DNA from: Closterium sp. NIES-65
Taxonomy: Eukaryota; Streptophyta; Zygnematophyceae; Desmidiales; Closteriaceae
Direction of reading: 5' to 3'
Assembly: GCA_948144175.1 (NCBI GenBank)
Contig: CANXME010002461.1
Coordinates: 1-64,000 of the forward strand
Length of the DNA stretch: 64,000 bases
The position numbers and the translations under genes were made by a program. Below the pieces are notes generated by a model that saw nothing but the letters and a program-made list of their open reading frames with translations, made no database searches and had not been told where the DNA came from. The stretch's first letter is position 1, and each line of letters starts with the position of its first letter. Positions 1-64,000 of this stretch are shown piece after piece.

Positions 1-393
1 TGCAGGTGAGGGCTGGACAGGTTGCAGCGTGCAGGTGAGGGCTGGACAGGTGCACGTGCAGGTGAGATGAGAGGGCGTCAAGATGCACGTGCAGGAGAGC
101 TCGTAAGACCTGTAGGGCTTACATGCAAGATGCATTCGCAAGGCGCGTGTGAGTGCCGTGAGTGGGTGGCGGTTTGTTCGACTCGCTTTCTCCTTCATCC
201 CTGATGAATGTGCCCCTTCTGTCTTTTCACCCCCTCCCTACTTTCCCCTTCCCTCTCTTCCCCTCCTCCCCTTTCTTCCCCTCCTTCCCTCTCTTCCCCT
301 CCCCCTCTCGCTTCCACTCCTCCCCTCTCTTCCCCTCTCTTCCCTCCCCTCTCCTCCCCTCCTCACCACACCACACCGCACTGCACCACACAG
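1..393. other. Intron sequence upstream of the first visible SMP-C2 exon
   Basis: This stretch opens with two and a half copies of a short unit containing CAGGTGAGGGCTGGACAGG (about 1-65) and continues into a long pyrimidine-rich tract (about 205-390) ending in CACACAG, a good 3' splice acceptor for the exon at 394. Upstream exons of the gene must lie left of the window. I see no other gene here. Confidence 0.6.
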
Positions 394-3300
394 CTCAAGG
401 ACCTGGAGTTGCGGGCGAGGCTGAGGCTCATCCTGCAGCTGGGGGAGCAGCTGCCGTGCATCGATGCTGTCGTCATCTCCATCCACAAGAAGGTGCGTTG
501 TGCCCTCCACTTGAGTGCCTCCCCACCGCACTCTACCTCCTCTCTACTCACTCTACCTCTCTACTCACTCTACCTTTCTACTCACCGTACCTTTCTTCCT
601 CAGCCGCGCATGCGCATTGGCTACAAGCTGAAGGCAATGGGGAGATTCTCAGGCACCTTCTCACCCTCTTCCCACCTTGCCACTCCTCCCACCCCCCCAC
701 ACACCCCCCCTCCTTCCCCATAACCCTTCGCCGCCTGCAGCCGCGCATGCACATATACCCTTCACCGCCTGCAGCCGCGCATGCACATATACCCTTCACC
801 GCCTGCAGCCGCGCATGCACATATACCCTTCACCGCCTGCAGCCGCGCATGCACATATACCCTTCACCGCCTGCAGCCGCGCATGCACATATACCCTTCA
901 CCGCCTGCAGCCGCGCATGCACATATACCCTTCACCGCCTGCAGCCGCGCATGCACACATACCACAAGCTGAAGGCGATCGGGGGGTTGTCAGGCACCTT
1001 CTCATCCTCTCCTCCCTCCCTCCCCTTTCCCAACCCTCTTCCCCTCCCCTCCCCCCCCCCACCGCCGCCCCCTCCAGCCGCGCATGCGGATAGAATACAA
1101 GCTGAAGGCGATCGGGGGCCAGCTGTCGTCCATCCCGGGGCTGGCGGGGATGATAGAGAGCACGGTGCACAGCGCCATCGAGAGCACCCTCATGTGGCCT
1201 GAACGCATCGTCGTGCCGCTCGCGCCCTCGTTTGATGCCAGGTAAGACTAATGGTTCCCGGGCATAGCATAGCATGTACTGGGGATGGTAGAGAACACCG
1301 TGCACAGCGCCACTGAGAGCACGCTCATGTGGCCCGAACGCATAGTTGTGCCACTCGCGCCCAAGTTTGACGCGAGGTGAGACTCTCGCCCATTCTTGTG
1401 AATATGATATGATGTGATGTGATGTGATGTGATGTGGCGAGTGAGTGTTTCCGCCCCCTTTGCCTTCATCTGGCGATCATACCTTCCCCCCTACCTTCCC
1501 CCCTACCTTCCCCCCTACCTTCCCTCCGCCCTCTACTTCCTCCCAAACCCCCCTTTTCCACTCTGCCCTATTCCTCAGCTCACTGGAAATGCACTATGAG
1601 GGTTCCCTGGTGGTGACTGCGTGGAAGGTGGAGTGGAGGGGTTAAAGAACATGGATATGATGAGCGTATCGGACCCCCTTTTGCCATCCTCTCTCCCCGC
1701 CCTCCCCCACTTGCCCAATATCTGACAGTTCACTCGAGATGCATTACGGAGGTTCCCTAGTGGTTGGTAACTGCGTGGAAGGCGGAGGGGCTGAAGAACG
1801 TGGATATGAATATGACGAGCGTATCGAACCCCTTTTATACGCACTCCTCTCCTCATTCCCCCCTTCCCGGGGTCCCCGCACTCCCCTTTTCTCCCTGCCC
1901 TGTTTGTCAGCTTTCTTGAGATGCACTACGAGGGCTCACTGGTGGTAACCGCGTGGAAGGCGGAGGGATTGAAGAACGTGGATATGATGAGCGTATCGGA
2001 CCCCTTTGCCATCCTGTGGACGCACGGCAAGCACAAGGCCGTCACCAGGACTATTGACAATGACCTTAACCCGGTCTGGAATGAAACTTTCGAGCTGCCC
2101 GTGGACGACATCCACACCGCAGAGCTTTTCATTCAGGTCTGTCTGCCCGCGCGCGCCCTTTACGCTGCCCTGCCCCTCACCTGATCTATCCTGCCCTCCC
2201 GCTCTCTTAGGCCTGCCCTCTGCCCTCCCAAGTAACCCCCCTCTCATGGCAACCCCCTCTCATGGCAACACCTGCCGTCGCATCCCCACAACCCCCAACA
2301 CATCCCCAATTTCTCCCGCCCTTGTGATTCCTCAGGTGGACGATGAGGACAGCTTTGGGAGTCAGAACCTGGGGTACGCCATGTACCCTTTAGTGGGCCT
2401 CCTCGATAAGGACACAGTGCAGACGGTCACATTGACGTTGCTGCCCAAGCTTAACAACGATCGCATGTTGGGCATCGACCACAAGCTGGGGCGCATCACT
2501 CTACAGGTGAGGGAATGAACACGCCACATCACTGTGTAGGCTTTTGAGACGCCTCAAAAGCACTGCTGCCGAAGGGTAGTAACAACCGCATGTTGGGCAT
2601 CGACCACAAGTTGGGTCGCATCACTCAGTAGGTAAGTGCACGTGAGTCTTAAGCACACTCCCAAAATCCTTGTGACTTACACATGACTCGCAGGGTTACA
2701 AGGCGAGTACAACTCGCATCATTTGTTACTATTGCGGAGAGTCGTTCAACATCGGGAGCTGGACTACAGGGAGGAAGTACGGGTGGTACGAGTGATCGTA
2801 GCGTTCCTTGTGTTCTCTAGAAATTGCGTGTTTACGGGGCAAAACGACAATAGTTTCATTAAAAATAGCTGAGAGTGATTGGCAATAGTAAATACAACTG
2901 GGGCCTACCAAGCCTAGCAAGCAGGCGAGTCGACCTCCAGCGCAACACGGGGGCAGCTTGCCAGCGTAGCAAGGCGGCAGCGTGCCAACACAGCTTGAAC
3001 GGCTTGCCAGCACCGCAAGTCGACGACCTTCGAGCTCTGCACTAAGGCGGCTTGCCAACGCTGCAACAAGGGGTCTTGTCAACGTTGCAACCGCAGGTGA
3101 CTATAGGCACTTGCACTCACCAACTTGCAGGTGACTATAGGCACTTGCACTCACCAACTTCGCAAGTGCGGGTCGACGGTTGAGCATATCGTGCACCGCC
3201 ACGACCGTTGCGCAGGTCCCAAGTCGGCCACGTGTCGACAGGTGCGCCAGATGCACCACGTCAACCTCAAGGTACCAGCCCGCAGGACGACTTCGTCAAA

Positions 3301-6300
3301 GCCTCCTGGACGACGTTCGTGCACCCCCGCAAAACTTCGTCGGCCAGGTTACACGGTCGACCAGAGAAGGCCGCTGACATCCATAAGTCGGCATTCCCCA
3401 AGTCGGTGTTATGTCAAACACCTTCGTCGGCCGCCGACTTCACCTCGTCGGCCATGTGGTCGACTTTTTTCTAAGCCGACTTGATCCTCCTAGTTAGCAT
3501 TGACCAGGAAGTCTGCTTCACCCAAGTCGGCTAGACAGCTCCGTTGAAGTCAGTTCCATGGAGGTCGGCCAACAAAGCCGACTTGCTCTTTCAATTCAAC
3601 GCCGACGACGAAGCCTTGCCGGCTGCACACCATGCACGTCAATTAGTGACGTCGGCTTCGCCCAAACGAGGGCGGGGCCAAATCTCTGATCAACAACTAT
3701 GACTCGCATCGTTTGTTCCGGTTTCGCACCTCAGCTCACAACCCCTTCCCTCCACCCCAGACCATGGGAGATGGTAAATTGGAGTTACACGCTGGAGGAG
3801 AAGGTGCAGGTGACAGTTGTGGAAAAGGCCGGGGGCCCAAGGCCAGTGATTCAATGGCTATGCTTCTTCTATAATAAGCGCCCTTCCCCCTCCGCCCTTC
3901 CCCCCTTCTCCCTCCCTGTTGCATGAGTGCAGATGGTATACCGCAGCTACACGCCAGAGGAGAAGGTGCAGGTGACCGCAGCGGAGAAGGCTCGGGACCC
4001 CAAGGTGCGAGACTGCCCACTCGACCCTGACGCCGCCCAGCGTGCCTTCGCTGCCGCCCTCCTCTCCGCCCGCCACCGCAAGCTTTCCGCCGCCTCCGCC
4101 TCTCAAGGCAAGCGGGCTGTCTGCTTCTCGGCCCAGTCTGGTGAAGGGGATGGTGCGGCAGAGGGGGAGGGGCATGGGAGTGTGTTGGGGGGAGGGGAAG
4201 GGGGTGGAGGGAGTGGGAAGGGGGAGAAGGGTGGAGGGGGTAGCTGGTGGTGGTCGTGGTTGTCGTGGTTGCTTGGTGGTGGTGGGAAGGCAGGGAGCGG
4301 AGCCGATGGTGGTGGTGGTGCTTCTGGTGGTGATGGGCCTGGTAGCGGCTTCCGCAGTGGCTTTGCAGATGCAGCCGCTGCTGCTGTTGCTGAGGCTGCT
4401 GCTGCTGAGGCTGCTGAGGCTGAGGCTGCTGAGGCTGCTACTGCAGAGGAGGAGGAAACTGAGGATGGGGATGCGGATGCTGATTATGGTGACGGCAGCA
4501 GCAGCAAAGCTAAGGATGGTGGAGCGGTGGGGGGGAGGAGTAGCAACAGTGGCAGTATTAGCCAGGCACTAGGTAGGCGGATGAAAAAGGGTGAGGGCCA
4601 GAGCAGTGGGAAGTTCATGTGGGGATCACTCAAGGGGTGGACAGGCGGGCAGAAGGCAAAAACGAGGAGAAAGAGCGGTGAAGGGGGGTGGGACGTGGTG
4701 GCAGATAAAATGGTGGAGTCAGCAAGAGGGCGGGAGCTTAAGAGGAGCTTCCAGGTGTCAAGGGAGAGTAGGAGGGAGGGAGGAGGAGAAGAGTGGGAGG
4801 ATGAGGATTGGGAGGATGAGGAGGAGGAGGATGAGGAGGAGGAGGAAGAGGAAGAGTCTTCTTGCGTGGAAAACGGAGAGGAGGGTGAAATAGGGATGGA
4901 CGATGGAGAGAGTGTGCGGGAGCAGAATCTTCGTGCTGGTAGGCTCGGTGCAGGTTCAGAGGGGGGCGATCAGGAGGATAGAGAGGTGGAGAGGGAGCAG
5001 ACGATCAACCCCGAGCCCTCGATAGAGGGATGCGCTCTGCAGGAGAGTTTAAGGGAGGAGGGAGATGGAAGTGGAGGAGAGAGTGGTGCAGGAGAAGGGA
5101 GGAGGAATGGGGAGATGGAGGTGGAAGGTGAGGGAGAAGGTGCAGAAGGTGCGGCAGGTGCCAGTGGTGGTGCAGGGGCGAGTGGCAGGGACGGGCAGGG
5201 GAGGGGTGTGGGTGCGGTGTCAAGGAAGAGAGAGGTGAGGCGATTGCTGCTGGGAGCGATGCTGGTGCGGAAAAACATTCCCAAGGCTGCACGCTCTCGC
5301 ACTCGCTCTGCTGACGCTGCTGATGCTGGCGCTGGTGGTGATGCTGCCGATGCTGCCAATGCTGCTCTTACTAAGGCTGCTGATGTTGGCTCTTCTGCTG
5401 ATGGTGCTGGCGCTGGTGATGGTGGTGACGGTGGTGATGGTGGTGGTGATGATGGTGGTGGTGGTTTGCGGAGTGGGCATGATGGGGAGGGCGGTGGGGT
5501 GGGCACGAGCCTCGGTGTTGGTGGGTGGAATGCGGTGATGGACGGTGTGGTGGAGTTGGTGGAAGAGCAAGAGCGAGAGCTCAAGCGTAGCCTGCAGGTG
5601 TCGAGGAGATGGCGGTTTGGAAGTTTAGGAGGAGAGGAGGAGGGGAAAGAAGAGGAGGATGGAGAAGAGGCAGGAGGAGCGGTGGGCTCTTTGTGTGAGA
5701 ACAACAAGGAGGAATCAGGAGGAGGGATGGCCGATGGGCAGGCCAGCAAGGTCGGAGGTGCGGTGAGAAAGAGGGAGCTGAGGAGTTTGCTGCTTGGAGC
5801 ACTATTGGAGAGAAAGGACAGCCCTCGGGGAATACAAGCTAGTGGGGACCTAGCTGCTGGTGATGCTGGCAGCGGCCGTGCCAGTGCCAGTGCCATTGGT
5901 GCTGGTGCTGGTGCTGGTAGTGGCAGTGGCAGGAGCGGGGAGGGAAAGGGGCTGAGGCGAAGGTGGGGCACACTGATAGAGTCCTCTCAGTCTTCCACTC
6001 CTTGCTCTGCCGCTGCTGCTGCCGCTGTTGCCAGTACTGCCGATGCTCCTGTTGTTGCCGGTGCTGCTGGTGCTTCTGTTGTTACCGGTGCTGCCGGTGC
6101 TGCTGCTGCTGCTATTGCAGCAGCTATTGCGGCTGCAAGGGATCGAAGGGTCGCCTCTTCCTCCACTGCTGCTACAGCTGCTTTGTTAGGGAGTGCTAGG
6201 AGGAGTGATACCTCTCCTGCTTCCACACTAGGGAATGCGAGTGCTGGTAAGCTTTCCAACGTGGTAGCTGCTGAGAGTGCTGCCGGGGGTGCTGTGGGAA

Positions 6301-9300
6301 GGAAGTCGTTTGGTGGGATGGCACGGGCGGTTGATACGGGTCGAGCGTTCAGCCAGGCTTTAAGCATTATTTCGGATAGGAAGCTGCCTGGAAAGGGGCT
6401 GGGAGGGAAGAGTTTTGCTGCTGTAAGGCGCGTGGGTGGAGGGCACACGCGCAGTAAGACGGCTGGGGAAGTGATCTGCCTGGATGCAGATGAAACAGTG
6501 GTGGAGGGAGATGAAACGTTGGTGGTGGGAGATGAAATGGTGGTGGAGGGGGGTAAAACGGTGCAAGAGGGAGATGAAACGCGCGGGTGTGGCAGCGATG
6601 GGAAGAGGGAGGGGCATGGTGGATTTGGTAGCAAGGCAAAGAGCTTTGCTGCTCTGGAAGATGCACTTGCAGGAGAGAGGGCGATGGAGGGAGATGGGGA
6701 GGAGGGAGGTGGAGAGGAGGGAGATGGTGAGGCTGAGTGTGATACAGCATGGGAAGTATGTGTGCCTGTGACGAGTGTGCCTGTGACGAGTGTGCCTGTG
6801 GGTGGGAACGTGGGGGAGGGAGTGAGAGAGGGAGTGAGGGAGTGCAAGGAAGCAAAGGGATGCGGGCCAGGGGCGTGTGATGAGGGCGGTGGTGAGATTG
6901 GGAGGAGAGTCGAGAGCTCAGAGCTGGGTGGGTGTAGAGAGGTTAGTGGCGGTGCTGACTGTGCTGGGGCAAGGGAGCAGGTAGGAAGTGATGCTGTGTT
7001 GAGAGAGGGGAGAGAGAGGTGTGGGGAGGAAGAGAGCAATGGGGAGCGGGAGAGGAGTGGAGAGGGGACAGATGAGCATATGAGGGAGGGCGGTGGAGGT
7101 GAGGGAAGGGGCGAGGATGATCTGAGGGGTGAGAGACATGAGATTTGGGAGAGAGGAGAGAGACATGAAAGAGAGGAGAGCGCTGAAAGAGATGAAAGAG
7201 GTGAAAGAGATGAGGGAGACAAGCGAGCGGAGAGAGGGATGGAGGATGAAGAAGAGAGAGGGAGGCGTGAAGGAGAAGACAGAGGAGGGAGTGGGGGAGA
7301 GGGCAGCATAAATGAGTCGATCAGAAGCCGTGCAGGTGAATCAGTGAGGCTGGCAGAGACAGAGGAGAGCAGAGAAGGGGAGAGTGGAGAAGGGGAGATT
7401 AGAGAAGGAGAGAGCAGAGGGGAGGAGAGCAGAGAAGGGGATGGTGGAGAAGGGGAGAGCGGAGAGCAGATGGGGTTGAGCATGGAAAGAGCCTCTGCAG
7501 CTGATTCTTTGCATGCTCTGCATTCATCGACTGCATGCTCTGCAGTGTCGGGTGCTGCTAACAGACATGTTTCAGCGGGGAGCAAGGAAGGTAGGGAATT
7601 TCCTGGCGGGAGAGAAGGAATGGGGGATGATGCCACAGCGATGAGTGAAAGTGCAACTGACACGTGGCATCAAGGAGATGAAACTCTCGTGCAAGGAGAT
7701 GAAACTCTTGAGCAAGGGGATGAAGGTTGGAGGGAGGGAGATGTGCTTATGGCAGCGGGGGCTGCGGACTGTGTGGGGGAGGTGGGGGTGCAGGGAGTAG
7801 CAGGGGAGCACACAGAACGCAGTGCGATTGCGGATGTTTTAATTGCTTGGAGAGAGCAGGGCGATGGGGAGATGGGTGACGGAGGACAGTTGGATGGAGG
7901 TAGAAGAGGAGGAGAGGAAGAGAGAAGACGAGAGGAAGAGAGAAGAGGAGAGGAAGAGAGAAGAGGAGGAGAGGAAGAGAGAAGAGGAGGGAGGCAGGAG
8001 GAAGACAGAAGAGGTGGAGAGCAGGAGGACGAGAGAAGAGGAAGTGAGCAGGGTGAAGAGAGAAGAGGAGGAGAACTGGAGGAAGAGAGGATAGGAGGAG
8101 AGAAGGGGGGAGAAGGAAGAAGAGACGAGCAGCCCATTGGGCAGAACAGGCGACTCAAGGAGGGAGCAGCAGAGAAGGGGGCAGCAGCGGAAGGAGCAGC
8201 AGCAGAGGGATCAGCAGCAGAGGCTGGAGGGAAGGAGGGTGTAGGAGAAGAGGTGGGAGGGGAGAAGGGGGAGGGAGAGGATGGGCGAGGAGAGGTGGGG
8301 GGAGGAGAGGAGGCGGATACACTGGCAGTGAGCGGGCCCCAACAGAGCCCTGCTGCGCGGGGGTGGGGTGGAGCATGGCTGGGCGCTGCTGTGCACGTGA
8401 GTCGAGTCGCGGGCAAGGCGATCCGTCGCACCCCTGCCTCTGTTGCTGCAGTCGCTGCTGCTGCCCCTGGGTTTGGGCCTGGAAGGAAATCTGGAAAGAA
8501 GTTGTTGGATGCTGGGAGGAAGGAGGAGGTAGGAAATGAGGAGGAGCAGGTAGCTGGGCAGGCTGTTGAGGTGTCTGAGAAGGCGGTTGGGCAAGCTGGA
8601 AAGGATGAGGACGAGTGGAAAGACGCGCTATTCTCTTTCACTGCTCCTTCGTGGTCTTTCTCTGCTGCGCCTGATCTTCCCCCTTCTTTTGCTGACCCAA
8701 GCCTTAAAGCTGCAGCGTCTTCGGTGCCTACAGCACCAGCGCCAGAAGCAGCAGCACCAGCAGCAGCTGCTGCAGCAGCATCACCAGCACTACCAACAGC
8801 AGCAGAAGCAGGGGCAGCAGTAGCAGGGAGTGCAGAAGCAGCAGGGGCAGCAGCGGCAGGAGAGCAACAGCAGGAGAGGGTGAAGCCACCAGCCATCCCC
8901 ATGCCCATCCCTGTGCGCATAGCAGCAGGCATGGACCTCGTCTCCTCTTCCCGCACCCCCTCCTCCTCCTCCTTCAATAGGGTTACCTTCTCCACCCTCC
9001 CTTCCCCCCGCTTCATCAGCAAGTTTCTGGGATCCGCCAGCCCGGGTTTATCCAGTCAATCAAGTCAACCCAGTCAACCCAGTCAAGGTAGTCAAGCCAG
9101 TCAAGGCAGTCAGCGCAGCTCTGGTCAGTCGAGTCAACTCAGTCCCAGTCTTCTCAGTCCTTATCAGTCCAATTCCAGTCAAGACATGGACTCCAGTCAG
9201 TTGGATCGGTCTGACTCTGAGCCGCGTCAGCTCAGCCGTCACTACACTAAGCCTAATAAGGCCAGTCGTCACTACACCGATCCTAGTCAGCACAACCGCC

Positions 9301-9800
9301 CTCTTCAGGCGAATCGGCGAACCAAGTCGTTTGAAGATCTAGAAGATTCCGAGTTGGGCAATATGGGGGATGAATCAGGGCCGTTGGATGCAGAAGACAT
9401 TTGTGTCCGCTCGAAATCGGCTCGTCAGCAAGCGCGGAGCAACGGGTCAGCTTCGGAAAGGGTAGGCGTGACACGGTCAGATCCCGAGAACTTGGACTCT
9501 AGCTGCATAGGCTCGGAGAGAAGCGCCTCGGGAGTGTCCAGCTTTATTGGCTCTTCCAGCCCTTATGAGGACATCCCAGGGGGGAAGGCTTTGAACAAAG
9601 GGAAGGGGAAGGGTGGAGCGTGGCCATTTGCTAAGAATGTGAAGAATGTGGGGCGGGCGCTTAGAGGTATGAAGGGCGGCACCAAGTGTGTTTACTCTCC
9701 GGAGGAGTTGCGGGATCGGTTGGACGATAGGCGAGAGGAGATGGAGAGGATGGCTGAGATGGAGGGGAAGCGTGCAAATGCAGATATGGATTTGGATTGA
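394..9800 (+). CDS. SMP and C2 domain membrane-tethering protein (plant synaptotagmin/NTMC2-like), 3' part
   Basis: Exons 394-492, 1078-1241, 1911-2136, 2336-2506 and 3933-9800 join in phase with GT-AG borders. The first two encode the end of an SMP lipid-transfer module (KLKAIGGQLSSIPGLAGMI, then LMWPERIVVPLAP). The next two encode a C2 domain: EMHYEGSLVVTAWKAEGL, SDPFAILW, LNPVWNETFEL, with Asp residues typical of the calcium loops. The family (plant SYTs, extended synaptotagmins) tethers the ER to the plasma membrane and moves lipids; the N-terminal membrane anchor would lie upstream of the window. The last exon starts MVYRSYTPEEKVQVT, then runs about 1,900 residues of Gly/Ala/Glu/Ser-rich low complexity with acidic tracts, far longer than known relatives. 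It ends in a more ordered basic tail (AWPFAKNVKNVGRALRGMKG). Domain assignment is good; whether the whole last exon is translated needs RNA evidence. Confidence 0.72.
604..1000 (+). repeat. Degenerate copies of the 5' edge of the SMP exon
   Basis: The first bases of the real exon at 1078 (CCGCGCATGCGG, then ACAAGCTGAAGGCGATCGG) recur upstream at about 604-655 and 936-1000. Both copies are preceded by CAG and followed by AGGCACCTTCTCA. They could encode PRMRIGYKLKAMG-like peptides but do not continue as an SMP domain, so they look like partial exon duplications left in the intron. Confidence 0.75.
728..956 (+). repeat. 34-bp tandem array carrying a splice acceptor and exon edge
   Basis: About seven near-identical head-to-tail copies. 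Successive ATGCACATAT starts fall at 747, 781, 815, 849, 883 and 917. Each unit contains CCGCCTGCAG followed by CCGCGCATGC, the acceptor and first bases of the SMP exon at 1078. The unit length is not a multiple of three. There are no spacers, so this is a minisatellite and not a CRISPR array. Confidence 0.9.
1282..1376 (+). pseudogene. Truncated second copy of the SMP exon 3' half
   Basis: Encodes GMVENTVHSATESTLMWPE and then RIVVPLAPKFDAR, nearly the same as the 3' half of the exon ending at 1241, and is followed by a donor-like GTGAGA. It lacks the 5' half of the exon and a clear acceptor. It may be a relic duplication or a cryptic alternative donor region. Confidence 0.75.
1578..1832 (+). 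pseudogene. Two partial copies of the first C2 exon
   Basis: Copy one (about 1578-1687) and copy two (about 1729-1832) each begin with an acceptor-like CAG. They repeat the start of the real exon at 1911 (GARATGCAYTAYG-type sequence through GATATGATGAGCGTATCGGA). Both carry small indels that break the frame and stop before the rest of the C2 domain. A short GATGT microsatellite (1406-1436) and a 12-bp CCTTCCCCCCTA repeat (about 1484-1520) lie just upstream. Confidence 0.78.
2507..3932 (+). other. Large intron before the final SMP-C2 exon
   Basis: This intron of about 1.4 kb holds a partial copy of the preceding exon's end (about 2580-2634, CGCATGTTGGGCATCGACC) and a partial copy of the next exon's start (about 3772-3860, TTACACGCTGGAGGAGAAGG). 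Between them lies a block rich in GTCGGC/GCCGAC, including a direct repeat of about 35 bp near 3100-3170. The block is bounded by a 16-bp near-identical direct repeat, ACTCGCATC(A/G)TTTGTT, at 2712-2727 and 3702-3717. I see no coding potential in the block. Confidence 0.6.
2712..3717. mobile_element. Candidate inserted element in the intron, flanked by 16-bp direct repeats
   Basis: The flanking repeats match at 15 of 16 positions, the size of target duplications left by non-LTR retrotransposons. The 974 bp between them have a different word composition from the surrounding intron (many AAGTCGGC motifs). No poly-A tail, terminal inverted repeat or open reading frame supports a particular class, and a simple local duplication remains possible. 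Confidence 0.35.
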
Positions 9801-9863
9801 GCTAGTTAGCTGGTTGATAAGGAAATCCGGTTGGAAAATTAGGTACTACATGGAGGAAGTTAG
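9801..9863 (+). other. Start of SMP-C2 3' flank, ending in the copia-1 target duplication
   Basis: Sequence after the TGA stop leads into GTTAG (9859-9863), the left copy of the 5-bp target duplication of copia-1. The host flank resumes after GTTAG at 17371-17375. The retrotransposon therefore lies within about 65 bp of the stop codon, probably in the 3' UTR. Confidence 0.7.
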
Positions 9864-9989
9864 TCTCAAAGTAGCTTAGCGGAATGGGTGGATTAGCGCT
9901 GTGAAAGCATACAAGTAGGATACCTAACAAAGTGTTGTACTCCCTAAGGAGCAACTCACTACAGCCTATCACAAATATAACATTTGACA
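9864..9989 (-). repeat. Copia-1 3' LTR
   Basis: 126 bp, matching 17245-17370 except for about one substitution. Bordered outside by GTTAG and inside by a G-rich tract (minus strand CCTATGGGGGTG) that serves as polypurine tract. Confidence 0.93.
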
Positions 9990-10188
9990 CACCCCCATAG
10001 GCTATGTGAGGGGCATCAAAGCAAGCAAGGCGAGCACACGATCACAAGACCAGTCAATGCAAGAAACAAGGCAAGCTCAGGGTGGATCTCAAGGACACCA
10101 CACAAATTCCGAGCACATGCAAGTGGCCACAAGGCCAGTTCAAGGGTTCACTAGATAGGAAACACAACAAGCAGAGCAAGTAACAAGA

Positions 10189-12460
10189 CTACAGCAACTT
10201 AGGGCCAACCTCAACAAGCCCCAACTGCACACAGAACCTGTGGTGGTCACCAAGCGCTAAGGCCTTGGTGAAGACGTCTGCAGTGTTGGCCTCTGAGGCC
10301 ACAAAGTCCAGGCGGGCCTGGCCGCGTCGCTGCAGCTCTCGCAGGAGGAAGTACCTCACGTCAATGTGCTTCACTCTGCTCTCCAGTCGAGGCTCTCGAC
10401 ACAGGAGGATCATGGCCTTGTTGTCAGCGTACAAGGTTGGTGCAGAGCGAGGCCGCTCACCAAGGTCGGCGAGCAAGAAGGTCAACCAGCGAAGCTCCTG
10501 TGCCGCCATGGCACCAGCGTAGATCTCTGCCTCTGCGCTGGAAGTAGCCACAGACGACGACCGTGTAGACCTCCACGACACAGCACCAGCTCCCAGACTG
10601 AAGCAGTAACCCTGAGTCGAGTGCTGAGTCTCCACGTCGTCAGCGTAGGAAGAGTCGCAGTGACCAGTCAACGCCACTGGCTGAGTCCCTCCAAGCACAA
10701 GCCCCACTCCTGCTGTAGTCGCCAGGTACTTTGCCACCCTCACAGCTGATGTCCAGAGGACAGGACGGTGTCTCCCAGTCGCAACAAAGCGCGAAAGGAT
10801 GCTGAGGGGAAAGGCGAGGTCCGGCCGAGTACAGGTCATCAGGTACATGAGGCAGCCCACCAGCTCTGCGTAAGGACCACTGGACTCGAAGGGCTCGTCA
10901 GGAAAGGGGCCCGTGAGTCTGTGGTCAACAGCAAGAGGAGTGGGCTGGGCGGTGGAGAACTGGAAGTCGAACCGCCGAAGGACCTGCTGCACCATGTGTG
11001 ACTGCGTCAGTGTGATGGTGCGAGCGGCTCTATCCCTGGTGATCTGCAGGCCAAGGTAGCGCTGCAGTTCACCCAGGTCAGTGCACTTGTGTCTCTTCTG
11101 CAGTTCCGACTTCACCTGAGCCAGCGCTGCCCTGTCTGCTGTAGCAAAGACCAAGTCGTCGACGTAGACAAGTATAAAGAAAGGAGTAGAACCCTCCCGA
11201 ACAAACAGTGAAGGGTCGGCAGTCGACGGTCTGAAACCAAGGTCACGAAGCGTGGAGCGAAGAGTGTCGTGCCACTCTCGGGGCGACTGGCGGAGACCGT
11301 AGACTGGTCGGCGCAGGCTCCACTGAGTCCCAGGAGGGAAGGTGTCAGTGAAGCCAGGCGGACGACGCAGCCAGATCTCCTCGTGCAGTCGGCCCTGGAG
11401 GAACGCAGTGGAGAAGTCGAGGGAGTGCAGCTCGTAGTCTCGCTGCGCTGCTATGTGAAGTAACACCCGAAGAGTAGTCATCTTCGGGGTCGGAGCAAAG
11501 GTCTGGAAGAAGTCAACTCCCTCACGCTGACTGAAGCCCCTAGCCACGTAGCGCGCCTTGAACACCGGAGGTGCTCCAGGCGGCCGCTTCACCTTGAAGA
11601 GCCACATGCCATCGACTACGTTCGCCCTAGGAGGGGGAACTGCGTCGACGTAAGTGCCTGTGGATCTCCAAGACGCCAACTCTGAGTCCATAGCCGCTTT
11701 CCACTGAGAGGCCCACTTCCCTGACACAGCCTCGCGGTAAGTGCGAGGAGTCGGTATGTCCAGGGCGTCGGGGTCTCCCTCAGGGGAGAGCAGCATGGCA
11801 CAGACAGAAGGAGAAGCGGCTGCCCAGTACTCCAGCTCAGACTCTCTGTCCTCTAGGACGTCTTAGCCAAGGGCAAACTCACCCCCGACGGACAGAGGAC
11901 GGTAGGGAGGAGCAGGGACCACACGGGTAGCGTAGTCAAGGCGGCTAGCGGCAGCAAACTCAGCGACAGCGGCAGTGAGAGCGGAGGCAGACGACGGGGG
12001 GAAACAAGAGTCGGTGACAAGAGTGGCTAGGACACGGGAGGCAACAGGACGAACAGTGCGCTAGTAGTCAGTGATCGGAGTGGGGAGGGTGGGGAGAGAG
12101 GACAGAGGAGGAGACGGGAGAACGGACACAGGAGACGGAGAACGGCGACGAGACGAACACAGGAGGGCAGTGTGGAGGTCAGTAACAGGGGACGAGTGAC
12201 GAGCACGCGGGGGACAACGGGTGACCAAGTCACGACTGTCTGAGACTACAGGAGGAGGAGACTGTGGCGGAGAGAACGACCTGACTGCTAGACTGGCGTC
12301 CAGAGGAGGAAACGTAGGACCAAACACAGGAGGAGAGGAGGAAAGGCCAAGGGCCCGCAGGCCACTCACAGGTGGGAACAACTGCCGCTCCAGAGGGAGC
12401 TGTGGCGGCGGCTGCGGCGGCGGCTGCTGCTGCTGCGGCTGCTGCTGCAGCTGCTGCGGC

Positions 12461-12530
<70 letters not shown>

Positions 12531-15500
12531 GCTGCTGCTCTAGGAGGTCCAGTACCCGCAGCTCCTGCCGCTCCCTCTCCAACCGCTCCTGCTCCTCACG
12601 CTCACGCCGGCGGGCAGCCTGGAGACGTGTGTCGTGGCGGTGGGGAGGCGGAGTGGACTCCGCAGACCCAGGGTCCGACTCCTCAGACTCAGCACCCCCA
12701 GAACCAGCACCTCCAGCTCCAGCACCCCCAGAGCTAGCGCCACCTGCGCCAGCACCTCCAGCTCCAGCACCCCCAGAGCTAGCGTCACCTGCGCCAGCAC
12801 CTCCAGCTCCAGCACCCCCAGAGCTAGCGCCACCTGCGCCAGCACCTCCCGCTCCAGCACCCCGCGACCGAGTACCCCCAGACCGAGCACCGCCAGCGGC
12901 TGCACCTCCAGCTCCAACACCAACCGAGTCCACGGTAACCTGTCGCGGAAGTGCCGAAGGCTGCTGAGGGGACTGTGAGGAGGACTGTGGGGAGGGAGAC
13001 GCTACCTGACGCGCGACCGAGGGTAGAGGGGTAACGTGGGACACACCAGACGGGGCAGGACCAGGGGGGGGCGGGGGAACCGGAGGGGCGGGAGAAGGAG
13101 GAGGAGAGGGTGCGAGGAAAAGAGGGGGAGGGGGTACCGGGAGACCTCGACAGGGGTACCGGGTGTAGTAGGACACGGACTCGTCAAACCGGACGTCACG
13201 GGAGTCTAGGAACTGGTGGAGGGGAGGGTGGTAAAAGGTCCAGTCAGCAGAGCCGACCGGGAACCCAAGGAAGACACAGTCGATGGCGCGTGCCGAGAGC
13301 TTGTCCGCAGAGGTGTCGCGGACTTGCGCAAGGCAGCCCCAGACTCGAAAGGCCGACCCAACACCAGGGGAACCAGTCCAAAGACTGGTCGGTGAAGCCT
13401 CGGGCCGCGAGACACGCGGCTGGAGGTTCAGCTGGAGTGCGGCGTAGCGAACCGCGTAGGGCCACAGAAAATGGGGCGCACGGGCGTGAATCATGGACGT
13501 GCGAGCAATGTCCATGACCATGCCAATGCGGCGCTCAGCAACCCCATTTTGCTGTGGGGACTCTGGCAGCGTCCAGGACTGGGTGATGCCCTGTTCGCCG
13601 CAGAATCCGGCAAGAATGCCGGAGCGAAACTCGCCCCCTCGGTCGGAGTGGAGACAACTGACTCGACGACCACGAGTGCCCTCAGTGGCCAAAAGCCACC
13701 TGATCAGCGTAGCAGTCACCTCGGACTTCTTCGCAAGAGGGAACACTGTGGTGTACCTGGAGAAGTCGTCGACGACCACCAGAAAGTAGCGCTCCCTCCC
13801 GGACCCTTGTGTCGGGGCAGGGCCCCAGACGTCCAAGTGGAGAGTCTCGAAGGGAGCGGTGGCCGGACGAAGGGAGGAGGAGTGGGGAGTGGCGCGTAAG
13901 CGACCGGCGACGCACGGAGAGCAAGGAGGGGCAGGCGAGAGAGGGAGCGACAGGAAGGTGCGTGGGAGACCTGAGACAAGTCCCTGACTGAGCATGCCAC
14001 GTAGGCGAGGGAGCGACGGGTGGCCAAGGCGGTGGTGCCACAGGACGGTGCGGTGGGTGAGAGAGCGACAGGAGCACGACGCAGCGACGGGGCTGGACAC
14101 AGCGACCGGACCGGACACTACTACCTGGCTAGACACAGCAACTGGACTTGGGACCTGGGCCGGAGGGGACGCAACGACCTGAGGGGAGGACGCGACCGGG
14201 GAGCGCTCGGTGTGGAGGACGTAGAGACCGGAGCGGGGCTCCCGGGTGAACGTGGCCAGAACAGCACCTGTGGTAGCGTCTGTACAGACTGCAGTCCGCC
14301 CACCCCCCACGAAGGTAACCGTGATCCCCCTGTCCTGGAGGTATCCAACACCCACCAAGTTCCGAGTGAACGAGGGGATGTGGAGGCCGCGCAGGACACC
14401 AGAGGGGACCACAGGGCAGGGGAGGGTGGTGGAGCTGCGCGCAACGGCTGGTCCTGAGGTAGGATCAGCCAGAGCCACCGACACAGGTGTGAGGAGTGGG
14501 GTAAGGGTCGTGTGGTCGCGGAAGAAGCACTGAGACGCGCCCGAGTCCAGCGTGAACGACAGAGAGGCCTCAGCCGGAGGGTCACCTGACTCAGTCGCTA
14601 CACAAGCACCTAGAGCAGCAACACAAGCACCTAAGCTAGACAGGCACAAGGCTACACTAGCAGGAGGCAAGCAGGCTAACCTACGAACACGCGAGCAAAC
14701 AGATCCATCAGCACTAAAGTCAGCATCTACAAACAAAGCATGCTGACGCGCATCGTCCATGGACAGATCAAATACATCAATCTTACGGGCTAACAGACGA
14801 GACCAGCGAGGCGTGACCGCCTGAGGGCCCCAGCGAGCCCGGTAGAGGTCGTCGAGGCGGCGGAAGCACCGCGCGGCAGAGTGGTCGTCGCGACCACAGA
14901 GGCAGGGGCTGCCCGGCCCGGTGAGGCACCAATGGGTGCAGGGGCCCCCGTCACGGCGAGGGGGACGAGGGGCCCAGCTGGAAGTGCTGCTGCTGCGGCC
15001 GGTGCTCCCTGGGCCTCCCTGACCCCACTGTGGCGGGGGACCCCAGTGCTGCTGCGGACCCCACTGCAGCGGAGGGCCCCACTGCTGGAACTGCTGCTGT
15101 GCCTGCTGCTGCTGCTGTCCCGGCTGCTGCTGCTGCTGCTGCTGCTGCTGCACCTGCTGTGGCTGCTGCTGCTGTGACTGCTGCTGATGTCCACCCCCAC
15201 CGGTCGGACCACCACCAGTAGGCGGGCCTGTCTGTCCTGCACCTCCTCCAGGGCCCCCTCCTCCCGGTGCACCACCACTGCCGCCGCCGCCGCTGCCGCC
15301 GCCGCCCCCCCCACCACCGCCACCTCCACCGCCGCCTCCACCGCCTCCACCTCCCCCCCTACCGCCCCTCTTGCCGCTCTTGCCCCGTTTCTGCCAGTCT
15401 GCGGCAGAAACGGCAGCAGTGTCCTCAGAAACCGACACAGCAGCAGAAGGACGGGTAGCAGTGAACGTGGGAAGCTGGGGGGCGGCACACCCCGCAAAGA

Positions 15501-16215
15501 GACGGGGAGCCACCGCGTCAGTGGCGGAGGCAACGGTGAGGAGGCTGCTCTCGATCTTCCCGAGAGCGGTCTCAAGGAGATCGATGGTGAGCTCAGTGGG
15601 GTGCTGCTGCAGGAGCGCGTCGCGGGCAGTGGCAAGGCGGTCAGGGAGGCGGGTGACTAACCAGTGCACAGTGAGCCACAAGGGGGGGGGAGCCGCTAGA
15701 AGCTGCTCGTCGGTACAGGCTGCACGGAAACTAGCGTCAAGCGAGCGGAGGTGGGTCACAAGGTCAGACACACTCGCAAACGAGCCTAGGTCGGGGAACA
15801 CAAACGGCATCAGGATGCGACTGAGGGAGGCAGAGGAGGGGGTGGAGTAGCGGGCAACAATAGCATCCCAAACCTCCTTGGCTGTCTCCACCTGGTCAAA
15901 GTGGGCGGCCTCAGTCGGCGGGAGAAGCTCCGTCAGTGTGAGGGCGGCGGCAGCGTCACGCGAGAGCCACACGTCCCTGGCCAGGACCCGACGCTCGTAC
16001 TCCGCCCGGGCCGTAGGGGTCGGCTCCGAGGTGGTCGGCAGGGCGGCGGGGGACGGGGGCTCCTGGAGGGCACCAGACGCGTGAGCCCACAGAGTGGCGT
16101 TGTCCTGTCGCTGACTGGTGAGGAAGCGCGTGGTCTGACGCCGCCAGGTACCGAACTCGATCGGGCGTCCCTCCGCGTCGAAACGGAGGCGACGGGACTC
16201 CATAGCGGACGTCAT
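10189..16215 (-). pseudogene. Copia-1 gag-pol polyprotein with two in-frame stops
   Basis: The ATG is at 16215-16213. The first block (16215-12061, 1,384 residues) holds gag, a Gly-rich run then a Gln-rich run, a Cys/His cluster (CTHWCLTGPGSPCLCGRDDH) in place of a canonical zinc knuckle, protease (LDSGAS) and integrase (HHRLGHPSLPRL, then DVWGP, HSDRGGEF, SPQQNGVAERR). After a linker with Gly/Ala repeats and a long poly-Gln run, TAG at 12063-12061 and TAA near 11864-11862 interrupt a continuous frame. The second block (11796-10189, 535 residues) holds RT (LHSLDFSTAFLQG, YVDDLVFAT) and RNase H (VALTGHCDSSYA, YADNKAMI). The frame is otherwise open, so reversion or read-through at two codons would restore it. 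Confidence 0.92.
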
Positions 16216-16479
16216 GCTAAAGGCGGCTGGAGCACGGCAGAGTCGGAGCTAGGAACGAGGAGGATGCTAGAGGCGGAGCTAGGAACGTGGAGGACTGGCA
16301 CTGAGGGCGAGAGGCGCCAGTTGGAGAGCTAGGGAGAGAAACGGCTGCGAACACTAGGAGCGAAGGAGGCACTAGTGCGGACCCTACTCTAACCTACGCT
16401 ACCGGCGGGAGAGAGAGCGGCTACCAGCCGCTGAATGGTAGTCCGATGGCAGTAGGGCTGTGAAGGGCCCCGCGCACAA

Positions 16480-17220
16480 GGTAGTGGTGGGGCTAGGGTT
16501 TGCAACGAACGGTGTGGGCGGTTTAGGGCGGTTGAGTGCGGTGTATGGCGGTTTGCGGCGGTTTAGGGCGGTTTAGGGTGGTTTAGGGCGGTTGAGTGCG
16601 GTTGAAGGGCGGTATAGGGCGGTTTAGGCGAGGGCGGGCGCCTAAGGCCCGAAGTGGCGGACGCCTAAGGCGCTGGCTGGCGGGCGCCTAAGGCGCTGGC
16701 TGGCGGGCGCCTAAGGTGCTGGCTGGCGGGCGCCTAAGGCGCGACGTGGCGGGCGCCTAAGGCGCGACGTGGCGGGCGCCTAAGGCGCAACGTGGCGGGC
16801 GCCTAAGGCGCGACGGGACGGGCGCCTGAGGCGCGACGTGGCGGGCGCCTAAGGCGTGACGTGGTGGGCGCCTAAGGCGCGACGTGGCGGGCGCCTAAGG
16901 CGCGACGTGGCGGGCGCCTGAGGTGCAACGTGGCGGGCGCCTGAGGGGCGTGGTGGTGGGCGCCTAGGACGCGAACGGGCAGGCGCCTAGGGCGCGGTCG
17001 CGAGAGCGCCTAAGGTGCGGGCTGGAGGGCGCTTAGGGGCGCGGGCTGGAGGGCGCTTAAGGGCGCGGGCTGGAGGGCGCTTAGGGGCGCGGCCTGGAGG
17101 GCGCTCAGGGGCGCGGGCTGGAGGGCGCTTAGGGGCGCGGGCTGGAGGGCGCTTAGGGGGCGCGGGCTGGAGGGCGCTTAGGGGCGCGGGCGAGAGGGCG
17201 CTTAGGGGCGCGGAGGTCCT
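16480..17220. repeat. Tandem-repeat leader of copia-1
   Basis: Between the primer site and the gag ATG lie three repeat blocks: GCGGTTTAGGGC-like units (about 16500-16630), a unit of about 23 bp containing GGCGGGCGCCTAAGGCGC (about 16630-16990), and a unit of about 25 bp containing GGCGCGGGCTGGAGGGCGCT (about 17010-17215). The frame on either strand has no recognisable domain. Comparable GC-rich leaders occur in the other copia elements of this window. Confidence 0.88.
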
Positions 17221-17232
17221 AGAAGGTAACCT

Positions 17233-17370
17233 AGCGTGATACCATCTCAAAGTAGCTTAGCGGAATGGGTGGATTAGCGTTGTGAAAGCATACAAGTAGG
17301 ATACCTAACAAAGTGTTGTACTCCCTAAGGAGCAACTCACTACAGCCTATCACAAATATAACATTTGACA
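17233..17370 (-). repeat. Copia-1 5' LTR and adjacent primer-binding site
   Basis: The LTR is 17245-17370. The minus strand immediately downstream of it (17244 to 17233) reads TGGTATCACGCT. Its first eight bases are complementary to the 3' end of plant initiator tRNA-Met (TGGTATCA), the usual copia primer. The match is shorter than in neighbouring elements. Confidence 0.85.
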
Positions 17371-17375
17371 GTTAG

Positions 17376-17540
17376 TTCTTCTTGATATATTGTTCTTGTG
17401 GTTATGCACTTCTCGTGTTTAACCTTTTACCGTATATACGTACCTGCATTACATTGTGCTGTGTTATCCACCCAAATACTGACTTTACTATTACGTTGTT
17501 GCTAGTGAGATTTCTTAATGTGGGTTGCTAAAGATTTTTT
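17376..17540. other. Host sequence between copia-1 and copia-2
   Basis: AT-richer unique sequence, probably the continuation of the 3' flank of the SMP-C2 gene. It ends in a T run whose last five bases (17536-17540) are the left target duplication of copia-2. No gene is seen. Confidence 0.5.
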
Positions 17541-17987
17541 TGTTGGGCTGAAAACCCCTTAGGATCTTTGCAGGGGTGAACTCTGGGTAGAGTTGGTGTA
17601 GTAACGGAAGCGTTAATTAAAGAGTTGTGAACCACCTTGCGCTAGTATGTGAGGGCAAAGCAAGTTGATTAAAACAAAGAGATACAAGATTTTTGTAAGA
17701 GTACAAGGAATACGAAGAGATACAGTTAATAACCGTTTTACTATTGCTGTTGCGGTTCGATACAGTGACGACTCGGGCAACTGCTCAATACCGAGTTAGT
17801 TGTTTGTCCTTGCTGTCGCGCTGTACTTTGTCAGGTCAAAGGTCGCTGACCTTTGACTTTCGCGTAACCTCCAACAGTTACTTTCAACCTCCGAGGGTTG
17901 ACTCGCCGGTGATTCGTTATACTTCGTTTCTTTTGTGTCTTAGTGTTTCGACACGACAGAGGCGCTTAGGACCGATTGTTTCCAACA
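17541..17987 (-). repeat. Copia-2 3' LTR
   Basis: Pairs with 34247-34694. Preceded on the minus strand by the purine tract GCGAAGGGGAG. Contains the imperfect palindrome AGGTCAAAGGTCGCTGACCT near its middle, also present in the other LTR. Confidence 0.9.
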
Positions 17988-20900
17988 CTCCCCTTCGCTT
18001 CTGGAGTGTCGCTGACGTGGCTCTGTCCAGTCAGTAGCATGTAGTATTCGAACTTCTGCTTTCCGAGCTTCTTGGTCAGGTAGTCAGCTGCCATCTCGGA
18101 CGTGGGACAGTATGACAGCTCGAGCCTTCCCTTCTCGATCTCGTCCTTCACGAAGAAATATCGCAGGGCGATGTGTTTCGTCCTGTTCGCGAAGCCGTTC
18201 TTGTTGGCGATGCGAATTGCCGACTGGTTGTCGCAGAACAGGGTAAAGTTGGGTAACTCGGCTAACTTCGCTTCTTCCAGCAGCTCGCGAAGATAGAGTC
18301 CTTCCTTGGTGGCTGAGCAGAGTGCAATATATTCTGCTTCAACTGACGAGAGAGCAATTAATTCATGCTTGCTCAACTGCCAAGAGATAGGTCCGATAGG
18401 TTCGAGGCGGTAGATGTAGCCGGTGCGGGAGCGCCTATTGTCGGAGTCGCCAGCGTGATCAGCGTCGACGTAGCCAATTAACTTAGTCGGTGTGGTTGCG
18501 TTCTTGTAGTAAGTCAGGCCGATCGTTGGGGTGCTGACGAAGTAGTGAAGAGCGCGGTCGAGCTCCGCCAGATGTTCTGCTTCAGGCTTCTTGAGGTAGG
18601 TGGCGAGCTGGCTTGCGGAGTATGAGAAGTCGGGGCGACAGGTGACAGCTGCGAAGAGAAGACATCCCAGCTTCTTCTGGTAGTCTCGTATGCCGGCGGG
18701 CTTGAGTAGAGCGGAGCTTCCTTTGTCGTTCCCTGCCGTGTAGCGGTATGGCGTGGAGATGGCTGTCGGTGTGAGCGTAAAGCGTTTGGCGATGGTGTTG
18801 GCATATTTCTCGGCACTGAGGTAGATCGCGTCCTCCTCTTCCCGGATGTTGAGGCCGAGGTACTGAGTGACGGTAGACGAAACTGTGAGCGTGAGATCTC
18901 GCTGCAGCTCCCCTTCGAACCAGGTAGTGATGCCGTCATTTCAGCCGATGTAAAGGAGATCGTCCACGTAGACGATTAGTAGGATGTAGTCGTCGTTCTT
19001 TGTGAGCCGGTACATGCCTTGATCGTGCGGTAGTTGCTTGAAGCCGATGCGGATGAGGCGAGCGTGCAGGTACTATTGCCACAGTCGCAGAGCCTGCTTG
19101 ATGCCGTAGAGTGACTTGAGTAGCTGGCAGACTTGGTTGGGTTCTCTGTGGGAGCCGTGCGGTAGCTCGACGAGAATTTCTGCATCAACAGGTGCGTAGA
19201 GAAACGCGTTCGGGACGTCAATTTGTCGCAGCTTCTTCTTCTTCATGGCGGCGATTGCGAGGAGAATGCGTAGTGAGGTGTGGCGGCTAACCGGAGCGAA
19301 AGTTTCGGTGAAGTCGCGTCCGTGTTCTTGGTCGAAGCCGCGTACGACCCAGCGAGCTTTAAATTTGTCAATGGTGTCGTCAGCCTTTGTCTTCACACGG
19401 AAGACCCACTTCCCGGTGAGCACTGTCTTGTTCTGTGCCACGCCGATAGGAACCGCTTTCCACGTGTTGCGTTCCTCCAATGCCTTCAGCTCCTTGTCCA
19501 TGGCTTCGCGCCATTTTTCCTTATGCTCCCCCCCCAGAGCCTGTTGAACCGTCGCAGGCTCTTTAGGAATGGCGGTGCCGTGGACTGCGGTGACGAGTCC
19601 GAGAATTTGCAGTCCACTCTGTGAGTAGCGGGGAAGATTTGCGTCCTTGGGATAAGCTGCTTCATCTCCCACTTCTGGATCAGGTATGAAGTTGGGTCCT
19701 ACTCGTTCTGCTTCGTTGGTGTTGACTGTCGCAGGTGTTACGTAACCGTTGTCGGCGAAATAGTAGAAGGTTTTGACGTTGACACTTTCGCGAGGGTTAT
19801 CTTCGTCCATGGGAACGTCGACGGAGCAGAACGGAAGAGGTCCGGCTTCTTCTGATGCGTTATCCACATTCTGCTCGTCCCAGTCAGCTTCGTCCGCTGC
19901 TGAGGCGAAGGCTCAGTCACCACGAAAACCACCTGTGGGATCCTGGTCTTCGTGCAGGTTGGCAAGGTATGTCTGGAGCGTGAGTCGTTCGTAGAAAATT
20001 ACATCACGTGCTGCTACTGTTTCCTTGGAGTAGACGTCGAAGATTTTCCACGCGTTGTAGTTCTTTTCGATTCCCAAGTGTAGTCCCCACTGTGCTCGTT
20101 GAGAAAATCGGCCCGCTCGTGCTGCTGGGGGTCGGTACTGTACCATGCATCCGAATACTCGTAACAGTTTTGTGCTGCCCTGTTTCCCTGTCCATAGCAG
20201 ATGCGGTGATGCGTTGTTCGGAAGCGATGATGACGACAGCAAGTTGTGTAGCATGACGGTGTGGTCCATTGTTGCAGGCCAGTGGTGGTTGGGTAGCCGC
20301 ATGCCACGTAATAGTTTGCGCATGCTGTTCTGCAAGGTCCTGTTCATTCTTTCTGCTACACCCTGCTGCTGATGGGCGTAGGGAAGGGAGATGAGCCGCT
20401 TGATTCCCCTTTCCACCAGGTAGTGCTTGAATCGCTGAGAGGTGTATTCTCCTCCTCCGCCTGACTGGAAGCTTTTCAGTTTCACGCCCGATTCTCTCTC
20501 TGCTACTAGTAGCCAGGCAACGAAGGCTGCGAATGCCATGTCGCGGCTAGGGAGGTTTAGGTGCCAGACGTAACGGGTGGCGGCGTCGATGAAGGTGATT
20601 GTATAGTTGTATATTACTTGTCCTGGTTCCCGATTGAACAGGATGTCGCTATACACCTTCTCGAGTGGTGCGTACGCGGGTGCGCTTGGGTTGTGATGAG
20701 ACGCAAACGGTCGATGTGGTAAGTCACCTTCAGGGCAGGTGAGGCACATTTCGTGTACTCGTTGAAGTTCTCGTCCGTCGGTCAGTAGGAGTGAGTCCTT
20801 GTCGAGTACTCCTGCTCTTATCGTATTGTTTAATACTGTGTTGCTTGGGTGTCCCATCCTTGCGTGCCAGGTGCTTTCGTCGGCGCGATGTCCGGGTGAT

Positions 20901-22981
20901 CGTCGGTACATATCGGAGTTGGAGTAGAAGTTGGCGGTGAAGTTGGCGCTACGATAAACTTCTCGTGGTGCTGGGTGTAGTTGTTGCGCGGGTGTCGATG
21001 GTGTGTCGTCAATGAGGAGCGGTGTCGTTGAAGGACCAGCAATTGGTGTTGACGTTCCTGCTGCTGCCGTTGATGGTTCTGCTACTGCCGATGTTGTCTC
21101 TGCTGCTGCCGATGCTGTCTCTGCTGCTTCCGATGTTGTCTCTGCTGCTGCCGATGTTGTCTCTCCTGCTGCTGATGTTGTCTGAATTGTTGGTAACGCC
21201 CTTGTTCTTTCTGCTTCAGGGATGGTGTGTGAATACCAGAAGCCTTCTGGACTGAAGTCTGGATCAAGGTCTGGAGGGTGTGTCCAGTTGGTGAAGTTAA
21301 CGATGGCGTCGCTCTCGGCGGTGCCAAGATCAAGAACGAAATCAAGAACGAAGACGTTGTTCTTGAGGACCGCCTTGCCGATGTAAAGTCCTCCTCTCCC
21401 GTGATACAGCTTGAATTCTTGGGTGGTGCTGTCTGCTTCGAGGTGAATCCCTTTCGCCATTAGCTGACTGACGCTCAGTAAGTTGTAGCCGAGTCCCTCC
21501 GCGATTAGTACTTTTGACATCTGCAGTATAACGTTTGTTTCCCTTGACTGAAGTTGAACTACGCCTTGTCGTCGTGTTCGCAGGTTCTGATTGTTGGCGA
21601 CTGTAATGACAACTTCGCGTTGAAGTTGGTGTTCTCGTTGAACGAAGCGTCCCGAGGAGCACATGTGCTGTCCGCAGCAACTGTCCAAGAACCATGTGTC
21701 CTTTCCGGATGGTTCGCTTTGGGCGATGGCGGCGTATGTCGGGTTCGGCTGAAGTGACTTGCGGCGGGGTGTGGTTTCGTCGAGTTGTTCTTCCGGTGAG
21801 TAGTGTGGTGGTGACTCGGTGATGAAGGAGTCACTCAGCTTTGCCATGCAGCTGACGATGTTTCTTGCTCCTTGTGCAGGTTGTCCCGTTGAAGTCGTTG
21901 TGGCTTGAATCTGGGTCGTGGGATTTGCTTGCGTTGAGGCGATTTGGCTGCTTGAAGGTCGAAGTTGCCGCTGTGGAGTTGTTGACTGTTGACGATTTGG
22001 GCAGTGCGTACGCGGGTGTCCTGAAGTTTTGCAGATGTGGCACAACGGAGGTACTGGCTTCGGTTGTTGCTGCCGGTTGTTGTTGTTGTTGTAGCGTCGC
22101 TGAGTGTGGAACGCGAATTCCGGTGATGATGTCTTCTTTTTGTGTCGTTCTTCTTGCAGGTCCATGTCTTGCTGCTCGGCGTGGATTTCGGCACAGAGCG
22201 CTGCTTCGGAGATTCTTCCGTGAGCTCGGAGAATGGCCTTTGTGGCGCGCCATTGAGGACCGAGGCCGCCGATGATGACAGTCACGAAGGCGTCTTCAGA
22301 GATCGACCCTCCGCATCGAAGAAGCTTGTCGCTCAACTCGCGACATCGACTGATATACGCCATTCCTTTCTCCCCTGGTTTCATTTCAACCGTTGTCAGT
22401 TGCGCCATTAACCGACTTTGGCTTACGCTGTCTGTTGCTTGATACAGGCTCTTCAGGTGGTTGTACGCGAGCTCCGCGGAGTTGCCGTAACCTCGGTAAG
22501 ACCTTATGTTCTGCTGTTGAGTCGGGGTGATATTCCTTAGTAGGATCGTGTACGCCATCATTGACTGATAGGTGTACTGCTGCTTCTCGTACTGTGTGCC
22601 GTTTGTTGGGTATGGCAGAGACCCGTCGAAGAACCCGAGTATCTGCGCGCCTTCCATCATCAGCTCGAACTCGAACGACCAGGTGAAGAAGTCCTTTCCA
22701 TCGAAGGGTCTTGACGTCTGCATCTTCAGAACGTGTGCGAACTGCGACTGAACTTGTAATGCGTCCAGTGATTTTTCTTGTCCAGGTGAAGGCTGTGGGT
22801 GTGGCATAAAGCTGATAGACCCGCGCTCGTACGGAGCAAAGGTAGGCTGCTGTTGTTGATTTCCTCGTGCATATGATGAGCCGTCGAGACTCATGGGTGT
22901 TGCTCCGTTGTTATTGCTGTTGTGTGACTTCGCAGATACCGATTGCTGGTGTTGCTCGTAGAAGGACATGAAGGAGAAAAA
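17988..22981 (-). pseudogene. Copia-2 gag-pol polyprotein, main part
   Basis: The frame runs on from the N-terminal gag fragment beyond the nested insertion. It encodes gag, a canonical CCHC zinc knuckle (CHICKTSGHPRTHC), protease region (WFLDSCCGQHM), integrase (HARMGHPSNTVL, then FIDAATRYVWH and QGVAERMNRTLQNSM), RT (WVFRVKTKADDTIDKFKARW, IVYVDDLLYIG) and RNase H (YVDADHAGDSDNRRS, ALSSVEAEYIAL). Stops interrupt it at 19915-19913, 19075-19073 and near 18942. A protease D-S-C in place of D-S/T-G is a further sign of decay or divergence. It belongs to a different copia lineage from copia-1, -3, -4 and -C, being less GC-rich and having a true zinc knuckle. Confidence 0.9.
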
Positions 22982-23102
22982 TGTCAAATTATAATGTTGT
23001 GTAGGCTATAGTGGGGTAGCGAATATGGGGTACACATTTCTAGGGTTGCATATTTGTATCACTTTCGTTCCTTAGTCAATCATTCTCGTTTCAGTTTTCT
23101 CA
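22982..23102 (+). repeat. Copia-3 5' LTR
   Basis: 121 bp, TG...CA, sharing TGTAGGCTATAGTGGGGTA with the copia-C and copia-4 LTRs. No matching 3' LTR exists in the window. Confidence 0.85.
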
Positions 23103-23159
23103 TGGTATCGAGCAGGTTCCCTAGTGGGAACTGTGCCTAGGGCCCACCACATCGATTTT

Positions 23160-24060
23160 TTTTTTCCTGCCCGGAGCGCGCTCAGCCCGAGTCGCGCTCC
23201 TCTCTCTCACTGCGTCGCGCCGCCCTAGCGGCCCCGTCGCCCTAGCGGCCCCGTCGCCCTAGCGGCCCCATCGTCCTAGCGGCCTCGTCGCCTAGCCCTA
23301 CGGCCCCGTCGCCTCGCCCTACGGCCCCGGCGCCGCCCTGTCCCGGCCCCGCCGCCCTTCACTACAGCCCTGCTGCCCTTTCCTAAGGCCCCGCCGCCCT
23401 TCGCTGCGGCCCCGCCACCCTTCGCTGCGGCCCCGCTACCCTTTGCTGCAGCCCCGCCGCCCTTCTCTGCGGCCCCGCCGCCCTTCTCTGCGACCATGCC
23501 GCTCTTCGCTACGGCCCCGCCGCCCCTCTCGCTGCGGCCCCGCCGCCTACCTTGCGGCTCCGCCGCCCTTCGCTGCGGCCCCGCCGCCCCTCTCGTGCGG
23601 CCCCGCCGCCTACCTTGCGGCTCTGCCGCCCTTCGCTGCGGCCCCGCTGCCCCTCTCGCTACGGCCCCGCCGCCCCTCTCACTGCGGCCCCGCCGCCTAC
23701 CCAGCGGCCCCGCCGCCATTCGCTGCGGCCCCGCCGCCCTTCGCTGCGGCCCCGCCGCCCTTCGCTGCGGCCCCGCCGCCCTACCGAGCCGCCCGAGCCG
23801 CCCGAGCCGCCCAAGCCGCCCGAGCCGTCCGTTCCGCCCGAGCCGCCCGAGCCGCCCGAGCCGCCCGAGCCGTCCGAGCCGCCTGAGCCGCAGAGGAGCC
23901 GAGCCGCTGGTGTCGCCGAGCCGCAGTTGCTGCTGAGCCGCCCGAGTCGCCCGAGCCGCCGTGTTGACGTGCTGCTCTGCTGCCGAGCTGCCCGAACCGC
24001 CCTGCCTGGTGAGAGCAGCGCTTCTGTCACTGCACTGCCCCTGTCCTACAGTTAGCACTG
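23160..24060 (+). repeat. GC-rich tandem leader of copia-3
   Basis: Repeats of GGCCCCGCCGCCCTTCGCTGC-type units, then GAGCCGCCC units (about 23790-23960), fill the space between primer site and gag ATG. Long open frames on both strands here are side effects of the repeat composition. Confidence 0.85.
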
Positions 24061-24076
24061 CTAGCCTACTGCTTTC

Positions 24077-27000
24077 ATGGCCACCCCCAGTGTTCTCGCT
24101 TTTGACGCTGAGGGTCGGGCCATTGACTTTGAGGTCTGGGTAGATGACCTACAGCTTTTCCTACAGTGCGATAGGGCAGACGGTCTCTCCCTCTTTGACC
24201 TCACCTCTGGTGCCTCCCCTGCCCCTGCTGCCGATGCCGACGCCACAGTTCGCTCCCAGTGGGCCACTCGCGATGCTGCTGCACGTCTTGCTGTGCGTCG
24301 CCACCTGCCTACCACTGAGCGCGCACACTTTAGTCAGTACAAGAGTGCTCAGACCTTGTACGACGCCGTAGTTGCACGCTACTCTTCCCCTGCCACTGCT
24401 GCACTGAGCCGCCTCATGCTGCCGTACCTCTTCCCTGACCTTGCTGCCTTTCCCACAGTCGCTGACCTCATTACGCACCTCCGCACTAGTGACTCTTGCT
24501 ACCGCGCTGCGCTTCCTGCTGAGTTCTGCGCCAAGAACCCCCCCCCCATGTACATCAATCTCTATTATATAGTCACCCGCCTCCCTGACTCCCTTCGTGT
24601 AGTCAGGGACCACTTCCTCTCGGTCTGTCCCACCACTCTCACGGTTGACCTCCTAGAGAAAGGCCCTCCTAGCAGCGGAGAAGAGCATAGTCGCTCTAGG
24701 AGCCTCTCGTGGTGACCCTCGCACCCCCACCTTTGAGGGGTGTTCCCCTTCCCCCCTTTTGCCCTCTGTCGCCTCTGCTGCTGCGGCCGACCTTGTTGGT
24801 CTTGAGTCGGTCGGTGCGGCGTCTGCCCCTAGCGGGAGACGCCGCTCTGGCAAGGGCAAAGGGGGCAAGGGCGCGGGTGGAGCTAGCGGGGGTGGCAGAG
24901 GTGGCGGTGGAGGCGGCGGAGGGAGTGGGGGTGGCGGTGGGAGTGGTGGCGGGGGTGGAGGTGTCGGTGGCAGCACTGGAGGCGGAGGTGGTAGCGGTAA
25001 GAGCGGAGGCGGCGGTGGTAGCGGAGGTGGAGGAGGCGGTGGTGGAGGTGGAGCTGGTCGGGGTGGCGCTTCGCAGCGGAGCGGCTTCGGTGGTGGTCAG
25101 CGCCTGCAGCAGCAGCAGCAGCGTTCTTGGGACATCCCCCCCCCTCAGCAGCTCCGTGAGTGGTACGCTGCGCGTCAGCGTGGTGGTGGTTTTGGTCCGT
25201 GCACCTACGTCCTTCGCACCGGCGACCGCGCGGGTGAGTAGTGTGGGGGTGCCCACTCCACCCAGCGCTGCTTTGGCCGCCTGACGGACGCTTGGCGTCA
25301 CCAGTTCCCGGAGGCCGATGAGATCCCCCGCTGGGGAGAGCTGTCTAGGGCAGGTGTAGCTATCTTTGATCTTGACTTTGATGCTATTCTTGCTGCCATG
25401 TATGCTGTGACTTATAGTGACGAGGGTGACTGTTAGCGGTGTTTCCCGCCTGATCCGGGCATTGAGACTGCTGCTCTAGGTGCTGGTGAGGCTGCTGCTC
25501 TAGGTGCTAGTGCGGCTGTTGCTCTAGGTGCCAGTGCGTCTGCGTCCTCAGGTGCCGGTGAGTCTGCGCTCTCAGGTACTACGTCGGCTTCGGCCTCCTT
25601 CACCTTCACACTTGACTCAGGGGCTTCTCGCTCCTTCTTTCGAGACCGCACCACACTCACGCCGCTTGGTCGGCCGGTTGCAGTCTCCCTGGCAGACCCC
25701 TCTGGGGGTCCTGTCCTCTCTCACTTCTCCACTGTCCTCCCGTGTCCGGCTGCCCCCTCTGGCACCTTGTCTGGTCTTTACCTCCCCTCGTTCTCTACGA
25801 ACTTGGTGAGTGGTGCTGACCTGCAGGATGCGGGGGTCCACCAGTTTACTCCTGCGAGTCAGCGGGTGACCCAGTGCTCGGACGCTCGCACAAGCCAGCA
25901 CCTGGCCACGTTTACGCGTCGGCCGGGGTCGAGCCTCTACACCCTGACCACTGAGTCTCCTCCTGTCCCTGCGTCGGGTCACGTGTTTGCTGCAGCGTCC
26001 AGGTCTGGTCCTGAGTCTGCCCCCTGCTCGTGTCGCCTCCTGTCTCACGAGACTCTCTTGTGGCACCACCGTCTTGGGCACCCCTCCCTGCCTCGTCTCC
26101 GAGGCATGGCTTCCCGTGTCCTTGTCTCTGGTTTTCCCCGGTCCCTCCCTCCCCTTCCTTCGGGGCCTGGTCCTTCCTGTGTCCCTTGTGTCGAGGGGCG
26201 GCTACGGGCTGCTCCTCACTCCTCTCCGTTTCCCCCGACAGAGGCCCCGCTGCAGACGCTTCACATGGACGTGTGGGGCTCGGCCCGGGTCCGTGGACAG
26301 GGTCACGAGCGCTACTTTCTGCTGGTGGTTGACGACTACTCGCGTTACACCACAGTCTTCCCCTTGCACAGCAAGGGCGATGTCACTGAGGTGTTGATCG
26401 ACTGGATCCGCGCAGCTCGTCTCCAGCTCAGGCAGAGCTTCGGCTCGGACTTTCCTGTTCTGCGTCTGCACTCTGACAGAGGCGGAGAGTTCTCCTCTGG
26501 CCTTCTGCGAGCCTACTGCCGTGCGCGAGGCATCCGCCAGACCTTCACGCTTCCGGACTCTCCACAGCAAAATGGGATTGCTGAGCGCCGCATTTGCATG
26601 GTCATGGACGTCGCTCGTACGTCCATGATGCATGCTGCTGCCCCCCATTTTCTGTGGCCATTTGCGGTTCGGTACGCGGCGCATCAGATCAACCTTCACC
26701 CCAGGGTCTCCAGGCCAGAGACCTCCCCAGCTTTGCTGTGGACGGGTAAGGTAGGCGATGCGTCTGCGTTCCGTGTCTGGGGATCTCGGGCGTTTGTCCG
26801 CGACTTGTCTGCGGACAAGCTGTCCCCTCGTGCTGCTCCTTGTGTCTTCCTTGGCTTCCCCCCTGACGCGCCCGGGTGGCAGTTCTACCACCCCACCTCT
26901 TGTCGTGTTCTGTCCTCTCAGGACGTCACGTTTGACGAGTCGGTCCCCTACTACCGCCTCTTCCCCTACCGCATTCCTTCCCTCCCCCCGCCACCGCTCT

Positions 27001-28074
27001 TCCTTGTGCCAGGTCCCCCCCCGGTAGACCCCCTCCCCCCTTAGGGTCCTGCCCCTTCAGGTGTGTCCCAGGTAGACGCGGTCGAGCCGGTCGAGGTTAC
27101 TGGTGACTCTGGTGCTGCTGTGGGTGCTGAGCCTGGGGGTGCTGACTCTGGGGGTGCTGCGCGGGTGGGTACTACGCCCAGGGGTGATGGGCCTTAGGGT
27201 GGTACTGCTGGGGGTGCTGAGCTTGGGAGTGCTGCGCCTAGGGGTGTTGAGCCTGGGGGTGCTACGCCTAGGGGTGCTGAGCCTAGGGGTGCTACGCCTG
27301 GGGGTGCTGAGCCTGGAGGTCCTACCTCTGGAGGTGCTGAGCCTGGGGGTGCCACGTCTGGAGCTGCTGAGCCTGGGGGTGCGGAGCCGGCAGCCGCTGG
27401 GCCTGCTCGTGTGGCGTCTGGCGGTGCTGGGCCTGGAGGTTCTCCGGGTGCTTCGTCTCGGCGGGAGCCACTCTTTCCACAGGAGCTGCGTGAGTGGTTT
27501 ATTCGGCGCAGGAGGCATACTGCTGGAGCTTCTTCGGCTGCTGAGGGTGCTGGTGCCGCCGGTCCCGAAGGTGCTCGTGCCGCGAGTACTGGAGCTGCTA
27601 GACCTGCGGGTTCGCCTGGCGCTGGAGCTGCTGAGGGTGTTGGCGCTGAGGCTACTGCTGTCAGTCCTGGAGACGGTTCTGCTGGGGGTGCTGCTGGTGC
27701 TGCTGGAGGTGCTGCTGGCTCTGGTCCTGCTGCGGGTGCTGCTGGTCCTGCTGGAGGGCCTTCAGCTGGCGGTGGTGTTGGCGCTGGTGCTGTCCCTGCT
27801 GTTTCTGGAGACGCCGCGCGGCCTCAGCCGTACTTCGTTCCGCTCCTTCAGCACGTTCTTGGTCTTCCTCCTCCCTTAGAGTGTCCATGGCCTGTCCAGT
27901 CCCAGTCACAGCTTCCGCCAGCCTCCCCACTGCCTGCTCCTTGTCCCTACACTGGTCCTACTGGAGGTCTTGCTGAGCGTCGTGAGCCTGCGTATCGTCC
28001 TGCGTCGCCTGTTCGTGCTGCTCGCACTAGTGGTCACGGTTCGCGTCAGCGTCCTCCTCCTGTCCCTGGCACGC
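24077..28074 (+). pseudogene. Copia-3 gag-PR-INT frame, frameshifted and truncated
   Basis: Starts MATPSVLAFDAEGRAIDF. One extra base near 24658 shifts gag. After the shift the frame continues through a Gly-rich and Gln-rich linker, with stops at 25239-25241, 25434-25436, 27042-27044 and near 27194. Protease (LDSGASRSFF) and integrase (HHRLGHPSLPRL, HSDRGGEF, SPQQNGIAERR) are recognisable. The sequence then runs into the Gly/Ala repeat linker and stops before RT at the chimera junction. Confidence 0.88.
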
Positions 28075-31000
28075 AGCCAGGTGGGCGACGCAGCCAGATC
28101 TCCTCGTGCAGACTGCCCTGCAAGAAAGCTGTGCTGAAGTCGAGAGAGTGCAGCTCGTAGTCACGGTGAGCAGCAACGTGCAGCAGAACCCGAAGAGTGG
28201 TCATCTTCGGGGTGGGGGAGAAGGTCTGAAAGTAGTCAACCCCCTTCCGCTGACTGAAGCCACGAGCCACGTAACGCGCCTTGAAGACAGGCGGAGAACC
28301 CGGCGGCCGCTTCACCCTGAAAATCCACATGCCACTAACGATGTTCGCCCCAGGAGGGGGGACAGCGTCGACGTAGGTGCCTGTGGACTTCCAGGAAGCC
28401 ATCTCTGCGTCCATAGCTGCCTGCCACTGAGAGGAGTAGGGACCCTCTATCGCCTCCGCGTAAGAGCGCGGAGTCGGGATGTCTGGTGCATCCGGGTCTC
28501 CCTCAGGGGCTAGCAGTACAGACGCGAGATGGGGTGAAGCGGCGGCCAGACACTGGAACTCCTCCTGCCTGTCCTCAAGGACGTCCGTGCCGAGGGCACA
28601 CTCACCCCCGACGAACGGAGGACAGGCAGACTCAGACTCAGCGACAAGACTGGCAGCGTAGTCTAGACGACAGCGCGCAGCAAAGTCGACAAGCTCAGTG
28701 ACAAGGGCAGACGCAGCAGACGACTCGAAGGAAGGGTCAGTGACAGCAGTAGCAAGGAGACGCGTGACAGTAGGACTGGCAGCACGAAGAGAGTCCGACT
28801 CCGGGTCGGCAAGAGCAGGAAGAGAGGAAGCAGGAGGAGAAGGCAAAGGGGCACGCAGAGGAGCAGTGGACGGACGCAGAGACATCCGGTGCGTGCCAGG
28901 GACAGGAGGAGGACGCTGACGCGAACCGCGACCACTAGCGCGCTCTGGACGAACAGGCGACGCAGGACGAGACGCAGGCTCACGACGCTCAGTAAGACCT
29001 CCAGTCGGACCAGCGTAGGGAGAAGGAGCAGGCAAAGGGGAGGCAGGCTGTAGCTGTGGCTGTGACCGGACAGGCTGCGGACCCTCTAAGGGAGGAGGAG
29101 AAAGGGGAAGACCAAGAACCTGCTGCAGGAGCGGAACGAAGTACGGTCGGGGCCGCGCGGCGACTCCAGAAACAGCAGGAACAGCACCAGCACCCTCGGC
29201 AGGAGCACCCACTCCAGTAGCACCTCCAGCAGCACCACCAGAAGCTCCAGAACCTCCAGCAGCAGCACCAGGAGCACCGTCAGTCGGACCGCCAGCAGCA
29301 GGCTCAGCGCCAACACCCTCAGCAGCACCAGCTCCAGGAGAACTCGCAGACCCAACAGCTCAAGCACCCACAGGACGAGCACCGCCGGGACGCGCGGCAG
29401 CAGTGCCCTCTGCAGCCGAAGAACCACCAGCACTAGCAGCACGCCTCCAGCGCCTGGCAAACCACTCACGCAGCTCCTGTGGGGAGAGTGGCTCCCGGCG
29501 AGACGAAGCACCCCCAGGCTCAGCACCCCCAGGCACAGCAGTCCCAGGCACAGCACCCCCAGGCACAGCACCTCCAGGCTCAGCACCCCCAGGCTCAGCA
29601 CCCCCAGGCTCAGCACCCCCAGACTCAGCACCCCCAGACTCCGCACCCCCAGACTCCGCACCCCCAGGCTCAGCACCCCCAGACTCCGCACCCCCAGGCT
29701 CAGCACCCCCAGACTCTGCACCCCCAGGCTCAGCTCCCGCAGCAGCACCAGAGTCACCAGTGACCTCGACAGGCTCGACCGCGTCTACCTGGGACACACC
29801 TGACGGGGCAGGACCCTGAGGGGGGAGGGGGTCTACCGGGGGGGGACCTGGTACCAGGAAAAGCGGGGGCGGGGGGAGGGACGGAGTGCGGTAGGGGAAG
29901 AGGCGGTAGTAGGGTACCGACTCGTCGAACGTGACGTCCTGGGAGGACAGAACACGTCGAGAGGTGGGGTGGTAGAACTGCCACCCAGGGGCGTCGGGGG
30001 GGAACCCCAGGAAGACGCAGGGAGCAGCGCGAGGGGACAGCTTGTCCGCAGACAAGTCGCGGACAAACGCCCGAGATCCCCAGACCCGGAACGCCGACGC
30101 ATCGCCAACCTTCCCCGTCCACAGCAGGGCTGGGGAGGTCTCCGGCCTGGAGACCCTGGGGTGGAGGTTGATCTGATGCGCTGCGTACCTGACCGCAAAC
30201 GGCCACAGAAAATGGGGGGCAGCCGCATGCATCATGGACGTACGGGCGACGTCCATGACCATGCCAATGCGGCGCTCAGCAATCCCATTTTGCTGTGGGG
30301 AGTCCGGAAGCGTGAAGGACTGGCGGATGCCTCGCGCTCGACAGTAGGCACGAAGAAGGCCAGAGGAGAACTCTCCGCCTCTGTCAGAGTGCAGACGCAA
30401 CACAGGAAAGTCGGAGCCAAAGCTCTGCCTGAGCTGAAGACGAGCTGCGCGGATCCAGTCGATCAGCACCTCAGTAACCTCACCCTTGCTCCGCAAGGGG
30501 AAGACTGTGGTGTAACGCGAGTAGTCGTCAACAACGAGCAGGAAGTAGCGCTCCTGACCCTGTCCAAGGACGCGGGCCGGGCCCCACACGTCCATGTGAA
30601 GTGTCTGCAGCGGGGCCTCTGTCGGAGGAAACTGGGAGGAGTGAGGGGCAGCACGCTGGCGCCCCTCGACACAGGGGACACAGGCAGGGCCAGGGCCCTG
30701 AGGAAGGGGAGGTAGGGACCGGGGGAGACCAGACACAAGAAGACGGGAGGCCATGCCTCTGAGCCGAAGCAGAGAGGGGTGGCCAAGGCGGTGGTGCCAG
30801 AGGAGGGTCTCGTGAGACAGACGACGACACGAACAGGGGGAAGACTCAGGACCAGACCTGGACGCTGCTGCAAACACCTGACCAGACGAAGGGACCGTAC
30901 CAGACTCAGTACCTGGAGGAGAAGCAGTGGTCAGTGTGTACAGGCTCGACCCTGGCCGACGTGTAAACGTAGCCAGGTGGCGTCCCGTGCTAGCCTCCGT

Positions 31001-32851
31001 GCAGTGGGTCACCCGCTGACGAGCAGGAGTGAACTGGTGGACACCCGCATCCTGTAGGTCAGCACCACTCACCAGGTTCGTCGAGAACGAGGGGAGGTAG
31101 AGACCAGACAGGGTGCCAGAGGGGGCCGCCGGACACGGAAGTACCGTGGAGAAGCGAGACAGGACAGGCCCCCCAGAGGGGTCAGCCAGGGACACCGCAA
31201 CCGGCCGACTCAGCGGCGTGAGAGTAGTGCGGTCCCGAAAGAAGGAGCGAGACGCTCCAGAGTCAAGTGTGAAGGTGTGAGAGGCCGAAGCCGACACAGT
31301 ACCTGAGAGGGCAGACTCACCAGTACCTGAGAGCTCAGACGCACTGGCACCTAGAGCAGCAGCCTCACTAGTACCTGACGCAGCAGTACCAATGCCCGGG
31401 TCGGGCGGGAAACACCGGTAACAGTCATCCTCATCACTACCAGTCACAACATACATAGCAGAAAGAATAGCATCAAAGTCAAGATCATAAATGGCTACAC
31501 CAGCCCTAGACAGCTCCCCCCAGCGGGGGATCTCAGCGGCCTCCGGAAACTGCTGACGCCAGGCGTCGGTCAGGCGGCCAAAGCAGCGGCGGGCCGTGTG
31601 GGTGCCTCCACACCTCTCCCCCGCACGGTCGCCGGTGCGAAGAACGTAGGGGCAGGGACCAAACGCACCACCACGCTGACGCTGCAAGTACCACTCACGG
31701 AGCTGCTGAGGGGCGGGGACGGTGCGAGATCGTTGCTGCTGCTGCTGCTGCTGCGGCTGCTGCTGGCGCTGACCACCCCCAGAGCTGCTGCGCAGGGACG
31801 AGACACTCCGACCCCCGCCGCCACCGCCACTCCCGCCTCCACCACCGCCCCCGTCTCCACCGCCACCGCCCCCACTGGTACCCTCGCCCCCGCCTCCTCC
31901 GCTACCGCCCCCGCCGCCACCTCCGCCTCCACCGCCTCCACCAGTACCTCCACTCCCGCCACCACCTCCACCGCCACCCCCACTCCCCCCGCCACCCCCA
32001 CCTCCTCCGCCACTGCCCCCTCTAGCTCCACCCGCTCCCTTGCCCCCCTTGCCCTTGCCAGAGCGGCGTCTACCGCTGGGGGAAGACGCCGCACCGACCG
32101 ACTCAAAACCAGCGAGGTCGGCCGCAGCGGCAGAGGCGACAGAGGGCAGCAGGGGGGAAGGAGAACACCCCTCAAAGATGGGGGTGCGAGGGTCACCCCG
32201 AGAGGCCCCTACAGCGACTATGCTCTTCTCAGCCGCTAGCAGGGACTCCTCAAGGAGGTCGACAGTGAGGGTGGTGGGAAAGACAGAGAGAAACTGGTCC
32301 CTAACGACACGGAGGGACTCAGGGAGACGGGTGACAAGAAAGTAGAGAGTGATGTACATGGGAGGAGGGTTGGCGGCGCGGAACTCAGCAGGAAGGGCAG
32401 CGCGGTAGCGAGCGTCACTAGCGCGGAGGTGGGTAATGAGGTCAGCGACAGTGGGAAAGGCAGCGAGGTCAGGGAAGAGAAAAGGTAGCATGAGGCGGCT
32501 CAGCGTAGCGGAGGAAGGGGAGGAGTAGCGTGCAACTACAGCGTCGTACAAGGCCTGAGCGGTCTTGCACTGACTAAAGTGGGCACGCTCGGAGGAAGGG
32601 AGGTGGCGACGCACAGCAAGACGTGCAGCAGCATCGCGGGTCGCCCACTTGGAGCGAACGGCGGAATCAGCATCAGGAGGAGGGGCAGGGACAGCGCCAG
32701 AGACAAAGTCAAAGAGAGAGACCTCATCGACCGCATCACACAGTAAGTACAGCTGCAGGTCCTCAATCCAGACTGCAAAGTCAATGGCTCTACCCTCAGC
32801 GTCAAAAGCTAGGACATTGGGGGTGGCCATGACAGCAGCTGACAGTCTCAC
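28075..32851 (-). pseudogene. Copia-4 gag-PR-INT-RT(N) polyprotein, one in-frame TGA, truncated
   Basis: The ATG at 32851 (MRLSAAVMATPNVLAFDAEG; the conserved gag Met is eight residues further in) opens 1,163 residues: gag, Gly-rich run, Gln-rich run, a partial Cys/His motif (CGGTHTARRC), protease (LDSGASRSFF) and integrase (DVWGPARVLGQGQERYFLLV, HSDRGGEF, SPQQNGIAERR). A single TGA at 29362-29360 interrupts the frame, which continues in phase through the variable linker to the RT start (MWIFRVKRPPGSPPVFKARY, LHSLDFSTAFLQG, EEIWLRRPPG). It then runs into antisense copia-3. Apart from that stop the surviving part is intact, unlike copia-3. Confidence 0.88.
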
Positions 32852-32869
32852 CGGGCAGGAAGAGTCGGG

Positions 32870-33850
32870 TAGGTCAGCGGCGCAGGTACACAGCCCAGGA
32901 GCAGCAGTAGCCCGACAGGAGCAGGAGAGCAGCTCCTCTGGCGGCTCGGGCAGCTCGGGCGGCTCGGGCGGCTCGGGCGGCTCGGGCGGCGCGGGCGGCT
33001 CGGGCGGCTAGGGCGGCTCGGGCGGCTCGGGTGGCTAGGGCGGCGCGGGCGGCCCGGGCGGCTCGGGCGGCGGCACGGGCGGCTGGGGCAGCTCGGTGGC
33101 GGCTCACGGGCGGCTGGGACGGCGCGCGGGGAGCTCACGGGCGGCTGGGCGGGCGGCCAGGGCGGCTCACGGGCGGCGTCGGCGGCTCACGGGCGACGGC
33201 GGCTCACGGGCGGCGGCGGCGGCGTCGGCGGCTCACGGGCGGCGGCGGCGGCGTCGGCGGCTCACGGGCGACCGCAGCGGCAGCGGCGTCGGCGGCTCAC
33301 GGGCGGCGTCGGCGGCGTCGGCGGCTCACGGGTGGCGGCGGCGGCGTCGGTTGCTCACGGGCGGCGTCGGCAGCTCACGGGCGGGCTGAAGGCCCACGGG
33401 TGGGCGGTTCGCGGGCAGCGCCGGCTCACGGGCGGGCGGCGTGACGGGCGGGCGGCGGGACGGGCGGCGGCGTCACGGGGGGGGGGGGAGCGACGGGACG
33501 GGCGGCGGCGTCACGGGCGGCGGCGTCACGGGCGGCGGTTCACGGGCGGCTGCGTCACGGGCGGCGCTCACGGGCGGCGCTAAAGGGTGGCGACGGGCGG
33601 CGGCTCACGGGCGGCGCTACGGGCAGCGGCTCACTGGGGGGCGCTACGGGCGGCCGCACGGGCGGCGCTAACGGGCGGCCGCACGGGCGGCGCTACGGGC
33701 TGCGCAAAGGGCGGCGCGAACAGGCAGCCGCACGGGCGGCGCTAACGGGCGGCGCTAACGGGCGGCGCGAACGGGCGGTTCGAAAGGGCGGGCGCTAGGG
33801 CGGGCGCTAGGGCGGGCACTAGGGCGGGCGCCAGGGCAGAAAAAAAGTTC
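32870..33850 (-). repeat. GC-rich tandem leader of copia-4
   Basis: GGCGGCTCG-type 9-bp units (about 32940-33080) and GGCTCACGGGCGGCG-type units (about 33090-33780) lie between the gag ATG and the primer site. No coding signal. Confidence 0.85.
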
Positions 33851-33902
33851 TAGGTGGTGGGCCCGAAGCACAGTTCCCACAGGGGAACCTGCTCTGATTC
33901 CA

Positions 33903-34038
33903 TGTCAAGAAGTGAACGAGAGAAAATGTGTGAACTATGAACGAAGTGAGTACAAATAGGAAACCCTAGCTGGGTTGTACCCCCTATGGGATACCCCACT
34001 ATAGCCTACACAAATAAGTAAGCTATAATGTTCTGACA
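33903..34038 (-). repeat. Copia-4 5' LTR
   Basis: 136 bp, TG...CA on the minus strand. Clearly diverged from the copia-3 LTR at the other end of the chimera, so the two ends are not the two LTRs of one element. Flanking 5-mers differ (AAAAA before 22982, GAAGT after 34038). Confidence 0.85.
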
Positions 34039-34242
34039 GAAGTCTGCAGGTTGATTCGCGGGAGTCTCGGTAGATGTTGCTCTGGGTCTTGTTGCTGTGC
34101 CCTCCTCTGTCTGTAGGCCAGAGGGAGGAGGTGGAGTAGGAGTAGTGCCCTGGGAGCTGTTGGAGTTGCTCCTTTCCTTTTGTGTACCCATGCTTGTTGA
34201 TGTTGTCGGTATAGAAGTTGAATTCCCCCTAATAGCTCTCAT
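34039..34242 (-). pseudogene. Copia-2 gag N-terminal fragment
   Basis: 68 codons starting at an ATG that overlaps the primer site (minus strand TGGTATGAGAGC) and ending QPADF at the insertion. The remainder resumes at 22981 with FFSFMSFYEQ in the same phase. A second Met (MGTQKERSNS) 17 residues in is an alternative start. Confidence 0.8.
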
Positions 34243-34246
34243 ACCA

Positions 34247-34694
34247 TGTTGGCCTGAAAAACCCTTAGGATCTTTGCAGGGGTGAACTCTGGGTAGAGTT
34301 GGTGTAGCAGCGGAAGCGTTAATTAAAGAGTTGTGAACCACCTTGCGCTAGTATGTGGGGGCAAAGTAAGTTGATTAAAACAAAGAGATACAAGCGTTTT
34401 ATAAGAGTACAAGGAATACGAAGAGATACAGTTAATAACCGTTTCACTATTGCTGTTGCGGTTCGATACAGTGACGACTCGGGCAACTGCTCAATACCGA
34501 GTCAGTTGTTTGTCCTTGCTGTCGCGTTGTACTTTGTCAGGTCAAAGGTCACTGACCTTTGACTTTTGCGTAACCTCCAACAGTTACTTTCAACCTCCGA
34601 GGGTTGACTCGCCGGTGATTCGTTATTCTTCGTTTTTTTTTGTGTCTTAGAGTTTAGACACGACAGAGGCGCTTAGGACCGATTGTTTCCAACA
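34247..34694 (-). repeat. Copia-2 5' LTR
   Basis: 448 bp, paired with 17541-17987, followed on its outer side by the TTTTT target duplication. Confidence 0.9.
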
Positions 34695-34699
34695 TTTTT

Positions 34700-35500
34700 C
34701 ACACTGCAACGCATGAGACATGGTATGGTGATTTCCCTTCAAGAGAATGTTTTGCATTTGGGGTGCCAACTAGGCGGTTGACAGCCACATTCGTTTGAGG
34801 GTGTCGCATGAGAGATGGAGATAAGAATGCTGAAGTGTGACATTTCGTAGACTATTCTGGGTTTTCATTCTGCTTCGTGTCAGTGTTCCATGACGATACA
34901 GAGTATCTGCTTTGCAATGTGTTCAAATCTCACCTTTTGAAGTTCTCCACTAATGGGGACAAACCCAGCACAAGAAACTCCCAGAAACTACCCTGCACTG
35001 TTCGCATACTTCTGGCGTCGCTAGTGTCGCATCAGCCTTCCTGGAGAGTTTGAATCTGTGGGAATGGAAGTCGTTCGCGAATGGTGCTTGCGAAATTCAG
35101 GTGAGTTTGAAAATGTTCGCCTCCTGGTCCTCGCTTCCTTTCTGCCGCAAGTCAGCACTACCTTCTCGGAGTACTGTAGAACCGAATTGAAACGTACCCA
35201 AACTAGCCGAACCCAGAATATGGAGAGAAGAATTCAAGCAGAAACAGAAGACTTGATCAGATTCCGAAATTCCTTGATTCTTCAGGAGTCATGAACGCGC
35301 AGTGGGCTGATAGTCCACAATTACCACATCTGCGACTTATTCCCACGACGCGGCGCGACAATGATATTCTTCTTCCGCGGCGCTCTTGTTAACCGTAGTG
35401 CCATGCTCACGCCCTGGGAAGTGGGCTGACGCAGCCTTGCGTCGCGAATCGCGATCGTGAGGCGCCATGCCCTGCCACTGTCGTCCTAGCGTCGAGATTC
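34700..35500. other. Intergenic host sequence
   Basis: Unique sequence of more balanced composition between copia-2 and the root-cap-like gene. A short open frame at 35058-35294 has no recognisable domain and I do not call it a gene. Confidence 0.5.
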
Positions 35501-35503
35501 GCT

Positions 35504-35737
35504 ACTATAAAGCCTTTCGATAGACCGCAGCATCAGCATGCTTCAGTCTTCTAGAAGTCGACTACCCTAATCTTACCTGGCCCAAGCATCACCACTTCAG
35601 GGATTCCCTCTTCTAATTCCTTCATCTGACCGCTTGCTGCCAGAAGCACCATTCGGATCGATCGCCGTTCTTATATTTGATAGTTGTATCACCGCTCTTT
35701 CGTGATTGTTCCCTTAAGAGCCTTCCTCGACGCCGTC
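35504..35737 (+). promoter_or_regulatory. Core promoter and 5' UTR of the root-cap-like gene
   Basis: CTATAAAG at about 35505-35512 is a good TATA box about 230 bp before the ATG at 35738. Transcription would then start near 35535-35545. A short upstream ATG frame (35538, 10 codons) may be at or just before the start site. Inferred from sequence only. Confidence 0.45.
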
Positions 35738-36949
35738 ATGTCTCGAGCGTTTCTCCTCCTCCTCGCGCTATCCGCGTTATTAGCAGCAGCCGCCGGCGTC
35801 GCTGCTGCGACGAAGCCCCCCCGCTCAGGCGGGGTCGCTCTGCGCGGCGGCGACGGCAGCGTGACCGGCGGGACGGCAACAGCAGGCGGGCGCGGCGGCA
35901 GCGGTGGTCCGCACGCCGTTTCGCACGGCGATTCGCGGCACGGCGGGATTCCCGGCGGCGGGAGTGACGAGGAGAGGGAGGACGGCGACGGAGGCCACGG
36001 CGGGCATGGCGGCCGGGGGCACGGGGATGTTGGTGGTAGCAGTAGCCATGGCGGCGGGCTGTGCGGGCGGGGCGGGTGCAGCAACGACGCAGGCGAAGTG
36101 GGGTACTGGAAGCTGCCCGACTATGGCCGCTGCAGCATTGACACCAGCAGCAGCAGTGGTGGTGCGCCGCGGAAGGCAAACGAGGCGTGGTGTGCGGGGG
36201 CGGCTATGGGCGTGAGGGAGTGCTGCAGCCGATGCAGTAGCACCAACGTTACCGCCGATGGCACTCCCTTCAACTGTCTCCACTGGGTGCACATTCCGTA
36301 AGTACCTCCCGTTCCATCCACCTGCCACCTTGCTCCTTTAGCTGCACGCCTCTTGGTTCTTCCCAAAAAGTCTTCCTTCTGACTGCCAGCTTGCCTGGTT
36401 TGCTATACAATTTCTGAACAAGTTAGCATTTTTCAGGTGCGCATTTCGACGTTCCTCCCCCTCATCTCTCTCAACCTCTCCTGTTTCACATTTCTTGCTC
36501 CAGATCTCCTGACTCTCACGACCGCCGCAGCAGCGAGCAGCGCGGCAAGTGCGTCCTCATCCCGGCCGTGGACACTCTCACGCCCGAGAGGGCCCGCAAG
36601 GGGCGCTGCGGCACCAACACGGGCGGTGACACGGTGCGCGTGGGGCGGCGGTGCGCGTGTGGCGAGAATGACCCGCACTTCCTGGGCGCGCACGGCACGC
36701 GGTTTGACTTCAACGGGCTGCCAGACCGCTCCTTCTGCCTCTACACTGACCGCCGCGTGCACATCAACATGGCCATGCGTGGGTATCTGGACGAGCGCCC
36801 GCTTGCGCTTGCGCGCGCACCCACCGCTGCTGCTGCTGCTGGTAACCGTAGCGCGCTGGCTGCCGCCCGGTTTGTCAACGGCTTGGCGGTTCGCACGTGG
36901 ATCCGACAGCTGGCGATCATGTGGCACGACGGCGAGAGCAGCAACAGCA

Positions 36950-37021
<72 letters not shown>

Positions 37022-37602
37022 TCACTAGTGCAAACGTTAATGCGTCGTCTCATTCTCTCGTGCTCACAGCACGGGACGGCAAGGAGCAGACTCGCGGCGC
37101 TCAAGGCTTCCTTGCATCCGCCACTCTTGACGGCAAGCCTCTCCCACGCCTCACCCTTGGCAAGAGCCACGTTCTCTCCAATGGGCGGCTGGTTCTGTCC
37201 TTTGTGGGCCAGGAGAAGACCGGCCCGTTCGACGTGGACGTGTACACCCTCCGCATGGAAAATCTCCTGGAGCTCGAGCTGAAGCTGCGCGCGGCGCACC
37301 CTCTGTTGCAAACACCTGAGGACGCGCAGGTGCACATCAACCTGATGTTTGTGGACTCGAATCCGAGCAGCCAGGTGCACGGGGTGATGGGGCAGACGTA
37401 CCGCAGCGGCAGGGAGCAGAGGACGATGGAGTTTTCGAGGCTTGCGGCTCTGCTGCACCACCCTGTGTCAGTGGATGGTGAGGAGGGGAAGGGGTTTCTG
37501 GATGGGGAGGTGGGGGATTATGAGACGTCGGGCGTGACTGCTACTGATTGCAGGTTCACGGCTTTCAATGGCGGCCAGCTGCCTCGGCTGGCAGAGGAAT
37601 GA
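35738..37602 (+). CDS. Secreted root-cap-domain protein
   Basis: Exons 35738-36297 and 36504-37602 (GTAAGT donor, CTCCAG acceptor) give 552 residues. MSRAFLLLLALSALLAAAAG is a clear signal peptide. A Gly/His-rich low-complexity segment follows, then a Cys-rich region (WCAGAAMGVRECCSRC). The C-terminal half, from CACGENDPHFLGAHGTRFDF through VHINMAMRG to SSQVHGVMGQTYRSG, matches the pattern of the plant Root_cap/LEA-related family, whose fold resembles a von Willebrand D module. The family is extracellular and of poorly known biochemical role. A run of about 29 AGC codons (36931-37020) puts a poly-Ser tract inside the domain. The ATG chosen is the first that gives a signal peptide; an in-frame extension upstream has none. 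Confidence 0.78.
36931..37020 (+). repeat. AGC trinucleotide run coding for poly-Ser
   Basis: Near-perfect (AGC)n with AAC interruptions at its start, inside the root-cap domain coding region. The reading frame stays open, so length variation in whole codons would be tolerated. Confidence 0.9.
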
Positions 37603-38155
37603 GGAGAAAGGCACGAAATGGGAGGGTAATCACTCATCTTGCTGCTATGACTTGGCTCTTGATCTTCCAGCCAGCCACATGCCTCATTTCTGCTTCGCTT
37701 CCCTTTCTGACCTTTCAGAGCTAGGGTGTTGTTGTAACCTGGTGGTATGTTTTTTGAGAATTCTCAAAAAAGATTTGTTGTAACCTGGTGGTATTTTGAA
37801 TTCCTGTATGATGCACTGCCATGTACGGTTTATTATCAGTGGTATCCCCATGTGTTGAAAGTTCCGCAGGTCTATTGACACGATTATCAGAACTAGTGAT
37901 ACAGTCTAATAAGACGAACAAAGGAAATACCGGAAGTTGCAAGGCATCCTAGCTAGAATGGTAACAGGGCGTAGGACTGTAGGGGGGCGTATACACAATT
38001 GACTTTCTGGCGAGTTCCGCCGCACGATATGCGACCAAGTCTGCAGCATGTAAGATGGTGACCGAATCTGCGGCATGGTAGGTGACGGATTTTTCAGCAC
38101 GTTAGGTTGGCGGAACTTGCAGCACGAAGGACCGTCAGTTGTGGTTGCGGTATAG
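37603..38155. other. Intergenic region with a palindrome between direct repeats
   Basis: Contains the 3' flank of the root-cap-like gene. At 37750-37771 lies a perfect 22-bp palindrome centred on GAGAATTCTC, placed between two identical 20-bp segments (37729-37748 and 37775-37794, both containing GTTGTAACCTGGTGGTAT). No coding feature is seen in the rest. Confidence 0.75.
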
Positions 38156-41100
38156 ATGAAGGCGAGTGGGCGAGGGGCAAATGGAGGCGGAATTTGGCGC
38201 AGCGATGAAGCTGGCGAAGAAGGCGAAGTAGGCTGTCTTGGCGAATGGCAACGAAATCGGGAAGGAGGGTTACCAGTCGGGGAAGGACATCCAGATACTG
38301 GCGCTGATGGGGGGCCGGAGCGGGAAAAGCGCGAGATAGACAATGCAGAAGCAGAAGGGGGCGACGGCGGCGGAGGAGGGAGAGAGGCATCCGAAGCAAC
38401 AGGAGGGCTCGAGGGGAAGTCAGCTGATGACGTCCCCGTATTCGCGGATGACGTCAGAATTCCATCGGATGACGACACGATGTCAGTGGATGACGTCATG
38501 ACTCTCCTGTTCTCCCAGGACCCCCTACTGGCCCGCGCTGCTGCCGTCACTCTCAGCCACGCCCTGCTGTCGCCCGCCCTCTCTGTACGTAGTTAAAGGC
38601 CACCTTTTTAACTCAAGTCAGCAAAAGTCAAGCAAAGTCAACGACGTCAATTACACTCAGGGTAGCCCTGCTCTTGCCCGCCATAGATTCTCAAGGAGCT
38701 GCAGAAGTGGCCCTTAGCACTTCTTGACTATGCAGTGCTCTTGACTATGCAGTGCTCTTGACTACGCCATAGATTCCCATGCAGGCATCGTTCTTGAGCA
38801 ACTTAGCCTGTGTATTTGAGGCAGGACTCCCTTATAAGTCAGGTCCAAATATATTGGTGTTGCTTTTGAGAATTCCCAAAAGTAACACCAGGTCCACTCT
38901 GACATGCCCTTGGGGTTACCTTTTGATGCACCTTCCCACTCCTTTCCTCCGTCTGCTGGAGTATCTTTCGCGGTGTCTGAAGATTTTGCACCCAATCCGT
39001 CATTCGAACTTCCATTCTCAGGTTTGATGTTTGATTCGACCTAGACCATCCGTTGTTTGTTTTTACAGCAGCCCATTTTCGTCCACTCGTCCTTGCGTCC
39101 CCCACCCTCTCATCACTCCCCAATTCGCACCTCTCTCTATCCCCAAACCCCCCTCCGCCCCCCTTGCATGCAGGGCAGCACGCAGCAGCAGCAGTGGTAA
39201 CCCGTTGCTGGCAGGCCACAGTTGCTGCTGTCGTTGCTGCCGCCACTACCCCTGCTGCCCCTGCCTCTGCTCCTGCCCTTGCCAGGGCCTCTACTGCCGC
39301 TGCCAATGCTGCCTGTGCTGCTTCTGCTGCCAGTTTCTCCCCCACCCGACGCTGCTCCCCTTCCCCTGCTCTGCGATTCCTGCTACTCCGCGCCTCTCCT
39401 CCTGCCTGCCCTCCCTCACCTGTGCTTTCCAAGCCAACTCCAAGGTCCCCTCGTGCCTGCCCGCCCGCTGTGCCAAATAAAGGAGAGGGAGCGACCGTCG
39501 AGGGCAGCAGCAATACTGGTTTGACGATTGGGCCTCTTCCCTGCACTGCTCTTCGCTCGAGTACCATCGTGCCTTTGCCCCGTTTTCCCTCTAATTCCAC
39601 TCCCAACGTGCCTGGGCCGAGTGCTCCTGTGGTCAATTCCACTCCCAACGGTCACGTGCCCTGTGCTGCTCTCTCTCTCTTCCACTCTCTGCTCAAACGC
39701 TGCCCGCACTCCCCACCCCGCTCCACCCTCCGCCTCTTTCCTGCGCGCCTCTCTGCCCTTGCCCAAGCGGCCGCCCTCGCTCTCCTGCACGCCACACCAT
39801 GGCCTCCCCTCTCTCGCCTCTTAGCCTCCTCTTCTGCGGACTCCAGGTCCCGCTCCTTGCTGCTGCTGCAGGGGCGGCAGGGGCAGCAGTGGGAGCAGGG
39901 GCAGTCGTTGGAGCAGCAGCAGGAGGGACATACTGGGAAACAACAGGTCTTGGAAGCAGCAGGAGCAGCAGCAGCGGAACGGGCAAGAGCAGCAGCAGCA
40001 GCTGCAGCAGCAGAGCTGGCGGCGGGATGGTTGACTCGCCTGCTGTCCGCCTGTGTCAGCACCGTCGCCAACAGCAATGGCTTCAGCAGCAGTGAAAATC
40101 CTGGCACCAGAAGCAATAGAGGCGATGGCGAGTTTGCTGATGTCAGCAGCAGGCAGGGTGAAGACACCACCACCAGTGAGAGGGACAGTGAGCGCAGCAG
40201 CAGCAAGGGGAGGAGCGCAGATTGTTCTGAGCGTGTGCTGATGGGGGTGCGCGTTGAGGCGACGGATGGGGCGTCTTCATCCGGTGATGAGGCGATGTTA
40301 GAGGCGTCTTCTTCTGTGCAAAGCGTGCTGGCAGTGGTGCACACATGGGTATCTCACTGCCTCCTCCCCATGCTCGTCCATGCCCCATTGAGTTCTCCTG
40401 TTGGCTCGTACCCTCCCGGTCCCAGTCACTCCACGTACCTTCACCATAAATCTCTGGTAAGGCCTCAACCGCCCACCATTCTACCCACACACGCACCTCC
40501 CCTTCGCTCTCTTTCCTGCTCTCCCTGGCCCACTGCTCTCCCTGGCCCACTGCTCTCCCTGGCCCACTGCTCTCCCTGGCCCACTGCTCTCCCTGGCCCA
40601 CTTCTCTCCCCCCTCTTTTAGAAGCAAGCAGTACGGGTTGCTCCTCCCAGGAAGGGCAGCCCGTGTTGTGATTGTGACCCTGCAATGTACATACGTCCTT
40701 GTCAGTCTGTATTTGCAACAAACCTGTTGAGTTTTCAAACCTCTCACCTGTTGTCATTAAACCTCTGCCTTCACCACTTACTCTACCCCTTCACTCTCAC
40801 ACCCTCTCCTCTCTCCTCTCCCCCCACGCCCCGAAGCCTTCTTTCAGAAGCTGTTGCTCCATTGCGCACCTCTCCTTCCCTCTCACCCCCCTCTCTCTCA
40901 CACCATCATCACCTACCTCTCCGCCCTCCTCCCCCTCACACTCTCTCTCACCACTTCTCGACCCGCACCCCCCTGCTGGGTTTTCTACTCTGCTAGACCA
41001 AACTCCACAGCCCATGCTGCTCCCACTGCTCCCGCTACTCCTCCTCCTGCTGCTGCGGCTTCTCCTCCCGGTGCTCCTGCTGCTCCTCCTGCTTCTCCTG

Positions 41101-44100
41101 CTGTCCCAGTTGCTGCTACTGCCGGTTCATCCGCTGCAGCTCACTTGCTGCGTCTGCAGCTGCTGCTTCTCCTCCGCACCACGCACTTTCTCCTCTCCTC
41201 GCTCCACCACTTATCAAACAAGGGTTGGAAGAATGGGGCTGGGATGGGAGGGGCAAGAACGAATGGGGAAGAAGGAGGGGTGGGTAAAGAAGGAATGGGA
41301 GCAGGAGGGGATGGTGTTACTGACAATGGCAGTGGCAGTGTCAATGAAAGCGGAACGGTGGGAGAAGTAGCAGTGGAAGGGGAGGGTGTGGTGTGGAAGT
41401 CTTTGGAGCTGCTGCAGGGAGGCATGGCAGCAGGTAGGTCGTTGAGAATTCTCAAAAACCAGGTTGTACTGTGCCTTTAAGAAGGGTCCTTTCTCTCATG
41501 CATGTGTACATAGATGATTGTCTCCTAAAGCTGTCGTCTCAATCAGTAAACTTTCGAGTCGATTTAAAAGGCATGGCAGAAGGTGAATGGTACAGTTTCT
41601 TTAATGACTGACCACTTAGGGCGAGTCCTTGCAGTGGTATTGCCACGTGCCCCAAACTACCACTTGCAAGGGCGCTTCTGTACATTTCCAGCTTTCTGGA
41701 ACATATAATCTCAATCAGTAATCTTAATTATATATATATATATATATGTATATATATTGTCCACCTTTCTTGCCATGACCCCCACCCTCACGTGTACGCT
41801 CCCTGCAGCTGCTTTCCTCGCAACCCCTCACTCTTGGAAGACATCAGCATCAGCATCGTCTGGCATGGTGGCATGCCCATCATCGCACCTGTCTCTGCCT
41901 CCTATTGTGGACCTGCTTTCGCACGAGGTCAGCATGAGGACTAGCACCCTCCCGCCCTTCACTTATCCTCACTTGCACCCTCTCTGCAGCTGCTTTGCTC
42001 ACAAATCCTCATTGTAAAACAGCATCATGGGGCATGGGGGCATGCCCATCGCACCTGTCACGGCCTCCCATTGTGGACCTGCTCTTGTACGAGGTCAGCA
42101 CGGGGGCCTGCCTTGACTCACCTTGACTTGAATTGACTAACCGTACCCCTTTAGCACAGAACGATGCTGCTCTTTGCAATCGGGATCAGTGAAGTGTCGA
42201 TATGAACTGCCAACACTGTTGAGAGATTCTGTCTAGACGGCTGCTGGACAGCTCTCCCCACCCACCTTTCCCCATCCCACCAACCACAGGATGATGTGAA
42301 TTTTGAGAATTCTCAAAAGTCGCTCCAATACAGCTTTCCCCACCCACCTTTCCCCATCCCACCAACCACAGGATGATGTGTTGCTGGACGGATTGTCACT
42401 CCTCGCCTCCATATCAAATCAAATCAAACGCCTCTCCAACCAATCGAGAGGCTTAGCAGCTGTGGCAACACAAGAACCAGAAGTGCCTGTAGCGGGTGCT
42501 GCTATGATTCCAGTAGCGGCACCGGCATTGGTCGCAGAAGATCGGGCAGAACAAGCAGAACGGGCAGCTCGGGCAGCAGAAAGGGCAGTAGAACGGGCAG
42601 CACAAGCAGCAGAGGCAGCAGCATCTACGGAGGGGGACATCTTGCAGGGGTGGTGGGAGACATTGAGGGAGGGGGATATCCTGGTGTGTTGGTTGCAGCA
42701 GATGGGCTTCGATGCCACGGCTGTTGTTGACCTTCTCATGCAGCCCGCCACTGCTCCCTCCTGCCTTCGCCTGCTGCTGCTGTGAGTGCTGTCTGCTGCT
42801 GTGATAGTTGCTGCTATGCTGTGAGTATGTGCTGTGAGTATTGAGTACGGCCCATCTGCTGCTGTGAGTGCCGTGCTCTCGCGTGTTGGTTGCAGCAGAT
42901 GGGGTGTGATGCCACGGCTGTTGTTGATCTGCTCATGCAGCCCGCCACTGCTCCCTCCTGCATTCGCCTGCTGCTGCTGTGAGTGTTGCTGTGACTGTGA
43001 GTTCTGCTGCTATGAGTGCTGCTGTTATAAGTGCTGTTGTGGCTGCTACTTGTGCGACTAGCTAGCACTATGTGGTATGAGTGTGAACATCACATGCATG
43101 TACTGCTCCTATACCTGGCTTCCGCGCAAGGTTCCTGTCCCATCCACGCCCCACCCTAACCCTCCTCACTTCACCCTCCCTCCCGCCCTCTCTTCCCCGC
43201 TGCTGCCTCCCATTCTTCCCACTCGTTCTCCCACAGGTGCCTGCCTGCAGCAGCTGCCACGTGGAAGCACATGATTGGCCGTGCACTTTGGCTGCAATGT
43301 GTGGGTTCAGCGTCAAGGGAAATGAAAAAACAGTCGGAAAATGGAAGGGAGAGGAGGCAGAGAGACCAGAAAGGAGGGAGTGTAGGAGAGGAATGGAGTG
43401 AAGGCGAGGGGGAGGGTCAAGGAACGAGTGAGAGTGAGGGAGAAGAATGTAGGAGAGGGGCGGAGGAAGAAGAAGGGGTGAGTGCTGAGGAGGAGTGCAG
43501 CAGTGAGGGAGAGGAAGAGGAAGGCAGTGAAGGGCGGGAGGAGCCTAGCAGTGAGGAAGAGGAAGTGGGAGAGGAAGTGGGAGAGGAAGTGGGAGAGGAA
43601 ATGGGAGAGGAAGTGGGAGAGGAAGTGGGAGAGGAAGAGGGAGAAGAAGAGGGAGAGAGCATTCGAAAAACGTTCAAGCGGCAGCTGGAGGAACAGGTGG
43701 AGGGGAGGGAGCGGATGAGGAAGAGTAGGGTGGAGAGATTGGGGTGTGGTGGTGGTGACGAGGAATGGTGGCCGCTTGATATGACTGATGGTTGGAGGAA
43801 GGAAAGGAGGGAAAGGGGGGGAGAGGACGAGGAAGAGGGAGGAGAGCAGAATGACAGGGAAGATGAGGAAGAGGAGGAAGGAGGAGACAAGGAAGGAGAG
43901 GAGAACCAGGAGGAAGAGGAAGGAGAGGAGGAAGAGGAGGGAGAAGGAGTGAATGATGATGACATGAAAGTGGATCAGATGGAGCTGACAGATTCTGCTG
44001 TAGTAGTCACACCGTCTACAGTCGTGTGCTCCCCAGCAGGAGTATCACAATCCGCAGTGGTGGATTCTCTCCAGTGCATCGCTCAGCTGCACTCGCAACT

Positions 44101-44400
44101 CTCTCGCCTGCAGCACCTGGGGCTGTTCCCCTACAACGTGCAGCCACTGCTGATCAGGTAAAAACAACAGAAGATCTTATCCAGGTGAGCGAGTGGTTGA
44201 GTCAATTCACAAATCATTAAGAAGAGAAACTTGGGAGGGGATGCTTCAAGATCGAGTTTTCATACATTTTTCCCCTCCCATCCACGTCTTACCTTATTTG
44301 CGTCCTTGTTTGCTGCTAAATATATTCTAATGCTCCTTGTACATTTTCCCTCTCCAAACTGAGCAGGTTATGCAAGTTGATGATGACAAGGGGATCATAA
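38156..44400 (+). CDS. LINES-family protein (Lines C-terminal domain)
   Basis: A model with exons 38156-38588, 39174-40456, 40848-41433, 41809-41927, 42372-42781, 43237-44157 and 44367-44400 has matching phases and GT-AG borders and gives 1,261 residues. Family signatures are PIVDLLSHEDDVLLDGLSLL, LQQMGFDATAVVDLLMQP followed by an AATW segment, and the C-terminal LHSQLSRLQHLGLFPYNVQP/LLIRRLCKL, typical of the Lines C-terminal domain. Lines is a segment-polarity factor in Drosophila; the function of plant homologues is largely unknown. Long inserts of Ala/Ser/Leu low complexity (exon 2) and a Glu-rich acidic tract (43380-43960) enlarge it. The first intron border is the least certain: 39069 is an alternative acceptor in the same phase. 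Start codon uncertain. Confidence 0.68.
38856..38889. repeat. Imperfect 34-bp palindrome, GAATTC-centred
   Basis: GGTGTT and AACACC arms enclose TTTTGAGAATTCCCAAAA. It lies in the first intron of the LINES-like gene. The core matches the palindromes at 37750, 41442 and 42301. Confidence 0.8.
40519..40604 (+). repeat. 17-bp tandem repeat in LINES intron 2
   Basis: Five copies of CTCTCCCTGGCCCACTG-type units between the donor at 40457 and the acceptor before 40848. Non-coding in the preferred model. Confidence 0.85.
41442..41455. repeat. 14-bp palindrome TTGAGAATTCTCAA at a LINES donor site
   Basis: Begins eight bases after the 5' splice site at 41434. The sequence AGGCATGGCAGCAGGT just before it (41420-41435, exon end plus donor) recurs with one change at 41569-41584. 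Confidence 0.75.
41729..41757. repeat. TA dinucleotide microsatellite
   Basis: Mostly (TA)n with one TG interruption, in the intron before the LINES exon at 41809. Confidence 0.9.
41989..42093 (+). pseudogene. Degenerate duplicate of LINES exon 4
   Basis: Repeats the acceptor (CTCTGCAG), start (CTGCTTTGCTC) and end (CCATTGTGGACCTGCT...GAG followed by GTCAGC) of the exon at 41809-41927. It has internal deletions and an in-frame TAA. The donor-like GTCAGC is preserved in both copies. Confidence 0.78.
42248..42380. repeat. 51-bp duplicated exon edge with a palindrome between the copies
   Basis: 42248-42298 and 42330-42380 differ at one base. Each contains the polypyrimidine tract, the acceptor CCAACCACAG and the first nine exon bases GATGATGTG. 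The 31-bp spacer contains the perfect palindrome TTTTGAGAATTCTCAAAA (42301-42318). Only the second copy continues as an exon. Confidence 0.92.
42883..42985 (+). pseudogene. Duplicate of the 3' end of LINES exon 5
   Basis: Nearly identical to 42685-42785 (GTTGGTTGCAGCAGATGGG through CTGCTGCTGTGAGTG) and includes the splice donor. It would encode QQMGCDATAVVDLLMQPATA. GTTGGTTGCAG could act as an acceptor, but its phase does not fit the preceding exon, so inclusion would shift the frame. Confidence 0.82.
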
Positions 44401-44758
44401 CAAGCTGTTTCATTATAGGCCTCTTTTCATGGCCACATCAACACCTACCACTCAAAAGTGCACGCTTCTGATGTAGCATCAGATCAGAGTAGCTTGTGTC
44501 CTAGGAACTATTTTCTTGCCTGTAACAATTTGCAGCGAATTGTGCGAGAGGCTTGAATTGAAATACGGTAGAGGGAATGACGCCACGAAGTACATTCACT
44601 AACCACAAACCTGTCGTGGAAGAATAAAAACCGTCAATGAACCGCTTCCTAGTACAATAACGATGGAAGGCAATGAGAGGTGAAGTTACAAACTACTTGT
44701 ACTAAGCGTTCTTCCTGAATCTGTACATCCCGAGGGGCTTCTCCGCTATATAAATTCT
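44401..44758. other. Convergent 3' ends of the LINES-like and CYSTM genes
   Basis: The plus-strand gene stops at 44400 and the minus-strand gene at 44759. The 358 bp between them would hold both 3' UTRs. I see no other feature. Confidence 0.5.
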
Positions 44759-45363
44759 TCAAAACAGCATGTCCATCATGCAACAACAGCAAAGGCACGC
44801 CATCCTGCACAAGAGAGCGCAAACGAAGGAGCGAGACATCAATTTGGGAGGCTCGTCGCGATCGTTTGGAGCATGTAATAAACGAAGTCAGCAAAGCCAT
44901 GCCAAACTCACGAAAAAAAGTAAACCACTTACAAAGCAGCGCAGCAATCAGCACCGTCGGCACCGTCTCTCTTCTGCACAATGACCGTCTGATGTGGGGG
45001 AGGTGGGTGACCTTGTGGAGGATATCCCTGAGGCGGATATCCAGGCTGTGGGGGATATCCCTGAGGAGGAGGAGGATATCCCTGAGGAGGAGGAGGGTAC
45101 CCCTGGGGAGGATAACCCGGAGGGGGGTAACCCTGTGGTGGGTAACCTTGAGGAGGAGGCGGGTATCCCTGAGGAGGTGGAGGATAGCCACCAGGCGGTG
45201 GTGGATAGCCTGAAAATCAATCGGAAAACAAAAATCGCAAGAACCAAGACAACTTATTAGTTTAAGAACTAATGACAATGACGGAACGGCGTGAACACTG
45301 ATGTCAAGTAGCTTTGTCACCTTGAGCGGGAGGCGCTCCGACGGGTGGAGCTTTATCCGCCAT
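44759..45363 (-). CDS. CYSTM (cysteine-rich transmembrane module) small membrane protein
   Basis: Exons on the minus strand are 45363-45321, 45209-44933 and 44804-44759, in phase with GT-AG borders, giving 121 residues. The protein starts MADKAPPVGAPPAQ and continues with about a dozen Gly-Tyr-Pro-Pro(-Pro-Pro)-Gln repeats. It ends ADCCAAL/MACLCCCCMMDMLF, the diagnostic C-terminal Cys-rich membrane module of plant CYSTM proteins. These short tail-anchored plasma membrane proteins are linked to stress and pathogen responses. Exons 1 and 3 are too short to appear as open frames, and the module only appears once exons 2 and 3 are joined. A TATA-like CTTTATATG lies about 50-60 bp upstream of the ATG. 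Confidence 0.82.
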
Positions 45364-45891
45364 GTCTGCTTACGATTCTCGCGTAATGCTCTTAAGATCT
45401 GACTAAGCTAACAACATATAAAGGGAAGAATGAACAACAATGGCGATCAGTTGAAACACACACAGACGACACTGCTTGTTGTTCCCTTGTTCTTGAAGAT
45501 TCAGTTCGGTCTGAAGGCTGACTTGAACCTGGTGATTCTCGGCGGTGGAAACAAAAAAGGGGTCCCCTTCCAAGTGAACTTGGGGGGGTACACTGAATTT
45601 CGTCCAACGGCAACGTCACGAGTGCTTAAAAAGAGGGGTTTCGCGGGAGGGTGTGACGAGTGTCGTGTTGGCTGAGCAATGACGTGCTTGCGGTGCCAAA
45701 GGCCTCGCCAGCACGAAGCTGTTCCCGTCACCACACTGCGGAAAAATCTCCCGTACCTCGATAAAGCAGGATGAACGAATCAGAGTGTGGGCGACGCGAT
45801 GCGATGCGAAGACTGTGTCGTTTTGATGCCTGACAGCTCATCAGCACCTTCAAATCAGGGTGATTCACTTCCACAAACCGACTTGGAAAAC
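45364..45891 (-). promoter_or_regulatory. CYSTM upstream region, cut by the gypsy insertion
   Basis: Contains the TATA-like CTTTATATG (minus strand, about 45423-45415). Only about 525 bp separate the ATG from the gypsy target duplication AAAAC (45887-45891). Any more distal promoter elements are now about 15 kb away, from 61251 on. Confidence 0.5.
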
Positions 45892-46236
45892 TGTTACGTG
45901 TGCAATTGAGTGAGCGAGCGAGAATCACACTATCGAAGCAAAAGCACAAATATGAGAGAAGGCATGAGCGAAGAAAAAATAGCTAAACTACAATGGTAAC
46001 GCTAATGGACTGTGGTTGTTGCGTGACGGGCCTGGGACTGAGGTTGGAAAAAGTGTCGAAGCGGAGGCCCGGAGCGCGGGTTACCCGCCGAGCCGTGAGG
46101 TCGGGGTGCGACGTGCGAAGGTGGCGGGAGGATTGTCGATGCGAGAGTTGCGAGTAGTAACGGTGCTGACTGTGGTGCTATAGTGGTGTATGCGCTGAGC
46201 GGGGACGCGAAGTAAGGAAAGGGATTTTTCCTTACA
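45892..46236 (-). repeat. Gypsy 3' LTR
   Basis: 345 bp, TG...CA, with AAAAC on its outer side and a very long G tract (minus strand) on its inner side. Confidence 0.9.
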
Positions 46237-46238
46237 CT

Positions 46239-46239
<1 letters not shown>

Positions 46240-46269
<30 letters not shown>
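46240..46269 (-). repeat. 30-base poly(C)/poly(G) run at the gypsy polypurine tract
   Basis: An uninterrupted run of 30 C on the plus strand lies three bases inside the 3' LTR, exactly where the plus-strand primer (polypurine tract) of an LTR element should be. On the minus strand it follows the coding end of the polyprotein. Confidence 0.85.
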
Positions 46270-46272
<3 letters not shown>

Positions 46273-47118
46273 GGAGGTCCTCCTTACAAAAGTGTGTGTA
46301 TATCCCTGAAGTTTCGGCTGCGCATATACTCGGTGGGGACAGGGGTGGTTTTCGATTCTATCCAAGGGAACACAGTTGTCTTCGTTAGGTGTACGGTCTT
46401 TCCAGCGGATCAAGAACTCGATCCTTCAGGCTCCTCGAGGATCGCGAACTCCGTGACTCAGAATTTTCTCAGGGGTGATGATTGGTTCAGTCGGCGGTCG
46501 TGTCATGTTGGCTGGGCGATTTCATGGGAGTTGGCTTGTGGACGAGACGAAGGGGCGAAGCAGGCTAACGTGGAACAAGGGGCTGACGTACCAGTCAGCA
46601 GGGAGGAGGAGGTGGGTGGTGACGGGTGTGATCATGTGGCTGATGCAAAATGGTCCACAGTATCGAGGACGGAGTTTTGGGATGATGGGCAGGCGGAGGT
46701 TCTGGGTGTCAAGTAAAACTAAGTCGTCAGGCTGGTAAGTGACACGTCTGCGGTGGCGGTCGACGTTGCGTTGAGCGACGATGTTCGATTTTTTTTTTTT
46801 TTTGCGTCTGCTGCCCGGGTCCGTGCTGCTTCTAATATTTCGGCGAACTGTTGTGCTCGTGGGACTGGGTTGTCGGGATCATGGGTCATGGGTACTGTTG
46901 GGTCTTGTCCGTAGTTCAAGTAAAACGGTGACTGTTGGGTCGTGGCGGAAGGCGAATTGTTATACGCGAACTCGATGAGTGGCAGTTGCTGTTCCCAGAT
47001 GGTCGGGTCATCGCACGTGGCTCGGATGAGTTGTTCCATGGTCTGATTTGTCCGTTCTGTCTGTCCGTCAGTTCCGGGGTGGTACGAAAAGTTGAACTGT
47101 AGTCGCGTGCCAAACTGC
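46270..47118 (-). pseudogene. Gypsy integrase C-terminal part and chromodomain-like tail
   Basis: From the hAT target site the frame resumes as FGTRLQFNFSYHPGTDGQTE, then MEQLIRATCDDPTIW and LIEFAYNNSPSATTQQSPFY, standard gypsy integrase. After a shifted segment (LRPRYCGPFCI) a tail reads EFLIRWKDRTPNEDNCVPLD, a chromodomain-like pattern. Stops and frameshifts interrupt the tail. Confidence 0.82.
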
Positions 47119-47700
47119 TGCCACAGCAGGGCCCTAGATATCAGACTTTGGAGTCTGATTCAGAGTCCGTTCAGACTTTTTTTTGTAGCCTAGTCTGAAC
47201 TCAAAGAATTTTTTTAGGGACCGTGTCTGATTTTTCAGAGTTTTTTTACCTGACTTGTCTGAAATTTCAGACTACTTTGAGTAGTGTACGCTGACCCTCA
47301 TACTTGTATCGGGGGTGCACTCTGAAACCGCTTATACAGGGGTTTGGGCCTGCCTGGCGGCGTGTAGGCTTATCCCCGTAAGTCACGGGCGGGAACCCAG
47401 AAATTTCTCCACCGCGGCACCGCACCGTCGCGTTGGTACAAAACTGCTGTAATCAACACCAATTCCAACCAATCGCGGCTGCGCACCAGGCAGTGTTGGC
47501 AAGATTCCTTGCCAACACTTAGCTCGCAGCGCGGTGCACCAACGTTTGACACCACGACCACCCACCACACCTCCCCTTCATTGTTGCCAGCGCATAGCTC
47601 GCAGGGCGCTGCCACTCTCACTTCACCACATACATCCACCCCACCCCACCTTCCCACCATTCACGCCCAGGTGCCGTGCATGCAGTGACCACCTGGTGGT

Positions 47701-47728
47701 TGAGAGGTCCTTATACGAGGACCTCTCA
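47701..47728. repeat. Perfect 10-bp inverted repeat upstream of the hAT transposase
   Basis: TGAGAGGTCC, an 8-base loop TTATACGA, then GGACCTCTCA. It lies 130 bp before the transposase ATG, in the 5' region of the hAT element. It may be a transcript hairpin or a binding site. Confidence 0.7.
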
Positions 47729-47858
47729 TCTTCCGCTCCGTCACCGTGCTTGCCAGGCTCTCTCACGTCTTTCCGTTTGCCTGGCCTGAAACTAGTGTAG
47801 GAGCCCTAGTTTCAGCCTCCCTTTTTCGAGCTCGCTGCACCACTGCTCGGCAGGCTCA

Positions 47859-50767
47859 ATGGCTGCCTCAGAAGTTATAGATGATGGGCCCGACGAGGAG
47901 GACGATGCTGATGTTCTCCCAGCTTCGGACCCACTCACCGGTCTAGACTTCCTTAGGTCTCTCCTACCGAAACATAATCCACAGCAACCGAAACCGTCGC
48001 AACCCAGCTCTATTCGCGCTGATTCTGCTGCTCTGCACGAGGTCGTCGCTAAACCAGCGACAGCCGCGCAACAGGCTGTGCGCCAAGATTCGTCCGTCGA
48101 AGCACCTTCTCGTCCCGCGCCACCGACAAACCTGCGGTTCCGTCAGTCCACCATTGCGTGGGCAACACCACCTCCTCCATCGACCACTGAGACTCTTGCC
48201 AGTGATGCATCTCCCATGTAGGACAACTCGAATCCCACGCAGGCTAGCTCAAAGCCCAAGGCCGACACGCCTGAGTTGAAATACGAAGAAGCGCATGCGC
48301 GGTACAAATCCAAGTGGGCCACCAATTTCAGTTGGCTTGTCCTAACTCAAACCTCCACTGGTGCTCCTTCTTTCAAGTGCAGTATTTGCTTGGAATTTGA
48401 AGGACTGAATGGCAAGTGTGGGCGGCGTACTGAGGGAGCAACCGACGTGCAGACACAGTTCTTCAAGAAGCACGAAGGGACGGTGAAGCACCGGTTTGCT
48501 CTGCAGCGCCAGGAGGACTTGTTCCAGAAATACGGGCGCCAGCAGCGCATCGACATGCCCCCGAAGGCGCAGGACTTGGAGATGCTGCAGGTGTCTTCGC
48601 TCGTGGACTCGCTGTACTTCATGGGGAAGTCCAACGAGCCCATGGACTCGTGGATCCGGTTGGTGCGCTACCTGGCGAAGAAGAAAGTGCCCGGGTTTCC
48701 CGCGGAGGGCTACGGCACGTACTACAACACGTAAGTAGTGTCTGTAGCATGCCTGTAGGTTTTGTTTCTGTTTGACTGTCACTAACGACTACGATTTCTT
48801 TGTGTAGGTACGGATTTGGAGAACTCACCCAAGCAATTGCGACGTGGCTCCAAACAACGCAACTTGAGCACCTTCTGACGAGCCCATTCATCGGGATTAC
48901 ACTGGACGAGAGCACCGATCGTCGCCGCGGCAAACACATGATTGTGTTTGCCACCTTTCTCCACGAGGGACATGTTGTCATGGAGTTTATCGCCCACTTG
49001 AGTGTTGAGAAGGCTGACGCTGCTTCTTTGTGCAGTTTGTTGGTTTCCCACCTTAGGGCTGTCGGCGTTGACCTGCGGCGTATCTCGGGAATGAGCACTG
49101 ATGGCGCGTCTGTGATGGTGGGGAGTCAAAACGGTGTGGTTGCTTGCCTGCGAATGCTCATCCCCAATCTGGTCTCGTTTCACTGCATCGCGCACAGGTG
49201 CGTTTGTGTTTTAATGTGTCACAATCTGTATTGTTTAACCCTTTGTTTGTTTAACAATCACCAACCCATTTGTGTGTTTCTGTTTGGCAGGGAGGCGTGG
49301 CTGCCAAGGCCGCGGCAGAGGAGATACCAACGTTCAACATGGTGGACGATGTTATCCGCGCCGTCGCAGAGTACCTCGGGCGATCGTCACCGTGGCATCA
49401 GCGCTTCATGGAGCTGCAGGAGGTGTTCACCTCCACCAACCTCGAGGTCCAAGGCATATATGACGTGCGGTGGCTTTCACGAGGAGCTGCAGTCACCCGG
49501 TTCGTCCACGTCCTTCCAGCGATCATGGTGATGCTGTCGGAGTGGAAGGACCAGACCATGTACGAAATCGTCACATCGTACAGGTTCCACTTCCTCATCA
49601 GGTTCCTCGCGGACCTACTGGAGCAGCTCAACGTGCTCTCCTCCGTTTTCCAGAAGCGGGAGGTAAGTTGCCTACTACGTGTTGCATGTTTTGGTACTAA
49701 TTTAAATGTGTCTGTTGGTCATCCGCTCTGTACTAATTTTTTTTTTTAATGTGTTTGTTGCGGCTCGACCACGCGCAGGTGCACACGCAGATTGTGCGCA
49801 CGACATCGATCTTGGAGAGCCGTTACGTCGACCGTGGTGACGACTTCGGGGGAGGGCAAACCAAGAGGCTGTACCGCTTCATTGAGAAGCACGGACCGCG
49901 TGGTTCACCAGAAATGGTGATCGAGGGAGCTTCGTCCGATGGCAGTCTCAACCGCTTCAAGGTGACGCTTCACGAGCGCACCAACCCGAACTATCGTGGG
50001 CCCGGCCACCACGACGCGTGCGTGGCGCTCTGCACCGACATGGCCGAGTATGTCGTCGAGAACCTCCAGTCCAAGCTTGGCGACCTTGAGTCTCTTTCTG
50101 GAGTGAGGCTGTTTATCCCTGACTTGTGGCAACCGCAATGGGACCGGGACGCGCGGCAGGCACAGTGCCTGGAGTGGTTCTTATCGCTTGTCACGTTGTT
50201 TCGCGCAGATGAAGCCGACGAGATCCTACAAGGTTAGTTTGAAGTGCCACCCGGTTCCCCCTCTCTCACGGCCTTTATACTAACCGTTGCCTCTTATACA
50301 TTGCAGGTATTGACAAGAAGAAGGCCATGAGGGAGCTTCGCACGCTGTGTCCAGTTCTTGCCAGAGCGCCGAAGAGTGAGCGTAAGTTCCACACGGGACT
50401 TACCGCCATTCTCAGGACACCCGATTGGCAGCAGGCGTACCCCAACCTCGTCGGACTCTGTGTGGCGATTGCAGTGCTCCCTCTCAGCACGGTCGAGTGT
50501 GAGCGAGGCTTTTCCCGACAAAACCTGATCAAGACGTGGCAGAGGGGCAGCATCAAGGATTGTAGGCTCAGCGATCTGCTTTGCATCTCACTGCTAGACT
50601 ATGAGTTAGACGTCCCAGGAGTAGTCGAGATTTGGCGCGCTTACAAGAAGCGCCGGTCGTTCACAGCACCTGCATCAAGGCACAGGGAGGAGCCCCCAAG
50701 GGCTTGGAAGGAGCATGTAGATGAGCCAGTAGTGGAATGTGATCTTGTAAATTCTATGACAGACTAA
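47859..50767 (+). pseudogene. hAT transposase, five exons, one in-frame TAG
   Basis: Exons 47859-48730, 48808-49201, 49291-49662, 49779-50232 and 50307-50767 join in phase to about 850 codons. A TAG at 48219-48221 interrupts exon 1 after the disordered N-terminus. The rest holds a zinc-finger-like CSICLEFEG...H segment, a catalytic-core start (PFIGITLDESTDRRRGKH), MSTDGASVM, the FHCIAHR motif, and the C-terminal dimerisation region (LSTVECERGFSRQNLIKTWQ, then LCISLLDYE). The exon 2 donor at GTTTGTG is the one that keeps the frame. If translation starts at MKYEEAH (48276), the stop is avoided and only the N-terminal extension is lost, so activity is conceivable. Confidence 0.85.
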
Positions 50768-50985
50768 TGCAGACATGTGGTGTAGTGTAACAATTGATAG
50801 GTTGTGTTGTCACTCAAACAAGAGTAAAATTTGACTGCTAGTCTGTAACATCAGCGTTGAAAAGTTTGTGGACTCTAAACTTTCAGACTAAAAAAATTGG
50901 TCAACTCTGACAGCCAGACTAGGAAGAGGGGTGTACTCTGAGGCCTCAGACTAGCTCAAAACGAATCTAGGGGCCTGTGCCACAG

Positions 50986-51302
50986 GTTCCGCCAGAAGTT
51001 GCTGGTGAATTTCGTGTCTCGGCCGCTGATGATCGCTGCTGGTATCCCGTGCAGGCGTACGACGATGGCGATGAAGAGGCGGGCTGTTTCTTCGGCTGTG
51101 ATTGATTTTTTGCAGGCAGCGAAATGTGCCATTTTCGTCAGTCGATCGACGACGACCAGGATTGCGTCGTTCCCACTCGCCCCGGCCGGTAACCCCGTGA
51201 CGAAATCCATCGTCACCTGCTGCCAAGCATGCTCTGGGGGTGGTATCGGCTGCAACTGTCTTGCCGGCCGCTACCTTGATGACATAATGAGCTGGCACGT
51301 GG
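50986..51302 (-). pseudogene. Gypsy integrase central part
   Basis: Encodes HAWQQVTMDFVTGLPAG, VVVDRLTKMAHFAAC and SGRDTKFTSNFWRNLW, the core with the first two catalytic Asp residues. It is bounded by the hAT target site on one side and the copia-C target duplication GACAC on the other. Confidence 0.85.
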
Positions 51303-51307
51303 GACAC

Positions 51308-51436
51308 TGAGAAGACTAGAACGAGGGAATGAATGACTAAGTGAAAGTTGGGTACAAATATGAACCCCTAGAAAGGTGTACCCCATATGTGCTACCCCAC
51401 TATAGCCTACAATAGCTATGTCATATAAATCTGACA
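51308..51436 (-). repeat. Copia-C 3' LTR
   Basis: 129 bp, minus strand TGTCAGATTTATATGACA...TTCTCA. Followed outside by GACAC. Confidence 0.92.
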
Positions 51437-51707
51437 CACCCCCATAGGCAAAGTGGGGGAGAACAAGGGGTCACAAGACCAGTCAAGCAAAGCAAACCAA
51501 AGCAAGCTCAGGGTGGATCACAACGTCACCACACATTTCGAGCACAAGGTCAAGGCCACAAGGCCAGTTCACATGCAGGAGTACACATATATATAAAAGG
51601 CTAGACGAGAAAGAGCAGGCGTATATATATATGTAACAGCACAAGCAAGGTCAAGAGGTGAGCAAGTGAGACAAGGCAGGCACAAGACCCAGCTGAGTAC
51701 AGAAGCG

Positions 51708-54700
51708 CTAATGATCACAAGGCGGAAGTGCCTTGGTGAAGATATCAGCAGTGTTGGCCTCAGAGGCCACGTACGCAAGACGCAGCTGACCACGCTGCTG
51801 TAGCTCACAAGCAAGGAAGTAGCGAAGAGCAATGTGCTTCGTTCTATGCTCCAGTCTCTGCTTTCGACACAAGGCCAGCATGGCCTTGTTGTCTACGTAC
51901 AGCACTAGAGGAGAACGAGGCGGCTCTCCGAGGTCAGTCAGCAGGTAGGTGAGCCAGCGAAGCTCCTGTGCAGCCATGGCCCCGGCGTAGATCTCAGCCT
52001 CACAACAGGAGCCAGGAACAGAAGACGAGCGGGTAGCCCGCCACGAAACAGAGCCAGAACCGATGATGATAGTAGGACAGTAGCATGGAGACGCGTGACA
52101 GTAGGACTGGCAGCACGAAGAGAGTTCAACTCTGGGTCGGCAAGGGCAGGAAGAGAGGACGCAGGAGAAGGCAAAGGGACACGCAGAGGAGTAGTGGACG
52201 GACGCAGAGACATCCGGTGCGTGCGAGGGACAGGAAGAGGACGCTGACGCGAACCGCGACCACTAGTGCGAGCACCACAGACAAGCGACGCAGGGCGAGA
52301 CGCAGGTTCACGACGCTCAGCAAGACCTCCAGTAGGACCAGTGTAGGGAGAAGGAGCAGGCAGTGGGGAGGCCGGCTGTAACTGTAACCGGGACGGGACA
52401 GGCTGTAAGGGAGGAGGAGGACCAGTAGAAGGCGGGAGACCAAGAACCTGCTGAAGGAGCGGAACGAAGTACGGCCAAGGCCGCGCGGCGACTCCAGACA
52501 CAGCAAGGACAGCACCCATATCCCCAGCAGCAGCACTAGCGCCAACAGCACCTCCAGCTCCAGTACCTCCAGCATCATCAGTAGCACCCCCAGTAGGACC
52601 GCCTCGAGGACCGACAGTAGGAGCCTCAGTGCCAACACCCTCAGCAGCTCCAGCTCCTATCGTTCCTGCAGGCCCAGCAGCTCCAGTACTTCCAGTACGA
52701 GCAACTCCGGGACCCGCGGCACCAGCACCCTTAGCAGCTGAAGAAACTCCAGCTCCAGCAGCACGCCTCCAGCGCCGGGCAAACCACTAGCGCAGCTCCT
52801 GCGGAGAGAGTGGCTCCCGCCGAGACGAAGCACCTAGAGAACCTCCAGGCCTAGCTCCCGCAGGCTCCTCACCCCCAGGCTCAGCACCTCCAGACATGGC
52901 ACCCCCAGGCTCAGCACCCCCTGTTTCAGCACCCCCAGGCTCAGCACCCCCTGTAGTAGCACCCCCTGTAGTAGCACACGTAGGCTCAGCACCCCCAGGC
53001 GTAGCACCCACACGCTCTGCACCCCCAGAGTCAGCACCCCGAGGCTCAGCACCCCCAGCAGCACCAGAGTCACCAGTCACCTCAACAGGCTCGACTGCGT
53101 CTACCTGGGACACACTTGAAGGGGCAGGACCCTGAGGAGGGAGGGGGTCTACCGGGGGGGGACCTGGCACAAGGAAGAGTGGTGCCGGATGGAGGGACAG
53201 ATTGCGGTAGGGAAAGAGGCGGTAGTAGGGGACCGACTCGTCAAACGTGACGTCCTGGGAGGACAGAATACGGCGAGAGGTGGGGTGGTAGAACTGCCAC
53301 CCTGGCGCGTCAGGGGGGAAGCCAAGGAAGACGCAAGGAGCAGCACGAGGGGACAGATTGTCCGCAGACAAGTCACGGACAAACGCCCGAGATCCCCAGA
53401 CACGGAACGCAGATGCATCGCCAACCTTCCCTGTCCATAGCAAAGCTGGGGAGGTCTCCAGCATGGAGACCCTGGGGTGAAGGTTGATCTGACGCGCTGC
53501 GTACCGAACCGCAAACGGCCACAGAAAATGGGGGGTAGCCGCATGCATCATGGACGTACGAGCGACGTCCATGACCATGCCAATGCGGCGCTCAGCAATC
53601 CCATTTTGCTGTGGTGAGTCCGAAAGCGTGAAGGTCTGGCAGACGCCTCGTGCACGACAGTAGGCTCGCAGAAGGCCAGAGGAGAACTCTCCGCCTTTGT
53701 CAGAGTGCAGACGCAAAAAAAGAAAGTCCGAGCCGAAGCTCCTCTTGAGCTGGAGAGGAGTTGTGCGGATCTAGTCGATCAACACCTCAGTGACATCACC
53801 CTTGCTGCGCAAGGGGAAGACTGTGGTGTAACGCGAGTAGTCGTCAACGAGCAGTAGGAAGTAGTGCTTGTGACCTTGTCCACGGACGAGGGCCGGGCCC
53901 CACACGACCATGTGAAGCGTCTGCAGCGGGGCCTCTGTCGGAGGAAACTGGGAGGAGTGAGGGGCAGCCCGCTGCCGCCCCTCGACACAGGGGACGCATG
54001 TAGGGCCAGGCCTTGGAGGAAGGGGAGGGAGGGACTGGGGAAGACCATAGACAAGGACACGGGAGGCCATGCCTCGGAAGCAGGGAGGGGTGACCAAGGC
54101 GGTGGTGCCACAGGAGAGTCTTGTGAGACAGGAGGTGACATGAGCAGGGGGCAGACTCAGGACCAGACCTGGACGCTGCAGCAAACACCTGACCCGACGC
54201 AGCTACCTGACCAGACGCAGGGACAGGAGGGGACTCAGTGGTCAGTGTGTACAGGCTTGACCCCAGCTGACGTGTAAACGTGGCCAAGTGTCGGCCCGTC
54301 AGCGTCCGTGAAGTGGGTCACCCGCTGGCTCGCAGGAGTGAACTGGTGAACTCCCCCATCCTGTAGGTCAGCACCACTCACCAACTTCGTAGAGAACAAG
54401 GGGAGGTAGAGACCAGACAGGGTGCCAGAGGGAGCCGCCGGACACGGGAGGACTGTGGAGAAGTGAGCAAGGACTGGACCCCCAGAGGGGTCTTCCAGAG
54501 AGACTGCAACCGGCCGACCAAGCGGCGTGAGTGTGGTGCGGTCTCGAAAGAAGGAGCGAGAAGCCCCTGAATCAAGGGTGAAGGTGAGGGAGGCGGAAGC
54601 CGACGCGGTACCTGAGAGCGCAGACTCACCAGGACCCGAGGAAGCATACGCACTGGCACCTAGAGTAGCAGCCTCGCTAGCACCTAGAGCAGCAGCCTCA

Positions 54701-56139
54701 CCAGTACCTAGAGCAGCAGACTCAATGCCCGTGTCGGGCGGAAAACACCGGTAATAGTCACCCTCATCACTAATAGTCACAGCATACATGGCAGCAAGAA
54801 TAGCATCAAAGTCAAGGTCAAAGATAGCTACTCCCGCCCTAGACTGCTCACCCCAGCGGGGGATCTCAGTGGCCTCCGGGAACTGGTGACGCCAAGCGTC
54901 CGTCAAGCGGTCAAAGCAGCGCTGGGTGGGTTCGCACCCCCACACTACTCACCCGCGCGGTCGCCGGTGCGTAGGACATAGGTGCACGGACCAGTACCCC
55001 CACCCCGCTGACGTGCAACGTACCACTCACGGAGCTGCTGAGGGGGGGGGATGTCCCGAGTGCGCTGCTGCTGCTGCTGGTGCTGCTGCTGCTGCTGGCG
55101 AGGACAACCACCGGAGCTGACCCTCTGCGCAGCGCCACCTCGACCAGCTCCACCTCCTCCTCCACCGCCTCCTCCACCGTCGCCACCTCCGCCACTTCCG
55201 CTCCCACCGCCACCACCGCCGCCGCCTCCGCCTCCACTGCCGCCACCGACACCTCCACCCCCGCTACCACTCCCACCGCCACCCCCACTCCCTCCGCTGC
55301 CTCCACCGCCGCCTCCACCGCACCCGCTAGCCCCTCCAGCGCCCCTGCCCCCCTTGCCCTTGCCAGGGCGATATCTCCCGCTAGGGGTAGACGCCGCACC
55401 GACCGACTCAAGCCCAATGAGGTCGGCTGCAGCAGCAGAGGCAATTGAGGGCAAAAGGGGGGAGGGGGAACACCCCTCAAAGATGGGGGTGCGAGGGTCA
55501 CCACAGGAGGCTCCTATAGTGACAATGCTCTTCTCTGCTGCTAGGAGGGCCTTCTCGAGGAGGTCAACGGTGAGAGTGGTGGGGCAAACTTAGAGGAAGT
55601 GGTCCCGGACTACGCGAAGAGAGTCAGGGAGCCGGGTGACTATGTAGTCGAGGGTGATGTACATGGGGGGGGGGGGGGTTCTTGGCGCAGAACTCAGCAG
55701 GAAGCGCAGCGCGGTAGCGAGTGTCACTAGTGCGGAGGTGCGTAATGAGGTCAGCGTCTGTGGGAAAGGCAGCAAGGTTAGGGAAGAGGTACGGTAGCAT
55801 GAGGCGGCTCAGTGCAGCTGTGGCAAGGGAGGAGTAGCGTGCAACTACAGCGGCGTACAAGGTCTGAGCACTCTTGTACTGGCTAAAGTGCGCACGCTCA
55901 GAGGTAGGCAGGTGGCGACGGATAGCAAGACGTGCAGCAGCATCGCGCGTGGCCCACTGTGAGCGAACAGTGGCGTCAGCATCAGCAGCAGGGGTAGGAG
56001 AGCTACCAGAGGTGAGGTCAAAGAGGGAGAGACCGTCCACCCTATCGCACTGTAAGAAATCCTGCAGGTCATCTACCCTGATGTCAAAGTCAATGGCCCG
56101 ACACTCAGCGTCAAAAGCGAGGACACTAGGGGTAGCCAT
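51708..56139 (-). pseudogene. Copia-C gag-PR-INT-(deleted RT)-RNase H remnant
   Basis: Starts MATPSVLAFDAECRAIDFDI at 56139. A frameshift falls in the poly-G tract near 55667-55677, and further stops and shifts lie at about 54945, 54235, 53771 and 52787. Protease (LDSGASRSFF), integrase (LVTPP-type HHR region, HSDKGGEF, SPQQNGIAERR) and the Gly/Ala-repeat linker are readable. At about 52085 the linker jumps from PTVTRLHAT to the RNase H C-terminal half (EAEIYAGAMAAQELRWLTYL, YVDNKAMLALC, VASEANTADIFTKAL). Confidence 0.88.
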
Positions 56140-56179
56140 GACAGTAGTCGACTAGTAGCGCGAATAGTGGGGTAAGGGC

Positions 56180-57190
56180 ACTACAGAGGTAGAGGCGCTG
56201 CTCTTACCGGACAGGGTGGCTTGGGCGGTTCGGCAGGAACTGCAGCTCGGCGGCTCGGCGACTCGGCGGCTCGGGCGGCTCGGGCGGCTCGGCGGCAACT
56301 GCGGCTCAGCGACTCGGCGGCTCGGGCGGCTCGAGCGGAGCGGCGGTACGGCGGCTCGGTAGCAACTGCAGCTCGGCGTGCGGCGCCCCGGCGGCTCAGG
56401 TGGTGCGGCGGCTCGGGCGGCTCGGGTGGCGCTGGCGGCTCGGTGGTGACGGTGGGGCCGCGTGAAGGCGGGGCCGCGTGAAGGCGGGGCCGTGTGAAGG
56501 CGGGGCCGGGGCCGGGAAGGGCGGGCGACGGGGCCAGCAGCGGCTGGGCCGGGGCCGGGAAGGGCAGCGCCGGGGCCGAGAAGGGCGGCTCGGGGCCGCA
56601 GGGGTAGGCGACGGGGCCAGCAAAGGTTGGGCCGGGGCCAGGAAGGGCAGCGCCGGGGCCGATAAGGGCGGCTCGAGGCCGAAGGGGTAGGCGACGGGGC
56701 CAGCAGAGGCGGGGCCGGGTCGGGAAGGGCGGCGTCGGGGCCGGAAATGGGGCGGCGCCGAGGCCGCGGGGTAGGCGACGGGGCCAGCAGAGGCTGGGTC
56801 GGGTCGGGAAGGGCGGCGTCGAGGCCGGGAAAGGGCGGCGCGGGGGCCGCGGGGTAGGCGACGGGGCCACAGGGCGGCTGATCGGGGCCGGGAAGGGCGG
56901 TGCCGGGGCCGCAGGGGCAGGCGATGCGGCCAGCAGAGGCGGGGCTGGGTCAGGAAGGGCGGCGTCGGGGCCAGGAAGGGCAGCGCCGAGGCCGCAGGAG
57001 TAGGCGACGGGGCCGCTAGGGCGGCGAATCGGGGCCGCGAGGGCGGCGCGACACAGCCACTAGGGCGGCGCGACGAGATGAGGCCGCGAGTGCGACGCGA
57101 CGGGGCCGCTAGCGCGACGCGACGGGGCCGCTAGGGCGGCGCGAGAGGGTCGAGAGAGGGGAGCGCGACTCAGGCAGGGGCTGAGCGTGC
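56180..57190 (-). repeat. GC-rich tandem leader of copia-C
   Basis: CGGCTCGGGCGG units (about 56220-56440) followed by GGGGCCGGGAAGGGCGGC units (about 56455-57010) fill the leader between gag and primer site. Open frames here are compositional. Confidence 0.85.
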
Positions 57191-57262
57191 TCCAGGTAGG
57201 AAAAAAAATCAAATTGGTGAGCCGTAGGAACAGTTCCCACGAGGGAACCTGCTCTGATACCA

Positions 57263-57391
57263 TGAGAAGACTAGAACGAGGGAATGAATGACTAAGTGAA
57301 AGTTGGGTACAAATATGAACCCCTAGAAAGCTGTACCCCATATGTGCTACCCCACTATAGCCTACAATAGCTAGGTCATATATATCTGACA
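57263..57391 (-). repeat. Copia-C 5' LTR
   Basis: 129 bp. The adjacent minus strand begins TGGTATCAGAGCAGGTTCCC, primer site plus the first arm of a GTTCCC/GGGAAC hairpin. Confidence 0.92.
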
Positions 57392-57396
57392 GACAC

Positions 57397-59076
57397 GATG
57401 TCACGTGTCGCTATACGTCGGTCAACATTTCGGGCTAGTAATAGTAGCGCTGCAGCTACTGCCGTGTTTTTTCTACTCCGAAATGTCCCGAGGCAACTCT
57501 GTCGTGTGCCTCGTGTAACAGTAATTCCCGAAGTAGTGTATACTCAGGCACCCAAATGCAGCCAGTCCCGGCTTTTACGTAATAGACTCCCCTTGCTGCT
57601 GCGAATTGTTGCGAATTTCCTCCTGTAAAGAATGGATCCATTTGGTACCCGTGGGTAAATAGGCGTGTCAGTAGTGGGCTTGTCTGGGCGAGTAGTATTG
57701 CGTGGATCTGGGCAGTGGGGCGGGTAAGTGCGTCGGCGATGTTTGAGGCTCCTTTTTTGTAAGTGACCGTGTAGTGAAAGTTGGACTCGAGAAAATCGAG
57801 CCAGCGAATTTGTCGTGGGTTGAGGTGTGGCTCTGCGCGAAGGTACTTTAGTGATTTATGGTCTGTCCGTACTGTCACGTTTGCACCGGTCAAGTAACAG
57901 CGCCATACTTTGAACGCGTGCACGATCGCAAACATTTCGCGGTCGTGTATCGGGTAAATTTTCTCGGGCGGATGCAATTTTTGTGACTCGTATGCGATGG
58001 GCTGTAGGCCATTGCCGAAGTCTTGTAGCAGTACGGTTCCGATGGCGATGTCGCTTGCGTCGGTAACGACTTGGAATGGGCCATGTGGGTCGGCGATGCG
58101 CAGGTTGGGCGTTGAACAGAGAACATTTTTCAGGGCAGAGAAGGCAACATGCTCTTTCTCCCCCCACGTAAATGCGACCCCCTTCCTCAGTAAATCCGTC
58201 AGTGGGGTAGTTAATCGTGCCATATCGGGGACGAACCGACGCACATAATTAACAAACCCTAGAAAGCTCTGCAGCTCAGAGATGTTCGTCGGGGGATGCC
58301 ACGCTTTTACTGTATCCAGCTTCTTTGGGTCGATTTCAACTCCAACCTCCGAAATAACGTGCCCTAAAAATTATAAGTACTCTGTGCTCGTCTAAAACCT
58401 TAAATACTGCTTCTAGATCTGCTAAGTGTTGCTGCTTATCCTGACTGTAAACTAGGATGTCGTCGAGGTAAACTATCACACATTTATCTAAGAGCGGCCT
58501 AAACGCCTCGTTCATGGTCATCTGAAAAGTCGCCGGTGCGTTGGTAAGCCCGAATGGCATCACAATGTACTCAAACGACACGTACCTAGTCCTGAAAGCT
58601 GTTTTGGTGCAGTCCGATGGTTTGACCCTAATCTGATGGTTTTCATGTGTAAACCCGAAGTTTCCCCCGCAAGAAACTTTTACTCTTTCCACCTTCTCCC
58701 GTATGGCCTGCGGCGTGCCGTCAACTAAGCGTGCGTCGATCTCTGGTACGCACCGGCTGAGTGTCAGTTGCAGTTTCCGTGCGGTTGCGGTATTAACTAA
58801 ACTATGGCTTGCTCCTCCGTCAATAGAAATCTTCACTACTGCTCCTTGTATTTTCCCGTGGATCAGTACTGGGCAATCCGTCGCTGTACCCTCTTTATTC
58901 ATCCGAGCCCGATCGATGGCGTGAATCGGTACTGTGAGTTGGTGAGGGTCGGTGCGGTTGGGCGAGCAGGCAGTCTCGTCAGTAGTTGGCCCGACTCCTA
59001 CTGACTGCTGGCGTTTCCTTGCCTCTGATACTCCTTCCCCTGCTCTGCTCCGCGGAGCCTCAGCTCCTCTGGGCAT
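57397..59076 (-). pseudogene. Gypsy protease-RT-RNase H and start of integrase, internally deleted
   Basis: The protease-like segment (VKISIDGGASHSLVNTATA) is followed only about 60 residues later by HQIRVKPSDCTKTAFRTRY, so the N-terminal RT (fingers) is deleted. RT continues with YIVMPFGLTNAPATFQ and VIVYLDDILVYSQ. A second small deletion with frameshift near 58370 leads to GHVISEVGVEIDPKKLDTVK. Then come RNase H (VVTDASDIAIGTVLLQ, VRTDHKSLKYLRAEP) and the integrase zinc-binding start (LLLHEAHDRVASGHFGVEKT). Three TAG codons (57456, 57423 and 57402 region) interrupt the stretch up to the copia-C site. Confidence 0.85.
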
Positions 59077-59213
59077 TCGCTCTTGCGATGGCCCGGCCTA
59101 TTGCAAGCAAAGCAGCGCCCCTTAAACAGTGCGACAGCTGCATTCATTGCAACGGCGTGTACAGTGGCGTGCTCGATCGGTCCCCGAGGACGATGTCCGT
59201 AGTAGGACCCCGG

Positions 59214-60711
59214 TCACGGACGACATAAAATGTCGATTTTCTTAGCGAGCGCGAGAATCTCGTTGAATTTCGAGAGCCCACGTAGCATGATTTCGTGCGA
59301 GATGTCCGGCTTCAGCCCTCTGACGTAACGGTCCACCCGCTCCGCTTCGTGCATGTAGCCGACTTGCTCGCATGATGCGAGAAAACCACTCGTGTAGACT
59401 TGAACCGATCCGAGCTGCCGCCAAGTACGCAGTCTCTGATGCGCCGAAATAGAAGCCACGATTGGCTCAAAGCACGCCCGAAGCCTTGCGCACCACGCAT
59501 CCCACGTGCTGTACTGGGCGGTCTCGCAGAACGAACTCCAGGTGATAGCTAGACCCGTGGGCCCTTCCTCTTGCGACGGTGGCTCAAAGGCGCGTGGCGA
59601 CGTCACGATGACTCGCCACCAGTCCATGGCGGGGCCCCTCAGCAGCGAAACGGCATACCGAATCTTTGCTACGTCCGACTCGACGTAATTCGCGTTGAAG
59701 AAGACGTTCATCGTGAAGACCCACGATTGAACCGTCGGACCTCCACGTTGGCTTCGGTCGAAGCAGGGCGGGCGTTGCGGCTTGAGTGGCATTGGTGTCA
59801 TGATGGCCTGTTCGCCACTTGTCGTCGCAAACTCCACGTGCCGACGGGCTTTACGAGGCTCCCGCGGGCTTGGTGCGACCCTGTTCCCTCCCATGCCAGG
59901 CATCGGCTGGGCGGCGCCATCACTGGCTGCGCCTGAGCGCAGTCCCATGTTATCGTGTTGTGTTGTGTCAGAGGTTCACTTGTGATCCCCGATTTATCAT
60001 ACGGAAGGGCTACAGGCATGTTGGCCTGGGGGGTTATAGGCGCACTGACCCGCTACTTAACAAGCCCTTTTATCCCAATGGTCTAGTGGTTGGGATTCTG
60101 ACATGGTATCAGAGCAAAGGTCTCGGGTTCGAATCCCGGTGTATGCACTTCGGGCATCCTTGTGCGGGGGGGTGTCAGAGGTCAGCTGGCGATCCCCGAT
60201 TGATCCAAGGGAATGGTTGCAGGCACGTTGGCCTGGGGGATTATGGGCGCACTGACCCGGTACTTTACAAGCCCTTTTATCCCAATGGTCTAGTGGTTGG
60301 GATTCTGACATGGTATCAGAGCGAAGGTCTCGGGTTCGAATCCCTGTGTGTGCACTTCGGGCATCCCAGTGCGGGGGGATTTTAGAGGTCCACTGGTGAT
60401 CCCCGATTGATCCTAGTGAAGGGTTACGGGCACGTTGGCCTGGGGGGTTATGGGCGCTCTCACCCGCTACACAAAAAAACCCTTTTATCCCAATGGTCTA
60501 TGTGGTTGGGATTGTGACATGTTGGTGTGCTGGACGAAATGACGATCTGTTCGTCCGATTGTGCAGATGCATTTGTTGGTGCGTGTGGTGGCGCGGGAGT
60601 GTTCACCGTTGATTGTTGACTCGCGGAGTCACGTTCCGCCGTGAGCGTCGCAATTTCGAGCGCCGAATCTTCAAGTTGGCGCACTAGACGGTCGAGCTGC
60701 TCCTGCGTCAA
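59214..60711 (-). pseudogene. Gypsy gag, interrupted by the TRIM
   Basis: The N-terminal part (60711-60525, EQLDRLVRQLEDSALEIATL) and main part (59948-59214) come into the same phase when the 559-bp TRIM plus one target duplication are removed. The main part has the retrotransposon gag pattern (FDRSQRGGPTVQSWVFTMN, LRGPAMDWWRVIV, RVDRYVRGLKPDI). It stops at TGA 59216-59214. A CCHC zinc knuckle (CFACNRPGHRKSEC) follows in the same frame at about 59114-59073. Confidence 0.85.
59966..60519. mobile_element. Tandem TRIM: three 138-140-bp LTRs and two 69-bp internal domains
   Basis: LTRs 59966-60103, 60173-60310 and 60380-60519 (TGTCAGA...TCTGACA in the first two) alternate with internal domains 60104-60172 and 60311-60379. 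Each internal domain starts with the full primer site TGGTATCAGAGC and ends in a G-rich polypurine tract. TGTTG duplications flank the array (59961-59965, 60520-60524). There is no coding capacity, and a single unit would be about 345 bp. The LTR end plus primer site plus internal start contains A box TGGTCTAGTGG, hairpin TCTGA/CATGGTA/TCAGA and B box GGTTCGAATCC in tRNA-like order. A tandem tRNA-derived SINE is the alternative reading; the 5-bp duplication and LTR signals favour a TRIM. Confidence 0.85.
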
Positions 60712-60907
60712 TGTTGCGAGCGTGGCGGGGGTGTCGGGCGAGCTCAGCTAGAGCCTCTGTTGTGGCCGTGCGTGCTTACGAGAGAGCACTACGAGTGGCG
60801 GTGCTGTGTTGCTGAGAGACGTCTACCCCCCACCCTAAACCCGAGATAGTGAGGAAGCGAAGGTGTGGGTGCGGTCCAAGAAGAGATCGTAAGCTCTGAA
60901 TACCAAG

Positions 60908-61250
60908 TTTTACGTGTGCAATTGAGTGAGCGAGCGAGAATTGCACTATCGAAGAAAAAGTACAAATGAGCGAAGGCATGAGCGAAGAATATATAGCGAA
61001 ACTACAGTGGTAACGCTAATGGACTGTGGTTGTCGCGTGACGGGCCTGGGACTGAGGATGGAAAAAGTGTCGAAGCGGAGGCCCGGAGCGCGGGTTACCC
61101 GCCGAGCCATGAGGTCAGGGTGCGACGTGCGAAGGTGGCGGGAGGATTGTCGATGCGAGAGTTGCGAGTGGTAACGGTGCTGACTGTGGTGCTATAGTGG
61201 TGTACGCGCTGAGCGGGGACGCGAACTAAGGAAAAGGATTTTTCCTCACA
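60908..61250 (-). repeat. Gypsy 5' LTR
   Basis: 343 bp. Its minus-strand end was probably ...CGTAACA as in the other LTR but now reads ...CGTAAAA. Contains TATATAT-like promoter sequence (minus strand CGCTATATATTC). AAAAC follows outside at 61251. Confidence 0.9.
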
Positions 61251-61255
61251 AAAAC

Positions 61256-61357
61256 TACCCATTTCGAGCCACCCATACTGAATGTAATTTCTACATGAAA
61301 CAAGTAGAAAGAGCTGATGCTAAGATGTAGATTTACACCAAACGAGATTTGTATGTT
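61256..61357. other. Short host segment right of the gypsy element
   Basis: About 100 bp of unique sequence, the former neighbour of 45886 before the gypsy insertion. No feature seen. Confidence 0.5.
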
Positions 61358-61662
61358 TGTAAGGAATTTGCTCAATATTCCTTATGCGCACCCTGCAACA
61401 TCGCGTACAGCAGCAGCCGATGTTCGCCCGTTATTGCTAACGGGACTTCGCCGACTTCGTGCGCACTGTTTTACCAAACCTCGCATTGCTGGCCCGGCCG
61501 TGTCGGCCTACGCTTCGGGACTAGCCCGAGCCTCGCTTCCAGCGTAGCACTAGCTAGCTCGCACGCACCACGTTACCGTTTGCATGTTTCGCGTATAAAT
61601 GTTCGCTCATGCCTTTGCTCACATTCTCTACTCGTTTGACACCTTAGTGCAATTCTCGCTAC
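61358..61662 (+). repeat. Inverted, diverged gypsy LTR fragment
   Basis: Starts TGTAAGGAA like the gypsy LTR read in the opposite direction and ends with TATAAATGTTCGCTCATGCC...TAGTGCAATTCTCGCT, clearly related to the reverse complement of 60908-61250. The last part (U5) is cut by the TRIM at 61663. No internal gypsy sequence follows. Confidence 0.75.
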
Positions 61663-61857
61663 TGTCAGAATCCAAACCACTAGACCATTGGGATAAAAGG
61701 GCTTGTTTAAGTAGCGGGTCAGTGCGCCCATAACCCCCCAGGCCAACGTGCCTGTAACCCTTCCCTAGGATCAATCGGGGATCACCAGTGGACCTCTGAC
61801 ACCCCCCCGCACTGGGATGCCCGAAGTGCATACACCGGGATTCGAACCCGAGACCTT
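61663..61857 (-). mobile_element. Second TRIM copy, inverted and truncated
   Basis: One LTR (61663-61801, 139 bp) and most of an internal domain (61802-61857) in reverse orientation. The polypurine tract and the B box (GGTTCGAATCCC on the minus strand) are intact. The sequence breaks off before the primer site and continues as the GC-rich leader of copia-5. Confidence 0.82.
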
Positions 61858-61899
61858 GGCCGGAGCGCGCTTGGCCCCTGCTCGAGTCGCGCCCCGTGT

Positions 61900-62640
61900 C
61901 GTTCCCCCCTCGCAGCCTCTAGCAGCCCCTATTACGGCCCCTCACGGCCCCGTCGCGCCGCCCTTGCAGTCCCGTCGAGCCGCCCTTTAAGCAGCCCTGT
62001 CGCCGCCCCTTACTGCAGCCCTCTCGCCGCCCTTTAAGCGGCCCCGTCGCCGCCCCTAACTGCGGCCCCGTCGCCACCCTTCAGCAGCCCCATCGCCACC
62101 CTTCAGCAGCCCCGTCGCCACCCTTCAGCGGCCCCGTCGCCTCCCACCCCTTCCGCGGCCCTGTTGCCGCCCTTTCAGCGGCCCTGTCGCCGCCCTTTTG
62201 CGGCCCCGTCGCCGCCCTTTCACAGGCCCCGTCGCCGCCCTTCAGCTGCCCCGTCACCGCCTTTCAGCGGTCCCGTCACCGCCCTTCCCGGCCCTGTCGC
62301 CGCCATTTCAGCGGCCCCGTCGCCGCCCCTACCTGCGGCCCCGTCGCCGCCCTTCGGCGGCCCCGTCGCCGCCCTTCCGCGGCCCCGTCGCCGCCCTTTC
62401 AGCGGCCCTGACGCCGCCCTTTCAGCGGCCCAGTTGCCTCCCTTCAGTGGCCCCACCGAGCCGCCCTTGATGCCGAGCTAACGAGCCGCTGCGCCGCAGA
62501 GCCACAAAGCTGCTGAGCCGCCGAGCCGCCAGTGCTGCCGAGCCGCCGAGCCGCCTTTGCCGCTGAGCCGCGTTTTGCCGCCGAGCCGCCGAGCCGCGTT
62601 TTGCCGCCGAGCCGCACTGCAGCCGAGGCGCCACTTCCTG
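61900..62640 (+). repeat. GC-rich tandem leader of copia-5
   Basis: GCGGCCCCGTCGCCGCCCTT-type units about 20 bp long, then GAGCCGCCGAGCCGC units (about 62460-62620). Same place and composition as the leaders of copia-3 and copia-C but different unit sequences. Confidence 0.85.
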
Positions 62641-62738
62641 TCGGCCTGCCCGGGTCCGCCTCACTTACCTGGTAAGAGTAGGGCCTCTGCCACTGCACTG
62701 CCCTGCCCCACTGTACTCACTGCCTGTCTACTGCTGTC

Positions 62739-64000
62739 ATGGCCACCCCTAGTGTTCTCACCTTTGACGCTGAGGGTCGGGCAGTTGACTTTGAGGTTTG
62801 GGTAGATGATCTGTAGCTTTTCCTACACTGCGATAGGGCAGACGGTCTCTCCCTGTTTGACCTCACTTCTGGTGCCTCTCCTGCCCCTGCTGCCGATGCT
62901 GAAGCCACTGTTCGCTCACAGTGGGCCACCCACGATGCTGCTGCTCGCCTTGGTGTGCACCGCCACTTACCGACCACTGAGCGTGCGCACTTTAGCCAGT
63001 ACAAGAGTGCTCAGACCTTGTACGACGCTGTAGTCGCACGCTACTCTTCCCCTAACACTGCTGCACTAAGCCGCCTCATGCTACCGTACCTCTTCCTTGA
63101 CCGTACTGCCTTTCCCACAGTCGCTGACCTCATGACGCACCTCCGCACTAGTGACACTCGCTACCGCGCTGCTCTTCCTGCTGAGTTCTGCGCCAAGAAC
63201 CCCCCCCCCCCATGTACATCACCCTCTACTACATAGTCATCCGGCTCCCTGACTCTCTTCGCGTAGTCAGGGACCACTTCCCCCAAGTTGCTCCCACCAC
63301 TCTCACCGTTGACCTCCTCGAGAAGGCCCTTCTAGCGGCAGAGAAGAGAACACTCCCTGTAGGAGCCTCTCGTGGTGACCCTCGCACCCCCGTCTTTGAG
63401 GGGTGTTCTTCCTCTCCCCTCTTGCCCTCAGTTGCCTCTGCTGCTGCGGCCGACCTCGTTGGTTTCAAGTCGGTCGGCGCTGCGTCTGCCCCGAGTGGGA
63501 AACGCCGCACCGGCAAGGGAAAGGGGGGCAAGGGCGCGGGTGGGGCTGGCGAGGGCGGTGGAGGTGGTGGTGGAGGTAGTGGAGGGAGTGGGGGTGGTGG
63601 TGGGAGTGGTGCCGGGGGTGGCGGCGGCAGCGGCAGCAGTGGAGGCGGAGGAGGCGGCGATGGTGGCGGAGGGAGCAGAGGCGGCGGAGGTGGCGGACGA
63701 GGCGGAGGTGGAGGAGGCGGCAGAGGCGGCAGCGGCGGTGGCGGCGGTGGCGGAGCCGGTCGCGACTCTGCGCAGAGGAGTGGCACAGGTGGTGGTCCGC
63801 GCCAGCAGCAGCGGAGTGGCGTGACCCTGTCCCCTCAGCAGCTTCGTGAGTGGTACAGTGCACATCAGCGCGGTGGGGGTTTTGGTCCCTGCACTTACGT
63901 CCTCCGTACCGACGACCGAGCTGGTGAGCAGTGCAGTGGCCCGCACTCCACCCAGCGCTGCTTCGGTCGCATGACGGATGCGTGGCGTCGCAAGTTCCCT
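62739..64000 (+). pseudogene. Copia-5 gag, with early stop and frameshift
   Basis: ATG at 62739 (MATPSVLTFDAEGRAVDFEV); TAG at 62814-62816 after 25 codons. The frame then continues through the gag domain to a poly-C tract near 63201-63211 where length change shifts it. Beyond that, the Gly-rich linker (63535-63760), Gln-rich start and PQQLREWYSAHQRGGGFGPC segment are readable up to the window end. Copia-3, copia-4 and copia-C have the same domain order. Confidence 0.85.

Follow-up and report, generated by a model that had tools for sequence, protein, structure and literature searches.

A tandem TRIM of Closterium sp. NIES-65 with a putative Pol III promoter split across the LTR/internal junction

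Introduction

The closest described counterparts of the element reported here are the Helenus TRIMs, which carry tRNA-derived Pol III boxes in their LTRs and have been proposed to be driven by Pol III (Kojima, 2024; PMC10886601), although Pol III transcription is unproven for these elements as well. The only plant member listed is Helenus-1_SMo from Selaginella, with an LTR of 120 bp, an internal domain of 85 bp and a 5-bp TSD (PMC10886601). Mimicry of tRNA next to a primer-binding site (PBS) is already known from HIV-1, as described for its TLE in passages of PMC11181671. A spacing of 30–40 bp is given for the boxes of type-2 promoters in the abstract of PMC7279448, and according to passages of PMC11700998 transcription of tRNA genes in Arabidopsis starts at CAA triplets within the 10 nt that precede the gene and stops at poly(T).

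The window analysed here is the whole 64,000-nucleotide stretch of contig CANXME010002461.1 from Closterium sp. NIES-65, referred to below as the 64-kb window. A preliminary description of this DNA regarded a TRIM with a tRNA-like module across LTR and primer site as undescribed. This was too strong, since Helenus TRIMs with tRNA-type boxes were described in 2024 (PMC10886601), and the novelty therefore shrinks from a new kind of element to a new arrangement, in which box B lies outside the LTR.

Structure of the insertion

The insertion at 59961–60524 consists, in order, of a TGTTG duplication, three LTRs alternating with two internal domains, and a second TGTTG (Table 1). The three LTRs of 138–140 bp and the two internal domains of 69 bp had been claimed previously, and their coordinates are exact. 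Without the TSDs the tandem measures 554 bp, and a single LTR–internal–LTR unit measures 345 bp (138 + 69 + 138). Independent support for the tandem comes from TRF, which when run on the window returned a period of 207 with 2.7 copies and 87% matches at 59965–60521; the repeat finders agree with the layout of three LTRs and two internal domains.

The 12-mer TGGTATCAGAGC is found without mismatch at the start of both internal domains and a G tract at the end of each, so that the primer sites, G tracts and TGTTG duplications of the preliminary description are all present. LTR1 and LTR2 both start with TGTCAGA and end with TCTGACA. The description needs correction for LTR3, which starts with TTTTAGA instead of TGTCAGA, ends with TGTGACA and carries a 1-bp insertion in its A box (TGGTCTATGTGG). 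With LTRs on either side of a short internal domain, a length below about 1 kb, and a putatively non-coding sequence (open frames run over the element), the element is a TRIM. It has a PBS after the 5' LTR, a polypurine tract (PPT) before the 3' LTR and a TSD within the 4–6 bp of this class, the last on the one TSD-bearing insertion seen in the 64-kb window, copy 2 being truncated.

Table 1. Features of the TRIM tandem, its second copy and neighbouring retroelements (window coordinates).
Feature	Position	Strand	Remarks
Copia A LTR	33903..34038	-	136 bp (extent by PBS-like site); TGTCAGA...TTGACA; candidate helper type
Copia B	51308..57391	-	Candidate helper type; LTRs 57263–57391 and 51308–51436, 129 bp each
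Gypsy gag ORF (stop to stop)	59214..59975	-	Retrotrans_gag PF03732, 2.3e-08; 5' leader holds the TRIM insertion
Left TSD, TGTTG	59961..59965	.	5 bp; exact match to 60520–60524
LTR1	59966..60103	+	138 bp; TGTCAGAGG...TTCTGACA
Putative R region, AAGCCCTTTT	60062..60071	+	In LTR1; CAA-type start to T4 terminator; start from plant tRNA-gene rules (passage of PMC11700998)
A box, TGGTCTAGTGG	60079..60089	+	In LTR1; second 60286–60296; interrupted in LTR3, 60494–60505
PBS 1, TGGTATCAGAGC	60104..60115	+	Second 60311–60322; same 12-mer in Copia B, 57251–57262 (-)
Internal domain 1	60104..60172	+	69 bp
B box, GGTTCGAATCC	60126..60136	+	In T-arm CGGG-TTCGAAT-CCCG; second 60333–60343
G tract/polypurine tract 1, GGGGGGG	60166..60172	+	Second 60373–60379, GGGGGGA
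LTR2	60173..60310	+	138 bp
Internal domain 2	60311..60379	+	69 bp
LTR3	60380..60519	+	140 bp; 5' end TTTTAGA; A box split by one inserted T
Right TSD, TGTTG	60520..60524	.	5 bp
Second TRIM copy	61663..61860	-	Complete 139-bp LTR and part of an internal domain; PBS and 5' LTR missing

Further copies and age

The internal domain of the second copy begins directly after the PBS position, its B box and A box are not in the order that a promoter requires, and the copy runs into a Copia leader of the plus strand that has lost its 5' part. We note that this Copia leader (61861–64000, +) has neither LTR nor PBS and meets head-on a TRIM copy that likewise lacks 5' LTR and PBS; the junction is possibly the product of a deletion or of template switching/autointegration.

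Over 138 aligned sites, pairwise comparison of the three tandem LTRs gives 17, 19 and 20 differences, and comparison with the LTR of copy 2 gives 9, 10 and 12. This star-like divergence is consistent with a tandem that was there at or soon after insertion and that is now old.

Pieces of the family were found, antisense, in ten predicted Closterium proteins (2 of 168 and 8 of 495 candidates), six of them from NIES-53 and four from NIES-54. The search used one frame, the antisense translation of the element, and saw proteins of 80–255 and about 275–875 residues; over the same lengths and in the same frame the other Closterium assemblies represented among the matches to ORF 36427–37599 (see below) gave no family protein. 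Together with the second window locus these ten proteins indicate a dispersed multicopy family, outside the window at the protein level only. Precomputed Pfam retroelement domains are present in six of the ten, namely PF00078 in P0119, PF07727 (RVT_2) in four and PF25597 in one, and the other four are Copia-like by eye. In P0119 the internal domain stands between segments of the two LTRs, all three in their original order, within a Gypsy-type reverse transcriptase model, and in P0121 the LTR end passes into sequence that by eye is Copia gag-like. P0120, P0123, P0124 and P0126 stop at the PBS/LTR border, where the gene predictor may have picked CAT^GTCAG as a splice donor. An antisense TRIM peptide related to 'GIRTRDLRSDTMSESQPLDHWDK' recurs in P0117–P0126 and is a mark of transposon sequence in predicted proteomes; the TRIM explains stray peptides of this type in some predicted Closterium proteins.

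Exact-pattern scans for the element returned no stretch in viral contigs and none in genome contigs, a set from which own-genome records may be left out. A looser scan of the viral contigs for PBS plus B box gave a single stretch, which was set aside as unrelated: its B box abuts the 12-mer and there is no A box in the 75 bp upstream. The control scan of the viral contigs with a reversed B box gave none.

Surrounding retroelements and candidate helpers

Copia or Gypsy domains were identified in six of the seven window ORFs scanned. The Gypsy element that received the TRIM lies on the opposite strand, with an LTR at about 60910–61250 and a PBS-like TGGTATTCAGAGC. Copia B has LTRs of the form TGTCAGA...TTCTCA, a 5-bp TSD (GTGTC) and a PBS, TGGTATCAGAGC, identical to the 12 nt of the TRIM. 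The PBS-like site of Copia A, TGGAATCAGAGC, has one mismatch, and its LTR ends in GACA, as does that of the TRIM; a second Copia A LTR was not found in the window. The LTR start TGTCAGA is common to the TRIM, Copia A and Copia B, while two further Copia LTRs start with TGTCAAA. The start, the end and the PBS of the TRIM each occur on some Copia of the window, but never all three on one element, and the end of the Gypsy LTR (...AAAACT before the PBS) is unlike that of the TRIM. A Copia is therefore the likelier helper, the shared termini and primer site being suggestive, and a Copia-type helper probably moves the TRIM.

Several other features of the window were noted. Direct repeats of 448 bp at 17541–17987 and 34247–34694, 96% identical, have the appearance of the two LTRs of a Copia (ORFs 17966–23005, minus strand), inside which two inverted Copias appear to be nested (from about 23000, plus; to about 34038, minus). 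An ORF at 48776–49531 (+; LDESTDRRRGKHM...) resembles by eye a hAT-type or DUF4371-like transposase. The ORFs at 35684–37602 (+) belong to a Root_cap-like family (PF06830 weak, 26.0 bits against a cut-off of 27) with many Closterium relatives; among them, ORF 36427–37599 shows 84% identity over 93% to a protein of Closterium sp. Naga37s-1, and the best 20 of its 116 matches are all from Closterium (8000 candidates scored).

Promoter boxes at the LTR/internal junction

The A box is located at the 3' end of the LTR and the B box beyond the primer site in the internal domain, with a gap of 36 bp, to be compared with the 30–40 bp given for type-2 promoters. For the A box we used the consensus TRGYNNARNNG of the preliminary description; the B-box consensus is GGTTCRANNCC. 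Counted on both strands, the 64-kb window contains 80 A-box matches and three B-box matches, and all three of the latter sit in TRIM copies, the third in copy 2. Properly arranged A/B pairs (gap of 25–60 bp, both strands) number two in the window, both within the TRIM tandem. The matches form a canonical type-2 Pol III box pair straddling the LTR/internal junction, and we infer that the TRIM may be transcribed by Pol III. Since box B is internal, 3' and solo LTRs would be without it and would have no complete promoter.

Among the proteins of the family, the codons allow the B-box consensus in seven of the nine that cover it, the near-identical P0117 and P0118 excluding it, by a lenient test (the consensus is matched by 6 of 1728 back-translations of GIRTR). 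The A-box consensus is allowed in four of six stretches, one of the four (the second of P0125) being frame-shifted, and is excluded by P0119 and by the first stretch of P0125. Within the LTRs, 3 of 40 columns are variable in the block that extends from CCCTTTT to the end and includes T4 and the A box, compared with 28 of 100 elsewhere (Fisher p 0.007, with a block edge picked after the alignment was seen). The longest invariant LTR run, 21 columns, was reached in 1021 of 10000 column permutations and is not unusual. Should the tandem have been inserted with identical LTRs, the differences among them are uninformative on selection of the A-box block; the star-like divergence fits such identity, and drift after insertion is a possible source of the block pattern.

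In our view these boxes probably belong to a split type-2 Pol III promoter carried by a TRIM that is moved by the replication proteins of a resident Copia-type element. The alternative that survives best, although we regard it as unlikely, is an ordinary Pol II TRIM whose A box arose by chance and in which the T-arm-like stretch past the PBS does something else, such as contacting the T arm of the primer tRNA. Boxes of the Ty1 type make an extended contact with the T arm of the primer tRNA. The A-box consensus is weak, as its abundance in the window indicates, and when the leaders following the PBS were paired with a plant tRNA-iMet T arm, only 6 of 300 shuffles did as well as the Copia B leader and 13 of 300 as well as that of Copia D, the query for the latter including its PBS. 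Pairing by Copia B means that a primer-contact role of the region after the PBS is conceivable, and the first TRIM leader, at 24 of 300 in this test, is slightly weaker and about like Copia A (26 of 300). The second TRIM leader, however, is unremarkable (63 of 300). Moreover, an 11-nt B box, a T-loop TTCGAAT and an A-box spacing of 36 bp are together unexpected by chance: any A/B pair occurred in just one of 200 order-1 Markov windows.

The Copia leaders at 57221–57262 (-) and 33862–33905 (-) contain a GTTCCC..GGGAAC hairpin past the PBS. The sequence of this hairpin could possibly pair with the tRNA-iMet T arm and so extend the primer contact.

Folding and tRNA likeness of the junction

The Rfam tRNA model gave a partial match of 16.7 bits at 60078–60140 (E 5.2 over 4227 families) and one of 11.7 bits at the second junction, where the alignment is stretched over the whole model and three of seven acceptor pairs are non-standard. 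Both scores are below the gathering score of 29 and hence below what would be expected of a functional tRNA gene. At the gathering threshold no Rfam family, tRNA included, was matched in the window, and ARAGORN (bacterial code) found no tRNA gene in its 64 kb.

The two 85-nt junctions have predicted folding energies of -21.8 and -19.6 kcal/mol, with z values of -0.39 and 0.50 against dinucleotide shuffles; the corresponding values are 0.68 for the 69-nt internal domain and 0.55 for the 207-nt unit. The MFE arms comprise a long AUCCCAAU hairpin of eight pairs, into which the A-box arm folds, a UCUGA/UCAGA hairpin and a four-pair T-arm-like hairpin with a loop of 7 nt in the first junction and 8 nt in the second. 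An acceptor stem was not found in the MFE of the junctions. The five-pair TCTGA/TCAGA stem with a 7-nt loop that had been reported alongside the A and B boxes is predicted at both junctions, but this stem arises because the LTR end TCTGACA, the inverse of TGTCAGA, faces the TCAGA of the primer site.

These results bear on the possibility that the junction RNA is a tRNA mimic which presents the PBS in the manner of the HIV-1 TLE, with the boxes kept by selection on the fold. The A-box hairpin, the 5-bp/7-nt hairpin and the T-arm-like hairpin do follow one another in tRNA order, the second junction can be aligned to the whole tRNA model and, according to passages of PMC11181671, HIV-1 offers a precedent. 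The fold energies, however, do not differ from those of shuffled sequences, the acceptor stem is absent from the MFE and poorly paired in the Rfam alignment, and the middle stem is a by-product of LTR end and PBS. On direct reading, 9 nt separate the middle arm from a five-pair T stem, and the loop CATGGTA is without the U33 that is the rule in tRNA anticodon loops. The cloverleaf reading was dropped on the folding results, and with it the earlier proposal that a tRNA-like fold presents the primer site. The models gave no support for a selected tRNA mimic at the junction, which we consider very unlikely.

A tRNA-derived SINE that was mobilized by a LINE and amplified as a tandem would account for the tRNA-type boxes, the short length and the absence of any retrotransposon protein of its own from what was seen, but scarcely deserves further consideration on anatomical grounds, which largely refute it and agree with the original assignment of the 59961–60524 insertion to the LTR elements: LTR1, LTR2 and the copy-2 LTR have TG...CA ends, the PBS follows directly past the LTR, the G tract directly precedes the next LTR, the duplication is of 5 bp and not of the 8–20 bp of the TPRT type, no poly-A or short tail was found at the end of the insertion, P0119 preserves the LTR–internal–LTR order and P0121 runs from the LTR end into the sequence judged by eye to be Copia gag-like.

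Proposed expression of the element

All four LTRs have a run of four T residues (T4) that precedes the A box by 7 nt; it recurs at 60275, at 60483 and in copy 2. The first unit and copy 2 contain no other T4, and a further one is present in the second unit, at 60380. CAA is present in three of the four LTRs and missing from LTR3, and no clear upstream TATA was seen by eye. Applying the Arabidopsis CAA/poly(T) rule described in the Introduction, with the A box as position 8, places the start near 60062, the stop at 60278 and the terminal redundancy at about 10 nt.

On the general reading of a split type-2 promoter, TFIIIC would bind the A and B boxes across the LTR/internal junction, and Pol III would begin close to the CAA that precedes the A box, at about 60062. 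The transcript, about 217 nt long, would run through the PBS and the G tract and terminate on reaching the T4 in the following LTR (60278). With an R of about 10 nt (AAGCCCTTTT), this RNA would be copied by Copia enzymes in the ordinary way, by reverse transcription from a tRNA primer and strand transfer. The tRNA likeness of the junction would serve transcription and not primer presentation. We tentatively suggest a more specific, self-limiting form of this design, which we hold to be somewhat less assured than the general reading. In this form U5 contains box A while box B follows the PBS, transcription would be confined to LTRs that are directly followed by an internal domain, and termination at the T4 directly preceding the A box would give templates of unit length with about 10 nt of R.

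A promoter divided in this way would be complete only where an LTR precedes an internal domain, and would be lacking in 3' and solo LTRs. Reverse transcription and integration would always rebuild one full promoter per unit, recombination between LTRs to a solo LTR would delete it, and tandem arrays would multiply it.

Comparison with known elements

The Closterium TRIM shares its size class, a PBS and the lack of coding sequence with SMART (given as 292 bp in the relevant passage of PMC10886601) and with ordinary plant TRIMs. It differs from the canonical TRIMs in that these are treated, in passages of the same source, as without a Pol III promoter ('TRIMp2'). The HIV-1 TLE is a tRNA-like hairpin beside the PBS which, as passages of PMC11181671 describe, binds LysRS and is not a promoter; a matching fold is unsupported in the TRIM.

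The likeness to Cassandra is that of a non-coding TRIM with a Pol III promoter, here a putative one. According to passages of PMC7215508, short Cassandra arrays tend to have about three LTRs, as in the tandem described here, and the search pattern used for Cassandra contains the same 12-mer, TGGTATCAGAGC. The terminal redundancy of Cassandra RNA is put at 18 bp in a passage of PMC10886601, compared with the 10 nt or so proposed for the Closterium TRIM. In contrast to the latter, Cassandra has a promoter that is derived from 5S rRNA and lies in the LTR; no 5S was among the three Rfam matches up to E 10 in 59900–62100.

The greatest similarity is to Helenus, with which the element shares the order LTR–PBS–PPT–LTR, A and B boxes of tRNA type spaced as for Pol III and a similar size (311–1263 bp in Helenus). 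The 5-bp TSDs are those of Helenus in plants and fungi, a Copia helper has been proposed for fungal Helenus, and tandem arrays are known in LTR-11_DR (PMC10886601). As Selaginella is the only plant listed for Helenus (PMC10886601), the present element adds a streptophyte (zygnematophycean) alga to the hosts of TRIMs with tRNA-type Pol III boxes; the words retrotransposon and LTR are absent from the main text of the Closterium paper PMC10407611.

The main text of PMC10886601 describes no element in which a primer site separates an LTR-borne A box from an internal B box, and searches of titles and abstract openings found no report of this arrangement among the papers listed; in the literature examined, a split Pol III promoter design is not described for Helenus or Cassandra. 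The contrast applies to Helenus as it is defined for the group. If Pol III starts and stops as proposed, the small R would make the element a very small natural test of minimal LTR retrotransposon sequence. Unlike Helenus (TRIMp3), in which the tRNA sequence is contained within the LTR, the Closterium TRIM has its A box in the LTR (60079), its B box in the internal domain (60126) and the PBS between them, which indicates that promoter halves can sit on either side of a primer-binding site and alters which LTRs could be transcribed.
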